Origin: a virus
Length of the DNA stretch: 64,000 bases
Strand: one strand, 5' to 3'
Virus record (IMG/VR): IMGVR_UViG_3300044997_001199
Coordinates: 124,001 to 188,000 of that record
In this document: one piece after another, positions 1 through 64,000 of the stretch
Layout of the letters: the number at the start of each line of letters is the position of its first letter
How positions within the stretch are numbered: position 1 is the stretch's first letter
Position numbers and translations under genes: made by a program
The notes under the pieces: generated by a model
Database searches by the model: none
Seen by the model: the letters and a program-made list of their open reading frames with translations, nothing else
What the model was told of the DNA's origin: nothing

Positions 1-66
1 ATCAGTGTTGTTTTCTTGGTGTAACAATTCAGTTAACTTGTTGATGCAGTTTTCGGACAGGGTCAT
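1..66 (-). CDS. 5' end of an unidentified phage gene (partial, runs off left edge)
   Basis: An ATG at 66 follows a good ribosome binding site (AAAGGAAAT) and opens a frame that stays open to the window edge, giving 22 residues that begin MTLSENCINKLTELLH. A consensus late promoter (TATAAATA, 189-196) lies about 120 bp upstream, so the gene is probably a late gene. Too little is visible to assign a family. Confidence 0.6.
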   Translation of the reverse strand, partial: MTLSENCINKLTELLHQENNTD

Positions 67-188
67 ATTTCCTTTCTTGGCCAGGCACAGGCCTTGTCAT
101 TTTTAATCAGTTTTGATACTACTAAATGGTAACCGGTTGCAGATTGCTAAGTTTTTTGGTTGTTCTCAAGGCAGTATACTTCCACAAA

Positions 189-196
189 TATTTATA
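189..196 (-). promoter_or_regulatory. T4-type late promoter TATAAATA
   Basis: Read on the minus strand the bases are TATAAATA, the T4 late promoter consensus recognised by the gp55 sigma factor. It sits just past the end of the superoxide dismutase gene and would drive the partial gene at the left edge. Confidence 0.65.
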
Positions 197-197
197 T

Positions 198-755
198 CTA
201 CAACCTTTCGTTGATCACATTCCAATCTATTATTTTCCAAAAACTGTCAATGTACGCTTCTTTGTCCCACTGATATTGCAGTGAATATGCGTGTTCCCAC
301 ATATCTAAAAGTAGCGCAATGTCGGTGCGCACAGCATGATTGGCAATGGTCTTGATATCGCCTGCAGTGGAAAGGTAAACCCATCCTGATCCTTGTAGCT
401 TCATGGCAGTTTCCTTCACTGCATCCTGGAATGCTTCATAGGTCTTGAATTTGGATTCAATCAGTTCCAGCGCCGCGCCGCGCGGTCGGTTGCCTGCACG
501 TGGGGCACGAAACTGTGGAAAAAATCGGTTGTGCAGATAACTGCCTGCACGGTTGAAATCGGCATTGCCTTTACCGGCATTGTATCTTTTTGCATAGCCC
601 TTGGCCAAGTGATTGTAGTGGTAGTCTATGGTTTCTGCACTCATGACCGGAGCCAAGTCCTTCTCCCCGTAAGGCAGAGGTGTGGTTTCCAATTTGGTTG
701 GCCGAGTGGTGGCTTCCAGCAAGTCAAGATCATCGCGTATAGTTCGCTGTACCAT
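198..755 (-). CDS. sodB: Fe/Mn superoxide dismutase, phage type
   Basis: Predicted to dismutate superoxide to peroxide and oxygen in the cytoplasm. The 185-residue protein has the family's C-terminal half almost intact: GSGWVYLS and DMWEHAY, which carry the Asp and His metal ligands (about D151 and H155). The N-terminal ligand is probably H46 (DYHYNHL) and the second His H75 (YLHNRFF). The usual FWNH-type motif has changed to LHNRFF, as in SOD-like proteins of T4-like marine phages. ATG at 755 is chosen because GGAGA lies 7 nt upstream; an in-frame TTG at 773 is less likely. IF-1 ends 1 nt upstream, so the two are probably cotranscribed. Whether the altered ligand region still binds Fe or Mn cannot be told from sequence. 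Confidence 0.9.
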   Translation of the reverse strand: MVQRTIRDDLDLLEATTRPTKLETTPLPYGEKDLAPVMSAETIDYHYNHLAKGYAKRYNAGKGNADFNRAGSYLHNRFFPQFRAPRAGNRPRGAALELIESKFKTYEAFQDAVKETAMKLQGSGWVYLSTAGDIKTIANHAVRTDIALLLDMWEHAYSLQYQWDKEAYIDSFWKIIDWNVINERL

Positions 756-756
756 G

Positions 757-987
757 TCAGTTTCTCCGTACAATGCGTCCTCGTGTAAGGTCGTAGGCAG
801 AAAATTCCATTTCTACTTCGTCTCCTAGCAGTACCTTAATATTGTTCTGTCGCATACGACCACTGAGTGTTGCCAGTGCAATATGCTCGTGACCGTGTAG
901 TTGTACTCTAAACATCGCACTAGGCAACACATCTATGACCCGTCCAGTGGTTTTTAATACATCTTCTTTACCCAAGTGAAAATTCAA
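757..987 (-). CDS. infA: Translation initiation factor IF-1
   Basis: An S1-like OB-fold protein that binds the A site of the 30S subunit during initiation. The conserved core is plain: GKED near the start, then LPSAMFRVQL, SGRMRQN and YDLTRGRIVRR at the C-terminus, all at the same spacing as E. coli IF-1. No ATG is available. TTG at 987 is preceded by AAAGAGG with very tight spacing; TTG at 975 would give MGKEDVLK and exactly the 72 residues of bacterial IF-1, and may be the true start. It overlaps the upstream gene by 20 nt and is followed by the SOD gene. Initiation factors have been reported from huge phages, where they are thought to redirect host translation. Confidence 0.92.
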   Translation of the reverse strand: MNFHLGKEDVLKTTGRVIDVLPSAMFRVQLHGHEHIALATLSGRMRQNNIKVLLGDEVEMEFSAYDLTRGRIVRRN

Positions 988-1363
988 TCCTCTTTAACCG
1001 ATCCCAACGGAAACTGCGCCATGCATCTTTCTCGCAATCCCATACCACACACACTTCGGGATTGGGAACATGTTCCGTGACAGTATTTACTCGTTTGGCT
1101 CCAAGTATTTCGGAAAGAGTACAAATCATGTGTTTGGCACTGCCATCAGATTTTTCAAATTCAACTGAAACCGCGGTTTCGGTCAACAGTGTGCGCAGCC
1201 AGGTCTTGAAGTCTTCGCGGTCCTGATCCGATGCCCGGCAGTAAAAATTGCCCGGGTCATCGGCCAGTTCTCTCCATGTCTGAGATTGTTCTGAGTTTAT
1301 TGCGATCTCCTTGACCACAAAAAGCAGGCCAACTAGCCAGAAACAGCAGTCGGTCCTACTCAT
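968..1363 (-). CDS. DUF2693-like SH3-barrel phage protein
   Basis: The C-terminal 100 residues match a small beta-barrel family common in T4-like phages, with a charged WLRTLLTE helix, VSVEFEKSDGS, MICTLS and the terminal VVWDCEKDAWRSFRWDRLK. Its function is unknown. The start is uncertain: ATG at 1363 gives a hydrophobic N-terminus (CCFWLVGLLFVV) that is not typical of the family, and its ribosome site is poor. A strong AAGGAG at about 1307-1312 instead precedes an in-frame ATA codon at 1300 by six nucleotides, which would give a more normal length. The 3' end overlaps the IF-1 start, suggesting coupled translation. Confidence 0.7.
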   Translation of the reverse strand: MSRTDCCFWLVGLLFVVKEIAINSEQSQTWRELADDPGNFYCRASDQDREDFKTWLRTLLTETAVSVEFEKSDGSAKHMICTLSEILGAKRVNTVTEHVPNPEVCVVWDCEKDAWRSFRWDRLKRIEFSLG

Positions 1364-1494
1364 TGAAAAATTCAAAATCCATGCAGTTGATTTCAATACG
1401 ATAGTTTATTTTTGGTCAACTGAATTGTCTTGTTTTCTTTTTATGCCTTCGATAGATTTATAAAATACCTATCATAATATGACCAATATAGATT

Positions 1495-1875
1495 TTATCT
1501 TCTCATTTTTGCAGCATCAATAGCCGATTGTTTGTCAAACACTGGTTGTAAACACGATTTGTGAAGTACAGTTACTCCAATACACTCTGTACCGGTATAC
1601 TGCTTGGCCGGTGATGCTGCAGCAGTGCCGCGACCGGTGTCCACACTAGGAATGCGAGGTCCGTTATCACGACGATAAGGACCTGGGTTGCCCGGCAAGC
1701 GCGTGACTGTGTCGGTGCGGACAGTGTTTGGTCTGATATCATACTTGTCTAGCAGTTGCTGCCAGGCGTCGCGATTCTTCCGTGCCTGTGCAGCAGCATC
1801 TGCAGTGCGGTATCGGCGACCGCCACGTTTTTTTCCAGTGGTAGTGAGCCAGGGGCCAACAAGGTGCATGGTCAT
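1495..1875 (-). CDS. Conserved small phage protein (PWLTTTGKK family)
   Basis: A basic 126-residue protein with an N-terminal GPWLTTTGKKRGGRRYRTA segment, a proline/arginine-rich middle and a C-terminal IGVTVLHKSCLQPVFD...AIDAAKMRR. This layout recurs in T4-like phages without a known function; the basic N-terminus would suit nucleic-acid or ribosome binding, but that is inference. ATG at 1875 has a weak GAGAGAT site; the ATG at 1869 is an alternative. A complete sigma70-like promoter (1903-1931) lies directly upstream, so it is probably an early gene. Confidence 0.75.
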   Translation of the reverse strand: MTMHLVGPWLTTTGKKRGGRRYRTADAAAQARKNRDAWQQLLDKYDIRPNTVRTDTVTRLPGNPGPYRRDNGPRIPSVDTGRGTAAASPAKQYTGTECIGVTVLHKSCLQPVFDKQSAIDAAKMRR

Positions 1876-1902
1876 GTGCTATCTCTCGTGGTTGATTTGA
1901 GT

Positions 1903-1931
1903 ATTATACAAGAACCGGGTACAGCAGTCAA
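1903..1931 (-). promoter_or_regulatory. Sigma70-like early promoter TTGACT-N17-TATAAT
   Basis: Minus strand: TTGACT at 1931-1926, spacer of 17 bp, perfect TATAAT at 1908-1903. It lies just after the stop codon of the upstream gene and 28 bp before the ATG at 1875. Confidence 0.8.
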
Positions 1932-2243
1932 TCACTTGAAGAAAATCATGGCTACTAGAGTCGCTTGCATCACAAAGCCTGCAGCAATGGTGGCGATTTG
2001 CAACAGGTTGCGTCGTACCAGGGACTGTAAAAACAGTGCCACCAGTCCTCCGTAGACCGGGAGCAGCATGTCCAGGGGCGGCATGCGATCACTGAGACCC
2101 GACAACAGAGACATGAGCATGGGCACAGTGCTGGCATGCAGCATGAGCACTGCCAGCCAGCCCAGAGTTTCTGCTGACACCAAATTCAACCCCTGCAGGA
2201 ACCGTTCAAAACCTTGCTTGACATCTATCATTGCTAATATCAT
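1932..2243 (-). CDS. Small membrane protein with three or so hydrophobic helices
   Basis: 103 residues with hydrophobic stretches around residues 26-50 (LGWLAVLMLHASTVPMLMSLL), 60-75 and 80-100 (IATIAAGFVMQATLVAMIFF), so it is an inner membrane protein. I do not recognise the family. The start at 2243 is set by GGAGGG seven nucleotides upstream. It lies directly downstream of the SleB-type hydrolase gene, so it may assist lysis or envelope remodelling, but nothing in the sequence proves this. Confidence 0.65.
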   Translation of the reverse strand: MILAMIDVKQGFERFLQGLNLVSAETLGWLAVLMLHASTVPMLMSLLSGLSDRMPPLDMLLPVYGGLVALFLQSLVRRNLLQIATIAAGFVMQATLVAMIFFK

Positions 2244-2256
2244 TGCTAATCCCTCC

Positions 2257-2796
2257 TCAGGGCTTGTAAAAAATATGATGACCAATCTTGGCCACCCGGG
2301 TTTTGCCCCAGCGTGGGTTCATGTAGTCTGCATGATAATACAGGGCATCTTGCAGGCCAGGCAAGCGCATGCCTTCCATCATGACCATGACCGCTGCATC
2401 GTAACTGTCCTGATACAGCGCAGGATGTTTTTTGCGAGTGACCACGGCGCTTTTACACAACCAAGAAAACTGACAGACCACACGATCGTAGATCATACTC
2501 TTTTGATAGATCACACGACAGGGATCTTTGGGGAAATCCGGGTGTGCCACTCTGTTCATGACCACCTGCGCCACTGCGATTTTGCCTGCAGCAGGTTCGT
2601 CGGCAGCTTCCCAGTAGATGTTGTCGGCCATGCATCGCAGTTGCCGACGTTGTTCTTTTACTGACACGTGAGCAAACTGTGCACGATCATTTTCTTGTGT
2701 GGCTTTGTTGATCCTGTAGTTTACCACCCAGATAGTAGAAAACCCCGCCACTGCCACTGCCACTACAAATCCAAGCATGTACATATATTTTTTCAT
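2257..2796 (-). CDS. SleB-family cell wall hydrolase with N-terminal membrane anchor
   Basis: 179 residues: a signal anchor at residues 5-25 (MLGFVVAVAVAGFSTIWVV), a short linker, then the SleB/CwlJ hydrolase domain starting at LRCMADNIYWEAADEP, with AVAQVVMNRV, CQFSWLC and a C-terminal ALYYHADYMNP...IGHHIFY. The first Glu (EAADEP) is the expected catalytic acid. These enzymes cut peptidoglycan; in T4-like phages they are candidates for lysis or wall remodelling. The start is fixed by GGAGGG seven nucleotides before ATG 2796. An early-type promoter (2908-2936) precedes it, unlike a classical late lysis gene. Confidence 0.88.
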   Translation of the reverse strand: MKKYMYMLGFVVAVAVAGFSTIWVVNYRINKATQENDRAQFAHVSVKEQRRQLRCMADNIYWEAADEPAAGKIAVAQVVMNRVAHPDFPKDPCRVIYQKSMIYDRVVCQFSWLCKSAVVTRKKHPALYQDSYDAAVMVMMEGMRLPGLQDALYYHADYMNPRWGKTRVAKIGHHIFYKP

Positions 2797-2907
2797 GTAA
2801 CAACCCTCCGGTTTGCGCCGTGTTTGGCGCCGCGATCGCTTGAAAATATACAAAAGCCTTCGCTGTTTTTGAAACGTCTAGTATATAGCCAGGTGCAACA
2901 GGTAGGT

Positions 2908-2936
2908 ATTAAACCCGGTTATCTGTTATTGGTCAA
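2908..2936 (-). promoter_or_regulatory. Sigma70-like early promoter TTGACC-N17-TTTAAT
   Basis: TTGACC at 2936-2931 and TTTAAT at 2913-2908 with a 17 bp spacer; the -35 box lies inside the last codons of nadE. It would drive the SleB-type hydrolase with a leader of about 100 nt. Confidence 0.65.
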
Positions 2937-3687
2937 GTCTGCACACCGGAATAGGTTGCATTTTGTGAAGTGTCTGAATTCGTATGCGGCGGTACACTGC
3001 CAGCGCCTGCGCTTCCTGTTCCGAAGCAGGGTCTGTGCCCTGCTCGTCCTGTGACATGGCCAATTCCAGCTCGGCATAGGAGAGGCCTTGCAGTTGATCC
3101 TGATCGGTACGGCCATCATCCCAGAGTCCGTCAGTGGGCGCGGCTGTGATGATGTCCTCCAACACGCCAAGTTCCCGACCCATGTCCCACACTTGGGTTT
3201 TCAAACAATCGCCGATGGGACTGATGTCCACGCCGCCGTCGCCGTATTTGGTAAAGAATCCCACACCAAAATCTTCCACACGATTGCCAGTGCCCACCAC
3301 GATGCCGCCCAGAGTCTGCGCAGACTGGTAGAGAGTGGTCATACGCAACCTCGCGCGACTGTTGGCCAAGGCCAACTCATTGGGACTTTTCCAGAGATTT
3401 GCAAACTGGTCATAGACTGCAGTGAGATCTACGGTGTGCATGGTCACATTGTTAAATTGTTGGGTCAGCCATTGGCCGTGTCGTTGGCTGAGATCATGTA
3501 GCTCGGGTCGCTGATGTATGGGCATGCTGAGAACATGAGTGTCCAGGCCGGTACGAGCACACAGAGTACTGACCACTGAGCTGTCGATGCCGCCCGATAT
3601 GCCTACCACAAGCGTCGAAATCAAATGTGTGTCTGCATAGTCACGGATCCAGGCAGTGATATGTGCGATTCGTTGTTGAGCGTTCAT
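2926..3687 (-). CDS. nadE: NAD+ synthetase (NadE), ammonia-dependent type
   Basis: Converts deamido-NAD+ to NAD+ using ATP and ammonia. The PP-loop ATP pyrophosphatase motif SGGIDSS is at residues 31-37; GTGNRVEDFGVGFFTKYGDGGVD and ISPIGDCLKTQVWDMGRELG carry the rest of the family signature. The protein is 253 residues with no glutaminase domain, so it depends on free ammonia. ATG at 3687 overlaps the upstream stop as ATGA; an upstream in-frame extension to 3798 lies inside the neighbouring gene and is not used. A phage copy fits with defending or remaking the host NAD pool, for instance for the DNA ligase or against NAD-depleting defences; the last point is inference. Confidence 0.92.
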   Translation of the reverse strand: MNAQQRIAHITAWIRDYADTHLISTLVVGISGGIDSSVVSTLCARTGLDTHVLSMPIHQRPELHDLSQRHGQWLTQQFNNVTMHTVDLTAVYDQFANLWKSPNELALANSRARLRMTTLYQSAQTLGGIVVGTGNRVEDFGVGFFTKYGDGGVDISPIGDCLKTQVWDMGRELGVLEDIITAAPTDGLWDDGRTDQDQLQGLSYAELELAMSQDEQGTDPASEQEAQALAVYRRIRIQTLHKMQPIPVCRLDQ

Positions 3688-4094
3688 TTGATCTCCGGTG
3701 GCGGCATGGTCGTGAGTTGTTTCCACATCTGTGATTTTTCGATGCATCTTTTTTCCAACTCGCGATAACGTTGTCCCATCTCGCGTAGTTCTTCCCACTC
3801 GGCCTCCATTTGAACATTTGGTGCCAAAATGTTCAACCGTTGTTGTATGCTGTGTAATGTCTCGGTGAGGCTCACCCCATCGATCACAATGTCAGCACCT
3901 TCTCCCGCAAGATTCAATCGATTGTTAGGGGTATTGTTGATTATGCTGATAGTATCTGTAGCTGACCCCACGGGGTTGTTCCAGTCAAAGACAATGTCTT
4001 TGGCACAGTCCAAAAGATTTAGGGTCATGATGTTATCGACCACAGGTTCAGACAGGGTCACGGTGTCACTGATTTTGATTTCTGTAGTTGCCAT
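3684..4094 (-). CDS. Conserved phage protein with C-terminal coiled coil
   Basis: 136 residues. The N-terminal half is beta-rich and includes NRLNLAGEGADIVIDGVSLTE, a segment typical of a small phage family; the C-terminal third (LREMGQRYRELEKRCIEK) should form a coiled coil. Function unknown. The ATG at 4094 has AAGGA at good spacing. It overlaps the upstream AbrB-like gene by about 37 nt and hands over to nadE through an ATGA overlap. Confidence 0.75.
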   Translation of the reverse strand: MATTEIKISDTVTLSEPVVDNIMTLNLLDCAKDIVFDWNNPVGSATDTISIINNTPNNRLNLAGEGADIVIDGVSLTETLHSIQQRLNILAPNVQMEAEWEELREMGQRYRELEKRCIEKSQMWKQLTTMPPPEIK

Positions 4095-4240
4095 GTTCCG
4101 TCCTTGTTGTCTGTCCATTCCAGGATGTCACCAGGTTGCCAGTCCAGTTTCTTGCATAGTTCGGGCCCAAGATCCAACAACAATTCGACAGGATTGTCTG
4201 GATCGGTCACTATCTGATGTATGCCGCGATATTCACTCAT
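4058..4240 (-). CDS. Small AbrB-like phage protein
   Basis: 60 residues with the pattern LLDLGPELCKKLDWQPGDILEW...DGTWQLQK, which resembles the swapped-hairpin AbrB/SpoVT DNA-binding fold found in many small phage proteins. It could be a regulator, but the fold assignment is by eye only. ATG at 4240 overlaps the end of the Bax-inhibitor gene by 8 nt. Confidence 0.7.
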   Translation of the reverse strand: MSEYRGIHQIVTDPDNPVELLLDLGPELCKKLDWQPGDILEWTDNKDGTWQLQKSKSVTP

Positions 4241-4907
4241 TTCGGTCGCCCAAGAGTTGCAATAGATTCACAAAAATATTGATAAAATTGATATATAGGC
4301 TCAGTGCAGCGAACCATTGCATGCGACCGATGTCTGCAACGTCGGCTCGCCAAAACAGATCTCTGATGCGATTCATGTCATGGGCTGTGAGTCCCAGGAA
4401 AATCACGATGGTCAGTACATTCAATGTCATCTGCAGTGCAGTGCTGCCCACAAAAATATTGACAATCGAAGCCACTACCAATCCAATGACCCCAGCGAAT
4501 AGGAACGGACCCCAGCCCGAGATATCGCGACGTGTGAAATATCCCCATCCGGCCAAGGCAACAAAACTTACAGTGGTCCCTATCAAGGCCTGTGCGATGG
4601 ATCCTGCGGTATAGACTGCAAAGATCAAACTGAGACTTAGTCCCATGGCTGCCGCAAAGCCAAAATACCAGGCCTTGATGGCAGATTCAGACAACTCAGA
4701 TCCGCGCCAGGCCAGATACAGACTCATGGCCAGAGGAAGGAAAATCAACGCATATCCCAGGATGCCCGAAAACAACAACGGCACCAGGCCCAGCCCCGCA
4801 ATCACTGAGGACGCAAGCAAGGTCGCCAACACGCCAGTGGTCATGCGAGACAGTACTCCCCCTACTGCGGAGTTCAGTTCCGCGGCTGTAGAAACAGTGT
4901 TAGACAT
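4233..4907 (-). CDS. Bax inhibitor-1 family membrane protein (YccA/YbhL-like)
   Basis: 224 residues with seven hydrophobic segments, the conserved TAHDMNRIRDL near residue 175 and the C-terminal ALSLYINFINIFVNLLQLLGDR that marks the BI-1/UPF0005 family. Bacterial members sit in the inner membrane and are linked to control of FtsH proteolysis or to calcium leak. In a phage it might protect phage proteins from FtsH or delay lysis; both are inference. ATG 4907 has a strong AAAGGAGAT site. An early-type promoter and an upstream terminator isolate this gene as the head of an operon running into nadE. Confidence 0.88.
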   Translation of the reverse strand: MSNTVSTAAELNSAVGGVLSRMTTGVLATLLASSVIAGLGLVPLLFSGILGYALIFLPLAMSLYLAWRGSELSESAIKAWYFGFAAAMGLSLSLIFAVYTAGSIAQALIGTTVSFVALAGWGYFTRRDISGWGPFLFAGVIGLVVASIVNIFVGSTALQMTLNVLTIVIFLGLTAHDMNRIRDLFWRADVADIGRMQWFAALSLYINFINIFVNLLQLLGDRNE

Positions 4908-4931
4908 TGTGCTATCTCCTTTGGAATATGT

Positions 4932-4960
4932 ATGTTACTGCAGCATGCCTGCAAAGTCAA
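4932..4960 (-). promoter_or_regulatory. Sigma70-like promoter TTGACT-N17-TAACAT with inverted repeat in spacer
   Basis: TTGACT at 4960-4955 and TAACAT at 4937-4932, 17 bp apart. The spacer holds an inverted repeat TGCAG-N5-CTGCA (4939-4953) that could be an operator. A second AT-rich TATAAT (4970-4975) lies just upstream. Confidence 0.55.
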
Positions 4961-4997
4961 ACAGTTTGTATTATATATTTCTTCGATTTGATGATCA

Positions 4998-5024
4998 CAA
5001 AAATGCGGAACTCGAGTGCCGCAT
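4998..5024 (-). terminator. Rho-independent terminator
   Basis: Minus strand: ATGCGG, a C, the self-complementary ACTCGAGT, a T, CCGCAT and then TTTTTG. A GC-rich stem followed by a T run 20 nt after the stop at 5044 is the expected form of an intrinsic terminator. Confidence 0.75.
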
Positions 5025-5043
5025 ACCGGGCCAAACCGATCAA

Positions 5044-5391
5044 TCAATCGTAGGTAACCGACGGCATGTTGATCGCGCGATCACCGGTACCTGCCAGGTT
5101 AGCTCGCTGCCCTACTCGTTGAAATTCACTGCGGCGTGCGATCTGCAGTTTTTCATTGTACTTGCATGACACAGCATAGGCAGCATCTGCATCCAGATCA
5201 AGATGGCGTAGATAGTCAAGGCTTTCCAACTTGGTCATGGGCTCGGGCAGTTCTACTAGATTGATATTGCTACAGCCGGTCTTGTTGAGAATCTTGATGC
5301 GGCTCACAAGGTCCGTGGCCCAACGTACCTTGGTCACGCCATTGGGATTGGTAGCAGTACCTGCCACAGTGAAAAGTTTTTCGTTGATCAT
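5044..5391 (-). CDS. Conserved phage protein (KLFTVAGTA family)
   Basis: 115 residues. The opening EKLFTVAGTATNPNGVTKVRWATDL and VNLVELPEPMTKLESLDYL are a pattern repeated in many T4-like phage genomes, often as a much shorter protein; here there is a longer C-terminal tail. No function is known. ATG 5391 has GGAGA upstream. It ends at an intrinsic terminator. Confidence 0.75.
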   Translation of the reverse strand: MINEKLFTVAGTATNPNGVTKVRWATDLVSRIKILNKTGCSNINLVELPEPMTKLESLDYLRHLDLDADAAYAVSCKYNEKLQIARRSEFQRVGQRANLAGTGDRAINMPSVTYD

Positions 5392-5406
5392 GTTAGTCTC
5401 CAGAAG

Positions 5407-5532
5407 TTATTGGGTCAACCGAGTGACCTGAGTTTTAACCGTCTCGACCGCGCGGTCAAGAATGCCCACGACACCACCGATGCCTACTGCTGATATAACA
5501 ATACCTACCAAAACTCCTACCCAAAAATTCAT
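5407..5532 (-). CDS. 41-residue single-pass membrane peptide
   Basis: A short gene beginning MNFWVGVLVGIVISAVGIGG: one glycine-rich transmembrane helix then a charged amphipathic tail (RAVETVKTQVTRL). The ribosome binding site AAGGAGA lies four nucleotides before ATG 5532. Small peptides of this form are common in phage early regions; role unknown. Confidence 0.65.
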   Translation of the reverse strand: MNFWVGVLVGIVISAVGIGGVVGILDRAVETVKTQVTRLTQ

Positions 5533-5607
5533 GATGTCTCCTTGACGATTTTCACACGATTGAGTTGAGCGGTGTCGAGGCGCAGGGACTCGACTGTGCC
5601 GGAGATG

Positions 5608-5739
5608 CTACTTTACATACTCACCGTTGATACGTTGAGCGTGAGCCGCTGCGGCCCACACTGTGTCTGCGGGACAGACCGCGACGGGCATCTGAGACTT
5701 GGCACGGCGAGCAGTTTTCATGACATAGTTGGCAAGCAT
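5608..5739 (-). CDS. 43-residue phage peptide (WAAAAHAQRINGEYVK)
   Basis: Short gene with basic N-terminal half (KTARRAKSQ) and C-terminal VWAAAAHAQRINGEYVK, a motif seen in small orphan proteins of T4-like phages. It is directly downstream of a consensus promoter (5769-5797), which is the main evidence that it is expressed. The ribosome site is AAGG at a somewhat long distance. Function unknown. Confidence 0.6.
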   Translation of the reverse strand: MLANYVMKTARRAKSQMPVAVCPADTVWAAAAHAQRINGEYVK

Positions 5740-5768
5740 GGTCAGACCTTGTCTGGCACGATGATTCG

Positions 5769-5797
5769 ATTATACACAAATTGCAGAGTCTGGTCAA
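5769..5797 (-). promoter_or_regulatory. Sigma70-like early promoter TTGACC-N17-TATAAT
   Basis: TTGACC at 5797-5792 and perfect TATAAT at 5774-5769, 17 bp apart, overlapping the end of the upstream gene and 30 bp before the ATG at 5739. Confidence 0.8.
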
Positions 5798-6369
5798 CCG
5801 CGGGTGTCAACCACGAGATACTGGAAATAGGCATAGTGCTGGCTCAGGGTCCAGTCATCAGGATCGACTGCGGTGCCATCGTGAGTCTCGAAACGGGCTG
5901 AGAAAATCTGCGTGTACCTACGGAACGGAAACCACATGTCGGGGGTATGGCCGGCCCATCCCGATTCCTTAAGACGTCGGTGCTTGGCGCGACTCAACGT
6001 CACAGTGGGTGCGTTGAGCGCCTGTGCCACAGAGATCACACCCGACAACAACATGTCACGGATGCGAGCCGCAGGAATCAGGTGCTCAAAATCCACATCA
6101 GCATCGGCGCCGATTTCACGATAATGAGCACCCATGCCGTCTCGCTGGCGGATGCAGTATTCGTGATAACGGTGTAGATAATAGTCGATGTCGTTGCGCA
6201 CTTCTCGCAACAACTGTTGGTCATTGCGTATGGTCCGGTATTCTTCTACCAGGAGATCGAGGTGCCTGGCACAATGACGAGCCACTGTGCGATAGGTGTC
6301 TGCGGTGCGACGAGTGCGTCCATAGACTGGTGCAGAGAAAGTCTTAATGGATGTTTCCAATGTGCTCAT
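5794..6369 (-). CDS. Conserved phage protein, possibly HNH-like
   Basis: 191 residues. The N-terminal part is helical; the C-terminal part contains DVDFEHLIPAARIRDMLLSG, LNAPTVTLSRAKHRRLKESG and FPFRRYTQIF. The EH...H spacing recalls HNH-type nucleases and the same segment occurs in phage proteins sometimes annotated as endonucleases, but I cannot confirm an intact catalytic core. ATG 6369 overlaps the end of the upstream gene by 26 nt. Alternative: a structural or regulatory protein without nuclease activity. Confidence 0.65.
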   Translation of the reverse strand: MSTLETSIKTFSAPVYGRTRRTADTYRTVARHCARHLDLLVEEYRTIRNDQQLLREVRNDIDYYLHRYHEYCIRQRDGMGAHYREIGADADVDFEHLIPAARIRDMLLSGVISVAQALNAPTVTLSRAKHRRLKESGWAGHTPDMWFPFRRYTQIFSARFETHDGTAVDPDDWTLSQHYAYFQYLVVDTRG

Positions 6370-6847
6370 TTTTTGCGATCTCACACATATATTCAAAGGA
6401 AGGCACTTCGTGACTCCACCATTGATTATCGCGTTTGGGTCTACCATCATGTTCAAATGGAACCCGAATGGTGTTACCAGCCTTGCGTCGATAGGATTCA
6501 TATGGAAAAACGAAATAGTATTGTTTTTGAGTTAGATTCTCGGTTATCACAGCCAAGATCGTACGGGTATGTCCCTTGATGGATATGTAGGCGCCGAGTT
6601 TGCGTTTGCCAGTTACATACCATTTTTCTAGACTGGTAGCACCGTGTTTGATCTGATGCCCACTTACCAGATCTATTTCTGGAGTATTTTTACTACAACG
6701 ACCAATGCCTGAATGCTTGCTAACACTTAACTCTGCCAACTCACCGATATCGATAAGGCGTTTTTCCTCCAGCAAAGCAATGGCTTTGCTCAATGGCATG
6801 GTCGCGGTCAGTTGGTCTTCAAAAATTACTTCATATAACTTGTTCAT
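6344..6847 (-). CDS. Unknown phage protein, possible PD-(D/E)XK nuclease fold
   Basis: 167 residues. The central part reads PEIDLVSGHQIKHGATS, followed by AYISIKGHTRTILAVITE and YYFVFPYESYRR. An acidic residue followed about ten residues later by QIK or EIK-type strand and then a second beta strand is how many restriction-type nucleases look, but this is a weak match. ATG 6847 follows AGGAG at five nucleotides. A sigma70-like promoter (6918-6946) precedes it. Confidence 0.6.
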   Translation of the reverse strand: MNKLYEVIFEDQLTATMPLSKAIALLEEKRLIDIGELAELSVSKHSGIGRCSKNTPEIDLVSGHQIKHGATSLEKWYVTGKRKLGAYISIKGHTRTILAVITENLTQKQYYFVFPYESYRRKAGNTIRVPFEHDGRPKRDNQWWSHEVPSFEYMCEIAKNEHIGNIH

Positions 6848-6917
6848 AGTTGCTCCTGGATGTCGTAAAACTGTCGAGAACTCAGCCGCCGGATACGATA
6901 TCCTGCTAGCTGTAGTG

Positions 6918-6946
6918 ATTGTATGCAAAAATTACCCTGCGGTCAA
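6918..6946 (-). promoter_or_regulatory. Sigma70-like early promoter TTGACC-N17-TACAAT
   Basis: TTGACC at 6946-6941 and TACAAT at 6923-6918, 17 bp spacer, 71 bp upstream of ATG 6847. Confidence 0.7.
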
Positions 6947-6956
6947 CCGGAACTGC

Positions 6957-7097
6957 CTACCAACTGGAATTGTAAAAAACTCGCAGGTCCATGAATAGGT
7001 CTGCACGTGCTTCGCGCACAAAAGCTAAATCCTGATCTCGACGATGTTCGTCCGATGCACTGCCAAAGAAAAATCCCTGGATGTTGAGTGTGGCCAT
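6957..7097 (-). CDS. 46-residue unknown peptide
   Basis: Short frame beginning MATLNIQGFFFGSASDEHRR and ending RADLFMDLRVFYNSSW. It fills the space between two genes, has a GGGGCAG site near the start and stops just before the next promoter. No family recognised. Confidence 0.45.
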   Translation of the reverse strand: MATLNIQGFFFGSASDEHRRDQDLAFVREARADLFMDLRVFYNSSW

Positions 7098-7112
7098 CTG
7101 CCCCGTGCTCGA

Positions 7113-7373
7113 TTACTGAGAGTTTTTGGCACTGCGTTTTAGATAGTAGCGCCTGATGTGACGATCGGCCATGTGTGAGTCCAGTGTATTGTACAGCCAA
7201 AAGTCATGGATGTCAAACTTGTTGCAAAAGCTCTGCCCCACCCGTTGTCCTTGCAGGCAATCCCAGATCACGGTCCTGCGCCAGGAATCATAGTCCTGAC
7301 GAGACACACGCCGGGGTTTTTCACGATACAGATTCAAAAGTTGTTCACGAGTCCAGGCCAAGGGGCTGATCAT
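7113..7373 (-). CDS. Conserved small phage protein (TVIWDCLQGQRVGQSFC)
   Basis: 86 residues. The middle segment WRRTVIWDCLQGQRVGQSFC and the end DRHIRRYYLK are a pattern repeated among T4-like phages. Function unknown. ATG 7373 overlaps the stop of the upstream gene by four nucleotides (ATGA), so translation is coupled. Confidence 0.7.
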   Translation of the reverse strand: MISPLAWTREQLLNLYREKPRRVSRQDYDSWRRTVIWDCLQGQRVGQSFCNKFDIHDFWLYNTLDSHMADRHIRRYYLKRSAKNSQ

Positions 7374-8053
7374 AGCAGTTCGGGCTCTGTGAGAGACAGA
7401 TAATGCCAGGCTTCCTGGCCCTGGCCAGTGGACTCAATGCAGCAAGTGGCTCGTAGATCTACCTGACCCTGTTGGAAAAATCCTTCGACCAGGCTGCGCA
7501 AAGGATTTACCAGACCAACCGACCACAGCACAGGGCGACAGTCATGATCGGCCCACCAATATTCCATGGTTTCTTGCCGACGACGACTGCGCAGCACACG
7601 ACGCTGTGCAGTGAGAGTACCTGTCAGACCTATGACCACCGAAACATCGTTGTGCGGTGCCATGACCGTGCGCAGTGAATCTCGGATTTCTAAGTGAGCC
7701 TGATCCTCAGCATAGAAATACGGCAGTCGACACAGCATACCGATGTGTCTCTGCTGATAGTGTTGTGTTTCCAACAAGTGATAAAGATCCTGTTGGAAGT
7801 CGGTCAACGGTCGTGAGCCACGCAGGGCTGCCAGGGTGATCTTGCTGATGTAGTATTGACGTATGCATGCGGCCAATTCGCGATCCTCGTGCACCGGCGT
7901 CTGGCTTTCGAGAGCAGTCCAGCGCACTCGATAGTTGGTTCTCACTGCCTGACGCCAGGCGGCCACACTGAGACTCAGCGGATCATCGCTGTAGACCATG
8001 GGAGTTTGGTCTCGGTTGACACCGAGAAAATCCCAAATTGCCTTTTCTATCAC
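7370..8053 (-). CDS. Conserved phage protein of unknown function
   Basis: 227 residues, soluble, rich in Arg and aromatic residues, with no recognised catalytic motif. The start is GTG at 8053, overlapping the upstream stop as GTGA. It belongs to a run of four tightly coupled small genes (8573 to 7113). I recognise no domain. Confidence 0.7.
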   Translation of the reverse strand: MIEKAIWDFLGVNRDQTPMVYSDDPLSLSVAAWRQAVRTNYRVRWTALESQTPVHEDRELAACIRQYYISKITLAALRGSRPLTDFQQDLYHLLETQHYQQRHIGMLCRLPYFYAEDQAHLEIRDSLRTVMAPHNDVSVVIGLTGTLTAQRRVLRSRRRQETMEYWWADHDCRPVLWSVGLVNPLRSLVEGFFQQGQVDLRATCCIESTGQGQEAWHYLSLTEPELL

Positions 8054-8244
8054 AGTGTGACCTCGGGAATCTGCAAAGAAACAGCCAATGCTGCGACTGG
8101 ATTGGCGAATTCAGCAGCCCAACACTGATCTTGGTGATTCCAATACCAGTGATAGTCTTGGCCCAGTTGGACTCCGGCACGGTCCAGCCACTGTGACCAG
8201 GTCAAAAAACTCCAGTGAGGCCTTAGCGAAACAACTGTGCTCAT
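8050..8244 (-). CDS. Small unknown phage protein, Trp-rich
   Basis: 64 residues with many aromatic residues (WSFLTWSQWLDR, YHWYWNHQDQCW). ATGA and GTGA overlaps with both neighbours show that it is a real coupled cistron. The spacing of W/H residues suggests a small beta-rich fold. Function unknown. Confidence 0.65.
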   Translation of the reverse strand: MSTVVSLRPHWSFLTWSQWLDRAGVQLGQDYHWYWNHQDQCWAAEFANPVAALAVSLQIPEVTL

Positions 8245-8573
8245 AGTGCAGTGTTCCGCAGGCGATCAATCACTGCAGGGTCTCCAGAAACCACGTTCAT
8301 GATCTGATTGAAACGCTGTGCGCGAGTTACAACTTCTTTGATGTCATGTACTTGTACGATGAACTCATCGGTTTCATTGTTGTAGAGATAAAATTGCTCA
8401 CCGTGCTGTTCCACACGCACAGCTATCACGCTGGGCGGTTGACCCTGTTCGATTTCATCCAGCATGCGACTGCGCTTTTGGTTGAACGCACGACACGCAC
8501 GATTGATTGCCCACATCAGATAAAGTGCAGAAATCGCGGTTCCTATCAGCAGTCCTGCAACAAACTCAAACAT
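8241..8573 (-). CDS. Membrane-anchored phage protein with basic coiled segment
   Basis: 110 residues: one N-terminal transmembrane helix (residues 3-22, FVAGLLIGTAISALYLMW), a basic linker, then a small cytoplasmic domain with FYLYNNETDEFIVQ. ATG 8573 has GAGGAG at good distance. Many T4-like phages carry small anchored proteins like this with unknown roles. Confidence 0.7.
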   Translation of the reverse strand: MFEFVAGLLIGTAISALYLMWAINRACRAFNQKRSRMLDEIEQGQPPSVIAVRVEQHGEQFYLYNNETDEFIVQVHDIKEVVTRAQRFNQIMNVVSGDPAVIDRLRNTAL

Positions 8574-8643
8574 TGTGTGCTCCTCGACGATTATTGAGAT
8601 GACTTCTGCTCGGTAAGACTATTCCTCTCCCAAAAAACGCCAT
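8566..8643 (-). CDS. 25-residue leader-type peptide
   Basis: A very short frame MAFFGRGIVLPSRSHL... with a textbook ribosome site (AAAGGAG, six nucleotides before ATG 8643), behind a sigma70-like promoter and ending eight nucleotides inside the next gene. The signals are better than the peptide, so its role may be to couple translation to the downstream gene. Confidence 0.5.
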   Translation of the reverse strand: MAFFGRGIVLPSRSHLNNRRGAHNV

Positions 8644-8680
8644 CGGAATCTCCTTTAGGCCAAAGTTCATCAGCGTGTGT

Positions 8681-8709
8681 ATTGTACTGCCAAACAGAGC
8701 CAGTGTCGA
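8681..8709 (-). promoter_or_regulatory. Sigma70-like early promoter TCGACA-N17-TACAAT
   Basis: TCGACA at 8709-8704 and TACAAT at 8686-8681 with 17 bp spacer. It heads the coupled operon 8643 to 7113. Confidence 0.6.
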
Positions 8710-8712
8710 CCT

Positions 8713-9018
8713 CTACTGGCTCCAGTGGGTTTCGCTGTTGGGATCGCAGCACAAGGGGGTGTTAACGCTCTGTGTGAACTCTGTGCCCGTGATCAGATTA
8801 CGCTTGGTCACATGCTGTTCTATAAAGAGATGATAGTACTGTGAGTACGCCAGTGCTATCCAAGACAAGAGGACAAGTTTCTGTGCAAGGCCGCCCGGCA
8901 CGTAGGGACTGTGACGAACATACCTGTTATGTGCTCTAGTGATCGCTGCCTGTGCCGCAGCCGAGGTCTTGCAGCCTTTTACGATCGCTGTCGATCTCTT
9001 GTCGTATACGTACCACAT
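8713..9018 (-). CDS. Conserved small phage protein (MWYVYDKRST family)
   Basis: 101 residues. Starts MWYVYDKRSTAIVKGCKTSAAA and ends SVNTPLCCDPNSETHWS, both widespread in T4-like phages. The pattern of an aromatic strand, basic helix and C-terminal CC is conserved, but no function is known. ATG 9018 has AAGGAG at seven nucleotides; an in-frame ATG at 9120 lies upstream of the promoter and is not used. Confidence 0.8.
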   Translation of the reverse strand: MWYVYDKRSTAIVKGCKTSAAAQAAITRAHNRYVRHSPYVPGGLAQKLVLLSWIALAYSQYYHLFIEQHVTKRNLITGTEFTQSVNTPLCCDPNSETHWSQ

Positions 9019-9048
9019 GGTTCGCTCCTTGCTGTTTGCTGTACTACC

Positions 9049-9077
9049 AGTATATGCGGTGCTGAGTGTTGTGTCAA
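9049..9077 (-). promoter_or_regulatory. Sigma70-like early promoter TTGACA-N17-TATACT
   Basis: Perfect TTGACA at 9077-9072 and TATACT at 9054-9049, 17 bp apart, 31 bp upstream of ATG 9018. It overlaps the divergent late promoter at 9079-9084. Confidence 0.8.
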
Positions 9078-9078
9078 C

Positions 9079-9084
9079 TAAATA
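9079..9084 (+). promoter_or_regulatory. Late promoter core TAAATA (plus strand)
   Basis: CTAAATATC lies upstream of the plus-strand radical SAM gene and back to back with the early promoter of the divergent gene. Confidence 0.45.
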
Positions 9085-9104
9085 TCGGTATACATAAGTA
9101 TCTA

Positions 9105-10286
9105 GTGGAAGTAAATTCATCTACATTTTGTGTTGCTCCATGGTTCCAGGCACGGCACGACAATACCAAACAATGGAGTTGTTGTGCCCTGATTGATTCC
9201 ACGAAAACCAACGGACCAACAAACGCGACCATGTCATGGCCTCAGTATTCGGCCTTGGAATACATGAACAGTGAGTACGTGACCTATGTCAGACAACAGC
9301 TCGGCCAAGGCAATCAATTGCCCGAATGCTCGGCCTGCTGGCGAGCAGAAAGCGCCGGTGAAATCAGTCTAAGGCAACGGTTAAACAATTTAATCACACA
9401 CGGAAAATGGGCTCTGAATCAACCCAACTGGGTTGATCTGTATCTTGGGTTCAAGCAGGACTGGAGTGTTGATTATTGGATCAGTGCAGACCTCAAACCC
9501 AGCAATATCTGTAATTTTGACTGTGTGATGTGCGATCCTGAGGACAGTACTACTGTGGCAAATTCCTGGAACGACCAACGATTGCATCCGGCCGTGATTG
9601 AAAGAACCAGTTCGACTTCTGCAATTGCAATCACTTCAAATTCCAAAGGGTCACGAACAGCATTGATACAAAATGCCATAGATTCTGGTGTGCGATGGTT
9701 GCAAATATTGGGCGGAGAACCATTGATTGACCGAGGTCTACTGAGATTTTTGTCTGCACAGGATTCTGCGATCAAAAAATCATTGCACCTGTTGTTTGTG
9801 ACCAACGGTAGTGTTGACCTTTCGACAGTTCGCGATCAACTGGGACCGTACAAAGGCATTACCTTTGTTGTGAGTCTCGAAGGCGTTGGTCAATGTCAAG
9901 ACTATGTTCGCAGACACAGTCACTGGCTCGACATCGAATCTAATATTTTAAAATATCAAGAGCGGTACAACAATCAAGGACTGTCGATCGCCCATACCCT
10001 ACAGTGTCTCACTGTGTGCCGTGTCGATGAACTGTTTGTCTGGGCGAGATCTCACGATATTTCTGTTGGTGTTTCTGAATTGGTACAACCCGAATTTTTA
10101 TCACTGGCGGTGTTGCCCGAGTCATTGAGAGAAAAAGCTCAACTGGCGCTGGGGAACCGCGCGGGATTTTTACGACAGATAGATTATCGTCCTCATTTGT
10201 TACCACAACTCAAACAATGGATGGATTTTTATGACCCCGATCAGACCTGGCGCGAAATACTGCCTGAATGGTCTCCGTTCCTCTAG
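9105..10286 (+). CDS. Radical SAM protein with twitch/SPASM-like features
   Basis: About 393 residues. The 4Fe-4S cluster motif CNFDCVMC (C136, C140, C143) is followed by [11 protein letters not shown], which binds SAM, and later IVVSLEG-type strands ([11 protein letters not shown]). Extra cysteines near the N-terminus (FCVAPW, WSCCAL, CSACW) probably bind a second cluster, as in twitch-domain radical SAM proteins that occur repeatedly in large T4-like phages. The substrate is unknown; peptide or sugar modification are both possible. GTG at 9105 is preferred because it is downstream of the late promoter; an earlier GTG at 9066 is possible. No good ribosome site is visible. Confidence 0.82.
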
Positions 10287-10870
10287 TCTCGCTGTGAAAT
10301 GATTTTATCTGCCAGACCATAGTCAACACTTTGATCTGCTGTCATAAAATTGTCTCGGTCCATGTCATGCTCCAGCACTGTGTATTCTTTCTTGGTATGT
10401 TTGACATAGATCTTAGTCAGCACTTCTTTCCAGCGTTGTAACTCACGATACTGGATTTCTACATCCGTGGCTTGACCCGACGCACCGCCCAACGGTTGAT
10501 GGATCATGTGGCGAGCATTGGGCAGGATGTATCTGTGTCCGGGCTCACCGGCCGCGGCCAACAGAGATCCCATGGACGCTGCCTGGCCCATCACGATGGT
10601 ATGCACTGCAGGTTTGATGAACTGCATGGTGTCGTAGATAGCCATGCCTGCTGTGACTGAACCTCCGGGAGAGTTGATATAAAATGAAATGGCCTTGTCA
10701 GGATTTTCACTTTCCAAAAACAGCAGTTGTGCAGTGACCAGACTGCTGCTGTGGCTATTGACTTCGCCATCCAGGATGATGATACGATCTCTCAGCAGCC
10801 GACTGTAGATATCATAACTGCGTTCACCTTTGCTGGTATTTTCTAAAACCATGGGCACCAGATTGGGCAT
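10283..10870 (-). CDS. clpP: ClpP-type ATP-dependent protease proteolytic subunit
   Basis: 195 residues. Catalytic Ser99 in GQAASMGS, His124 in [11 protein letters not shown] and Asp173 in DMDRDNFM form the expected triad; INSPGGSV binds the substrate. ClpP forms two heptameric rings fed by ClpX, and a phage ClpX with an intact ClpP-binding IGF loop is encoded at 28 kb, with a ClpS adaptor at 25 kb. T4-like phages also use ClpP-like enzymes as prohead proteases, so a head role is the alternative. ATG 10870 follows GGAGA. The last bases overlap the end of the convergent radical SAM gene. Confidence 0.93.
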
Positions 10871-10926
10871 AAGGTCTCCGTGTTGAGTAGTTACCATAAG
10901 TATACAATACAGACTTTGAAAACACA

Positions 10927-12468
10927 ATGAGAGATTTGATCAATATCATAGAAAGCGTGGGTCTTGCAAATCGTCGTCCGGGAGATCGCTGGCAGAACTC
11001 ACAGGGCAACGAACTGATTTTTGTGGACTTGGTTTTCCATCCACGTGTGGCTGCATTCAAGAGTCCTCAAGACCTCAACGCTGCCATCGAGGCCGCAGCT
11101 CAATCCAATGGTATCGCTCCCACCGACATAGTTTGGAGCAACACGCCGGGATCAAACCTGGCGTTTGCCCTGGCACATTTTGTAGATTCCAGCAATCAAG
11201 ATTATTACATCGGCAGATACTTCCGCCAGATCAGCCCCAATGCCACAGAAAATCGTTTTCCCAATGATTTGCCTGGTGGGTATCGTTTGCAAAAGAGCTC
11301 GGCGGTCAAGGAACGTACAGGATACAAGCCCACAGATATCTTGACACAGTTGGACGACCTATCTCCGCAGGACATACTTGATCAGGTACGACAAAAATTT
11401 GGTGACCGCAGTGTCGAAGTCCAGATCATGGAAACATTTATGTCTGCAGATCGATTTCCCATCGTAGTTCCCGGTCAGGGTGTCAATTTTGCGGCCTTTA
11501 CCAACTATTTCTGCGAATTGCTACAGCCCATGGCTTTGGTCATGGGCAAGCCGGTGCAGGGAAATGCCGGCGACGCCGAAACCAAATTCCTTACACGGGG
11601 TGGGTATGGTGATTGCACCATTGGTTTTTCAGCCGGACAAACCTCTGGGTTGGTTGACAGCGTACTGACCAACTCATCCGGACAAAGCATCGGCATCAGC
11701 AGCAAAGCCAAAAGTGGAGCCAAAGCATCGGCGGTCAATCTTCAAAACAAAGTCGCCGAGATGACCAGAGATGCTGCCGGGCAGAAAATATTGGATCAAT
11801 ACCCCGACGCAGTGACCACAATACAAACCATTGCTCGCGACGGCTATATCAATGCACCCCTGAACCTTGCTGTGTTATTTGATATCATCACGGCGCAGGA
11901 AAAACAGCAGATCCTGTCTCTCCGCGGCCAATCGCCCGGGCAAGGTCTCGATCAGCTCACGCCAACGCTGAAAAAAATCTATCAGAGCAGGATCAGTGCC
12001 GACAGCAATCGCCGGGTACCGTTCTATCACATGCTGGCTGCCGTGGCACATCAAGTGGCCGACCATGTTAACCAACGCACTGACTTTGGTCCAGCGGCTT
12101 CGGCAATATTGAATCACGGAGCCTTTGTGCAGATCTATACCCGGGCGCAGCAACAGGGTGACAACATTGTTTTGAATGAATTCGAAGTACAGTATCCCAG
12201 CACTGCGATCACTCAGGTACTGCTACGTGCCGACAAAACCTACTACAGCACTGGTAACAAAGGTAATTTTACGTTCCAGATTTTGAAAAACGGCGCCCAA
12301 CCTTCAGGCACAGAAACAGATACGTCGGCAGTGGATACCAAACCCGACGTGGATCTTGATCTGATCGATCAAGCACCGCGTCTGACCGGCCCGGGCGCTC
12401 GTGCGGCGCGAACCCAGGCCGCACCGCGCATGACCTCTGCAGTGCTAGGGCGCGAGCGTCGGCGGTGA
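10927..12468 (+). CDS. Large phage protein of unknown function
   Basis: 513 residues. Starts [17 protein letters not shown], a helical N-terminus like those of several virion-associated proteins in this genome type. The central part contains [15 protein letters not shown] and [15 protein letters not shown], where a strand followed by SSKxxxGA could bind nucleic acid or be a nuclease core, but no family is secure. The C-terminus is basic and disordered ([23 protein letters not shown]). It is the only plus-strand gene between ClpP and the secreted-protein operon and overlaps the latter by 24 nt tail to tail. Confidence 0.7.
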
Positions 12469-13578
12469 CCCGCAATTTTTTCTGGGTATCACAGAAACAT
12501 CGACGCGATCCAACCGATCCAACTGATCAGCGGTAAATTTCTGCCGCACCCGGATATTGAGCTTGGACCGGGCCCACCCCTGTACTGTGATCAGGCCGGG
12601 GTTGGAAATTTCTACCAGACCGCCTGCATAACGATCTAAGGAACCCGCGGCCACGGGATTCAATTGAGCACTGGCATAGCAGCCGTCATGCACCGTGGTA
12701 CCGCTGGCATCTTTGAGCTGAATCCGGATCACAGGAAGCGTGTCTAATAGATGCTGTTTAATCAAATACCATCGTGATTGGTCTCGATAGATCCCTTCGA
12801 CGATGTTGCGATTGCGATAGTCATGTGTGACTCTGGCATAGAACGTGTTGTCGCTGCAGGACACCGAATAATGTGCACACGAGTCTCGTACACCGATCTG
12901 CGAAGTCTGTGCAAAGGCTTCACCGAGACTGCTGAGATATTGCCGATGCCAGACCACATCGAATTCTACCCACATGGTCGGTTGTCGCTGATTGTCCAGC
13001 CAGAACGATGCTCGAGTGTTCTGGATGTCAAACGCGCGTTTGGGAAAATTACGCAGCACTGATTCCAACAGAGCATCACCACTGCGCTGTTCCTCCTGCA
13101 ACGAGCGCAGACTCTGGGCGATCTGTTGACCGTCGATAGTACCGCCGTTGCGACTGTCGCCGAACAGGCCATCGGCCAAGGTGCTGCGCTGTACCCAGAC
13201 TTGATATCGTATGATCACTTGTCCATTGTCCTGGGTCTCGCGGGCGAGTTCGCGGAATCGGCTCACGTATCCGCTGCTGTAATTGACCACAATGTTCCTG
13301 GCCACCTCGCGATTGATCACTTCGCTCTGACTCAGGACCAGACTGCCAATGGCTTCGTTCACTGCCAGTTTGAAGGCCTGGTCTCGAGCCTCGGATTCAG
13401 ACCACCCCGAACCTTGCACCGTGACTTCGTACACCGGGTCTTTGCGATTCTGTTCGTAGATCCAGCGTCCCACGGTGAGTACCACCGTGGCCGGACCGGG
13501 AAAGAACATTTTAAGTAGATCCGATGCCTGAGCAGCGCCAGAGGCCAGGACGAATGCCGCAACGACGAGCCAGCGCAT
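12445..13578 (-). CDS. Secreted protein with FlgT-like N-terminal domain
   Basis: 377 residues with a clear signal peptide (residues 1-19, MRWLVVAAFVLASGAAQA, cleavage before SD). The next domain, VTVQGSGWSESEARDQAFKL...AVNEAIGSLV and a later IRYQVWV strand, resembles the N-terminal domain of FlgT and LPP20-type periplasmic proteins. The C-terminal half is unassigned. ATG 13578 is preferred over TTG 13584; the start overlaps the upstream lipoprotein gene. Together they would form a periplasmic/outer membrane pair. Such genes are unusual for a phage and may be cargo acting on the infected cell envelope. Confidence 0.7.
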   Translation of the reverse strand: MRWLVVAAFVLASGAAQASDLLKMFFPGPATVVLTVGRWIYEQNRKDPVYEVTVQGSGWSESEARDQAFKLAVNEAIGSLVLSQSEVINREVARNIVVNYSSGYVSRFRELARETQDNGQVIIRYQVWVQRSTLADGLFGDSRNGGTIDGQQIAQSLRSLQEEQRSGDALLESVLRNFPKRAFDIQNTRASFWLDNQRQPTMWVEFDVVWHRQYLSSLGEAFAQTSQIGVRDSCAHYSVSCSDNTFYARVTHDYRNRNIVEGIYRDQSRWYLIKQHLLDTLPVIRIQLKDASGTTVHDGCYASAQLNPVAAGSLDRYAGGLVEISNPGLITVQGWARSKLNIRVRQKFTADQLDRLDRVDVSVIPRKNCGSPPTLAP

Positions 13579-13580
13579 GA

Positions 13581-14243
13581 TCAACGCATCTGCCGACGCA
13601 GGAGTTCACTGATGTCTTGGTCTTTCTGGCTCCACCGGTACACCGCGACATACTGCGCACCGTTTTGACGCACGTCGTCACTGATCTTGCGCACACCGGT
13701 CAGATGACCACGCGCAGTGATAGAAGTCACGGTGTTGACCAAGGTGTTTTCCACACGGTCGGCGATGCGGCGACTGGTGTTGCTCTGCCCATTGTCTTCG
13801 GTAGATCCGCCGGCAGCAGGAACATCCTGTTCGACATCCCGGGCATTGAATGCCAGTGTGCCCTCGGTGTTGTTGAATCGGTTCAGTGTGTTGTCACGTG
13901 CTCGATCCAGCGTACGAGCAATCACTCGAATACGACGTTCAGTGGTCACTGACTGGCCATGCACAAACTTGACCAACTTGTCCATGGCATCGGCTTCGGC
14001 CAAAACTGTGTGATTGCCTTTCCAAGTGGGCGCAGTGCCTGTGACTTCGATGCGATCCAGAGATCCTAACAGGTTGTAATGGATACTAATGCCTTCGTCG
14101 CGGAAATCAGTACTGATACGAGTGTCAGTCACTGCGGTTTCGGCCGTGGCCGGAGGTGTCAGGCCACGGGTTTCTTTGGTAGAACTACAGGCGGAAACCG
14201 CAGCCAAGGCAGCGACAGCCAGAGCCAAACGAGTGTGATTCAT
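13581..14243 (-). CDS. Lipoprotein, LPP20/FlgP-like
   Basis: 220 residues. The signal peptide MNHTRLALAVAALAAVSAC has lipobox VSAC with Cys19. The mature part contains EVTGTAPTW, AEADAMDKLVKFVHG and VYRWSQKDQDISELL, in keeping with LPP20-type lipoproteins that pair with FlgT-like partners. GGAG precedes ATG 14243, and a promoter with a 25-nt perfect inverted repeat over the -10 box lies just upstream, so expression is probably under tight control. No phage role is known. Confidence 0.72.
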   Translation of the reverse strand: MNHTRLALAVAALAAVSACSSTKETRGLTPPATAETAVTDTRISTDFRDEGISIHYNLLGSLDRIEVTGTAPTWKGNHTVLAEADAMDKLVKFVHGQSVTTERRIRVIARTLDRARDNTLNRFNNTEGTLAFNARDVEQDVPAAGGSTEDNGQSNTSRRIADRVENTLVNTVTSITARGHLTGVRKISDDVRQNGAQYVAVYRWSQKDQDISELLRRQMR

Positions 14244-14273
14244 GGTGATCTCCACAGTGGGGTTAAAAAAATT

Positions 14274-14298
14274 CTGTTTGTGTATAGTACACAAACAG
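14274..14298. promoter_or_regulatory. Perfect inverted repeat, candidate operator
   Basis: CTGTTTGTGTA-TAG-TACACAAACAG: 11-bp arms around a 3-bp centre. It covers the -10 box of the promoter at 14284-14312, the classic place for a repressor site. Confidence 0.7.
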
Positions 14299-14312
14299 GA
14301 TCCGGCTGTCAA
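14284..14312 (-). promoter_or_regulatory. Sigma70-like promoter TTGACA-N17-TACTAT
   Basis: Perfect TTGACA at 14312-14307, 17 bp spacer, TACTAT at 14289-14284; 41 bp upstream of the lipoprotein ATG. Confidence 0.8.
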
Positions 14313-14318
14313 CCTTGG

Positions 14319-14540
14319 TCAGACTGCCACGGCCTGTTTGATGGCCGAGCCAAACGCACGAGCTGCTGTGATCTGTGCGCGGATCAGCTCACATCCTGCG
14401 GCATTGATGTTTTCGGCTGCGGTGCGTACACGTTCGTCGGTGATAAGACCAGCAAAGGTCTTGTTGTTTTTTTCCACAGCATCGATCACTGTGTTGACAT
14501 CAAACATCTTGGTAATATCAAACTTGGTATAATCAACCAT
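14319..14540 (-). CDS. Small phasin-like protein
   Basis: 73 residues, mostly one long amphipathic helix pair: FDITKMFDVNTVIDAVEKNN followed by AAENINAAGCELIRAQITAARAFG. The KFD..K.F/NINA.. pattern resembles the phasin family that coats polyhydroxyalkanoate granules, but the protein is half the normal size, so it could be an unrelated helical protein. It has AAGGAG, a late promoter and the same 5' hairpin as dnaK and hsp20, so it is probably expressed at high level late in infection. Confidence 0.6.
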   Translation of the reverse strand: MVDYTKFDITKMFDVNTVIDAVEKNNKTFAGLITDERVRTAAENINAAGCELIRAQITAARAFGSAIKQAVAV

Positions 14541-14577
14541 TTCAGTCTCCTTAAAATTAAGCGAGGTTCACTACAAC

Positions 14578-14601
14578 GAGACCTGCCCCATGCAGCATCT
14601 C
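14578..14601 (-). ncRNA. 5' leader hairpin shared with dnaK and hsp20 (copy 3)
   Basis: RNA reads GAGA-UG-CUGC-AUGGG-GCAG-G-UCUC. It keeps the outer stem, UG/G internal loop, inner stem and 5-nt loop of the dnaK and hsp20 leaders with different stem sequences. Confidence 0.5.
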
Positions 14602-14619
14602 ATGCTGTCAGTGTAACAG

Positions 14620-14627
14620 TATTTATT
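14620..14627 (-). promoter_or_regulatory. Late promoter AATAAATA
   Basis: T4-type late promoter core about 80 bp upstream of the phasin-like gene. Confidence 0.6.
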
Positions 14628-14648
14628 GTGCAATGCAACAAATTAGAT

Positions 14649-15413
14649 TTATTTTGGAGAAATCAAATCTGCGGACTGTGTCCAAGTCACGATTTCCCAA
14701 CGACCGTCCCAGTGTTCTACCAAGGCAGTCATTGACTCAACCCAGTCGCCGTCGTTCATGTAGATTACACCATCAATTTCTTTGATTTCTGCGTTGTGTA
14801 TGTGCCCACAGATCACGCCGTCAAACCCTCGCTTTTTACAGTAGCCGGCAAGATTCTTTTCAAACTGAAAAATAAAATCTATAGATTTTTTAACTCGTGT
14901 TTTGAGATATTTGCTTAAACTCCAGTAACCCAGTCCTAGTCTGCGTCTAAGAGCATTGAATCTACTGTTTAAGTCTAGCACAAAATCATACATCTTGTCA
15001 CCTAAAAAGGACAACCACGGGGCTAAACGAGTGATTCCGTCAAAAAGATCTCCATGAGTGACCAGATAATGTTTTCCGTCTAAACCAATGTGCTCGGTCT
15101 GATTGAAAACTTCAATCATACCAAAACCAATACCGTATGGAATCAATGGGCGAAGAAACTCATCGTGATTGCCTGCTACATACACAACGCGGGTTCCACG
15201 CTTGGCATGTCCCATTATACGTCTTACAACATTGGTATGGCTTTGTTTCCAGCGCCACTTGTTTTGTTGAATTTTCCACGCATCAATGATGTCACCAACA
15301 AGATAAAGTGTTTCACAGGTATTATGTTTGAGAAAATTATTTAACTGCTCTGCTCTGCAGTCGCGGGTTCCAAGATGTACATCACTGATGAATATGGCGC
15401 GATAGGTGGTCAC
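14649..15413 (-). CDS. LpxH-like metallophosphoesterase
   Basis: About 254 residues of calcineurin-like phosphoesterase fold: SDVHLGT, GDIIDAW, GNHDE, THGD and GHIH carry the five metal-binding motifs. The nearest recognised group is the UDP-2,3-diacylglucosamine pyrophosphatase (LpxH)-like family of lipid A biosynthesis, though substrate cannot be fixed. GTG at 15413 gives the usual start VTTYRAIFISDVHLG; ATG at 15434 adds a short MRRVKYL. TAAATA at 15418-15423 lies only four bases before the GTG, so the late message may be nearly leaderless. The codons are more AT-rich than in the neighbours, suggesting recent acquisition. Confidence 0.85.
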   Translation of the reverse strand: MTTYRAIFISDVHLGTRDCRAEQLNNFLKHNTCETLYLVGDIIDAWKIQQNKWRWKQSHTNVVRRIMGHAKRGTRVVYVAGNHDEFLRPLIPYGIGFGMIEVFNQTEHIGLDGKHYLVTHGDLFDGITRLAPWLSFLGDKMYDFVLDLNSRFNALRRRLGLGYWSLSKYLKTRVKKSIDFIFQFEKNLAGYCKKRGFDGVICGHIHNAEIKEIDGVIYMNDGDWVESMTALVEHWDGRWEIVTWTQSADLISPK

Positions 15414-15417
15414 TAGG

Positions 15418-15423
15418 TATTTA
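15418..15423 (-). promoter_or_regulatory. Late promoter core TAAATA
   Basis: TTAAATACC directly abutting the GTG start of the LpxH-like gene. It could be chance, but the same tight spacing recurs at 23892, 30429 and 45382. Confidence 0.35.
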
Positions 15424-15445
15424 ACCCGGCGCATTGTCCTGTTCT

Positions 15446-16216
15446 CTATGCACAATAACGTTCCAACGCAGCGTCGGTCTTGGTCATGTCTGCGCAGGTC
15501 CAGGTCTGGTAACTGTGTTTGAGATGCGGTGGCATGGGTATTTCTTTCACTGGAACACCAAAACTGTTGGCCACTTGACGGAAACTCAGCGTGGTACCGG
15601 TGCCAATGTTGAAAATACCACTTTCTGGTACGGCAAAAAATCGTTGATGACAGCGAACCACTTCTTCCACAGGCACAAAATCGCGCTGATAGGCATGGCT
15701 ATTTTCAAACACCGTGACCTCGCCGTGTTGCTCTGCCTGCAGGCGGAACTGTGTGAACGGACTGGCCTGCGACCCTTTGTGCTCTTCGCCGGACCCATAC
15801 ACATTGAAATATCGGAATCCTTGTACATGGATGTTGGGTGCAGGATCGCATTCGATGTGCCGCTCCACGATGTATTTGGTCCATGCATAGGGAGTGCGTG
15901 GATCGGGCGGAGCAGTTTCTGAAAAATTGGTCCCCGGTCCATACACACTGGCCGATGATGCCCATTGGAGATTTACACCATGCTTGCGACACTGATTGTA
16001 TAACCACAGTGTGAAATCCACATTCTGTCGCATGATCTGTTCCACATCAGCAAAGGTAGTGCTGGAAATGGCACCCACATGTATGACCCAATCCAGACCG
16101 GCCACTGTGGGCAAGGGTTCTCCCCATTCAAAGGTCGACACGTCGTGGCTCGAGCTCAATGCAGCGACAAGATGCGAGCCTATGAATCCTCGATGACCGG
16201 TAACCAAGATTTTCAC
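15446..16216 (-). CDS. NAD-dependent epimerase, HldD-like (ADP-heptose 6-epimerase family)
   Basis: 256 residues. Rossmann motif GHRGFIG at 7-13, catalytic Tyr110/Lys114 (YAWTK), and the HldD-like stretches RYFNVYG..EEHKGSQAS and IFNIGTGTTLSF. HldD makes the ADP-L-glycero-D-manno-heptose used in LPS inner core. Adjacent LpxH-like, phosphomannomutase and UDP-sugar dehydrogenase genes support a role in altering cell-surface sugars, perhaps to exclude other phages. It overlaps the UV endonuclease gene by four nucleotides (ATGA). Confidence 0.85.
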   Translation of the reverse strand: MKILVTGHRGFIGSHLVAALSSSHDVSTFEWGEPLPTVAGLDWVIHVGAISSTTFADVEQIMRQNVDFTLWLYNQCRKHGVNLQWASSASVYGPGTNFSETAPPDPRTPYAWTKYIVERHIECDPAPNIHVQGFRYFNVYGSGEEHKGSQASPFTQFRLQAEQHGEVTVFENSHAYQRDFVPVEEVVRCHQRFFAVPESGIFNIGTGTTLSFRQVANSFGVPVKEIPMPPHLKHSYQTWTCADMTKTDAALERYCA

Positions 16217-17244
16217 GATGTCACTGCCTCCCGTAAGTTAGACACAAAACCATCACGTGCGAGATTTTTGCCCTTGGCTTCGCACTGGATGTCGAATTCA
16301 TCGCTGAACGTGCCGGCCCAGGCATTCACGGCGTGATTCCAATAGAAATCTGAATGAGCTCGGAGTTTCTGCTTGTGGAATCCTCGCTCCAGCAGCCCGG
16401 CAAGATCAGGGCGGGTGTGGATATCATGCCCCACCAATAGGTCTTCTCGACTAACGCTATAGTGAACTACAGGGCGAACACCACGCCAAGACTCAATGAC
16501 GTGCTGCGTCCTAGGGTCTTTGGGCTCAATATATTCGCCGGTGCGCACCCAATGGTGATGAATGTCCAACACAAGGGCCACATGATCAGCCACAAGCAAA
16601 GTAAGGTCCAGACCATTTGAAATTTCGTCGTTCTCAATGGTGATTAGATTCCGGGCCTCGGGGCTGAGACGCCCCAGAGTACGAAGGAATTTGTCAGGCC
16701 CACCTTTGCCCGACAAATGCACATTGATCTTGAATCCTGAATCATGCCACGCGGCACCATAACCCATCCAGCGCGCCATGTCTGCATGATATTCAAATTC
16801 ATCAATGCTTCTATTTACAATATCGTCGTTCTCTGATGCAAGAACACAGAACTGTCCAGGATGGAAACTCAGTCTCACGCCCAGTTCACGCGCACGGTCG
16901 CCAATGGGTTGGAATATGGTCTCAAGGTGGTGCTGAATGTCGGCCTGCTGCCACCAGTCCTGCCAGGACGCCTCGGTGTAGCCCTGCAACATTTCAGACC
17001 CAAGACGCACCATGCGGAATTCTGGCTGCAGTGAGCCCACACATTCTACCATGCGCAGAGCTGCTGCGGCATTGTGATTCATGATGTCCCACTGGCGTTG
17101 CTCGGCTAGATCTGCATGCTCGCGCAGCCAACGCATGGTAGTGGAGCGACCATTGAGTTCACGATTGGCGGCATTGACCTTCATGCCGCCACATTCAGCA
17201 GGATCTTCCAACCACTTGCAACAAAACCCAAAACGTCCTGTCAT
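16213..17244 (-). CDS. uvsE: UV damage endonuclease (UvsE/UvdE family)
   Basis: 343 residues with the UVDE TIM-barrel signatures: RFGFCCKW, STTMRWL, FRMVRLGSEM, RLSFHPGQFCVLAS, NVHLSGKGG, ITIENDE, LVLDIHHHWV and PVVHYS. The enzyme nicks DNA 5' to pyrimidine dimers and other lesions. The conserved His, Glu and Asp metal ligands are all in place. Phage copies of UV repair enzymes are common in sunlit waters (T4 uses DenV). It is coupled to the epimerase downstream, and the gene upstream overlaps its start. Confidence 0.95.
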   Translation of the reverse strand: MTGRFGFCCKWLEDPAECGGMKVNAANRELNGRSTTMRWLREHADLAEQRQWDIMNHNAAAALRMVECVGSLQPEFRMVRLGSEMLQGYTEASWQDWWQQADIQHHLETIFQPIGDRARELGVRLSFHPGQFCVLASENDDIVNRSIDEFEYHADMARWMGYGAAWHDSGFKINVHLSGKGGPDKFLRTLGRLSPEARNLITIENDEISNGLDLTLLVADHVALVLDIHHHWVRTGEYIEPKDPRTQHVIESWRGVRPVVHYSVSREDLLVGHDIHTRPDLAGLLERGFHKQKLRAHSDFYWNHAVNAWAGTFSDEFDIQCEAKGKNLARDGFVSNLREAVTS

Positions 17245-17489
17245 TGACTACCCCATCGAAGTTGAAACCATACCGCATGTTCCTGTTCGCAAAACCAAAC
17301 CAATTTTTTCATAGAACCATCTACCAAGTCAAACGTTTCAACATAGGGTATGTTGTTGTTGAACAGCCAAACAAAGGCCGGTACGGAAATGCCGGTTATT
17401 TCCACACTGTGGCGATAGTCATCTGCATTATATATGCACTGTAGTTGGCGTCTATGCTTCACGCGGCACTGTCTTTGGTCAGAGCACAC
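17241..17489 (-). CDS. Conserved small phage protein (VWLFNNNIPY family)
   Basis: Up to 82 residues. LQCIYNADDYRHSVEITG, VWLFNNNIPYVETFDLVDGSMKK and VWFCEQEHAVWFQLRW are well conserved in T4-like phages, but no function is known. Starts are poor: GTG at 17489 or GTG at 17462 (VKHRRQLQ), neither with a good ribosome site. Its stop overlaps the UV endonuclease start (ATGA). Confidence 0.7.
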   Translation of the reverse strand: MCSDQRQCRVKHRRQLQCIYNADDYRHSVEITGISVPAFVWLFNNNIPYVETFDLVDGSMKKLVWFCEQEHAVWFQLRWGSQ

Positions 17490-17506
17490 ACGGTTTGAGA
17501 ATGTTC

Positions 17507-17920
17507 CTATGCCAAGCGTACTGACTCGTGTTGCATGAGTTTATTGGCTTCCTGTCGCATGGCCTGCACCCCAGATTCAGCAATGTCACGGATGCTAGCA
17601 CGAGGCAACGTGCGAACACGGTCTCCCATACCTCAATGAGATTGAGCCGGACGTTGAGTTCAGACTGCGGCATCTCACGACCATCGGGCGGCTTCACTGC
17701 GCCGGCCTCTGCCAGAGCCTGGCAGATAGCATCTTCGGCCACACGGCCAGCAGCAATCATGGCAGCATAGTTTGGATCAATACAGTGCCTGCGACTCTGC
17801 CCCACCCGGGTAGCACATGACCAGGTGTGTGCCTTGGGGAAATGAGTCAAGCAGTTCTTGGTCATATTCATTGACAGGTACATATCTGCGTCCTCTCTTG
17901 CGATAAAACGTTTCTTTCAT
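17507..17920 (-). pseudogene. Conserved phage protein split by two frameshifts
   Basis: Frame A from ATG 17920 encodes KETFYRKRGRRYVPVNEYD...SFPQGTHLVMCYPGG, the start of a common T4-like phage protein. After a GGGG run near 17797 the homology continues in a second frame (CIDPNYAAMIAAGRVAEDAICQAL), and near 17610 it moves back into a third frame (LPRASIRDIAESGVQAMRQ...HESVRLA) up to a TAG at 17507-17509. So the protein is complete only if one extra G and one missing base are corrected. This may be a real mutation or two sequencing errors. The start overlaps the phosphomannomutase stop. Confidence 0.7.
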
Positions 17921-18615
17921 GCTAGATCTCGCAACAGTTGCCAGGTGTGGCGCCAGTCTCTGACAGCATAACACTGGCCGCGTGCCTGGTCAACGATGGC
18001 GTCAGCCAAGGGTCGATCGTTGCCCATGGCATCTATGCGATCGCCAAAAAACGCTACGTCGTCGGAGATCCAGCGCAAGACCTGTGACTTGTCGGTTCCG
18101 CGGCGGAAGATGTCGATAGAGATTTCGCCGCCCACCACGGCGTGTACGTCGGGCCAGCCGCGATTGATTTCCTGTGCAATGACAGCACGCTCACCGTGCA
18201 ATTGATCCCAACGATAGTAGTGGTCTCGATCCCAGGCCGTGGCACGACGTCCTACCACGCTGAAATTCAGCATGCCTGTGCGCTGTTCAAAGTGTAGGCC
18301 AGTACGGTGTCGATAGCCGCTGACACGTAAACGATTTTCTAGCCACGACCTGAGATCTCGGGGACACTGCCATTCGCTCTGGTGCACCAGTTGTCCCGCA
18401 CGATACACTGCATTGCCCGAACAGTTGAAACTGGTGTCCACGGTGTTCATGACCGCCTGGCCCAGCTGTTCCAGGGTCTTGCTATAGTCGCTGCCAGTGA
18501 CCAGACTCACGGTGTGTGCTCGACAAAACTCTCGAAACCAACCGCCAAATGCAGTGTCAATCACACCACGGCTGGGAGTAAGTGTGCCGTCAACATCAAA
18601 TAGATAGTGTGTCAT
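17917..18615 (-). CDS. HAD-family phosphomannomutase, eukaryotic PMM type
   Basis: 232 residues. The nucleophile motif is FDVDGTLT near the N-terminus, followed by the PMM-like cap (MLNFSVVGRRAT, YRWDQLHGERAVIAQEI), GGEISIDIFRRGTDKSQ and FFGDRID. This is the HAD phosphomannomutase group, which converts mannose-6-phosphate to mannose-1-phosphate for GDP-mannose; a related sugar phosphatase cannot be excluded. ATG 18615 is preferred (THYLFDVDGT); ATG 18624 is also possible. A strong sigma70-like promoter (18656-18684) starts this operon, which continues through the repair and epimerase genes. Confidence 0.85.
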   Translation of the reverse strand: MTHYLFDVDGTLTPSRGVIDTAFGGWFREFCRAHTVSLVTGSDYSKTLEQLGQAVMNTVDTSFNCSGNAVYRAGQLVHQSEWQCPRDLRSWLENRLRVSGYRHRTGLHFEQRTGMLNFSVVGRRATAWDRDHYYRWDQLHGERAVIAQEINRGWPDVHAVVGGEISIDIFRRGTDKSQVLRWISDDVAFFGDRIDAMGNDRPLADAIVDQARGQCYAVRDWRHTWQLLRDLA

Positions 18616-18655
18616 TGGTATCATTAATTCTTAGATAACAATCTTTTTCCCTTTT

Positions 18656-18684
18656 ATTTTACAGCGAAAAAACATTCAGGTCAA
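18656..18684 (-). promoter_or_regulatory. Sigma70-like early promoter TTGACC-N17-TAAAAT
   Basis: TTGACC at 18684-18679 and TAAAAT at 18661-18656, 17 bp spacer, heading the phosphomannomutase operon. Confidence 0.75.
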
Positions 18685-18876
18685 TGGTTTGTTTTCAACC
18701 ATTTGTAATCTATGGTCAACAAAATGCCAACCGTCACTTGAAAGAAATAGGTTACAAGACTTACAACGATATATGAATTACAAACAGAACTGATTAAAGA
18801 TCTAAAAGAAAAACCAAAACAAAACAATCAGAGCCCGATATTAGGATTCGAATATTTTGGTAGGCCCGAAGGGTAA
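18684..18876 (+). pseudogene. Decayed remnant of a glycosyltransferase-like gene
   Basis: Plus-strand frame 18684-18776 reads CFQPFVIYGQQNANRHLKE then IGYKTYNDI, stop; after a frame change the text goes on as YELQTELIKDLKEKPKQ...FEYFGRPEG to a TAA at 18874-18876. PFVIYG...LKEIGYKT matches the pattern KPFLLAATPYSLRYLRSYGFLT of the glycosyltransferase-like gene at 22226. The remnant lacks most of the gene and shows one frameshift, so it is probably not functional. Confidence 0.45.
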
Positions 18877-18931
18877 CGCTCCCTCTTCTACGGTTTAAAA
18901 GACCGTTGCTTCACTTTAAAGCTTCAAGCCC
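18858..18931 (-). tRNA. tRNA-Lys(UUU) with divergent D and T loops
   Basis: Folds as a 74-nt cloverleaf: acceptor GGGCTTG/CGGGCCT with three G-U pairs, AA linker, D stem GCTT/AAGC, anticodon stem ACGGT/ACCGT with loop CTTTTAA (anticodon UUU), 4-nt variable loop, T stem GAGGG/CCCTT, discriminator A and an encoded CCA tail. The T loop is AGCGTTA instead of TTCGANN, and the D loop TAAAGTG lacks the GG pair, so the usual D-T loop contact is missing. It may be a degenerate tRNA, or a functional armless-type or mimic RNA. Confidence 0.6.
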
Positions 18932-18943
18932 ATCAAACATCGA

Positions 18944-19021
18944 TCAGGCCAAGGTCCAGTATGCCACGATGGCTATTACATAGATTACTACTGCATAAAC
19001 AATCTGTCTAGCGATATTCAT
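18944..19021 (-). CDS. 25-residue single-helix membrane peptide
   Basis: MNIARQIVYAVVIYVIAIVA followed by YWTLA: a short basic head and one transmembrane helix. TAGGAG lies seven nucleotides before ATG 19021, and a sigma70-like promoter is directly upstream, so expression is likely. Similar tiny membrane peptides occur in phage early regions; role unknown. Confidence 0.6.
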   Translation of the reverse strand: MNIARQIVYAVVIYVIAIVAYWTLA

Positions 19022-19044
19022 TGTTCACTCCTACCTGTGTTGCT

Positions 19045-19073
19045 ATTGTATGGCAGGTAGAATTTGCAGTCAA
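19045..19073 (-). promoter_or_regulatory. Sigma70-like early promoter TTGACT-N17-TACAAT
   Basis: TTGACT at 19073-19068, TACAAT at 19050-19045, 17 bp spacer, 24 bp before the small membrane peptide. Confidence 0.75.
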
Positions 19074-19089
19074 CTATTTCTAGACACAG

Positions 19090-19299
19090 TCATGTAAACC
19101 GCAAAGCGAATACCGTGGCGTCTTGACTGGTCTTGAAGTAAAACACTGTGCGGTCATAGTAGTAAACCGGATACCACTGACCTGCGAAAACTCCCAGGTT
19201 TTGTGCAAGCCATTGTTCTTGATGGTATGTGCCCATGTCAGACTCTTTGAGGTTTACAGTGACACTGTAGGGCCAACGTTCTTTATTCAGGGTTTTCAT
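19090..19299 (-). CDS. Conserved small phage protein (WPYSVTVNL family)
   Basis: 69 residues. WPYSVTVNLKESDMGTYHQE and the C-terminal VFYFKTSQDATVFALRF are a pattern found across T4-like phages; function unknown. ATG 19299 has GAGGT upstream. Confidence 0.75.
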   Translation of the reverse strand: MKTLNKERWPYSVTVNLKESDMGTYHQEQWLAQNLGVFAGQWYPVYYYDRTVFYFKTSQDATVFALRFT

Positions 19300-19369
19300 G
19301 TCTACCTCATAGCGAATAACACACGTTGCTTTTCGTCACGCACACGCCATACGTCATAACGAAGTAACT

Positions 19370-19567
19370 ATGATTGCTCTGTTTGACATATACTATATGT
19401 TCAAGCGTTGGCAAGATCAAGGTTGGGAAATGTCAACTGCTCGCGATGAAAAGACTGGCAAGTATGCCACGGGCCTTGACCAAGAACGACCACTCCGTTA
19501 CGTTAAAGGCTTAATTTATAGCTCTCACAGAGCCGTTGACAATTTTGTTAACGGCTGTGACAGTTAG
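19370..19567 (+). CDS. Small unknown protein on the plus strand
   Basis: 65 residues, MIALFDIYYMFKRWQDQGW...DEKTGKYATGLDQERPLRYVKGL. Composition looks coding and no minus-strand gene covers this stretch, but no ribosome site, promoter or homologue is obvious. Confidence 0.4.
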   Translation: MIALFDIYYMFKRWQDQGWEMSTARDEKTGKYATGLDQERPLRYVKGLIYSSHRAVDNFVNGCDS

Positions 19568-19570
19568 TGG

Positions 19571-20488
19571 TTAACCTTGTCGGTGCAGATCCAGGGTCAC
19601 ACAGTGGAAACCACCACCCAGGGTGCGGCTGTGTCGCAGTTCCATAGGAATGACATCAAGACCCTGCGCCTGTATCTGTTGTATCAAGTCGATCTGCATG
19701 TGATCCACGATCACAGTGTTGGGATCCACGGTGAGAGTGTTCATGCCGATCCATTTTGATGCATAGGGATATTGGTAAAAATCACGGGGCACACAGTCTT
19801 CCACCCAGATTTTGTCCCAGGATTTCAATACAGGAGGCAAGTTGTGTTCTGTGACTCTCGATGCATTGAGCAAGACCAGTCCTTCACGCAACGGACAGAT
19901 GGTCGAATCTATGTGTACCCCTGCATAGAAATCGCAGAGGTGTATGCGTATCTGTGGAAACTGTTCGCAAAGCCAATGATAGGCGGCCATGTTGCCGCTA
20001 GCACTGCGCAAAAACAACCAATGATCATTGAGACGACACACATTGGCTGCATCCAAGATCATACCTTGATCTCTGGGCATGATCCGAGTGCTGATCCCGG
20101 GTTGTGTCAAGAAGTCAAGACTCTGTATTTCCTGATCCCGACAAGGGTACATCATGGCAGTATCGACCACGACATCGCCTGCTATGATCACCCGGTCCCG
20201 TGGACAGTAGTTGTACATGCCCTGTGTGATCACAAAGTCTTTGTAGGCCGGACGTAGGACTTCGACGCCGGCATCAGTCAGCACAGCGATCAAGCGTTCG
20301 AGATCCTCCTCGGCTTCCATCTGAATCCACTCGGGTACCGGTCCAGACGGCGGCGGCGTCTGGGTCCAGGAAGTTTTGCTGGACTCCTGTGCAAACATCG
20401 GATCCTCTGCGGGCCAGTTGGCCCCCGAGGCTGATCCTACCACCACGGTGCGCAGGCGGTCCCATTCATTGTGGCTGTGTATTTTCAT
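19571..20488 (-). CDS. Amidinotransferase (arginine deiminase superfamily)
   Basis: 305 residues of the guanidino-group modifying fold. Catalytic Cys296 sits in GGGFHCVTLDLHR; His192 and Asp194 in AGVHIDSTICPLREG; and LDAANVCRL carries the conserved Asp146. Closest by pattern to glycine or inosamine amidinotransferases, which move an amidino group from arginine to an amine. In a phage it may modify a sugar or nucleotide; the neighbouring dehydrogenase and oxygenase genes favour a sugar. ATG 20488 overlaps the upstream stop as ATGA. Confidence 0.87.
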   Translation of the reverse strand: MKIHSHNEWDRLRTVVVGSASGANWPAEDPMFAQESSKTSWTQTPPPSGPVPEWIQMEAEEDLERLIAVLTDAGVEVLRPAYKDFVITQGMYNYCPRDRVIIAGDVVVDTAMMYPCRDQEIQSLDFLTQPGISTRIMPRDQGMILDAANVCRLNDHWLFLRSASGNMAAYHWLCEQFPQIRIHLCDFYAGVHIDSTICPLREGLVLLNASRVTEHNLPPVLKSWDKIWVEDCVPRDFYQYPYASKWIGMNTLTVDPNTVIVDHMQIDLIQQIQAQGLDVIPMELRHSRTLGGGFHCVTLDLHRQG

Positions 20489-20985
20489 TGTATGCCGGTA
20501 ATCTGTAGAGTGTATCGATCGGTCTGACCCACATTGGCAGCAAGATGAGGCACTGTGTTTTGCCAGACCACGGTATCGCCGGCCTGCCATTTGGTATAGG
20601 GGTGACCGTCGATTTCAAAATAATGACCGCTGGCCCAGGGTTCCAGGAAAATCACGGCTCGCCATATACGATCGGGGTCTGTGATGCCATGTATGTCGCG
20701 GAATCGTGCATAGGTGTCGCTGTGTGCGGGCAGCACTGTGCCTGGGCACATGCGATATACGGACCAGGAAAAACACTGCCAGTCAAACTGCTGCTGTACG
20801 GCTGGCATCCATTCGGGCTGACTCTGACGCATGTCATACATGTCGCCTGTGAATCGAGTCTGGGTATAACCCAGACTTCGCCACAATTTAACCGATTCGG
20901 AATCATTGAATGGCTCGTTGCAGTAAGGCAGATCGCGATGATCTGTCCAGACCAACTCAGTGTGGGTGTAGTACCATTTAGGCAC
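20485..20985 (-). CDS. 2-oxoglutarate/Fe(II)-type oxygenase-like protein
   Basis: 166 residues. GTVLPAHSDTYARF gives a His-X-Asp pair, VPHLAANVG a distal His and RYTLQITG a C-terminal Arg, the metal and 2-oxoglutarate ligands of the aspartyl/asparaginyl beta-hydroxylase-like fold. HYFEIDGHPYTKWQAGDTVVW fits the double-stranded beta helix. The substrate is unknown. GTG at 20985 (VPKWYYTHTELVW) is preferred because the longer frame to 21018 reads through the end of the upstream gene; overlap is 8 nt. Confidence 0.75.
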   Translation of the reverse strand: MPKWYYTHTELVWTDHRDLPYCNEPFNDSESVKLWRSLGYTQTRFTGDMYDMRQSQPEWMPAVQQQFDWQCFSWSVYRMCPGTVLPAHSDTYARFRDIHGITDPDRIWRAVIFLEPWASGHYFEIDGHPYTKWQAGDTVVWQNTVPHLAANVGQTDRYTLQITGIQ

Positions 20986-22222
20986 GACGAGTGTTACCGT
21001 AGTGTACCACCTTGACATTGGGCAGATCCAACGACAAACGGCGCCACGGGTCCACTATCACGGACTCTGCAGGAATGTCACAGTAGGGATTGGTGTCGTC
21101 TTGCTCACCGGTGTATTCATAGGTAATCTTACGGTTGTGCGCCCATAGTATCACAGCTGGCTCCCTGAGATCAGAGACCACGTCAGTGGGGTCATCGGCC
21201 ATGGGGTCCAGATACACCACAGCATGGCCTAGCTCTCTTACATAGTGACCCACCAGAGTAGAATAACTGCCAATACAGTATTCCACGTCGGGCTTGTAGG
21301 CCTTGCCGTGGATCACGATGGGTACATTACCCATGCGATTGGCATCGGCCTGATCTACCAAGAACTTGGCCAGATTGCGTGCCTGGATTTCGCGAGCGTG
21401 CATGATGGTGTCAAACAGGTCATAGCCGATGTCATACTCCTGCGCCAGCCAACGCAGAGCAATGTTGTCACGTGGATGGCAAGCGCCGGCATCGCCCATG
21501 CCTGCGGTCATGTATTTGGGACCCATGATGCGCATGGTTGAATTGGCCAGGGCGTCGGTGACCACGTCCACATTGATGTTTCCAATGCGCAGTGCAAAAT
21601 CCTGGATCATGTTGGCCAGACCTACTTTGGCTGAGATAAAGGTGTTGTAGAAAATCTTGATGGCTTCGCATTCGTCCCAGGTACCTGTGACATAGCGCGG
21701 ATCATTGACCATGAGTGCACGATAGATATCAATCAGATCTTGCATCTCGGCAGGGTCGCCGGATTCCGATCCGATCATGACCATTTCAGGATTGATCATG
21801 TCCCATTTTACCGAACCCATGGCAATGAGATAGGGATTGTAAAGGAACTGATGTTGTGGATCCAGCAAGGTAGCAAAATGGCGTCGCGTGGTTCCCGGCA
21901 GCACAGTGGAAATCAAGACCACTCGCTTGGGCAATGTGGCATAACGATTGACATTGTTCAGGGCCGCCTTCACTGCATCGTGTCCAAAGTCACGAGGTTC
22001 CATGTGGCTGCTGGGCACTGATCCGTCGTATCCTTCCTCGTGCGGAGTGGGAACTGCAATGAAAATCCAATCGCTGTCGCGCACGGTTTCTTCGATGCCG
22101 CAGACTTTTACTAGGTCGCTGGACCTCGGGTAAATATCATATCCACGCACAGTGTACTTTTCTGCAAATACCTCGGCACAATCCATGCCCAACTTGCCCA
22201 ACCCAATAAAACCAATGTTCAT
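20978..22222 (-). CDS. UDP-glucose/GDP-mannose dehydrogenase family protein
   Basis: 414 residues: N-terminal Rossmann domain (IGFIGLGKLGMDCAEVFA), IAVPTP, STVLPGTTRR, then GMGDAGACHPRDNIAL with the catalytic Cys, and a C-terminal domain with IHGKAYKPDV. The family oxidises nucleotide sugars to uronic acids by two NAD-dependent steps. NAD synthetase encoded at 3 kb may support it. The start codon is three base pairs from that of the divergent glycosyltransferase-like gene. Confidence 0.87.
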   Translation of the reverse strand: MNIGFIGLGKLGMDCAEVFAEKYTVRGYDIYPRSSDLVKVCGIEETVRDSDWIFIAVPTPHEEGYDGSVPSSHMEPRDFGHDAVKAALNNVNRYATLPKRVVLISTVLPGTTRRHFATLLDPQHQFLYNPYLIAMGSVKWDMINPEMVMIGSESGDPAEMQDLIDIYRALMVNDPRYVTGTWDECEAIKIFYNTFISAKVGLANMIQDFALRIGNINVDVVTDALANSTMRIMGPKYMTAGMGDAGACHPRDNIALRWLAQEYDIGYDLFDTIMHAREIQARNLAKFLVDQADANRMGNVPIVIHGKAYKPDVEYCIGSYSTLVGHYVRELGHAVVYLDPMADDPTDVVSDLREPAVILWAHNRKITYEYTGEQDDTNPYCDIPAESVIVDPWRRLSLDLPNVKVVHYGNTRRA

Positions 22223-22225
22223 CTG

Positions 22226-23557
22226 ATGAATATTCCGTTAGAAAGATTGTATCATTATGTCAGCGATATTGCTGGTCCTGATGTAATAATTTATCGTTGG
22301 TCCTCTCACGGATCAAAAATTCTCTACGATCTCAGAGCACTGACCGATATCCTGTCGGGATCTCAACTTCAGTTCTATAGTTCCGATTTGGTCCAACATG
22401 TCGCGATTATAGCACATGATCAGGAACCATTGGATCTTTTGTACTATGATCGACAACATATTTGCGAACACTTTGCCAGGATTTTCGGGCTGGATCCACA
22501 GACGCTGCTGCAGGATGGATCAACCGCCGACATAAAAGACATCGTGTACCTGCACTTGCGATCCGTACTACATCCCAGTGTTCACCGACCCATTTTGTTG
22601 CATTCAGAAGTCGGCGGCCGCCAACTCAAGATCTATCAGCAGCTGGGCTACATACCGGCCTACTGGTGGTGTCATGCCGTGTTGGCCAGAGATTGGTTTA
22701 GATATGCTCAGTGCGATCCACAGTTAAAGCACCGTCCGGCACAATGGCACAAAGATTTTTTAATCTACTGTAGATCCTGGACCGGAACCAGAAAATATCG
22801 CCTAGCATTTTTTGAGATGTTGGCCGATGAACAATTGTCGGACTACTGCCAGGCATCACTGGCCTCACATGATCAAGGATTTCACTATCTCGACATTGGT
22901 GTTCGCGACCCTGATCTAGCAGTGCAAAGAACCGATCTGGACCAGATATTCCGATCGTCTGGGATGGGTCCCGCGGCCAGTGCAGACTACGACAATCAGG
23001 ACTATGCTGCTGCAGCACTGGAAATAGTTTTAGAAACAGTGTTTGACGATGATCGCCAACATCTTACCGAAAAAACCCTGCGTCCCATTGCCTGCGGCAA
23101 ACCATTTTTGCTGGCTGCCACTCCCTATAGCTTGCGATATCTACGCAGTTATGGTTTTCTGACCTTTGCACCATTGATCGACGAAAGCTATGATGAGATC
23201 ACTGATACCAAACAACGTCTCCGGGCCTTGGTCAAAGAAATGCGACGCATTGCCAATTTATCAAGACAACAAAAACAGATCTTGTACCAAGAACTACATC
23301 AACGCGCACAGATCAATCAAAAACATTTTTTTTCTGAGGATTTTTATCAGCAAGTGACTCAAGAACTCAGTTGCAATGTCAAGACTGCCGTGGAACAATC
23401 GAGATCACAAGTGTCGCTGGCCTGGATCGAACAACGTCTGCGCGTGGCCAATCGGTGGAACGACCTTGGACTCTCAGAATGCCAGTCTCTCTATGCCTGG
23501 ACGGTGGCCAACATACAAGTTTCGAGATCAGGAACAGATACCAACCCATCCCATTGA
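22226..23557 (+). CDS. Glycosyltransferase-like phage protein
   Basis: 443 residues. The C-terminal part has LETVFDDDRQHLTEKTLRPI then ACGKPFLLAATPYSLRYLRS and DESYDE, a set found in a large family of phage proteins resembling fucosyl- or exostosin-type glycosyltransferases. The N-terminal half is less typical. It probably modifies surface glycans, in line with the neighbouring sugar-nucleotide genes. ATG 22226 lies back to back with the dehydrogenase start. Its end overlaps the convergent gene by 67 nt. A related gene sits at 56443. Confidence 0.75.
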   Translation: MNIPLERLYHYVSDIAGPDVIIYRWSSHGSKILYDLRALTDILSGSQLQFYSSDLVQHVAIIAHDQEPLDLLYYDRQHICEHFARIFGLDPQTLLQDGSTADIKDIVYLHLRSVLHPSVHRPILLHSEVGGRQLKIYQQLGYIPAYWWCHAVLARDWFRYAQCDPQLKHRPAQWHKDFLIYCRSWTGTRKYRLAFFEMLADEQLSDYCQASLASHDQGFHYLDIGVRDPDLAVQRTDLDQIFRSSGMGPAASADYDNQDYAAAALEIVLETVFDDDRQHLTEKTLRPIACGKPFLLAATPYSLRYLRSYGFLTFAPLIDESYDEITDTKQRLRALVKEMRRIANLSRQQKQILYQELHQRAQINQKHFFSEDFYQQVTQELSCNVKTAVEQSRSQVSLAWIEQRLRVANRWNDLGLSECQSLYAWTVANIQVSRSGTDTNPSH

Positions 23558-23880
23558 CTGTTTTGGTTGGACTCTGTAGATTGTTGGTTGATACGTTGTA
23601 ACAATATTTCATAAAAACTGTCAACTTCTCCGTTCCATCGTCCGGCCAAGGATTCAATGGCACCACGGCAATAGTCCCAGTTGCCCTGACGATATTGTGT
23701 CATGAGATTGTGATGCAGATCGCGATAGGTGTCCAAGGTAACAAATTCTGTCAGCGGCACGTATTCTACCACACACCATGCTGTGGATCGGTGACCTTTT
23801 TTGTCTACAAAAGTGTCGAGTTCGAGCAAGGTATAACTGTCGGGTAATTGTGGTATTAGGTGCCCAAATATAATGTGCAT
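23491..23880 (-). CDS. Conserved phage protein of unknown function
   Basis: 129 residues. LLELDTFVDKKG...CVVEYVPLTEF, LHHNLMTQYRQGNWDYC and GRWNGEVDSFYEILLQR make a recurrent pattern in T4-like phages; function unknown. AAAAGGAAA precedes ATG 23880. The 3' end runs 67 nt into the convergent gene, so the two messages are antisense there. Confidence 0.7.
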   Translation of the reverse strand: MHIIFGHLIPQLPDSYTLLELDTFVDKKGHRSTAWCVVEYVPLTEFVTLDTYRDLHHNLMTQYRQGNWDYCRGAIESLAGRWNGEVDSFYEILLQRINQQSTESNQNSQWDGLVSVPDLETCMLATVQA

Positions 23881-23891
23881 GCGTTTTCCTT

Positions 23892-23897
23892 TTAAAT
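23892..23897 (+). promoter_or_regulatory. Late promoter core TAAATA (plus strand)
   Basis: TTAAATAAG ends seven bases before ATG 23905, so a T4-type start site would fall at or next to the start codon. Confidence 0.45.
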
Positions 23898-23904
23898 AAG
23901 TGTT

Positions 23905-24696
23905 ATGCCACTTGCATTTGATTTGATTTCTGATTTACACGTTGAAACATGGTCCAAGATATTTAATTGGACTGGTCAGGCCACCAGTCCATTTTGTGTG
24001 GTAGTTGGAGATGTGGCGCAGGACCGCAATGTTTTGATAAAAACGTTAACACACCTTGGCAGTTGTTATCAAGCAGTTTTTTACATCGATGGCAATGACG
24101 AGCATCGTGACTATTACGACAATCTCAGTTCCAGTTACAATGACCTAGCCGCAAAACTCAAACCCGTACCCAATCTGGTGTATCTACAGAACAACGTAGT
24201 GGTAATCGAGGGAGTGGCCATCCTGGGTACCAACGGTTGGTGGGCCTTTAATTTTGATCTCAGTGTCGATTCGGGGTCGTCCGTAGAACTTTGGCAGGAC
24301 GAAACCGGACACGATCTTGCAGCTTCTCAATATATTTCGGCCATGGCCCAGAACGATGCCAACTATCTTGTTCGCAGCGTCAAGCGTTTGCAAAAACGCT
24401 ATGATGTCCGTCACATCGTGGTAGCTACACATACTGTGCCGGCGACGCAATTGCTTGCCCACGACATCGAGTTGAAATCAACTCCCAAACTCAACTGCAT
24501 GGGCAATCGATATCTCGAAGAAGCACTGGACTGCGATACCGAAAAAAAAATACATACCTGGTGCTTTGGACACTATCACAGACCGATAGATCAGATCTAT
24601 CGACAAATACGGTTTGTTAACAACTGTCGCGGAAAAGAGAAAACCGACTATGCCACGTCGGTTTTCTATCCCAAACGGATCGTGGTAGAAAACTAA
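23905..24696 (+). CDS. Metallophosphoesterase
   Basis: 263 residues with calcineurin-like motifs SDLHVE, VVGDVAQD, GNDEHRD (usually GNHE, here N-D-E-H), VVATHTVP and FGHYH. The altered third motif suggests a changed metal site. Substrate unknown; cyclic nucleotide or phosphoester cleavage are both possible. No ribosome site is seen; the start is directly after a TAAATA late-type promoter. The end meets the convergent clpS gene. Confidence 0.8.
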   Translation: MPLAFDLISDLHVETWSKIFNWTGQATSPFCVVVGDVAQDRNVLIKTLTHLGSCYQAVFYIDGNDEHRDYYDNLSSSYNDLAAKLKPVPNLVYLQNNVVVIEGVAILGTNGWWAFNFDLSVDSGSSVELWQDETGHDLAASQYISAMAQNDANYLVRSVKRLQKRYDVRHIVVATHTVPATQLLAHDIELKSTPKLNCMGNRYLEEALDCDTEKKIHTWCFGHYHRPIDQIYRQIRFVNNCRGKEKTDYATSVFYPKRIVVEN

Positions 24697-24998
24697 TCAG
24701 TGGATTCGGGTTCCAGTTTGATCTGCAAAGGGTAGCTCTGTTCTCTGGCACTGAGCGTGACTTCGATGCCTTTTTGTTCGGCAATCTCATAGGGCAACAC
24801 CGCGACCACGGCTGATCCAGACTCGTGAATGTCCAGAGTGATTTCTTTGGCTAGATTCACACTGTAATCAAAGTACTCTACTAGCGATTCAATCACAAAC
24901 TCCATGCTAGTGGCATTGTCATTGAGATAAATTACCCGATACATGGGGGGTTCAGTGACTTTTTCGTTGATACGAGTGCGGAATTCAATCTGTGACAT
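24693..24998 (-). CDS. clpS: ClpS N-end rule adaptor
   Basis: 101 residues. YRVIYLNDNATSMEFVIESL matches the ligand-binding loop of ClpS (NDxxT, MEFV), followed by IHESGSAVVAVLPYEIAEQKG and a C-terminal ARE..YPLQ segment. ClpS brings N-degron substrates to ClpA in bacteria; here the only unfoldase coded is ClpX, so it may act through host ClpA or redirect it. AAGGA precedes ATG 24998, and a 25-bp palindrome lies in the leader. Confidence 0.88.
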   Translation of the reverse strand: MSQIEFRTRINEKVTEPPMYRVIYLNDNATSMEFVIESLVEYFDYSVNLAKEITLDIHESGSAVVAVLPYEIAEQKGIEVTLSAREQSYPLQIKLEPESTD

Positions 24999-25017
24999 TT
25001 TATAATCCTTGTATATA

Positions 25018-25042
25018 CAGTGGCGGACACTGTCCGCCACTG
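25018..25042. repeat. 25-bp perfect palindrome in the clpS leader
   Basis: CAGTGGCGGACA-C-TGTCCGCCACTG, arms of 12 bp with a single central base, between the late promoter and the clpS ribosome site. No T run follows, so it is an operator or 5' mRNA hairpin rather than a terminator. Confidence 0.8.
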
Positions 25043-25048
25043 TATTTA
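25043..25048 (-). promoter_or_regulatory. Late promoter core TAAATA for clpS
   Basis: TTAAATACAG between the hsp20 stop and the palindrome upstream of clpS. Confidence 0.55.
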
Positions 25049-25059
25049 ACAAAACACTG

Positions 25060-25497
25060 TCAAGAAGTGTAGGTAATTGCGATGCTCTTGGGTTTGGCCG
25101 ACTCAGGAACCAGGCGTTCCAATTGGATGGTCAAGATACCATCTCGGACCACCGCGGCCTTGATTTCAACATGGTCTGCCAGCATGAAACAACGAGAAAA
25201 CTTGCGAGTCGATATTCCCTTGTGCAAATATTCAACTCCGACCGATTCGGTTTTCTTTTCACCGGTCACTGTGAGTTCACCGTTGTGGAATGTGACATCA
25301 ATTTCGCCTTGACTGAATCCGGCCGCGGCCAGGCGGATTTCATAGGTTTCCTCTCCGGTCTTGACCACATCGTGCGGTGGATAGTTGCCAACCTGAGATG
25401 AATGCTCAAACTGGTCTAGGATACGGTCAAACAAACGATCCACGCCCACGGTGTGACGATAGAAAGGGGTCAAGTCTAATGCAGTAAGTTTTGTCAT
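25060..25497 (-). CDS. Hsp20 small heat shock protein (IbpA-like)
   Basis: 145 residues. Alpha-crystallin domain with NYPPHDVVKTGEETYEIRLA, AAGFSQGEIDVTFHNGELTV, the YLHKGISTRKFSRCF dimer strand and ILTIQLERLVPESAKPK. It is IbpA-like and should hold unfolded proteins for DnaK, which is encoded next to it. ATG 25497 has AAAAGGAGA. It has its own TATAAATA promoter and shares a 5' hairpin with dnaK. T4-like phages of marine bacteria often carry Hsp20. Confidence 0.94.
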   Translation of the reverse strand: MTKLTALDLTPFYRHTVGVDRLFDRILDQFEHSSQVGNYPPHDVVKTGEETYEIRLAAAGFSQGEIDVTFHNGELTVTGEKKTESVGVEYLHKGISTRKFSRCFMLADHVEIKAAVVRDGILTIQLERLVPESAKPKSIAITYTS

Positions 25498-25527
25498 GAT
25501 AATCTCCTTTTAAGCAAGTATGACAAC

Positions 25528-25553
25528 AGTAGACCCGGAAATCGGCATCTACT
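25528..25553 (-). ncRNA. 5' leader hairpin shared with dnaK and phasin-like gene (copy 1)
   Basis: RNA reads AGUAGA-UG-CCG-AUUUC-CGG-G-UCUACU. Both stems differ from those of dnaK but stay paired. It starts four bases after TATAAATA, so it is at the 5' end of the message. Confidence 0.6.
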
Positions 25554-25557
25554 AGGA

Positions 25558-25565
25558 TATTTATA
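25558..25565 (-). promoter_or_regulatory. T4-type late promoter TATAAATA for hsp20
   Basis: Exact TATAAATA on the minus strand, overlapping the end of dnaK and 61 bp before the Hsp20 start. Confidence 0.75.
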
Positions 25566-27423
25566 CTACTTCCGTGAAGTCACTGTCAACCACAGTTTGC
25601 TCAGCAGCACCGCGTTGGCGTGCTTCGTGCAGTGCTGTGAGTTTTCCAGCGAGTTCTGTGAGTGCGGTTTTCATGGCTTCCACATCGTCTCCCTTGCCTG
25701 CGTTTTCGCAGTCAGTAAGCACCTGGAGGATTTCTGCATGTTGTTTGGACGTGAGATCACTTTCCAGTTCCTTGAGATCTGCTCTTGCCGAATGTGTCAT
25801 GCTGTCGATCTGATTGCGAGTTTCAATTAGCTCTCTCTGGCGGCGATCCACGTCAGCATTGGCCTCGGCGTCCTGCACCATCTTCTGGATCTCCTCCTCA
25901 GAGAGGCCCGAGTTGGCTCGGATGGTGATATTGTTCTTCTTGCCGGTGGCCCGGTCTTGAGCTGACACATGCATGATACCATTGGTATCGATATCCAGTG
26001 TGACTTCGATCTGTGGTATGCCGCGGCGCGCAGGTGCGATGCCTTCGAGATTGAACTCTCCTAACAATTTGTTGTATTGGAATAGTTCACGTTCGCCCTG
26101 CGCTACCTTGATGGTCACTGCGGGCTGATTGTCCTCGGCTGTGCTGAAAGTTTGACTGTGCTTGGCAGGAATAGTAGTGTTCTTGTTGATCAGCTTGGTA
26201 AACACTCCTCCCTGTGTTTCAATACCCAGACTCAGCGGAATCACGTCCAGCAGCAGCACATCTGTGCGATCGCCACTCAGCACTGCGCCCTGAATCGCAG
26301 CACCCACGGCCACTGCTTCGTCGGGGTTGACGTCCTTGCGCGGATCCCGACCGAAAAACGTCCGGACTGCCTCTTGCACCTTGGGCATGCGCGTCTGGCC
26401 ACCCACCAGTATCACATCGCTGATATCAGCAACAGCAATACCTGCATCTTTTACGGCCTGACGGCAGGGTTCGATAGAACGCTGGATAAGGTCCTCGACC
26501 ATGCCCTCAAACCGCGCACGAGTGATCTTTACCACCAGGTGCTTGGGGCCGGTCTGATCCATGGCGATATAGGGTTCGTTGACTTCGACCTGGGAACCAC
26601 TGCTCAGTTCGATTTTGGCACGTTCGGCTGCGGCCTTGATGCGCTGCAGAGCAATAGCATCTTTGGTAAGATCAATACCGGTTTGGTCGCGGAACTCGTT
26701 GCAGAGGAAGTCGATCAGGCGTTGGTCGAAGTCCTCACCGCCCAGGAATGTATCGCCATTGGTGGACAGAACTTCAAACTGATATTCGCCGTCGACGTCT
26801 GCGATCTCGATGATCGAGACGTCGAAGGTGCCGCCGCCGAGGTCATAGACGGCGATCTTGCGATCTCGCTGTTCGTTTTTGTCAAGTCCAAATGCCAAGG
26901 CTGCTGCAGTGGGCTCGTTGATGATGCGACGCACTTCTAGTCCAGCGATGCGGCCAGCGTCTTTGGTGGCCTGACGCTGCGCGTCGTTGAAGTAGGCCGG
27001 CACAGTGATCACGGCCTCGGTCACGGCATGTCCCAGATAATCCTCGGCAGCTTTCTTCATCTTACGTAACACTTCGGCCGAAATCTGCGGAGGGGCCTTG
27101 TTGTCGCCATTGACTGCGATCCATGCATCGCCGTTGTCGGCCCTCACAATATCGTAGGGCAGAGAGTTGATATCTCGTTGTACGGCCTTTTCTTCGAATC
27201 TTCGTCCGATCAGACGCTTGGCTGCATACACTGTGTTCTTGGGATTGGTAACAGCCTGGCGTTTAGCAGGTGCACCGACCAAGATTTCATCCGCGGTATA
27301 GGCCACAACAGAAGGAGTGGTTCTGGCTCCTTCGGCATTTTCGATAACTCTCGGGTTTCCATTTTCGATCACAGCCACGCAGGAATTGGTGGTGCCAAGA
27401 TCGATACCAATGATTTTGCTCAT
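25561..27423 (-). CDS. dnaK: DnaK (Hsp70) chaperone
   Basis: 620 residues of complete Hsp70: ATPase N-terminus ([15 protein letters not shown]), [23 protein letters not shown], the interdomain [18 protein letters not shown] linker and a substrate-binding domain with [12 protein letters not shown], followed by a shortened lid. DnaJ and GrpE are not in this window, so it may use host partners. ATG 27423 has AAGGAG. T4 itself has no DnaK; its presence with Hsp20, ClpX and ClpS suggests active control of protein folding in infection. Driven by TATAAATA at 27485. Confidence 0.97.
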
Positions 27424-27454
27424 AGTGTTCTCCTTGGTTAAGCAAGAATAAGTC

Positions 27455-27478
27455 GAGATCCCCGGAATGGGCAATCTC
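27455..27478 (-). ncRNA. 5' leader hairpin shared with hsp20 and phasin-like gene (copy 2)
   Basis: RNA reads GAGAU-UG-CCC-AUUCC-GGG-G-AUCUC, six bases after TATAAATA. Followed by CUUGCUUAA and the ribosome site, as in hsp20. Confidence 0.6.
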
Positions 27479-27484
27479 TAGTGC

Positions 27485-27492
27485 TATTTATA
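27485..27492 (-). promoter_or_regulatory. T4-type late promoter TATAAATA for dnaK
   Basis: Exact TATAAATA on the minus strand, 62 bp before the dnaK start codon. Confidence 0.75.
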
Positions 27493-27517
27493 GACAAAAT
27501 CTCAAATCAAGTCAAGC

Positions 27518-27742
27518 TCAATACAGGGTTTTAGGCAATTCTTGGCTAGCCAAATATCTACGCCAACGAGATTTGGCCGCGGATTTTTTGCGTTTTCTCA
27601 CCGAAGTGGGTTTTTCGTAGAACTCATATTTCCTGAGATCCATGAGTATGCCCGAAGTCTGGACCTTTTTTTTGAATTTACGCAGTGCTTTTTCAACGTT
27701 TCCGTCGTTGACAAACACTCTGCGACCATTTAATTCACTCAT
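27518..27742 (-). CDS. rpsU: Ribosomal protein bS21
   Basis: 74 residues: VEKALRKFKKKVQTSGILMDLRKYEFYEKPTSVRKRKK followed by a long basic tail is the bS21 pattern. bS21 sits near the anti-Shine-Dalgarno end of 16S rRNA and is needed for initiation; phage copies are thought to swap into host ribosomes and favour phage mRNA. IF-1 at 1 kb and the tRNA add to a translation set. ATG 27742 overlaps the end of clpX, so the two are coupled. Confidence 0.95.
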   Translation of the reverse strand: MSELNGRRVFVNDGNVEKALRKFKKKVQTSGILMDLRKYEFYEKPTSVRKRKKSAAKSRWRRYLASQELPKTLY

Positions 27743-28943
27743 TTACTTTTTTTAACTCCTTGGGTTCATACACCATGTCGGCGTCAATAACGACTTCGGT
27801 AATACCTTGCCGCACGTATTCTCGCAGTCGATACATGTGCGGTATTAGCACTCGCTCGAGTTCTCCGTGCAAGCCACGTGCTCCTGTTTTGTTTTTCATG
27901 GCATGCTCTACCACGAGATCCAGTGCCGCGGATGTGAATTCTAACTTGATCTGGTCTTGGTCAAACAGCCATTGATACTGTTCTATATAGTTATTTTTGA
28001 TGTTGAGCAGTATGGCCAAAAGATCCTGTTTGGTTAGTTCTCTCAAAGACACCCAGGTGGGGAATCTGCCTACAAATTCGGGGATCATGCCAAACTTTAC
28101 AATGTCATCAGGAGTGGTACTGTCAAGATACACACTGGGATCCTGTTCCACTGGAACGCTGAATCCAATACTGGTTCCCTTGATTCGAGATTTCACGAGA
28201 TTTTCGATGCCTACAAACGCACCGCCGGCGATAAACAAGATATCAGTGGTGTCGATTTCCACGGTGTCGTTCTGAGGATTCTTGCGACCCCCGTGAGGTA
28301 CGATTCTGCACTTGGTACCCTCCACCAATTTGAGAAGGCTTTGCTGTACACCCTCACCTGACACATCGCGAGTGATACTGATATTCTCCCCTCTGCGGGC
28401 TATTTTGTCTATTTCGTCAATAAAAACGATTCCGGTCTGGCAGCGCTCGATGTCATAATCGGCTGCTGCGTACAACCGCGAAATCACGCTTTCTACGTCA
28501 TCGCCTACATAACCGGCTTCGGTCAGACTGGTGGCATCTGCGATCACAAAAGGCACACCCAGGTACCGAGCCACTGTGCGCGCCAGCAGGGTTTTGCCCG
28601 ATCCCGTGGGTCCCAGCATCAGTATGTTGACTTTTTCAATTTCCGTGTTTTTTTCTTGATTGCGTATGCGCTTGTAGTGATTGGCAATGGCCACACTGAG
28701 AACGATTTTTGCGTCTTGCTGACCAATCACATACTGGTCGAGAAACTGTTTGATCTCCATTGGGTCCACATGCGATTCAATCATGGTCTGGCCCTGGGCT
28801 TGGTTAGATAACAGCAGTGTGTCACACAGAGTCACGCACTCGTTGCATATGGCAACCTTGTCTCCCACAATGAGTTTTCCGACTGCGTCCTTGTGCTTGC
28901 CACAAAAACTACAGTCGTTGGGTGTGAGATCAGTATCTGTCAT
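27735..28943 (-). CDS. clpX: ClpX unfoldase
   Basis: 402 residues. Zinc-binding domain with Cys11, Cys14, Cys33, Cys36; Walker A GPTGSGKT at 111-118; pore loop GYVG at 144-147; Walker B VFIDEID at 173-179; IGF at 259-261, the ClpP-contacting loop; and sensor-2 region [13 protein letters not shown]. All parts needed for ATP-driven unfolding and ClpP docking are present, so it can work with the phage ClpP. The start overlaps the upstream membrane protein by ATGA. Confidence 0.95.
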
Positions 28944-30421
28944 TGATTGTGCTTGCCAAGTCGATTGGAAATTTGTTCGGTTTCCGCTGCAGTGAGGAAG
29001 TCAGGATCATACTGACCCTGTTCCAACTGTTGGATAAGATGGTCGATATAGGCATCGTTGTATGTATAACTATCGGCGATCTGCTTGCTGATTTCGATCC
29101 AGTCGTTTTCATTGTATCGATAGAGAACGTGCGGGATCCGATCGGTACGTATCCATAGATCGCCCTTGACTGCATGTTCGGGGAATCGGTTTCCGAATCC
29201 AGTGCCAAGAGTCGGTTCCGGCAAGTCATCAGTGACCAGCGACATCCATGGCAGTTGATCGATTAGACCTTGTTCATATCGATGGCGTTGGTCCTTGAGA
29301 GTTCTTCCGGGATTGGCCTGTTTCCAGAGACGCATGGCTTCTTTGACTTTGTTGTCGTGGTGACCGAACTCGTCGTCGGCAGACTCAGCATCGTCCAGTA
29401 AACGATCCATTGGGTGTTCGTGCTCCACAATAACCAATGTTTCCTGGGTCTGGTTCTCTGTGTCCGCCGTGGTCTCAGGAACATAGACTATCGGGCCCAC
29501 TGGATCAACTCCGGGTACATGATGTTTCCATTCTTTTTGGAGGTAATCATGCGTGACTGTTTGTTCGATCGATGAATCTTGAGCAGTTTCTTGTGGGCTC
29601 GGGTCTGCAGACTCTGCTAGGTCCGACACAGCGGCGTCGAGAGACTGCGATTGAGTCAGTTGTCGTTCACGTTCCCATCCATGGCTTTCGGTGAACGCCA
29701 ACAACATCATTATGGCCAGGGGATCAAATACCATAACCAAGACTATGATCACCCATCGCACTGCTTTTTCCAGGACATTCACTTCAGGGTTGTCACCATA
29801 GACCAGAGCAGCAATATATTTGATTGGGCCGACTTCGGCTTCTACTTTTCTCAATTCACTGGCTATGGGAGCACGCTGTTCATTGAGGTCAGCGATTATC
29901 GACTGTGCCTGGGCAATTTCTCGTTGCAGTCTTACACGCTCGGCTTGTTGTTGTCTGCGTATCTGCACTGCACGTTCTGCACCGCGATCATCATTGCTGC
30001 GACTCAGACGTTCGTTGACCTGGCTGTCCATCTGTTGAACAGAGGTCTTGGCCGCAGCAATGTTATCCTGTTGGGTGCGTATTTTTTCGTCAATCAGATC
30101 GACCTGGGCAGCAACGTCGCCGGTGGGTACTGCCTGGTCCAGATGTGCCTTTGACAAAAATCCAAAAATACCCATGGATGTTATGATCATGAGTAGGATC
30201 ACTGCTGGTACTAGATAGGCTTTCATGGTCCATCGCACACGATGCCAGTACTCATGTAGCCAGACCGTGATTGCGAGTTTGGCTATTTCTAAAATGGTGC
30301 CCATGACCGCTATGGGCACTGTGGCCGCGGCAAATATAGCCGTGAGACCGGCTATGGAGTAAAAGGCTGCGATACCGCTGAGGCTCAGGGCCACGGCCAG
30401 GACAATATATGTTAGAAACAT
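28940..30421 (-). CDS. Conserved phage membrane protein with long coiled coil
   Basis: 493 residues: three N-terminal transmembrane helices (residues 2-90, including MGIFGFLSKAHLDQ), a coiled coil (residues ~100-200, rich in Arg/Gln), EVGPIKYIAALVYGD, a fourth hydrophobic segment (WVIIVLVMVFDPLAIMMLLAF) and an acidic C-terminal region with FPEHAVKGDLWIRTDRIP. The pattern is common in T4-like cyanophages and pelagiphages; function unknown, perhaps envelope anchoring of a phage complex. The start is eight bases after TAAATA with no ribosome site. Confidence 0.8.
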   Translation of the reverse strand: MFLTYIVLAVALSLSGIAAFYSIAGLTAIFAAATVPIAVMGTILEIAKLAITVWLHEYWHRVRWTMKAYLVPAVILLMIITSMGIFGFLSKAHLDQAVPTGDVAAQVDLIDEKIRTQQDNIAAAKTSVQQMDSQVNERLSRSNDDRGAERAVQIRRQQQAERVRLQREIAQAQSIIADLNEQRAPIASELRKVEAEVGPIKYIAALVYGDNPEVNVLEKAVRWVIIVLVMVFDPLAIMMLLAFTESHGWERERQLTQSQSLDAAVSDLAESADPSPQETAQDSSIEQTVTHDYLQKEWKHHVPGVDPVGPIVYVPETTADTENQTQETLVIVEHEHPMDRLLDDAESADDEFGHHDNKVKEAMRLWKQANPGRTLKDQRHRYEQGLIDQLPWMSLVTDDLPEPTLGTGFGNRFPEHAVKGDLWIRTDRIPHVLYRYNENDWIEISKQIADSYTYNDAYIDHLIQQLEQGQYDPDFLTAAETEQISNRLGKHNQ

Positions 30422-30428
30422 AGTACTC

Positions 30429-30436
30429 TATTTATT
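30429..30436 (-). promoter_or_regulatory. Late promoter AATAAATA
   Basis: AATAAATA followed after eight bases by ATG 30421; a T4-type start site would make the message nearly leaderless. Confidence 0.5.
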
Positions 30437-30459
30437 GCTCGTCCTTGAGCATCCATGTT

Positions 30460-30675
30460 TCAATCTCTGCTGTTCAGTACCCAACCCAACTGCCATGGAT
30501 CTTGGACAATGTTGTCTGTGACAGGTCCTTCGGTCACGTAGCTTGATATCTGGGAATCTGGTGTATTGTCGATCTTTTCTATTGAGTCTGTGCCCGAGCA
30601 ATACTAATCAATATAGTCGCCTTCGAGCCTTATGTCGTATACAATACCACCCGCATAGTGCCAGGAACACGATCA
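30460..30675 (-). pseudogene. Broken small gene (lipoprotein-like start, in-frame TAG)
   Basis: In this 361-bp gap the minus strand holds a coding-like frame HYAGGIVYDIRLEGDYID, then TAG at 30604-30606, then YCSGTDSIEKIDNTPDSQIS and on to VQDPWQLGWVLNSRD, stop at 30460. In another frame just upstream is LIVFLALCG, which looks like a lipoprotein signal. Reading these together needs one frameshift and one nonsense change. No start codon serves the intact part. Confidence 0.35.
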
Positions 30676-30748
30676 ACGCCGATTACAGTTATAGCAGGAA
30701 ATACAGATCAGTGCAACCGTTGGCTGTGTGTGGTTGACTGTTTTGTGT

Positions 30749-30766
30749 CTGAGTCAGTTGACTCAG
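30749..30766. repeat. 18-bp palindrome downstream of ligase
   Basis: CTGAGTCA-GT-TGACTCAG, 8-bp arms, 17 bp beyond the ligase stop. No T run, so it is a weak terminator candidate or a protein site. Confidence 0.5.
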
Positions 30767-30782
30767 CGTTCATACCGTGGAT

Positions 30783-32201
30783 TCACAGTTTTTCCTCCGC
30801 ATCGAACCCACGGAATCTAACAAACCGAGGGAATCGGAGACTGCAGGTACCATCTTGATTTTGCGTGACTGCATCGGCCTGGATCTCGACCACATGTCCT
30901 TGCAATGTAGCTCGGTTGTTCCAGTAGGCATCGCGGTCCTGATCGGTCAATCCCGAACCCACATTTACCCGGATCTGTTTTTCGGCATCCTGCCCCTCGC
31001 AGATCATGGCACCCAGACGTCCTACATTGCGACCCGTGCCTTCTTCAAATCCCACAATGGTCAGGTCCACGGTGATAGTGGGCTTCCACTTCATCCAGAA
31101 ACTGCTGCGACGACATTCATACGGCGCATGAAGATCTTTGATCATGATGCCCTCGTAGCCCTGTGCCACTGCATCCGCAGCGAATCGGTGCATGATGTCG
31201 CGTCCCTGGGAAGTGTCAAGATTCACAGTGATACCGGGCATGACACGCAGGCAAGTGGTTTGTGCTTCAATAACAGTGCGGGCCCGGTCTAACATGCCCA
31301 CGCGCCGGTACTGCTGTGCGTTCCAATGCCCGCGTTCAAAGTCGTCCAATGGAATTATGTCAAAGATATGGTAGACCATGCCCGTGGTCTTGGCATCTTT
31401 CTTGCGACGCGCCTGGCGCATCAGGGTCTGGAAACTTTCGCCCACGATCTCGCCGTCTAAAACAAATCGTCCGCCACTGGTGTGCGCCTGTTGAAAGTAA
31501 CGACGATTGTCGGCAATGGCATCAGCGATTTGCGGAAAATTGGTCAATTCCTTGCCATTGCGACTATACAGTGTGACCCCCAGCCCGTTGACCACGGACA
31601 GCACACGCACACCATCCAGTTTGCATTCCAGACGTTTTTCTCCCTGCATCTTGGCCGGGTGATCTGTGGAATCCTGTGCGAGCTGGCAGGAAAACACCGG
31701 TATGCGCCAGTCTGTCTTGCCCAGGACCTTGTTGAGAGTTTTGTCCGAAATTCCGCAGCGGAGATCCTTGATCAGCACTCGCCGGGCCAGGCTATTCCAC
31801 TCTACGGAATCAAACTGCATCATGACTTCTTCGATCGCAGTGCGAGCCTGATTGCCAGTTACTCCGCGTGTGCGAAGATTCTCACACAAGGCCCAGAACC
31901 GTGGCCATGAATTGGGCCGATCTGTTAGATCGTGAGATTCTGGAACCTGTTGCACATGATACACAAAAAAGGGATTGTAGGCAAGATAACAATTGAACAA
32001 AAAACATTGTGCATTGGCACTGCCCAATTTAGAGGCCATGAGAGCCTTTTCAATCACACGCTCTTTGTGGATTCTGCTGTCGCTTGACTCAAGATCACGA
32101 ATCCAGTCTGCGGCCAATTTGATTCCTTCGAATTCTGACTGACCAAAGTCAATGTCTCGCATGTACTTAACCCCAGAAAGATACCGTAATAGTTGGAACA
32201 T
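30783..32201 (-). CDS. ATP-dependent DNA ligase, T4 gp30-like
   Basis: 472 residues. The adenylation motif KLDG is at Lys194 (LECKLDGVRVLS), followed by TLYSRNGKELTNFP, FVLDGEIVG, VYHIFDIIP, EGIMIKD and KWKPTITVDLTIVGF, in the order of T4 gp30. It seals nicks during replication and repair. ATG 32201 has a strong AAAGGAGGG site, which is part of a 19-bp repeat found again 279 bp upstream. Confidence 0.93.
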   Translation of the reverse strand: MFQLLRYLSGVKYMRDIDFGQSEFEGIKLAADWIRDLESSDSRIHKERVIEKALMASKLGSANAQCFLFNCYLAYNPFFVYHVQQVPESHDLTDRPNSWPRFWALCENLRTRGVTGNQARTAIEEVMMQFDSVEWNSLARRVLIKDLRCGISDKTLNKVLGKTDWRIPVFSCQLAQDSTDHPAKMQGEKRLECKLDGVRVLSVVNGLGVTLYSRNGKELTNFPQIADAIADNRRYFQQAHTSGGRFVLDGEIVGESFQTLMRQARRKKDAKTTGMVYHIFDIIPLDDFERGHWNAQQYRRVGMLDRARTVIEAQTTCLRVMPGITVNLDTSQGRDIMHRFAADAVAQGYEGIMIKDLHAPYECRRSSFWMKWKPTITVDLTIVGFEEGTGRNVGRLGAMICEGQDAEKQIRVNVGSGLTDQDRDAYWNNRATLQGHVVEIQADAVTQNQDGTCSLRFPRFVRFRGFDAEEKL

Positions 32202-32208
32202 TTGCCCA

Positions 32209-32227
32209 GCCCTCCTTTGTGACTACT
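32209..32227. repeat. 19-bp direct repeat, copy A (ligase ribosome site)
   Basis: Plus-strand GCCCTCCTTTGTGACTACT; on the minus strand it carries the AAAGGAGGG ribosome site of the ligase gene. An identical copy lies at 32488-32506. Confidence 0.85.
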
Positions 32228-32256
32228 ATTCAAACCCTTCAGCAACTCGGGGTCTG

Positions 32257-32472
32257 TCACTCCTCCTTTCGTACACTGTCAGAAAGAATCGACAAACACC
32301 GTGGGGAGGTAAATGCACTACCCGTCTTGGATACATCAAACAAAAACGTATCGGGTACTTTGTACTCAAGCATTATATTTAGAGTCTTCTTACTCACAGC
32401 ATCGAACGATGCACGGCCCGCTGGAGTGCGAGAGTATTGCTTTCACCACACCTTAATTTCTTCAGGCATCAT
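32257..32472 (-). pseudogene. Small unknown gene interrupted by in-frame TGA
   Basis: From ATG 32472 the frame reads MMPEEIKVW, then TGA (32443-32445), then KQYSRTPAGRASFDAVSKKT, LNIMLEYKVPDTFLFDVSKT and on to a second TGA at 32257. If the first TGA were TGG the protein would be 71 residues. It may be a nonsense mutation, an assembly error or a gene split in two; an ATG at 32373 is directly behind a TAAATA box (32376-32381). The segment lies between the two 19-bp repeats. Confidence 0.45.
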
Positions 32473-32487
32473 GTTGTCCGTCTCAAC

Positions 32488-32506
32488 GCCCTCCTTTGTG
32501 ACTACT
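32488..32506. repeat. 19-bp direct repeat, copy B
   Basis: Identical to 32209-32227. The two copies flank the broken small gene, as expected if a cassette was inserted with duplication of the ligase leader. Confidence 0.85.
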
Positions 32507-32531
32507 GTTAAGGTTGTTTAACTGTCAAGAA

Positions 32532-32560
32532 ATTTTACACTGCGGTGAATTTCTGGTCAA
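32532..32560 (-). promoter_or_regulatory. Sigma70-like early promoter TTGACC-N17-TAAAAT
   Basis: TTGACC at 32560-32555, TAAAAT at 32537-32532, 17 bp spacer. It should drive the broken small gene and ligase. Confidence 0.75.
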
Positions 32561-33423
32561 CTGAGATTCTGGCGACGCAGATTGGCCTGCACTATGGTTC
32601 GTGCCTCGGCCACTGTGTGAGAAGCGTCGGCAAGATTGGCCCGAGGCGGCGGAGTGGTAGGCTGGTCAGGCACTTCGTTGAATCTATTGAGGTCCAGCGA
32701 GTCGATACTGTCCTCATTGCGACCTTCGATCAAACAGCCCTGTGTGGCCTGGCCTGTAAATGTTGAGGTGGCAATACTTTGCAGATATTCGCCACTCTGA
32801 CCTGCTTCGGTGTTTTGTCCATATCGGTCCAGAGACAGTACAAAACTGGTCACTGCGGCCTGCGACGGAGTCGGGATGTCTGCAAAATCAATTTCGGCAG
32901 TGGCCTGGTTGGTTGGTTCATACACCAAGGCATGAAAATTCATGATTTCCCAGTATTGGTCCAGAGTGGTCATCTGTTGTGCAGGTATGGCCGCTGCGGT
33001 AGACATGACCTGAGATTCAGCGGCCGCGACCAGAGCCAACAATGCATCGTTATAGGACGCATAGGTTCCAGCGGCCGGCTGATCCGACGGGATCACTATG
33101 GCAAGGGATGGCATGGTCTGCGTGTACACACCATTGACCACATTCAACATGGTGTTGTAGATCAATGACAACGATTCTAGATTGCCATTGGCGATGTTGG
33201 TCTGTATCAGCTGATTGACTGTGGGAAAGTAATCATTGTGCGGATCGCCCGCGGTGGTGCCAAAAAAATCAGTGATCAAAAATGTACCATTGGGTCCTTT
33301 GCCGTTGGCAAAATCATTTTGCCCAGGTGGGTTAGCAGTGCCAAAAAACGAAGAAGTATTTGCTGACACAGGCTGATTTAGATCATTGATCAGAGGCAAT
33401 CCTACCAAAGTACGAACAGTCAT
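32557..33423 (-). CDS. Phage structural protein (probable baseplate/tail), C-terminal partner
   Basis: 288 residues. Low-charge, Ala/Thr/Gln-rich, with no catalytic motif; FFGTANPPGQNDF, VYTQTMPSLAIVIPSD and a helical C-terminus with RTIVQANLRRQNLS. It is coupled (ATGA) to the next protein, which has a similar composition, and to the PAAR spike gene upstream, so it is probably a tail or baseplate component. Family not identified. Confidence 0.65.
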   Translation of the reverse strand: MTVRTLVGLPLINDLNQPVSANTSSFFGTANPPGQNDFANGKGPNGTFLITDFFGTTAGDPHNDYFPTVNQLIQTNIANGNLESLSLIYNTMLNVVNGVYTQTMPSLAIVIPSDQPAAGTYASYNDALLALVAAAESQVMSTAAAIPAQQMTTLDQYWEIMNFHALVYEPTNQATAEIDFADIPTPSQAAVTSFVLSLDRYGQNTEAGQSGEYLQSIATSTFTGQATQGCLIEGRNEDSIDSLDLNRFNEVPDQPTTPPPRANLADASHTVAEARTIVQANLRRQNLS

Positions 33424-34601
33424 TGCAGCACCCTCGCAAGCTCGGGCAGAGTGATTTTCCCGATCGACGACAGCTGACCAAATGCAATCTGCAGGGCCTG
33501 ATTGGCACGGGCCTGGTCAGGCGGAATGATCTTGGCTAGTTGATCACAGCCCGATGGTATGAATTCTGCGCCCGATGGTATGAATTCTGCGCCCGATGGT
33601 ATGAATTCTGCGCCCGATGGTATGAATGCTGCGTCAGGAAATACCAGAGGAAACACCAGATCTAGATCGGAGTTGATAGTGCCATCAAGATTGTAGATAA
33701 GCACCGCACCAACCGGTGACGGAAATGTCAGGCTGGCAAAACTCTGCGGAAATGTTTTGACTGGGTTCAGTAGATCGGCCAGACTATCGAGATTGGGCGT
33801 GGTCACTTCTAATATTTCCAATGCATCCTGCAGATTGGCACCGGTGATGTCTGTCAGTGCATTGAAAATATCTTTTTCAGTCTGGGCTGGAACAGTCTGG
33901 GCACCATCTGTGCCGTCGATCTCCAGATCAACTTCAACTCCGTTTTCGTCCAAGGCACGTTCTATGGCCGGAGTCAGTCCGCCGGCTATACGTACGATCT
34001 GCGTCAATACACTGGAGGGAAAACCAATGGTATTTGGTTGTATGGGGTCGATTGCTTGACCTAGATTGCCAAGATCTTGACCAAATGCATCCAGCGCCAG
34101 ATTGATGCTAGACAGTGCTCCAGTCACAAGATCGTCCATGTTGGTAAAAGTAGGTCCAAGATATTCATTGGCATTGACCGCACTTTCGATCACTTTGTTT
34201 GTGACATTGATATATCCGTCGGCTGCAGCAAAGGCCTGCACGAATTTGTTGAGATCACTGACATAGAATTCTCCCAGCCGTCTGAGCTCAATGGTGGCAA
34301 ACAAAGGTCTAGGGCCAGTCACCGGAGACGCCGTCAAGACATCTTCAGGTATGCTGTTCGCCAAAACAGGATGCGTGGAACTTCCTATGCTGCGCATGGC
34401 ATCAATGGTTGAATTGGCCACTCTCAGTGAAACATTGCCGATGGCCGAGGTCACTGCGTCCATCAGTGGACTTATCAAGGTAGACGACTGATAGGTAGTC
34501 AGTTGTGTGGAAAATGCCGCGTTGATAGCCACAGCACCTCCCTGATACCATCCAGGTGCGGCATTGAGCTGCAACGGAGACATTGTGGTTTGATAGTTCA
34601 T
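33420..34601 (-). CDS. Phage structural protein with AEFIPSG tandem repeat
   Basis: 393 residues, rich in Ala, Leu, Ser and Thr, with long helices and few charges, as in baseplate proteins. Near the C-terminus the heptad AEFIPSG is repeated four times (first copy AAFIPSG), coded by four nearly identical 21-bp units (33550-33633). It sits directly between the PAAR tip and another structural protein with ATGA overlaps on both sides, which supports a tail-spike complex role. No family assigned. Confidence 0.7.
   Translation of the reverse strand: MNYQTTMSPLQLNAAPGWYQGGAVAINAAFSTQLTTYQSSTLISPLMDAVTSAIGNVSLRVANSTIDAMRSIGSSTHPVLANSIPEDVLTASPVTGPRPLFATIELRRLGEFYVSDLNKFVQAFAAADGYINVTNKVIESAVNANEYLGPTFTNMDDLVTGALSSINLALDAFGQDLGNLGQAIDPIQPNTIGFPSSVLTQIVRIAGGLTPAIERALDENGVEVDLEIDGTDGAQTVPAQTEKDIFNALTDITGANLQDALEILEVTTPNLDSLADLLNPVKTFPQSFASLTFPSPVGAVLIYNLDGTINSDLDLVFPLVFPDAAFIPSGAEFIPSGAEFIPSGAEFIPSGCDQLAKIIPPDQARANQALQIAFGQLSSIGKITLPELARVLQ
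33550..33633. repeat. Four tandem 21-bp repeats inside a structural gene
   Basis: Four in-frame 21-bp units starting GCCCGATGGTATGAATTCTG, differing only by one base in the last. They code for AEFIPSG heptads and could change in number by slippage. Confidence 0.9.
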
Positions 34602-34888
34602 GTCAGTCTAACATTGTTGCTGCCGCCAGCACGCGGATGACCGCAAGTGTCCGAGTCTGCACCGGTGCGTATAACCGGCCGACCACCGGCCCGCACAGTG
34701 GCGCTGCCGCCACGAGTTTTGGCACTGCAATGTTTGGCACACCCGGAGCGACCACAGCAGGGGTGCGGAGTGACCGTCTGTGCAGGTATCACTATGGGTC
34801 TACCGTTGACCCGCACCGAAGGCACACCCGATGTTACCACTCCACCTGCTGTGTTGGGGTCCCCCCGGCGCTGACAACGATATGGCAT
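34598..34888 (-). CDS. PAAR-domain spike tip protein
   Basis: 96 residues. DPNTAGGVVTSGVPSVRVNGRPIV opens like a PAAR repeat and the region TPHPCCGRSGCAKHCSAKTRG plus DTCGHP has the Cys/His ligands for a metal at the sharp tip. PAAR proteins cap the phage tail needle. Beta-rich with Pro/Gly turns. It is coupled to the structural gene downstream. One nucleotide separates it from the upstream stop. Confidence 0.82.
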   Translation of the reverse strand: MPYRCQRRGDPNTAGGVVTSGVPSVRVNGRPIVIPAQTVTPHPCCGRSGCAKHCSAKTRGGSATVRAGGRPVIRTGADSDTCGHPRAGGSNNVRLT

Positions 34889-34889
34889 G

Positions 34890-35207
34890 TTATTCCATTA
34901 CAATTTTCTTTACTGAAATCTGTATTCCAGTGGTGGCTTCGATGTAACGACCACGTACCGATCCATCGGTTGCGGCATACATTGTCACATTAGAAATATT
35001 TATTTGCGTGACTGACTCTGTATCAGCCGTGAGCATGGCAGGCACCAATCCCAGTAGTATACGACTGCCCTGCGGACCGGGTGCGATCGATACCGGATTG
35101 GTTACTGTGATCCATTCGTGATCCACGGCAGTGACTTTGCCCACCAGTTCTTCACCGCTGGTAAGTTTGAATGTGTATACTTCGTCGGGTTTGACTGACA
35201 GATTCAT
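34890..35207 (-). CDS. Conserved phage SH3/Lsm-like small protein
   Basis: 105 residues. YTFKLTSGEELVGKVTAVDHEWITVTNP is the Sm/SH3-like barrel pattern also found in T4-like phages, with a tail containing ATTGIQISVKK. Whether it binds RNA or acts in assembly is unknown. ATGA overlap with the glutaredoxin stop. Confidence 0.7.
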   Translation of the reverse strand: MNLSVKPDEVYTFKLTSGEELVGKVTAVDHEWITVTNPVSIAPGPQGSRILLGLVPAMLTADTESVTQINISNVTMYAATDGSVRGRYIEATTGIQISVKKIVME

Positions 35208-35440
35208 TGGGTTCCTTGATCGAAAAGTTTTTTGAGTTCAGTGAATCCACCCACATAGGTGCCATCCAAGAAAATTTGCGGCACCGTGCGTGCTGTGGGC
35301 ACTGATTCCAGCAGTTGTTCGCGTGACCATCCTCGGCCGATTTGTCGTTCTTCGTACTCAATGTTACTGAGTCGTAACAGTTGTTTGGCTTGGTTGCAGT
35401 ACGGACAAGCAGGTTTGCTCCAGATTATAGCAGCAGCCAT
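35204..35440 (-). CDS. Glutaredoxin
   Basis: 78 residues. Active-site CPYC (Cys12-Cys15), TVPQIFLDG and VGGFTELKKL are typical. It reduces the NrdA disulphide or mixed glutathione disulphides; it lies directly downstream of nrdB. ATG 35440 is preferred to the TTG at 35452 because GAGAG is well placed. The nrdB stop overlaps its start region. Confidence 0.93.
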   Translation of the reverse strand: MAAAIIWSKPACPYCNQAKQLLRLSNIEYEERQIGRGWSREQLLESVPTARTVPQIFLDGTYVGGFTELKKLFDQGTQ

Positions 35441-35448
35441 GATTACTC

Positions 35449-36549
35449 TCAAACGTTGGGCAAGGCGTCATAGTCAATGGTGTCAGACATGACTCCTATA
35501 ACATAGTTAGTTGACTCTGACTCCTGGAGCGCAGTTTGTTTCTTGTGAGTTTCCACGTGTTTGTTGAACCACGGTATGGGCGTTGACCGTGGTGCTGGTT
35601 CGTGATACTTGATTCCGATTTCTTTCAGCGCCAGAGAAGCAGTGTAATCAACAAAATCTTTGAGGATTGCAGCGTTGAGACCAATCACCGGTCCTTTGCT
35701 GAACAGATAGTCGGCCCAGACCTTTTCTTCGCGTATCACATCCAAATACATTTGATATACCTCGGATTCACACTCAACTCGTGCCTGAGCGAATCGAGGA
35801 TCTTCCTTAACTGTTTGATTGATTATCCAGGCAGTCCAGTCTCGATGCAGTATTTCATCCTGCAGGATGAGACTGATGATATTGCCATTGCCGATGAAAA
35901 TACGATTTTCTACCATGGCCAGACTGGTAGCAAATGATACCATGAAGCGGAATGCTTCTAGCCCATACGAAGCATTAAGAGCCAACCATATGGCCCGGAT
36001 ATGTTCTTTTTCTGTGACTGGTTCACCGACCTCGCGGCGGCAGTTGATGACGTGCAGTCGGTCATAGTATTCACCGATGTTTGATGCCATGTTGACGATC
36101 TCTGCGGTGTCATGGATGGTATTGAACACATCCCTGGGCACATTGTAGATGTTGCGGATGATGTGGCTGTAGCTACGACTGTGAATATTGGTTTCAAAAA
36201 ATGTCCAATTGTAGACCAAACTTTCCAGTTCGGGAAGGCTCACAACCGGAGTGAAGATCTGGCTGGGTCCGCGACCTTGCAGACTGTCCAGTGCGGTCTG
36301 ACGCAGGAGGTTGGAAGTAAAGATGTGTCGAACTGTGTCAGATGCATCCTTGAAATCTTGCCCGTCCTTGGTCAGAGAAATTTCCTCGGGTACCCAAAAG
36401 AATCCTCGTGCTTCCTGTTCAAACTTTTGCAGTTTATTGTACTTAACTTCTTCGACCCGCTGGATGGTTACTGGACCCTCCGGATCCAAGAACATCTTCC
36501 GATTTAGATAGTCAGTGCGTGTTTTTAAATTGTATTGTTGTTGGCTCAT
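35449..36549 (-). CDS. nrdB: Ribonucleotide reductase class I beta subunit (NrdB)
   Basis: 366 residues. YNWTFFETNIHSRSYSHIIRNI carries Glu119, His123 and the radical Tyr127; upstream FFWVPEEISLTKD and downstream EILHRDW give the other di-iron ligands. It generates the tyrosyl radical for NrdA. Coupled to nrdA by ATGA. It is closest to T4-like NrdB. Confidence 0.95.
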   Translation of the reverse strand: MSQQQYNLKTRTDYLNRKMFLDPEGPVTIQRVEEVKYNKLQKFEQEARGFFWVPEEISLTKDGQDFKDASDTVRHIFTSNLLRQTALDSLQGRGPSQIFTPVVSLPELESLVYNWTFFETNIHSRSYSHIIRNIYNVPRDVFNTIHDTAEIVNMASNIGEYYDRLHVINCRREVGEPVTEKEHIRAIWLALNASYGLEAFRFMVSFATSLAMVENRIFIGNGNIISLILQDEILHRDWTAWIINQTVKEDPRFAQARVECESEVYQMYLDVIREEKVWADYLFSKGPVIGLNAAILKDFVDYTASLALKEIGIKYHEPAPRSTPIPWFNKHVETHKKQTALQESESTNYVIGVMSDTIDYDALPNV

Positions 36550-38867
36550 AATTTACAGGATTCGCATCCTTCCTCGTCGATATATTCGTTTGATACCGGC
36601 AGCAACGATACGTCATTGTCTGCGGCCTTGGCACCTTGTTTGTTAACTAGACTGTAATAAAACGTCTTGAGACCCCAGCGATGTGCCTGCATGAGATTGC
36701 TAGCGATCAAGGTCGTGGGCACTTTTCTTTCAGAAAACCAAGCCGGGTTGTAAAATGTATTGGTCGAAATCGATTGGTCCACGTAGGCAGCAAGCACCGC
36801 AGCAGTTTTGATATACCCGATACAATCTGTTTGTTCCCACATCAGTTGATAGCGATTTTTTAGCTTGTGATACTCAGGAACCACCTGGGTAAATGATCCT
36901 GCCTTACTTTCCTTGGTAGAAATCAGGCTCATGGGCAGTTCGATACCGTTGGTGCTATTGATTACCACTGATGATGACTCCACTGGAGCAATGGCCATCA
37001 AAGTGGCATTTCTCACTCCGTGTTGCTTCATCAGATCGCGCAAGGGTTCCCAATCCAACTCAGGTGCAAAATCGGTCAATTCGTTGACCGCTTTGGCTCG
37101 TAGTTCCCAGGGGAATTTGCCTTGCCCGTAGCGAGTGCGATCGCTGTGCCGGCAAGCGCCGCGTTCCCGGGCCAATTCCACTGTGGACTCAGTGAGATAG
37201 TATGCCTGATGCTCCATCCAGGTCTTGACCTCTTGAAGGGCATCACTTTCGCCGTAGCGCAGGTTTCGCTTGGCATGCCAGTAGGCCAAGTTGGTTATGC
37301 CGATGCCCAGCGGCTGGATTTCTTCGTTGCTGAGCTTGCTCTGAATGCTGAGAAAATCTTGATAATCTAAAATATTGCACAGACTGCGCTGTAGTATACG
37401 ACAGGCCCGACGCATGTCTTCGGGGTTGCGAAATGCTCCCCAATTGATAGAGCCCAATGTACACAGGGCGATACGGCCTTCGGGGTCGTCCAGTCGTTTG
37501 AACGGCCGGGTGGGCAGCAGGATTTCGCAGCAGAGGTTGCTCTGATAAATGGTGTGGTATCCCGGATCAAACGGTCCTTGATTCATGACATTGTCAATGA
37601 ATACCAGATAGATACGTCCAGTGTCAGTGCGTTCTTTGAGTATGCCGCCCTTGAAAACTTCCTCTGCACTCATGACCTTTTTTCTCAATTCTGGCCTGCG
37701 TTCGTATTGTTGATAGAGTTCTTCAAACAACACAGTGTCGCGATAGAATGCTTCGTAGAGATCAGGTACTTCGTTGGGATCAAAGAATGTGATGTTTCCG
37801 CGATTGCGAAATCTACGCCAGAACATGGCATTGAGTACCACTCCATAGTCCATGTGCCGCACACGGGTCTCCTCGGTTCCCTGGTTGTTCTTCAACACAA
37901 TGAGATCATCAAACTGATAGTGCCAGATTGGGTAGAACACCGTGGCCGATGCATTACGGATACCGCCCTGGCTACAACTGCGTAGATCGCCGAACCATTT
38001 CTTTAAAAATGGAATCATGCCAGTGTGCATGATTTCGCCGCCGCGAATGGGTGCGCCCAGTGGACGCAGGCGACCAATTTCCAGACCAATGCCAGCACGT
38101 TTGCTAGCATACTTGGCCATCATCTCGCCGCTGGCAAATATACTGTCAAGATCGTCGTCGCTGCGGATGAGCACACACGAACTGAACTGCTTGGTGGGGG
38201 TGCCCAGGCCGGCCAACACCGGGGTAGCAAGAGTAAACAGCCCATCACTGGCACAGTTATAGTATTCCTTGATGTATCGCATGCGCGACGAATTGGGTTC
38301 TTCTCGGTGAAACACTGTTGCTGCAGCGATCATGTATCTGACTTGAGGAGTCTCGTAGATTTCTTTGGTGGCTCGATTGCGCACCAGATATTTTTCTATC
38401 AACTGCTCGATAGCAGCGTATGAGTACTGCTCGTCCTTGCTGTGATCAATCATGGTGTCCATGCGATCCCAGTCGTCTTCGTTGTACCATTCCACCAGGT
38501 CGGGAGTATAGAAACCCACTGCGATGTTGCGTTTTACGATTTCGTAGAGACGAGTCGGAGCATAGGTGCCATAGACATCTTTGCGCAGCATGGAAACTCT
38601 CTGTTTGCCTGCTACATATTGATAATTGGTATGTCCAACATCGGGATTGGCTTCCACATCAATAAGATCCACGATGGCTCGTAGCGTGATTCCGTCGATT
38701 TCGCGTGTAGAAATGCCATCATAGAAGTGCAACTGTGCCTTGATTTCGATCATTGACTGACTGACATCTGCTGTTCCTGCACAGACCTTGGCAATCTGTG
38801 CCTGCCACTTTTCCAGTGCCAAGGGTTCACGTTGCCCGCTGCGTTTGACAACAGTTATGTTTTTCAT
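36546..38867 (-). CDS. nrdA: Ribonucleotide reductase class I alpha subunit (NrdA)
   Basis: 773 residues. ATP-cone region at the N-terminus (VVKRSGQREPLALEKW), FSSCVLIRSDDD, SKRAGIGLEIG, YQSNLCCEILLPTRP with the active-site Asn-Cys-Glu, LCTLGSINWGAF, and the C-terminal redox CESC. It makes dNDPs for phage DNA with NrdB and glutaredoxin. ATG 38867 has AAGGA; an upstream start lies within the previous gene. The upstream gene ends eight nucleotides away. Confidence 0.96.
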   Translation of the reverse strand: MKNITVVKRSGQREPLALEKWQAQIAKVCAGTADVSQSMIEIKAQLHFYDGISTREIDGITLRAIVDLIDVEANPDVGHTNYQYVAGKQRVSMLRKDVYGTYAPTRLYEIVKRNIAVGFYTPDLVEWYNEDDWDRMDTMIDHSKDEQYSYAAIEQLIEKYLVRNRATKEIYETPQVRYMIAAATVFHREEPNSSRMRYIKEYYNCASDGLFTLATPVLAGLGTPTKQFSSCVLIRSDDDLDSIFASGEMMAKYASKRAGIGLEIGRLRPLGAPIRGGEIMHTGMIPFLKKWFGDLRSCSQGGIRNASATVFYPIWHYQFDDLIVLKNNQGTEETRVRHMDYGVVLNAMFWRRFRNRGNITFFDPNEVPDLYEAFYRDTVLFEELYQQYERRPELRKKVMSAEEVFKGGILKERTDTGRIYLVFIDNVMNQGPFDPGYHTIYQSNLCCEILLPTRPFKRLDDPEGRIALCTLGSINWGAFRNPEDMRRACRILQRSLCNILDYQDFLSIQSKLSNEEIQPLGIGITNLAYWHAKRNLRYGESDALQEVKTWMEHQAYYLTESTVELARERGACRHSDRTRYGQGKFPWELRAKAVNELTDFAPELDWEPLRDLMKQHGVRNATLMAIAPVESSSVVINSTNGIELPMSLISTKESKAGSFTQVVPEYHKLKNRYQLMWEQTDCIGYIKTAAVLAAYVDQSISTNTFYNPAWFSERKVPTTLIASNLMQAHRWGLKTFYYSLVNKQGAKAADNDVSLLPVSNEYIDEEGCESCKL

Positions 38868-38874
38868 TTTTTCC

Positions 38875-39300
38875 TTAGGTAATGCGTTTGACAATATCTT
38901 GTTGGGTGACACTGCGTTTAGTGGTCGGACGATCTGGGCAGATATTTACGATGGTATCTGCTTCCCAATTAAGTGCATATTTTTCTTTATGCAGCAGGAC
39001 TAAATTGTCCGCACCCACTTCAACCAATTTCGCATCCACGATGTCATTTCTTTCTAACATTGCTAGAGTATACATGATTCCCAAGCCTCTAGCAACATTG
39101 CAATATATGTTGTCCTGCAATAGTTGCCAGGGATTTGGCCATTCCCGCCGATCGTCCCAGTGTAGGTAGTAGGTGGTCCACGGGGCCCGGAACCACCAGT
39201 GATTCACACGGGCGAGACAGGATTCTAACTCAAGATCTAAGACCGTGGCACGTAGTTGTGCCCAGTCCGTGAGTCTGGACGTGAAATCAGTGTGCCACAT
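38875..39300 (-). CDS. Conserved phage protein (WVNHWWFRAPW family)
   Basis: 141 residues. LESCLARVNHWWFRAPW, YYLHWDDRREWPNPWQLLQDN and IYCNVARGLGIMYTLAML are found in many T4-like phages next to tail or replication genes. Function unknown. It shares one base with the tailspike stop (TGATG), so is translationally coupled. Confidence 0.75.
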   Translation of the reverse strand: MWHTDFTSRLTDWAQLRATVLDLELESCLARVNHWWFRAPWTTYYLHWDDRREWPNPWQLLQDNIYCNVARGLGIMYTLAMLERNDIVDAKLVEVGADNLVLLHKEKYALNWEADTIVNICPDRPTTKRSVTQQDIVKRIT

Positions 39301-41108
39301 CAGGCCAGATGGTTTAAACTGTAGTAGATAATACCACTGGTTCCAGTCGACGATGCACTGTAGAAAACTGTTGTCACATTTCCTGCGATCGGATCATATG
39401 ATTCAGAAACTGATAGTTGTACCTGTGGGTCCAAATTCTCAACATAATCGTCGCTGTAGGTTGCCACCGCCAGAGAACTGTCATCTGCACTGCCGCCCAC
39501 TGATGTGAGTGTTCCGGTGCGTACGCAGCCTAGCTCTCCAATGGTTCGAGTTATGGTATAATCCATACGGAAAGCCAGGAACCCACCATTGGCCACTGAT
39601 CTGTCCAATGATACTGCAAACAGTGTCTGATCCGTGGCTCCATCTGTTATTGTTGCTTGCTGTCCGGATTCTCGTACATAGGACCCCATCTGTATGTACT
39701 GCCCGCCCGATGTAACGATGCTGGTAGGAATCGTCACATCAAACAGATAGATCCTGGGGTATCCTGGACTTATCTGTGTTTGTGCGACTGTGCGCTGGAA
39801 AGTGTCGCCCAGGCTGATGTTGTCATTGGCATTGATAGAGATTATCGGTGTGGCAGGATTGGCATTGCCAAAGAAATGGTTGCCCACATCGTAAAATGTG
39901 TTGTAGGCCGTGGCATTGAACGAACAATTTTCAATAATCACGCCTTCCTCATAGATGTTGTCAAAAATGTTTTGTACGATCCGGAATCCAGTGGGGCCGC
40001 CGTTGACCGGAGCCGCGTCACCCAGCACTATGCCCTGGTATAGAGTATCAAACTGACCGTTGCTCACTGTGACACCGTGTGTGGCCTGATCGGTGTTGAT
40101 CGCATAAGTGACTCCGACAAATCGACACTTGTCAAGAATGACCTGTCGGCAAGTACGAGCAGATGTGCTCGAAAAACGCACCGCAGCTAGATCTTCGGTA
40201 GCAGTGCCAAGCGATGACTGATCCAGCGGGCCTTGAAAATCCACACTGTCCAGATAAATCTGATCGATCTGTTCCAGCAAACATATGTTATGAGAAACCG
40301 ACGAGTCGTTTCCACTGGTCGCAGTGCGCAGTGCCATGCTAGAAATTTCCACATTGGTAGGATAAGTGGCACCGGCCAGACCGATGTTGACCCCGGTCTG
40401 TTGTTTGCTGTCTGTGGTGCGAACCACATATTCCGGCAATGAAACCGGCGACCAGTACTCTGTATCGTTGAGCAAGATTCCAGTGGCCGGGACCGGCGAC
40501 GTGCTACGATAATAGTTGTCCAGCTCGTCAGCTACCAGCACACCTCCTGCGTAGGCAGTGTTGGCAGCCCAAAGAACGACTTCAAAACTGATGATAGAAC
40601 TGCTAGCGCCTTCGCCGTAGAGTTTGGCATAGGGCGGAATCAACAGAGTATTGGAAATCTTGTAGGTTCCGGCCGGAAAAAACAAACTGCGACGAATCTG
40701 AGTGTTGGATTGCACACAGTATAACTGGAACAGTGCGCGATTAATGGCTGCGGTGTCATCTGTAGCCCCATCGCCGCGCGCACCAAAATCGGTCACGATG
40801 GCATAACTATCCAGCCGACTCTGTAGACTCTGGCTGATTGGCGTGCCCGGGGTGGGTCCAGTTTGCGCTGTGTACCCTGCTGCATCGCCTCGGTAGGTAT
40901 AGGCCGTGGTAAATGCCAACAGGTCAGAAAATTCCGTGAGAATTTCGGTATTTCCGACCACCGGGGCACCTTCGGCCAGAGTACCGTTGCCGATGTAGAG
41001 ACGGCGCTGATCCACAGCCCAGCCAAGCTCTGCGCCGGCCAACGGTTGTGGAAGGTCTTCCTCTAGACCTTTGCGTTGGGTGATTCTACTTACTTGTACT
41101 ATTGCCAC
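39300..41108 (-). CDS. Tailspike with pectate-lyase-type beta helix
   Basis: 602 residues. The N-terminal adaptor (QVSRITQRKGLEEDLPQPLAG, WAVDQRRLYIGNGT) is typical of phage fibres; then VTDFGARGDGATDDTAAINRAL, the pectate-lyase superfamily opening, leads into a right-handed beta helix with NIEI/SNGQFDTL-type strands. Such proteins bind and often cut host polysaccharide. GTG 41108 has AAGGA eight bases before; ATG starts are lacking. A TAAATA late promoter lies 25 bp upstream. Confidence 0.85.
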   Translation of the reverse strand: MAIVQVSRITQRKGLEEDLPQPLAGAELGWAVDQRRLYIGNGTLAEGAPVVGNTEILTEFSDLLAFTTAYTYRGDAAGYTAQTGPTPGTPISQSLQSRLDSYAIVTDFGARGDGATDDTAAINRALFQLYCVQSNTQIRRSLFFPAGTYKISNTLLIPPYAKLYGEGASSSIISFEVVLWAANTAYAGGVLVADELDNYYRSTSPVPATGILLNDTEYWSPVSLPEYVVRTTDSKQQTGVNIGLAGATYPTNVEISSMALRTATSGNDSSVSHNICLLEQIDQIYLDSVDFQGPLDQSSLGTATEDLAAVRFSSTSARTCRQVILDKCRFVGVTYAINTDQATHGVTVSNGQFDTLYQGIVLGDAAPVNGGPTGFRIVQNIFDNIYEEGVIIENCSFNATAYNTFYDVGNHFFGNANPATPIISINANDNISLGDTFQRTVAQTQISPGYPRIYLFDVTIPTSIVTSGGQYIQMGSYVRESGQQATITDGATDQTLFAVSLDRSVANGGFLAFRMDYTITRTIGELGCVRTGTLTSVGGSADDSSLAVATYSDDYVENLDPQVQLSVSESYDPIAGNVTTVFYSASSTGTSGIIYYSLNHLA

Positions 41109-41127
41109 AATGGTGTTCCTTGAACGA

Positions 41128-48801: not shown

Positions 48802-48826
48802 TCTACTAGATGAGCAAGGATCACCA

Positions 48827-50275
48827 ATGACCAGTCAGATCAACCCCAACAACATCGATGGTAATTATCCTGTGGCCGGTGTGTCAAACAACACCCAGGG
48901 CATGCGCGACAACTTTACCAACACCCGTACCAACTTTCAGTATGCGGCCAACGAGATTACCGAACTGCGACAAAAGACTGTGTTGAAAACAGCCATCACT
49001 GGTAGCACGCTGGACAACAACATGAATGACAACCTACTGTATGCCGTACAGTTGAAGGATGTCAGTTATACCCAGATCACGGTGGCCACTACCGCAGGCA
49101 CAGTCAATCTAGATTATGCTGCTGGCATGTATCAACAGGTCAATACCACAGGATCCATCAGTCTGGCCTTTGCCGGCTGGCCTGTGGCCGGAACCGTTGG
49201 CACCCTGACAGTGAGCATCAGCATTACCGACACTGCATTCACAGTGACCTTGCCTGCTGCTGTGAGTCAGGGACTGCTGGGGCTCGAAGGTGTGACTCCC
49301 GGCGGCGCTGGGGTCACCAACACCATTACTTTTGGCCAGATTGGCAATTTTGTATTTGAATTTGTCACTGCCGATGCCGGAGAAACCATAACAATCGTCG
49401 ATCAATCGCGACCGCGCACAGTGTATACCTCGCCCATAGCAATCACATCTGAAGCCGTGAGCACGTCCACTGCGACCGGTGCTCTCACCGTGGACGGCGG
49501 AGTGGGCGTGTCGGGCGACCTCTATGTGGGCGGCGACATCGTAGGAAACATCGTGGTCACTGGTATCAGTCTCACTGGCACGGTCACAGGCGGCAACGTG
49601 ATTTCTCAAGGGGTCGTGACTGCAACTGGAAACATTTTGGGCGGCAACATGATTTCTCTAGGCACTGTGACTGCTGCTGGCAATGTCACTGCCACTGGTC
49701 TGCGAGCACAGACTCTGAGTCTCACCGGCAACATACTGTCGGCTGCCAATGTCACTGGCAATGTCAACGGTGGCAATCTACGCACCGATGGCCTGATGTC
49801 CGTGGCTGGCAATGTCACTGGTGGCAATCTCCGCACCGCAGGATTGGTCACTGCCACGGGCAATGTCACTGGTGGCAACATGATCACCACCGGATTGATC
49901 TCAGCTGCCGATGCCATCACTTCGTCGGGTGCCACCGCAGGAGTGGGCTACAGAACCGGTGCTGGCGGCACAGTGTCACAGTCAACTTCCAAGAGCACCG
50001 CAGTCACGCTCAACCGTGTCTGCGGCGAAATCACCATGAATGGTGCACAGTTGAACGGCGACAGCACAGTGAGTTTCACGCTCAACAATACTGCCGTGGC
50101 CAACACCGATGTGATCATAGTCAATCAAGTGGGCGGCGGCAACATTGGCGAATATGCATTCAATGGCAGCTGCGGCGCCGGCAGCGCAGAAATTTCAGTG
50201 CATAACATGACCGATGTCAATCGGTCCGATGCCATCGTGTTGAGATTCGTCGTAGTCAAGGCCGCGATCAATTGA
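48827..50275 (+). CDS. Tail fibre-like protein with GNVTGGNLRT repeats
   Basis: 482 residues. N-terminal QINPNNIDGNYPVAGVSNNTQ, a beta-rich middle, then a series of glycine-rich repeats of the form TATGNVTGGNMITTGL and a C-terminal head domain (residues ~390-482). Repeated trimeric-fibre motifs of this kind are common in cyanophage tail fibres and fibre tips bind the receptor. AAGGA lies close to ATG 48827, under a late promoter. The stop lies in an 18-bp palindrome. Confidence 0.82.
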   Translation: MTSQINPNNIDGNYPVAGVSNNTQGMRDNFTNTRTNFQYAANEITELRQKTVLKTAITGSTLDNNMNDNLLYAVQLKDVSYTQITVATTAGTVNLDYAAGMYQQVNTTGSISLAFAGWPVAGTVGTLTVSISITDTAFTVTLPAAVSQGLLGLEGVTPGGAGVTNTITFGQIGNFVFEFVTADAGETITIVDQSRPRTVYTSPIAITSEAVSTSTATGALTVDGGVGVSGDLYVGGDIVGNIVVTGISLTGTVTGGNVISQGVVTATGNILGGNMISLGTVTAAGNVTATGLRAQTLSLTGNILSAANVTGNVNGGNLRTDGLMSVAGNVTGGNLRTAGLVTATGNVTGGNMITTGLISAADAITSSGATAGVGYRTGAGGTVSQSTSKSTAVTLNRVCGEITMNGAQLNGDSTVSFTLNNTAVANTDVIIVNQVGGGNIGEYAFNGSCGAGSAEISVHNMTDVNRSDAIVLRFVVVKAAIN

Positions 50276-50280
50276 TCGCG
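50263..50280. repeat. 18-bp palindrome across tail fibre stop codon
   Basis: CGCGATCAATTGATCGCG is fully self-complementary and contains the TGA stop. It could form a termination hairpin in either direction, but no T run follows. Confidence 0.65.
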
Positions 50281-50300
50281 CCACTAATGTTGTATAGCCA

Positions 50301-50447
50301 ATAGCCGCAGATGACACGGATAAAACCTCCTCCGCCCAGTGGGAACGAGCTGCAGGAACTCCGGCCTGGGAACAACCTGCCCGTGTCACAGCAGATATAC
50401 AAAGCGCCAAGCTAAAACAGTTACTGGGACAAATAAAACAATCATGA
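50301..50447 (+). CDS. Orphan frame without a normal start, coupled to the next gene
   Basis: Open from a TAG at 50295 to TGA at 50445: ADDTDKTSSAQWERAAG...PAWEQPARVTADIQSAKLKQ then LLGQIKQS. The TGA overlaps the next ATG (ATGA), as in real coupled genes here, but there is no ATG/GTG/TTG; ATA 50301 would be the first codon. Its end closely resembles the last residues of the helicase (AEVQSNKLKQLLNQIKS). It may be a 5'-truncated gene. Confidence 0.4.
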   Translation: MAADDTDKTSSAQWERAAGTPAWEQPARVTADIQSAKLKQLLGQIKQS

Positions 50448-51097
50448 ATTTGATCTGTTTTCCACACTACACCTGTGGCGGCCTGTTGTGCGATGTGCTC
50501 AATGAAACCTGGAGCGATATTGCACCCAATGGTGGGATCGACTCCATACATCACAGCCTGGGCAAAATCGGAGATGACGACACAGTTTTGACCAACTATG
50601 ATCCGCAACAGCTGATCGATGGTTTGAAAAATCTACAGTGCAGTGACCATACTTGGATAGGCACACACTGCTGGCCCGGCAAACTGGATTTTGGCCTGTT
50701 TGATCAAGTCATTGCGGTCACAACTACCACATTCCGCAGCAAACTTTATCGTTGGGTCAGAGCATATCATCATTATTATCATGACTCAGAACCCTGGACA
50801 CAGACCCGGGCACAGGCCCGCATTGACAAAGAAAGAGAAACTGCCAAAAACTATGTCATAGCATTTGAACCGGTCAGTCATGCCTGTGTGACCAACATAG
50901 AGTTTGCAGAAATAGTGGACACCACAACTCAGTTCCGTAAACTGGTGGGCCAACATCCTGTTGACCAGCATGTTGCTCGATGGCAAAATATCAACAGTTT
51001 TTTATACCGTCCTGATCTATGGACCAGTACAGCAGCACAGCGTTTTTACGAAGCAGAGTTAGAAATCAATCTGCGGCAACACTATGTCTACCAATAA
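50444..51097 (+). CDS. Conserved phage protein near tail fibres
   Basis: 217 residues. MNLICFPHYTCGGLLCDVLN, NGGIDSIHHSLGKIGDDDT and WIGTHCWPG occur in T4-like phages beside fibre genes. The early segment resembles sulfotransferase or kinase P-loop openings, but no clear P-loop is present. Function unknown. ATG 50444 overlaps the preceding frame's stop and its end overlaps the next gene by 14 nt. Confidence 0.7.
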   Translation: MNLICFPHYTCGGLLCDVLNETWSDIAPNGGIDSIHHSLGKIGDDDTVLTNYDPQQLIDGLKNLQCSDHTWIGTHCWPGKLDFGLFDQVIAVTTTTFRSKLYRWVRAYHHYYHDSEPWTQTRAQARIDKERETAKNYVIAFEPVSHACVTNIEFAEIVDTTTQFRKLVGQHPVDQHVARWQNINSFLYRPDLWTSTAAQRFYEAELEINLRQHYVYQ

Positions 51098-51779
51098 AAT
51101 TTTTTGTTTCGGAGACGGGTATGCACACGGTCACATTTGGCCAGAATGGCCACAAATTTTACAGGCCTTGTTGCCCTATCATGACATAGTGACACACTCC
51201 GGAGTAGGAGCCGGCAATGAATTCCTGATAGATCGTCTGTTGACTTCACCCTGTGCCAACAGCACCGTGATTTTTCAATGGGCAAAATCACAAAGATTTG
51301 ACAAGCTCATACAAGATCAACCCTGGAAAGATCTAGCACTGCAAGACCCTGTGTATTTTTTCAACTTTGAAGAATCCCCGTCGGGCACCTGGTGGTTGTC
51401 CAGTGGCACACAAAATCGCAAAATCCGGGAATACCATGATTTTTTTGTACAGGACCAGCAGGCCAATCTGCGCACACACAATCAAAAAATACTGCTGGAA
51501 AATTATCTACAAAATCAACGTTGCCGTTATTGGTTTACCAGCACCCTGGAACAGGAAATATTCTCTAGAAAACATGCGTTGCGAGGTCCAGAAATCCAGC
51601 CCAGTCCTATATCTCATTTTTATTTTGTAGTAGACTGCATAAAGCCTGCTTTAGATCTGAGATTTGAACCAGGCAGACAACAAAAATTACAAACTCTGTT
51701 GCAAAACACTGTTTGGACACCCTTCGACCCAGATAGACAGTCAATTTGGCAAAAGATCTGCACACAGATTGGCCAGTGA
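51084..51779 (+). CDS. SGNH/GDSL-like phage protein
   Basis: 231 residues. The opening IFCFGDGYAHGHIWPEWPQIL and HSGVGAGNEFLIDRLL are the block I and III-like regions of SGNH hydrolases, though Ser is replaced by the FGDGY pattern. Such proteins might de-acylate surface sugars, but here the fold match is partial. Overlaps the preceding gene by 14 nt. Confidence 0.65.
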   Translation: MSTNKIFCFGDGYAHGHIWPEWPQILQALLPYHDIVTHSGVGAGNEFLIDRLLTSPCANSTVIFQWAKSQRFDKLIQDQPWKDLALQDPVYFFNFEESPSGTWWLSSGTQNRKIREYHDFFVQDQQANLRTHNQKILLENYLQNQRCRYWFTSTLEQEIFSRKHALRGPEIQPSPISHFYFVVDCIKPALDLRFEPGRQQKLQTLLQNTVWTPFDPDRQSIWQKICTQIGQ

Positions 51780-51796
51780 TAGCAAGTCATTGTCCA

Positions 51797-51802
51797 TAAA
51801 TA
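51797..51802 (+). promoter_or_regulatory. Late promoter core TAAATA of the truncated copy
   Basis: CATAAATAATA, 22 bp before ATG 51824. It matches TAAATAATA ahead of the full-length paralogue at 48752, so promoter and gene were duplicated together. Confidence 0.5.
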
Positions 51803-51823
51803 ATAAAAAGGTACTAACCTAAC

Positions 51824-51946
51824 ATGCAGAAAAAGACTCGCAGTCTACTTGAAGAACTTGATGCCATGTACGTCCATCGCGACCGGCGCCATGTGATCGA
51901 AAGCCGCGCAGCCAATCTATTGCTATACAGTTACGTTGATGGTTAG
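51824..51946 (+). pseudogene. Truncated inverted copy of the 48.5 kb small gene
   Basis: Begins MQKKTRSLLEELDAMYVHRD and continues RRHVIESRAANLL, matching the first 32 residues of the full gene at 48504-48752, then diverges into LYSYVDG and stops after 40 residues. Only the N-terminal part remains. It could be a dead copy or a shortened regulator. Confidence 0.7.
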
Positions 51947-51994
51947 CAAAATACCATCCGGCACGGTCAATACAAAAATATTTTTTATCTTTCA

Positions 51995-53380
51995 TTACGA
52001 TTTAATTTGATTCAATAGTTGTTTGAGTTTGTTTGACTGTACTTCTGCTGTGATCTTGGGCGTATCTTTGGCAGTTTCTTGCATGGTGCTACGTGCCTTG
52101 ATCGACTCCATTATGGCCGATGCAGGATTTCTGGCGTGGCCTTCTTGTGCTTCCTCGCCGAGATCAGTGATACGCATGGTTTCGACGTTGTATTCTAGAT
52201 CGATCTTCTGGCCCACGCCGGTCGAGCTGCGCGATTTCATGCACTGAATCTGATAGCGGCCACGCTCGCGCATGGCACGACTGGTAAAGATACCAAACAC
52301 ATTGTCTGCGGTGTTGATCTTGCTGATACCGCCCGAAATATGACTGTGGTCAAACTCAATCTCTTCCACCGCAGATCGATTCAATTGACTGGCAGTCACA
52401 AACAACACATTGAGTTCTTTGGCCAGATTTCTCAGTTCTTCACTTACATACTTGTCTTTGACAAATAGGTCATTGGGCGATACCTTGGCTGACACCGGCA
52501 TCAAGAGATCCAGATAGTCAACCATGACAAAGTCCACACGGATACCTGTCTGTATCTGCAGCTCCTTGAGATAACTGCGGATATCATTTACTGTGCTTTG
52601 TGCAGACAAGGCCTTGACTCGATATTGCCCGGCTTTTTTGGCTACCAGTCGAACTTTGAGTTCTGTGGTATCGATATCTTTGCGAATATCTTTGGTTGAC
52701 ATATTAGTCAGCATGGCATCGGTTCTCAGTGCACACAGTTCTTCGCTGAGTTCCAAACTTACATACACCCCCGACAGGCCCTGCTGCAACCAATTCAATG
52801 CCAGGTTCAGCATTACCAGGCTTTTGCCCGATCCTGACCCACCTGCAAAGATATTAAGTTCTCCGCGGCTGAATCCACCATAGAGTAACCGGTCCAGTGT
52901 AGACCATCCTGTGCTGACCTGACCACCAGAATTGAAATATCGATTGATACGATCTCGGGGATCGGCCCAGTAGTCTGTGCCCATGTCCCGCGTGAGGCTG
53001 ATTTGCACTGCATCTTTGATCAGTTTTTCTACCGGGTCATATTCACCTTTTTCTAGCAGGTCCGCTGATTTGAGAATGGCTCGTTCCAGTTCCTGTCTAC
53101 GTGTAAATGATTCAAACTCAGTGAGAAACCAATCAAAATGTCCTTCATTCAGATCGGGTATAGATTCTAATTTCGTACCAGTGGCTGCCGTGATCTGAGC
53201 GCGGTCAGGCATAGTGCGGAATTCGTCGCTGTGCCGTTGAATGAATCTAGCGGTATCGCGAAGGCTACGATCAAAATTGTCCGGATTGAAGATGTTTTGT
53301 ACGCGCACGTAACTCTGTGCATCCTCTAGCATCATCTCCAAAAACAATCGCTGAACATCAACTCCGTAATCTTTGAGCAA
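51995..53380 (-). CDS. Replicative DnaB-type helicase (T4 gp41-like)
   Basis: 461 residues. RecA-type ATPase: Walker A GGSGSGKS at 180-187, VDFVMVDYLDLLMP as Walker B, and VTASQLNR. N-terminal helical domain as in gp41. It unwinds DNA ahead of the replisome. TTG 53380 is the best start (GGAGG seven nucleotides upstream); the longer TTG 53401 would overlap the primase by 44 nt. The C-terminal tail NKLKQLLNQIKS recurs in the frame at 50301 and may be a protein-binding peptide. Confidence 0.93.
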   Translation of the reverse strand: MLKDYGVDVQRLFLEMMLEDAQSYVRVQNIFNPDNFDRSLRDTARFIQRHSDEFRTMPDRAQITAATGTKLESIPDLNEGHFDWFLTEFESFTRRQELERAILKSADLLEKGEYDPVEKLIKDAVQISLTRDMGTDYWADPRDRINRYFNSGGQVSTGWSTLDRLLYGGFSRGELNIFAGGSGSGKSLVMLNLALNWLQQGLSGVYVSLELSEELCALRTDAMLTNMSTKDIRKDIDTTELKVRLVAKKAGQYRVKALSAQSTVNDIRSYLKELQIQTGIRVDFVMVDYLDLLMPVSAKVSPNDLFVKDKYVSEELRNLAKELNVLFVTASQLNRSAVEEIEFDHSHISGGISKINTADNVFGIFTSRAMRERGRYQIQCMKSRSSTGVGQKIDLEYNVETMRITDLGEEAQEGHARNPASAIMESIKARSTMQETAKDTPKITAEVQSNKLKQLLNQIKS

Positions 53381-54359
53381 GCTGGCGCCTCCGTAGTTCA
53401 ATTTTGATCCGGCTGGTTTCCCGGGCCTGCATTATAGTTAGCACAGTGGCCAACTGGCCCCAACGAACCACTGCATCATTGACATCCTTGACATCGCTGG
53501 GCCAGTCAGGCATTGATACTGCCCATCCCAGTTCTATGGCCCGATCCACCAGGCGCAGGCCGGCTTCGTCCTGGTCTGGCACCACAGTGATCGCACGGTC
53601 CAGACTGCGGATCAATCGTGCCTGTGTGTCGGAAATATCAGCATGAAGCACTGCTAGCCCCGACACGCTCAAGGCATCAAACACACCCTCGGTCACGATC
53701 ACATGTTTCCAGGTCGGGCGTTGTAGGTCTGTGCCAAACACATAACCAGGCTGGATGTCGTGGATGTACTTGGGTGTGCGGTCGTCCAACATGCGCGAAC
53801 TGTAACCCACTATGACATTGTCATAGGTAAATGGCACTATGACCTGGGGACGGGTCCAATGCACACCGTCGTTTTTCTTCACGTAACCAAACCGGACAGT
53901 CATGAGCGGATAATCCGCGGGCACTGCACGGCGTCTTGCATAGTGCCACTCTGCTTCGTGCTCGGGTGTCAGCAGCTCGGCACCAGGAGGCAAATCGCGT
54001 TCCTCAAAACGGATGCTTTGCGACTCGTTGGCTGTGCGTTGCCGATCGTCCAGGATGCCCTGGACATCCCGATGTCGCAGACTTTCCAGATTGGCGCGTT
54101 CAATTTCTTCCTGCGGTACTCCCAACCATGACAGCAGCCGACGAGACTTGAAACTTAGTGTCCGACCTTGTATAAAGTTAGCGGTATATCCACAATTGAA
54201 ACAATGATACCCCCACCCCCGATCGGACACCTTGATTCCACCGCGGCTGCGCCGATCAGCCGAAGTGCCGTTGTGCACACAACAAGGAGCATCAAAACTG
54301 ATCCAACCGCTGGCCGAGGCCTTGCGGCGCGCAGGAACATAGGTTAGAATATCTAACAT
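53358..54359 (-). CDS. DNA primase with zinc ribbon and TOPRIM domain
   Basis: 333 residues. Zinc ribbon CCVH...CFNC (about residues 26-56), then a linker, and TOPRIM with VTEGVFDALSV, HADISDTQ and VVPDQDEAG. It makes RNA primers for the gp41-type helicase encoded next. ATG 54359 is preferred: the promoter -10 box ends at 54366, so the RNA would begin at or beside this ATG. ATG 54365 lies too close to the promoter. Confidence 0.9.
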   Translation of the reverse strand: MLDILTYVPARRKASASGWISFDAPCCVHNGTSADRRSRGGIKVSDRGWGYHCFNCGYTANFIQGRTLSFKSRRLLSWLGVPQEEIERANLESLRHRDVQGILDDRQRTANESQSIRFEERDLPPGAELLTPEHEAEWHYARRRAVPADYPLMTVRFGYVKKNDGVHWTRPQVIVPFTYDNVIVGYSSRMLDDRTPKYIHDIQPGYVFGTDLQRPTWKHVIVTEGVFDALSVSGLAVLHADISDTQARLIRSLDRAITVVPDQDEAGLRLVDRAIELGWAVSMPDWPSDVKDVNDAVVRWGQLATVLTIMQARETSRIKIELRRRQLAQRLRS

Positions 54360-54365
54360 GTCCAT

Positions 54366-54394
54366 ATTGTAACAGAACTCAAATCAACGATCAA
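54366..54394 (-). promoter_or_regulatory. Sigma70-like promoter TTGATC-N17-TACAAT for primase
   Basis: TTGATC at 54394-54389, TACAAT at 54371-54366, 17 bp apart. The transcription start falls on the primase start codon, suggesting a leaderless message. Confidence 0.6.
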
Positions 54395-55461
54395 CGGTAT
54401 TGGAGATTGGTAATCGTGCCGTTGTCGATGTAGACTGTGGCCGTTTGTGTGCCTTGAAACTGTATGGGAGTGTAGCCCGATCCACCATCCGTGATAGTGA
54501 TAGTGCTCACAGCGCCGTCGCTGCCGATGGTGGCTCGAGCACGAGCACCTGCCCCGTTGCCTAGAATCTGTACCCTGGGATTGGCCACATAATTTTGTCC
54601 AAGATTGCCCAGAGCAATGGAGGTCACCGCACCGGCTGTGGTCGTGGCCGTGGCCGTGGCTCCAGACCCAATGGAATTGTTGAATGCTGCTCGAATCAAG
54701 GGATGGAATCCCTGTATGTTAAAATATTGTGTGCTGGTCTCTGCAAAGTATTCAAAACTTTCAGTAATGTCGTACCAAACAGATTCACAGTTTTCTGCGC
54801 CTTGAAATTTCACAGTACCGGTAAATGTGTCAAGATCCATCTTTACGGTGGTCAGACTCTGATGACTGGTATCTATGTAACTGCTGTAGAATTCTGTGAG
54901 TTGAGTGGTATTGACCGGGGGTGGATAGTTGGCCCAGTCTGGCCAGTTGGTGGGGCCGGGCTGCAGTTGTTGAGCCTTGTCATAGATAGTGGGAATTGTC
55001 AAGACCGCGCTGGGCACAAACTCGGGCAACACACTGTCCACGATGTCGCAGTAGCCTCGGGCCTGTGAATTGGCATTGACATACACTGCCTGCACATAGT
55101 TGCCGCTGGTTCGTTCAACACTGTAACTGGCCGGCTGAGCAGTGATTTCAATGGTGTCGGCGGTATCCAGTACTACCTTGACACGCCCAGTGGGTGCATT
55201 GAGTATTTCCATGGGCTTTTCTATCAAGAGGCGATCGCCGTTTTGGCTCAGTAAACGGAACACAAAAGAACTGCCGGTAATATTCACTGGCTTCTGATCT
55301 TGATTGATGAACTCAAACAACAACACATTGTCTACACCTTTGTTTACAGTCAAATATTTTGCGTACACCGGGTCATACCTCGCAGTAAAGTATCCACCGC
55401 TGGTGTCGATCAATAATACTCGAACAATTTGTTGGTATAAGTAAGCAGTGGTAGAATACAT
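54391..55461 (-). CDS. Phage structural protein (BppU-like N-terminus)
   Basis: 356 residues. N-terminal half is beta-rich: VNKGVDNVLLFEFINQDQKPVNITG, VFRLLSQNGDRLLIEK, resembling the BppU-type baseplate upper protein domain. C-terminal half has Gly/Ala/Thr-rich stretches (GSGATATATTTAGAVTSIAL, GSGYTPIQF). Likely a tail or neck component. GAGG precedes ATG 55461, with TAAATA at 55477. Confidence 0.72.
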   Translation of the reverse strand: MYSTTAYLYQQIVRVLLIDTSGGYFTARYDPVYAKYLTVNKGVDNVLLFEFINQDQKPVNITGSSFVFRLLSQNGDRLLIEKPMEILNAPTGRVKVVLDTADTIEITAQPASYSVERTSGNYVQAVYVNANSQARGYCDIVDSVLPEFVPSAVLTIPTIYDKAQQLQPGPTNWPDWANYPPPVNTTQLTEFYSSYIDTSHQSLTTVKMDLDTFTGTVKFQGAENCESVWYDITESFEYFAETSTQYFNIQGFHPLIRAAFNNSIGSGATATATTTAGAVTSIALGNLGQNYVANPRVQILGNGAGARARATIGSDGAVSTITITDGGSGYTPIQFQGTQTATVYIDNGTITNLQYR

Positions 55462-55476
55462 AGGAACCTCAACAGA

Positions 55477-55482
55477 TATTTA
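55477..55482 (-). promoter_or_regulatory. Late promoter core TAAATA
   Basis: CATAAATATC 16 bp upstream of ATG 55461; its last base coincides with the first base of the divergent plus-strand gene. Confidence 0.5.
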
Positions 55483-55859
55483 TGAGCAACACAGTGTTTG
55501 ATAAGCTAGCGGAAAAGTATCCATTTATCTCACTGTGCGTCTACGCCAATGTTGAGTATGTGGGTGTGATACAGAATCGAGACGATGCTGTGACCACGAT
55601 CTATGACTACGGTTCAGTGATCACAGCCCAAGACAAATTGGATTTCCTGGAACTGGCTGCAGTATGGTGGTGGGATTCCAATAGATCCATACCCATAAAC
55701 ATTTTTCTCAAGGGAGAATGGGATCGTTTTCGATTTACTCTCCGAACATTTAGCAACAAGGATCTTGCTATAGTCCATGGACCTGTGTGCAGCCTGGCTG
55801 ATATTTCTCGCAAAAAGTCCAAACGCAAATCAATCATGCTGGTCCGTAGAATTGAGTAG
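55482..55859 (+). CDS. Conserved small phage protein (WWWDSNRSIPI family)
   Basis: 125 residues. FDKLAEKYPFISLCVYANVE, YDYGSVITAQDKLDFLELAAV, WWWDSNRSIPINIFLKGEW recur in T4-like phages; the basic C-terminus (KKSKRKSIMLVRR) may bind nucleic acid. Function unknown. Convergent overlap of 30 nt with the next gene. Confidence 0.72.
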   Translation: MSNTVFDKLAEKYPFISLCVYANVEYVGVIQNRDDAVTTIYDYGSVITAQDKLDFLELAAVWWWDSNRSIPINIFLKGEWDRFRFTLRTFSNKDLAIVHGPVCSLADISRKKSKRKSIMLVRRIE

Positions 55860-56408
55860 ATTCATGTGAAGAGCGACCAACATGCTGTAACTGACCGCAT
55901 GAGACTTTTTGAATACAAACCCGCGGCTATCGTCGCCATTCCATACTTCAGCAAACACCTGGGGCCACGGTTGTCCTTGTAGATATGCCTTGCCGGGACG
56001 TATCACACTGATAAATGCAGCCATACGTTCAATGGAATCGGGGCGCATCTGGTCCAGAAGTTTGGTGTAGTTTCCGATGTGCACTAACTTTTCGGCCCAG
56101 ACCGGGTCGGTCCAGAGTCGTGACCACGGCGGTATGCGTGTGAGCAATTGTTCATAGTGGTCTGTGTCACGTATCAGTTGGTAGACCGACATGTTGAGCA
56201 AATCAATTTTGAAGTAGCCTCGTTGATCGGCAGTTTCATAATCTATAGACGCACACCCCGACACTGGGTCTCGGGGAATACCAGTGACATAGATGCCCGA
56301 ATTATGACGACAAGCGTCACCGAATCGGGTTTGTCGAGCCGGTATGTGTTTGATGAGTTTGAGAATTGCAGTGCGATCTGCAAGGTCAATGTCTATGTCA
56401 GCACTCAT
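55830..56408 (-). CDS. Miniature PolIII-alpha-like protein
   Basis: 192 residues. MSADIDIDLADRTAILKLI keeps the DIDID catalytic strand and following helix of bacterial C-family DNA polymerase (PolIII alpha), and VFKKSHAVSYSMLVALHMN matches the FNKSHA motif near the end of the palm/fingers. The middle (GYFKIDLLNMSVYQLI) also fits. Over 80 percent of PolIII alpha is absent, so polymerase activity is unlikely; it may be a clamp- or replisome-interacting relic. The family is widespread in T4-like phages. Confidence 0.7.
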   Translation of the reverse strand: MSADIDIDLADRTAILKLIKHIPARQTRFGDACRHNSGIYVTGIPRDPVSGCASIDYETADQRGYFKIDLLNMSVYQLIRDTDHYEQLLTRIPPWSRLWTDPVWAEKLVHIGNYTKLLDQMRPDSIERMAAFISVIRPGKAYLQGQPWPQVFAEVWNGDDSRGFVFKKSHAVSYSMLVALHMNLLNSTDQHD

Positions 56409-56442
56409 GTTGGTCTTTTGTCAAAGAAACAGAATACCAATG

Positions 56443-57600
56443 TCATTGGCGTACAAAATTTGCAAGAATCTGATCGAATCTGATCACAGCTTGATAATCG
56501 CATTCGCAGGTCAAAAAGTTTAGTTTGTTTTGCTGAGTCATACATCGATACTGCTCACTGTCAAACACCTCCGGATTGTTGTGTAGCCAGGCAACTGCAT
56601 GACTGAGTTGTTGATAGCGCACGTCGTGGTCTAGTATACCGTCAAATTTCTGCATTTCTTCAGGTAGCAAATTCCATGCAGTGTAAAAACCAATTTCATT
56701 GTATAAACGATTTATATTTGCCCCGGCCACTGGCAGTGGTAGAGTTTCGGCATAAAAACATTTTAATGCCTTTTCTGTGATCGATAATTCATTGTTTTGC
56801 CAGCTTGTTTCGGGAAATATTACACAGGCATGTTGAAAATACAAGGGCAAATGAAAATGACCCGGAGGTATTTTTCCAAAGCGATCGTCGATGCCCACAG
56901 AAACGGACTGGTCGTAGTAGGTGTTGGCGAAATCCTCGATCAATGAATGTGAGTATTTCTGATTGACCCATGTTCGGAATTTGGTATCTTCCGATGATTC
57001 CCAACAAGATTCTCCTATTTCACATATCTGCTCGGTCACACTGTTTTTTATAGTGATATCTAAATTCAACTGTGCTAGGTAATCCATAAACAATTGTCGC
57101 ACAGTGCGATTGGCACCATTGATATAGAACAAAGAATTTGTCTTTTCATCTGTGCGTTGTTTACACAAATCATAGTATTGTGGATAGAAATGTCTGGTCC
57201 AGTAGTCTCTGCAGGTCATTATTTCGTCAGGAAACCAGATGACTTTGTTTTTGATTTCAACCTCGTCAGACAGATAACTGTTGGCAATTAAAAATACATT
57301 GTTATGTTGTAGTAGATATTTTAGTGCCGGGCTGGACACGCTAAGTGGTTCACCTCTGTTACAGATCAATACGATATCATACTGTTGTATTTGCGCGTCC
57401 GTGATCGATAGTGTTTTACTGTTTTTTTCGAATAAAACGCTGAGATTGTAATCTTCTTTATTGAACTTAAATGCTGTGTCAGTTAAAAATGTATATTGAT
57501 TGTTATTCTTGTAGCTTGCCCGAGATTGCTCATAGGCGTTCCATGCATCAAATAACTGGATTCCGATTGACGGTCGAGGATTATTAATAAGAATTTTCAC
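56443..57600 (-). CDS. Glycosyltransferase-like phage protein
   Basis: 385 residues. C-terminal LSITEKALKCFYAETLPLPV and NRLYNEIGFYTAWNLLP parallel LTEKTLRPIACGKPF and LRSYGFLT of the gene at 22226, so both belong to one exostosin/fucosyltransferase-like family. Start is GTG 57600 (KILINNPRPSIGIQ). AT-rich compared with neighbours, so possibly acquired. No signal peptide. Confidence 0.7.
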   Translation of the reverse strand: MKILINNPRPSIGIQLFDAWNAYEQSRASYKNNNQYTFLTDTAFKFNKEDYNLSVLFEKNSKTLSITDAQIQQYDIVLICNRGEPLSVSSPALKYLLQHNNVFLIANSYLSDEVEIKNKVIWFPDEIMTCRDYWTRHFYPQYYDLCKQRTDEKTNSLFYINGANRTVRQLFMDYLAQLNLDITIKNSVTEQICEIGESCWESSEDTKFRTWVNQKYSHSLIEDFANTYYDQSVSVGIDDRFGKIPPGHFHLPLYFQHACVIFPETSWQNNELSITEKALKCFYAETLPLPVAGANINRLYNEIGFYTAWNLLPEEMQKFDGILDHDVRYQQLSHAVAWLHNNPEVFDSEQYRCMTQQNKLNFLTCECDYQAVIRFDQILANFVRQ

Positions 57601-57601
57601 G

Positions 57602-64000: not shown

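Follow-up and report, generated by a model that had tools for sequence, protein, structure and literature searches.

The locus and its genes

The question raised by this locus is what kind of RNA element stands at the head of the chaperone genes of a large virus. The window, by which we mean the whole 64,000-nt stretch analysed, belongs to a 215,330-base virus record and carries on its minus strand a clpX-like gene (27735-28943), dnaK (Hsp70; 25561..27423), hsp20 (25060..25497), encoding an IbpA-like small heat-shock protein with a counterpart of E. coli IbpA Arg93, and, after hsp20, a small protease-family ORF (24693-25052). Apart from this group, on the same strand, stands orf73 (14319..14540); its helical 73-aa product belongs to a family that recurs in phages together with this leader. 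The ATG at 27423 is the true start of dnaK, and a mechanically called TTG start at 27474 was discarded. No groES match was found anywhere in the 215 kb record; a search of the genome with T4 Gp23 gave no match, and its controls likewise gave no signal.

A hairpin with a bulged purine in three leaders

The first-pass annotation had reported a 5' hairpin, here called hairpin I, in three leaders. Sequences read at the coordinates confirmed its location on the minus strand upstream of dnaK (27455-27478, GAGAUU-G-CCC(AUUCC)GGG-GAUCUC), hsp20 (25528-25553, AGUAGAU-G-CCG(AUUUC)CGG-GUCUACU) and orf73 (14578-14603, AUGAGAU-G-CUGC(AUGGG)GCAG-GUCUCGU), in each case with a bulged G. In all three copies the outer stem is followed by a U-G pair, a single bulged G, a C-G-led inner stem and a loop, and downstream come CUUGCUUAA or CUCGCUUAA and then AAGGAG. 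The whole 215 kb genome has this compound pattern at these three places and nowhere else, with zero occurrences in the reversed control. What had been described as a UG/G internal loop is more aptly seen as a closing Y-R pair (U-G, C-G or U-A) next to a single purine that bulges out. The loop beginning with AU turned out to be a coincidence of three copies, as UUCG, GNRA and other loops are found in relatives. Conservation in hairpin I falls on the Y-R pair, bulged purine and CC/GG, with loop and stem sequence varying. A second hairpin, containing the Shine-Dalgarno sequence (SD), had been overlooked.

The description of the orf73 protein as phasin-like should be taken as suggestive at most: the window protein matched no protein family, Pfam phasin models included, one relative matched Phasin_2 below cut-off (E 0.028) and a fold search returned nothing significant. 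Proteins of this family are short and helical. Searching the viral contigs by tblastn gave no relatives of the orf73 protein, and those now known came to light only via the RNA model described below.

Covariation and tests against chance

That only three copies lie within the window might be taken to mean that they arose by chance, or that the leader is general to late genes, a view we consider next to negligible in the face of the restriction to a chaperone set, strong covariation and hundreds of homologues. A shape descriptor (stem, UG, stem, loop, stem, G, stem) had five matches in the window, three of them with CUYGCUUAA..AGGAG downstream, whereas 30 Markov-shuffled windows gave a mean of 1.7 matches, none with the downstream motif. 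A covariance model search, as proposed in the first-pass annotation, was run with a model (R1) built from 17 relatives with the window held out, and ranked the dnaK, hsp20 and orf73 leaders first to third in the genome (36.2, 24.6 and 16.5 bits; next match 10.6 bits). The orf73 leader is below significance with R1 alone (E 0.09) and reaches E 1.6e-6 with Rfam ROSE_3 in a low-threshold scan.

Related phages gave matches as well, and their stems are paired. Viral-contig relatives of hsp20 and dnaK yielded 128 leaders, all of which, together with the three window leaders, can be read as a hairpin with a bulged purine; across ~290 homologous leaders the structure is kept and the stem sequences have diverged. 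Both sides change in six of the eight pairs of hairpin I (245 cells; 127 distinct aligned leaders), giving a covariation score of 0.445 versus 0.196 when shuffled and ≤ 0.106 when slid. Fitting the alignment to the structure biases the test in its favour, a minor worry given the large effect and an independent parse. Hairpin II showed no double compensatory changes in this alignment, because its SD side is fixed. Between them, the covariation counts and the scan of whole records refute the chance reading, and the earlier picture of a covarying leader RNA common to dnaK, hsp20 and a small helical protein, amounting to a small chaperone regulon, is upheld.

Similarity to ROSE-type leaders

By alignment, hairpin I is the first half of a two-hairpin ROSE-like RNA thermometer leader. 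The second half, hairpin II, lies on the minus strand at 27430..27446 before dnaK (CUUGCUUAACCAAGGAG, the anti-SD motif plus the SD), at 25504..25518 before hsp20 (CUUGCUUAAAAGGAG) and at 14547..14565 before orf73 (CUCGCUUAAUUUUAAGGAG). CUUGCUUAA is the ROSE anti-SD motif U(U/C)GCU, placed so that it could pair with the SD; CUUGCU or CUCGCU precedes AAGGAG in all three window leaders and nearly all relatives, with A for G in one group.

At default threshold, Rfam detected only tRNA and tmRNA. With the threshold lowered, ROSE_3 (RF02523) aligned over its full length (positions 1-69/69) to the hsp20 leader (25492-25554, 35.7 bits) and the orf73 leader (14535-14604, 36.6 bits), both under the gathering cut-off of 43 bits; the E-value for hsp20 was 2.3e-6 in the low-threshold scan, and a scan of the virus's own genome gave 9.5e-7 for hsp20 and 5.6e-7 for orf73. 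The window dnaK leader had no Rfam match even at low threshold and is matched by R1 at 27421-27478 (36.2 bits). Weak ROSE_3 matches were also seen in the hsp20 leaders of phages Melnitz (34.1 bits) and C48C1 (26.8 bits), and a scan of bacterial genomes traced this sequence type to the leader of hsp20 (ibpA) in Pseudomonas and close genera. We class the phage leaders as ROSE-like by their apparent architecture, formal ROSE_3 membership having failed on score. The location expected of a ROSE-like element, the 5' UTR of a heat-shock gene, was found for hsp20 and dnaK in the window and for hsp20, dnaK and groES in relatives. The element can no longer be called undescribed, as the first-pass annotation had it, since the whole leader (hairpin, CUYGCUU and SD) matches the known ROSE_3/Pseudomonas ibpA RNA thermometer.

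In the Pseudomonas ibpA leader analysed by Krajewski and colleagues, which has two hairpins, hairpin II pairs the SD with U(U/C)GCU and alone melts on heating, and deletion of the bulged G39 locks it (PMC3669281). The phage CUYGCUU..AAGGAG reads as this same hairpin II. Shared with ROSE_3 of Pseudomonas ibpA are the two hairpins directly upstream of hsp20 (PMC3669281), the U-G pair, bulged G and CCG..CGG of hairpin I, and the U(U/C)GCU against AGGAG with a bulged G of hairpin II. Unlike its Pseudomonas counterpart, the present element is phage-borne, scores under the Rfam cut-off, has ATAAATA boxes instead of a sigma-32 promoter, extends to dnaK, groES and the small helical protein, carries UU/AA in place of the G-C clamp of hairpin II, and may have an A bulge in both hairpins. 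Classical ROSE elements (Bradyrhizobium hspA, E. coli and Salmonella ibpA) have in common with it the U(U/C)GCU motif at heat-shock genes, which masks the SD in them and would do so in the phages, but form three to four hairpins (PMC3669281) as against two in the phage element, and the Salmonella ibpA leader shows no clear bulged-purine hairpin I by eye.

Distribution and gene set

Relatives of hsp20 are present in 507 phage records. The hsp20 leader was read in 23 annotated records ('Pseudomonas phage Y7', unverified and apparently chromosomal, was excluded), and the element was found in 20 of them, including all of the first six read. Carriers include Synechococcus and Prochlorococcus cyanophages (S-PM2, P-SSM4, S-CRM01, S-RSM4 and others), pelagiphages Mosig and HTVC008M, methylophage Melnitz, C48C1, and the jumbo phages Cassandra (Pseudomonas) and Phosso (Sinorhizobium); it was not seen at hsp20 of P-HM2, SCTP-2 and HTVC115P, the other three of the 23. 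With leaders read in 23 of the 507 records, the true number of phages with the element is probably large. Relatives with named hosts are largely phages of aquatic bacteria.

In 100 loci (860 kb), picked via hsp20 or dnaK, R1 had 163 matches, 84 upstream of hsp20 and 71 upstream of dnaK; the remaining eight fell at groES (4), the small helical protein (2), an apparently broken dnaK (1) and a weak place (1). The unbiased test was provided by 24 whole phage records, where all examined matches above ~19 bits stood at hsp20, dnaK, groES or the small helical protein, the additional ones falling at phasin-like small ORFs (seven genomes), at groES (two) and at dnaK (one); matches under ~19 bits were noise. 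Because whole-record matches occur at such small ORFs, orf73 belongs to a recurrent gene type with the same leader. Viruses appear to run a small stress regulon of their own.

Bacterial copies stand before hsp20 in Pseudomonas and in a 1.2 Mb genome (L363). Four Pseudomonas-group genomes had no R1 match, and among 274 genomes from the class of one Pseudomonas-group genome R1 had seven matches, only that in L363 being a real hsp20 leader. These copies bear on the idea that the leader binds some other translational repressor of the phage, RegA-like and having nothing to do with heat. Repressor operators are typically hairpins with a bulged purine, and regA adjoins hsp20 in several cyanophages, but the presence of the same element at bacterial hsp20 (Pseudomonas and the 1.2 Mb genome) and its confinement to chaperone-type genes speak against such a site, and we hold it to be improbable.

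The upstream box and the role of hairpin I

Hairpin I had been described as beginning a few bases after an upstream box. This applies to dnaK and hsp20, where the late-promoter-like TATAAATA (minus strand, 27485..27492 for dnaK and 25558..25565 for hsp20, the latter overlapping the dnaK 3' end) lies 3-6 nt before the stem, and does not extend to orf73, which has CAATAAATA, a possible promoter box, 16 nt before the stem (minus strand, 14620..14628). ATAAATA was found upstream in 79 of 100 distinct leaders, at a modal distance of 4 nt from the start of hairpin I, and the spacing of the box relative to hairpin I is constrained, a feature new here.

If ATAAATA is a T4-type late promoter, hairpin I would lie near +1, at the mRNA end, as expected of a 5'-terminal stabiliser of late mRNAs with the remainder being an ordinary leader. 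However, the box is missing from 19 hsp20 leaders, and where examined hairpin I is then intercistronic yet retained; it sits in the dnaK-hsp20 intercistronic region of many phages, in some overlapping the dnaK stop codon. Since boxless intercistronic hairpins I persist, a 5'-end role cannot be the whole story, and mRNA stabilisation as a sole role, one of the functions first suggested, is weakened by hairpins kept far from any mRNA 5' end. The conserved bulged purine, the CUYGCUU motif and the restriction to chaperones would also be unneeded for stability, and we give the stabiliser little credence. Hairpin I may, as was also first suggested, serve as a protein site.

A probable thermometer and its possible protein partner

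We consider it probable (roughly 0.75) that the three leaders are phage-borne ROSE-type RNA thermometers, i.e. translational switches. This reading draws on the structure, the covariation, the homology to the Pseudomonas ibpA thermometer and the association with chaperone genes, all of them observed. With its stem, Y-R pair, lone bulged purine, CC..GG and loop, hairpin I would form a stable module on the 5' side. In hairpin II, CU[U/C]-G-CUU would pair imperfectly with AAGGAG, leaving one bulged purine, and would mask the SD under cool or unstressed conditions, presumably blocking translation of the phage mRNA. Heat or proteotoxic stress would then open hairpin II, and Hsp20, DnaK and the orf73 protein would be made on demand. 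Concealment of the SD in hairpin II and its release on heating, after the manner of Pseudomonas, is the mechanism we regard as most likely.

In nearest-neighbour folding, dnaK alone showed a thermometer-like curve with the SD clearly masked (open 0.02 at 20 °C and 0.19 at 42 °C); across 131 leaders, the predicted SD was more open than in 5'-shuffled controls. This simulation was dropped as evidence, as it did not reproduce the proven Pseudomonas leader. The inner G-C clamp of Pseudomonas (CUGA/UCAG) has no counterpart in the phage hairpin II, which implies either a lower set point, the named hosts of relatives being largely aquatic bacteria, or protein help.

A candidate for such help is the phage Hsp20. 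The bulges of hairpins I and II are identical in 290 of 294 leaders (G/G 242, A/A 48), and bulge identity agrees between dnaK and hsp20 of one contig in 112 of 117 cases. About five G-to-A switches of both bulges were placed on the Hsp20 tree, three of them forced by supported branches (the hsp20 hairpins of L138, L150 and L157 are probably parse artefacts); a link between the two bulges is suggestive, five switches being too few for significance.

It is possible, though we would not expect it, that the leader serves above all for feedback repression by phage Hsp20, with temperature one input among several: free Hsp20 would repress hsp20, dnaK and the rest, and misfolded protein would titrate it off. 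E. coli IbpA represses its own mRNA via the 5' UTR, for which Arg93 and the aromatic residue at position 34 are required (PMC10474464). An Arg occupies the Arg93 column in 20 of 22 aligned phage Hsp20s, that of the window included (K in C48C1 and Cassandra; Q in the non-repressing IbpB), and the aromatic position is kept in phage Hsp20s; yet both residues lie in motifs general to small heat-shock proteins and so are not diagnostic. Both hairpins share a core of U-G, bulged purine, C-G and Y-R with agreeing bulges, and the clampless, weak hairpin II suggests protein help, against which stand the bulge switches below significance and the putative nature of Hsp20-leader binding. The parallel with IbpA autorepression (PMC10474464) covers the small heat-shock protein, a thermometer-type 5' UTR and the conserved Arg93 equivalent; the phage regulon differs from it in taking in dnaK and others, with binding by phage Hsp20 putative.

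Taken further, and doubtful at present, the element could be the operator of a viral proteostasis regulon, in which an Hsp20 dimer or oligomer would read the bulged-purine motif in both hairpins. Free Hsp20 would shut off hsp20, dnaK, groES and the gene for the small helical protein, a repression lifted during infection by protein that has misfolded or failed to assemble; such an operator, if real, would represent a viral unfolded-protein response built from ROSE RNA.

Relation to known elements and significance

The phage lambda cIII thermosensor is a phage RNA with a structure for which a response to temperature has been proposed; it is unrelated to the present element in structure and gene, and serves lysogeny control, not chaperones. 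ROSE elements are the commonest bacterial RNA thermometers known (PMC3669281), and have been described at bacterial small heat-shock genes and recently at ABC transporters. Our literature search, which had subscription papers mostly outside its reach so that absence there is unproven, found no description of ROSE leaders in phages, nor of the extended gene set, the A/A variant or covariation evidence for hairpin I. Elements of this kind are known; what is new is their occurrence in phages, the extended gene set, the A/A variant, the hairpin I covariation, the matching bulged purines of the two hairpins and the constrained late-promoter spacing.

The ~290 diverged copies bear on the role of ROSE hairpin I, a question named in the Pseudomonas work, and its persistence away from mRNA 5' ends is relevant to the same question. 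Cyanophages, pelagiphages and jumbo phages, all widely studied, have the element at hsp20; environmental phages have it at dnaK, groES and the small protein too. If the thermometer reading is true, viruses would bring their own stress-responsive translation control, with several chaperones under one RNA module.

Genomic context and variants of the ROSE-like leader

The dnaK and hsp20 genes of the window lie in a proteostasis cluster (24693-28943, minus strand), in which a clpX-like gene, dnaK, hsp20 and a small ORF adjoin one another. The clpX-like gene encodes an AAA protein with a ClpX zinc finger, and the small ORF showed matches to PHROGs of ATP-dependent proteases. Two other dnaK-bearing phage contigs, L088 and L112, each carry a tmRNA of the betaproteobacterial permuted type (positions 7083-7455 and 5537-5927, respectively) as well as many tRNAs.

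The product of orf73 (14319-14540, minus strand) belongs to a recurrent phage family of helical proteins of 73-91 aa, also represented in the compared sequences L210-L214, L216 and L224. Members were found solely through their common RNA leader; the family had no Pfam assignment, and one member weakly resembled Phasin_2.

Some leaders, among them those of L026, L080, L103, L105, L108, L119 and L123, possessed a third, plain hairpin (GGGCAnnnUGCCC or GAGCAUAGUGCUC) that separates the bulged-purine hairpin I from the anti-SD hairpin II and lies upstream of the SD motif.

In the unverified record of Pseudomonas phage Y7 (L361, OQ572409.1), the hsp20 leader was the Pseudomonas chromosomal ROSE_3 sequence, and this record is probably host DNA. 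A small bacterial genome (L363, 1.2 Mb) carried the phage-type element upstream of its own hsp20, which hints that hsp20 and its leader have been exchanged together between bacteria and phages.
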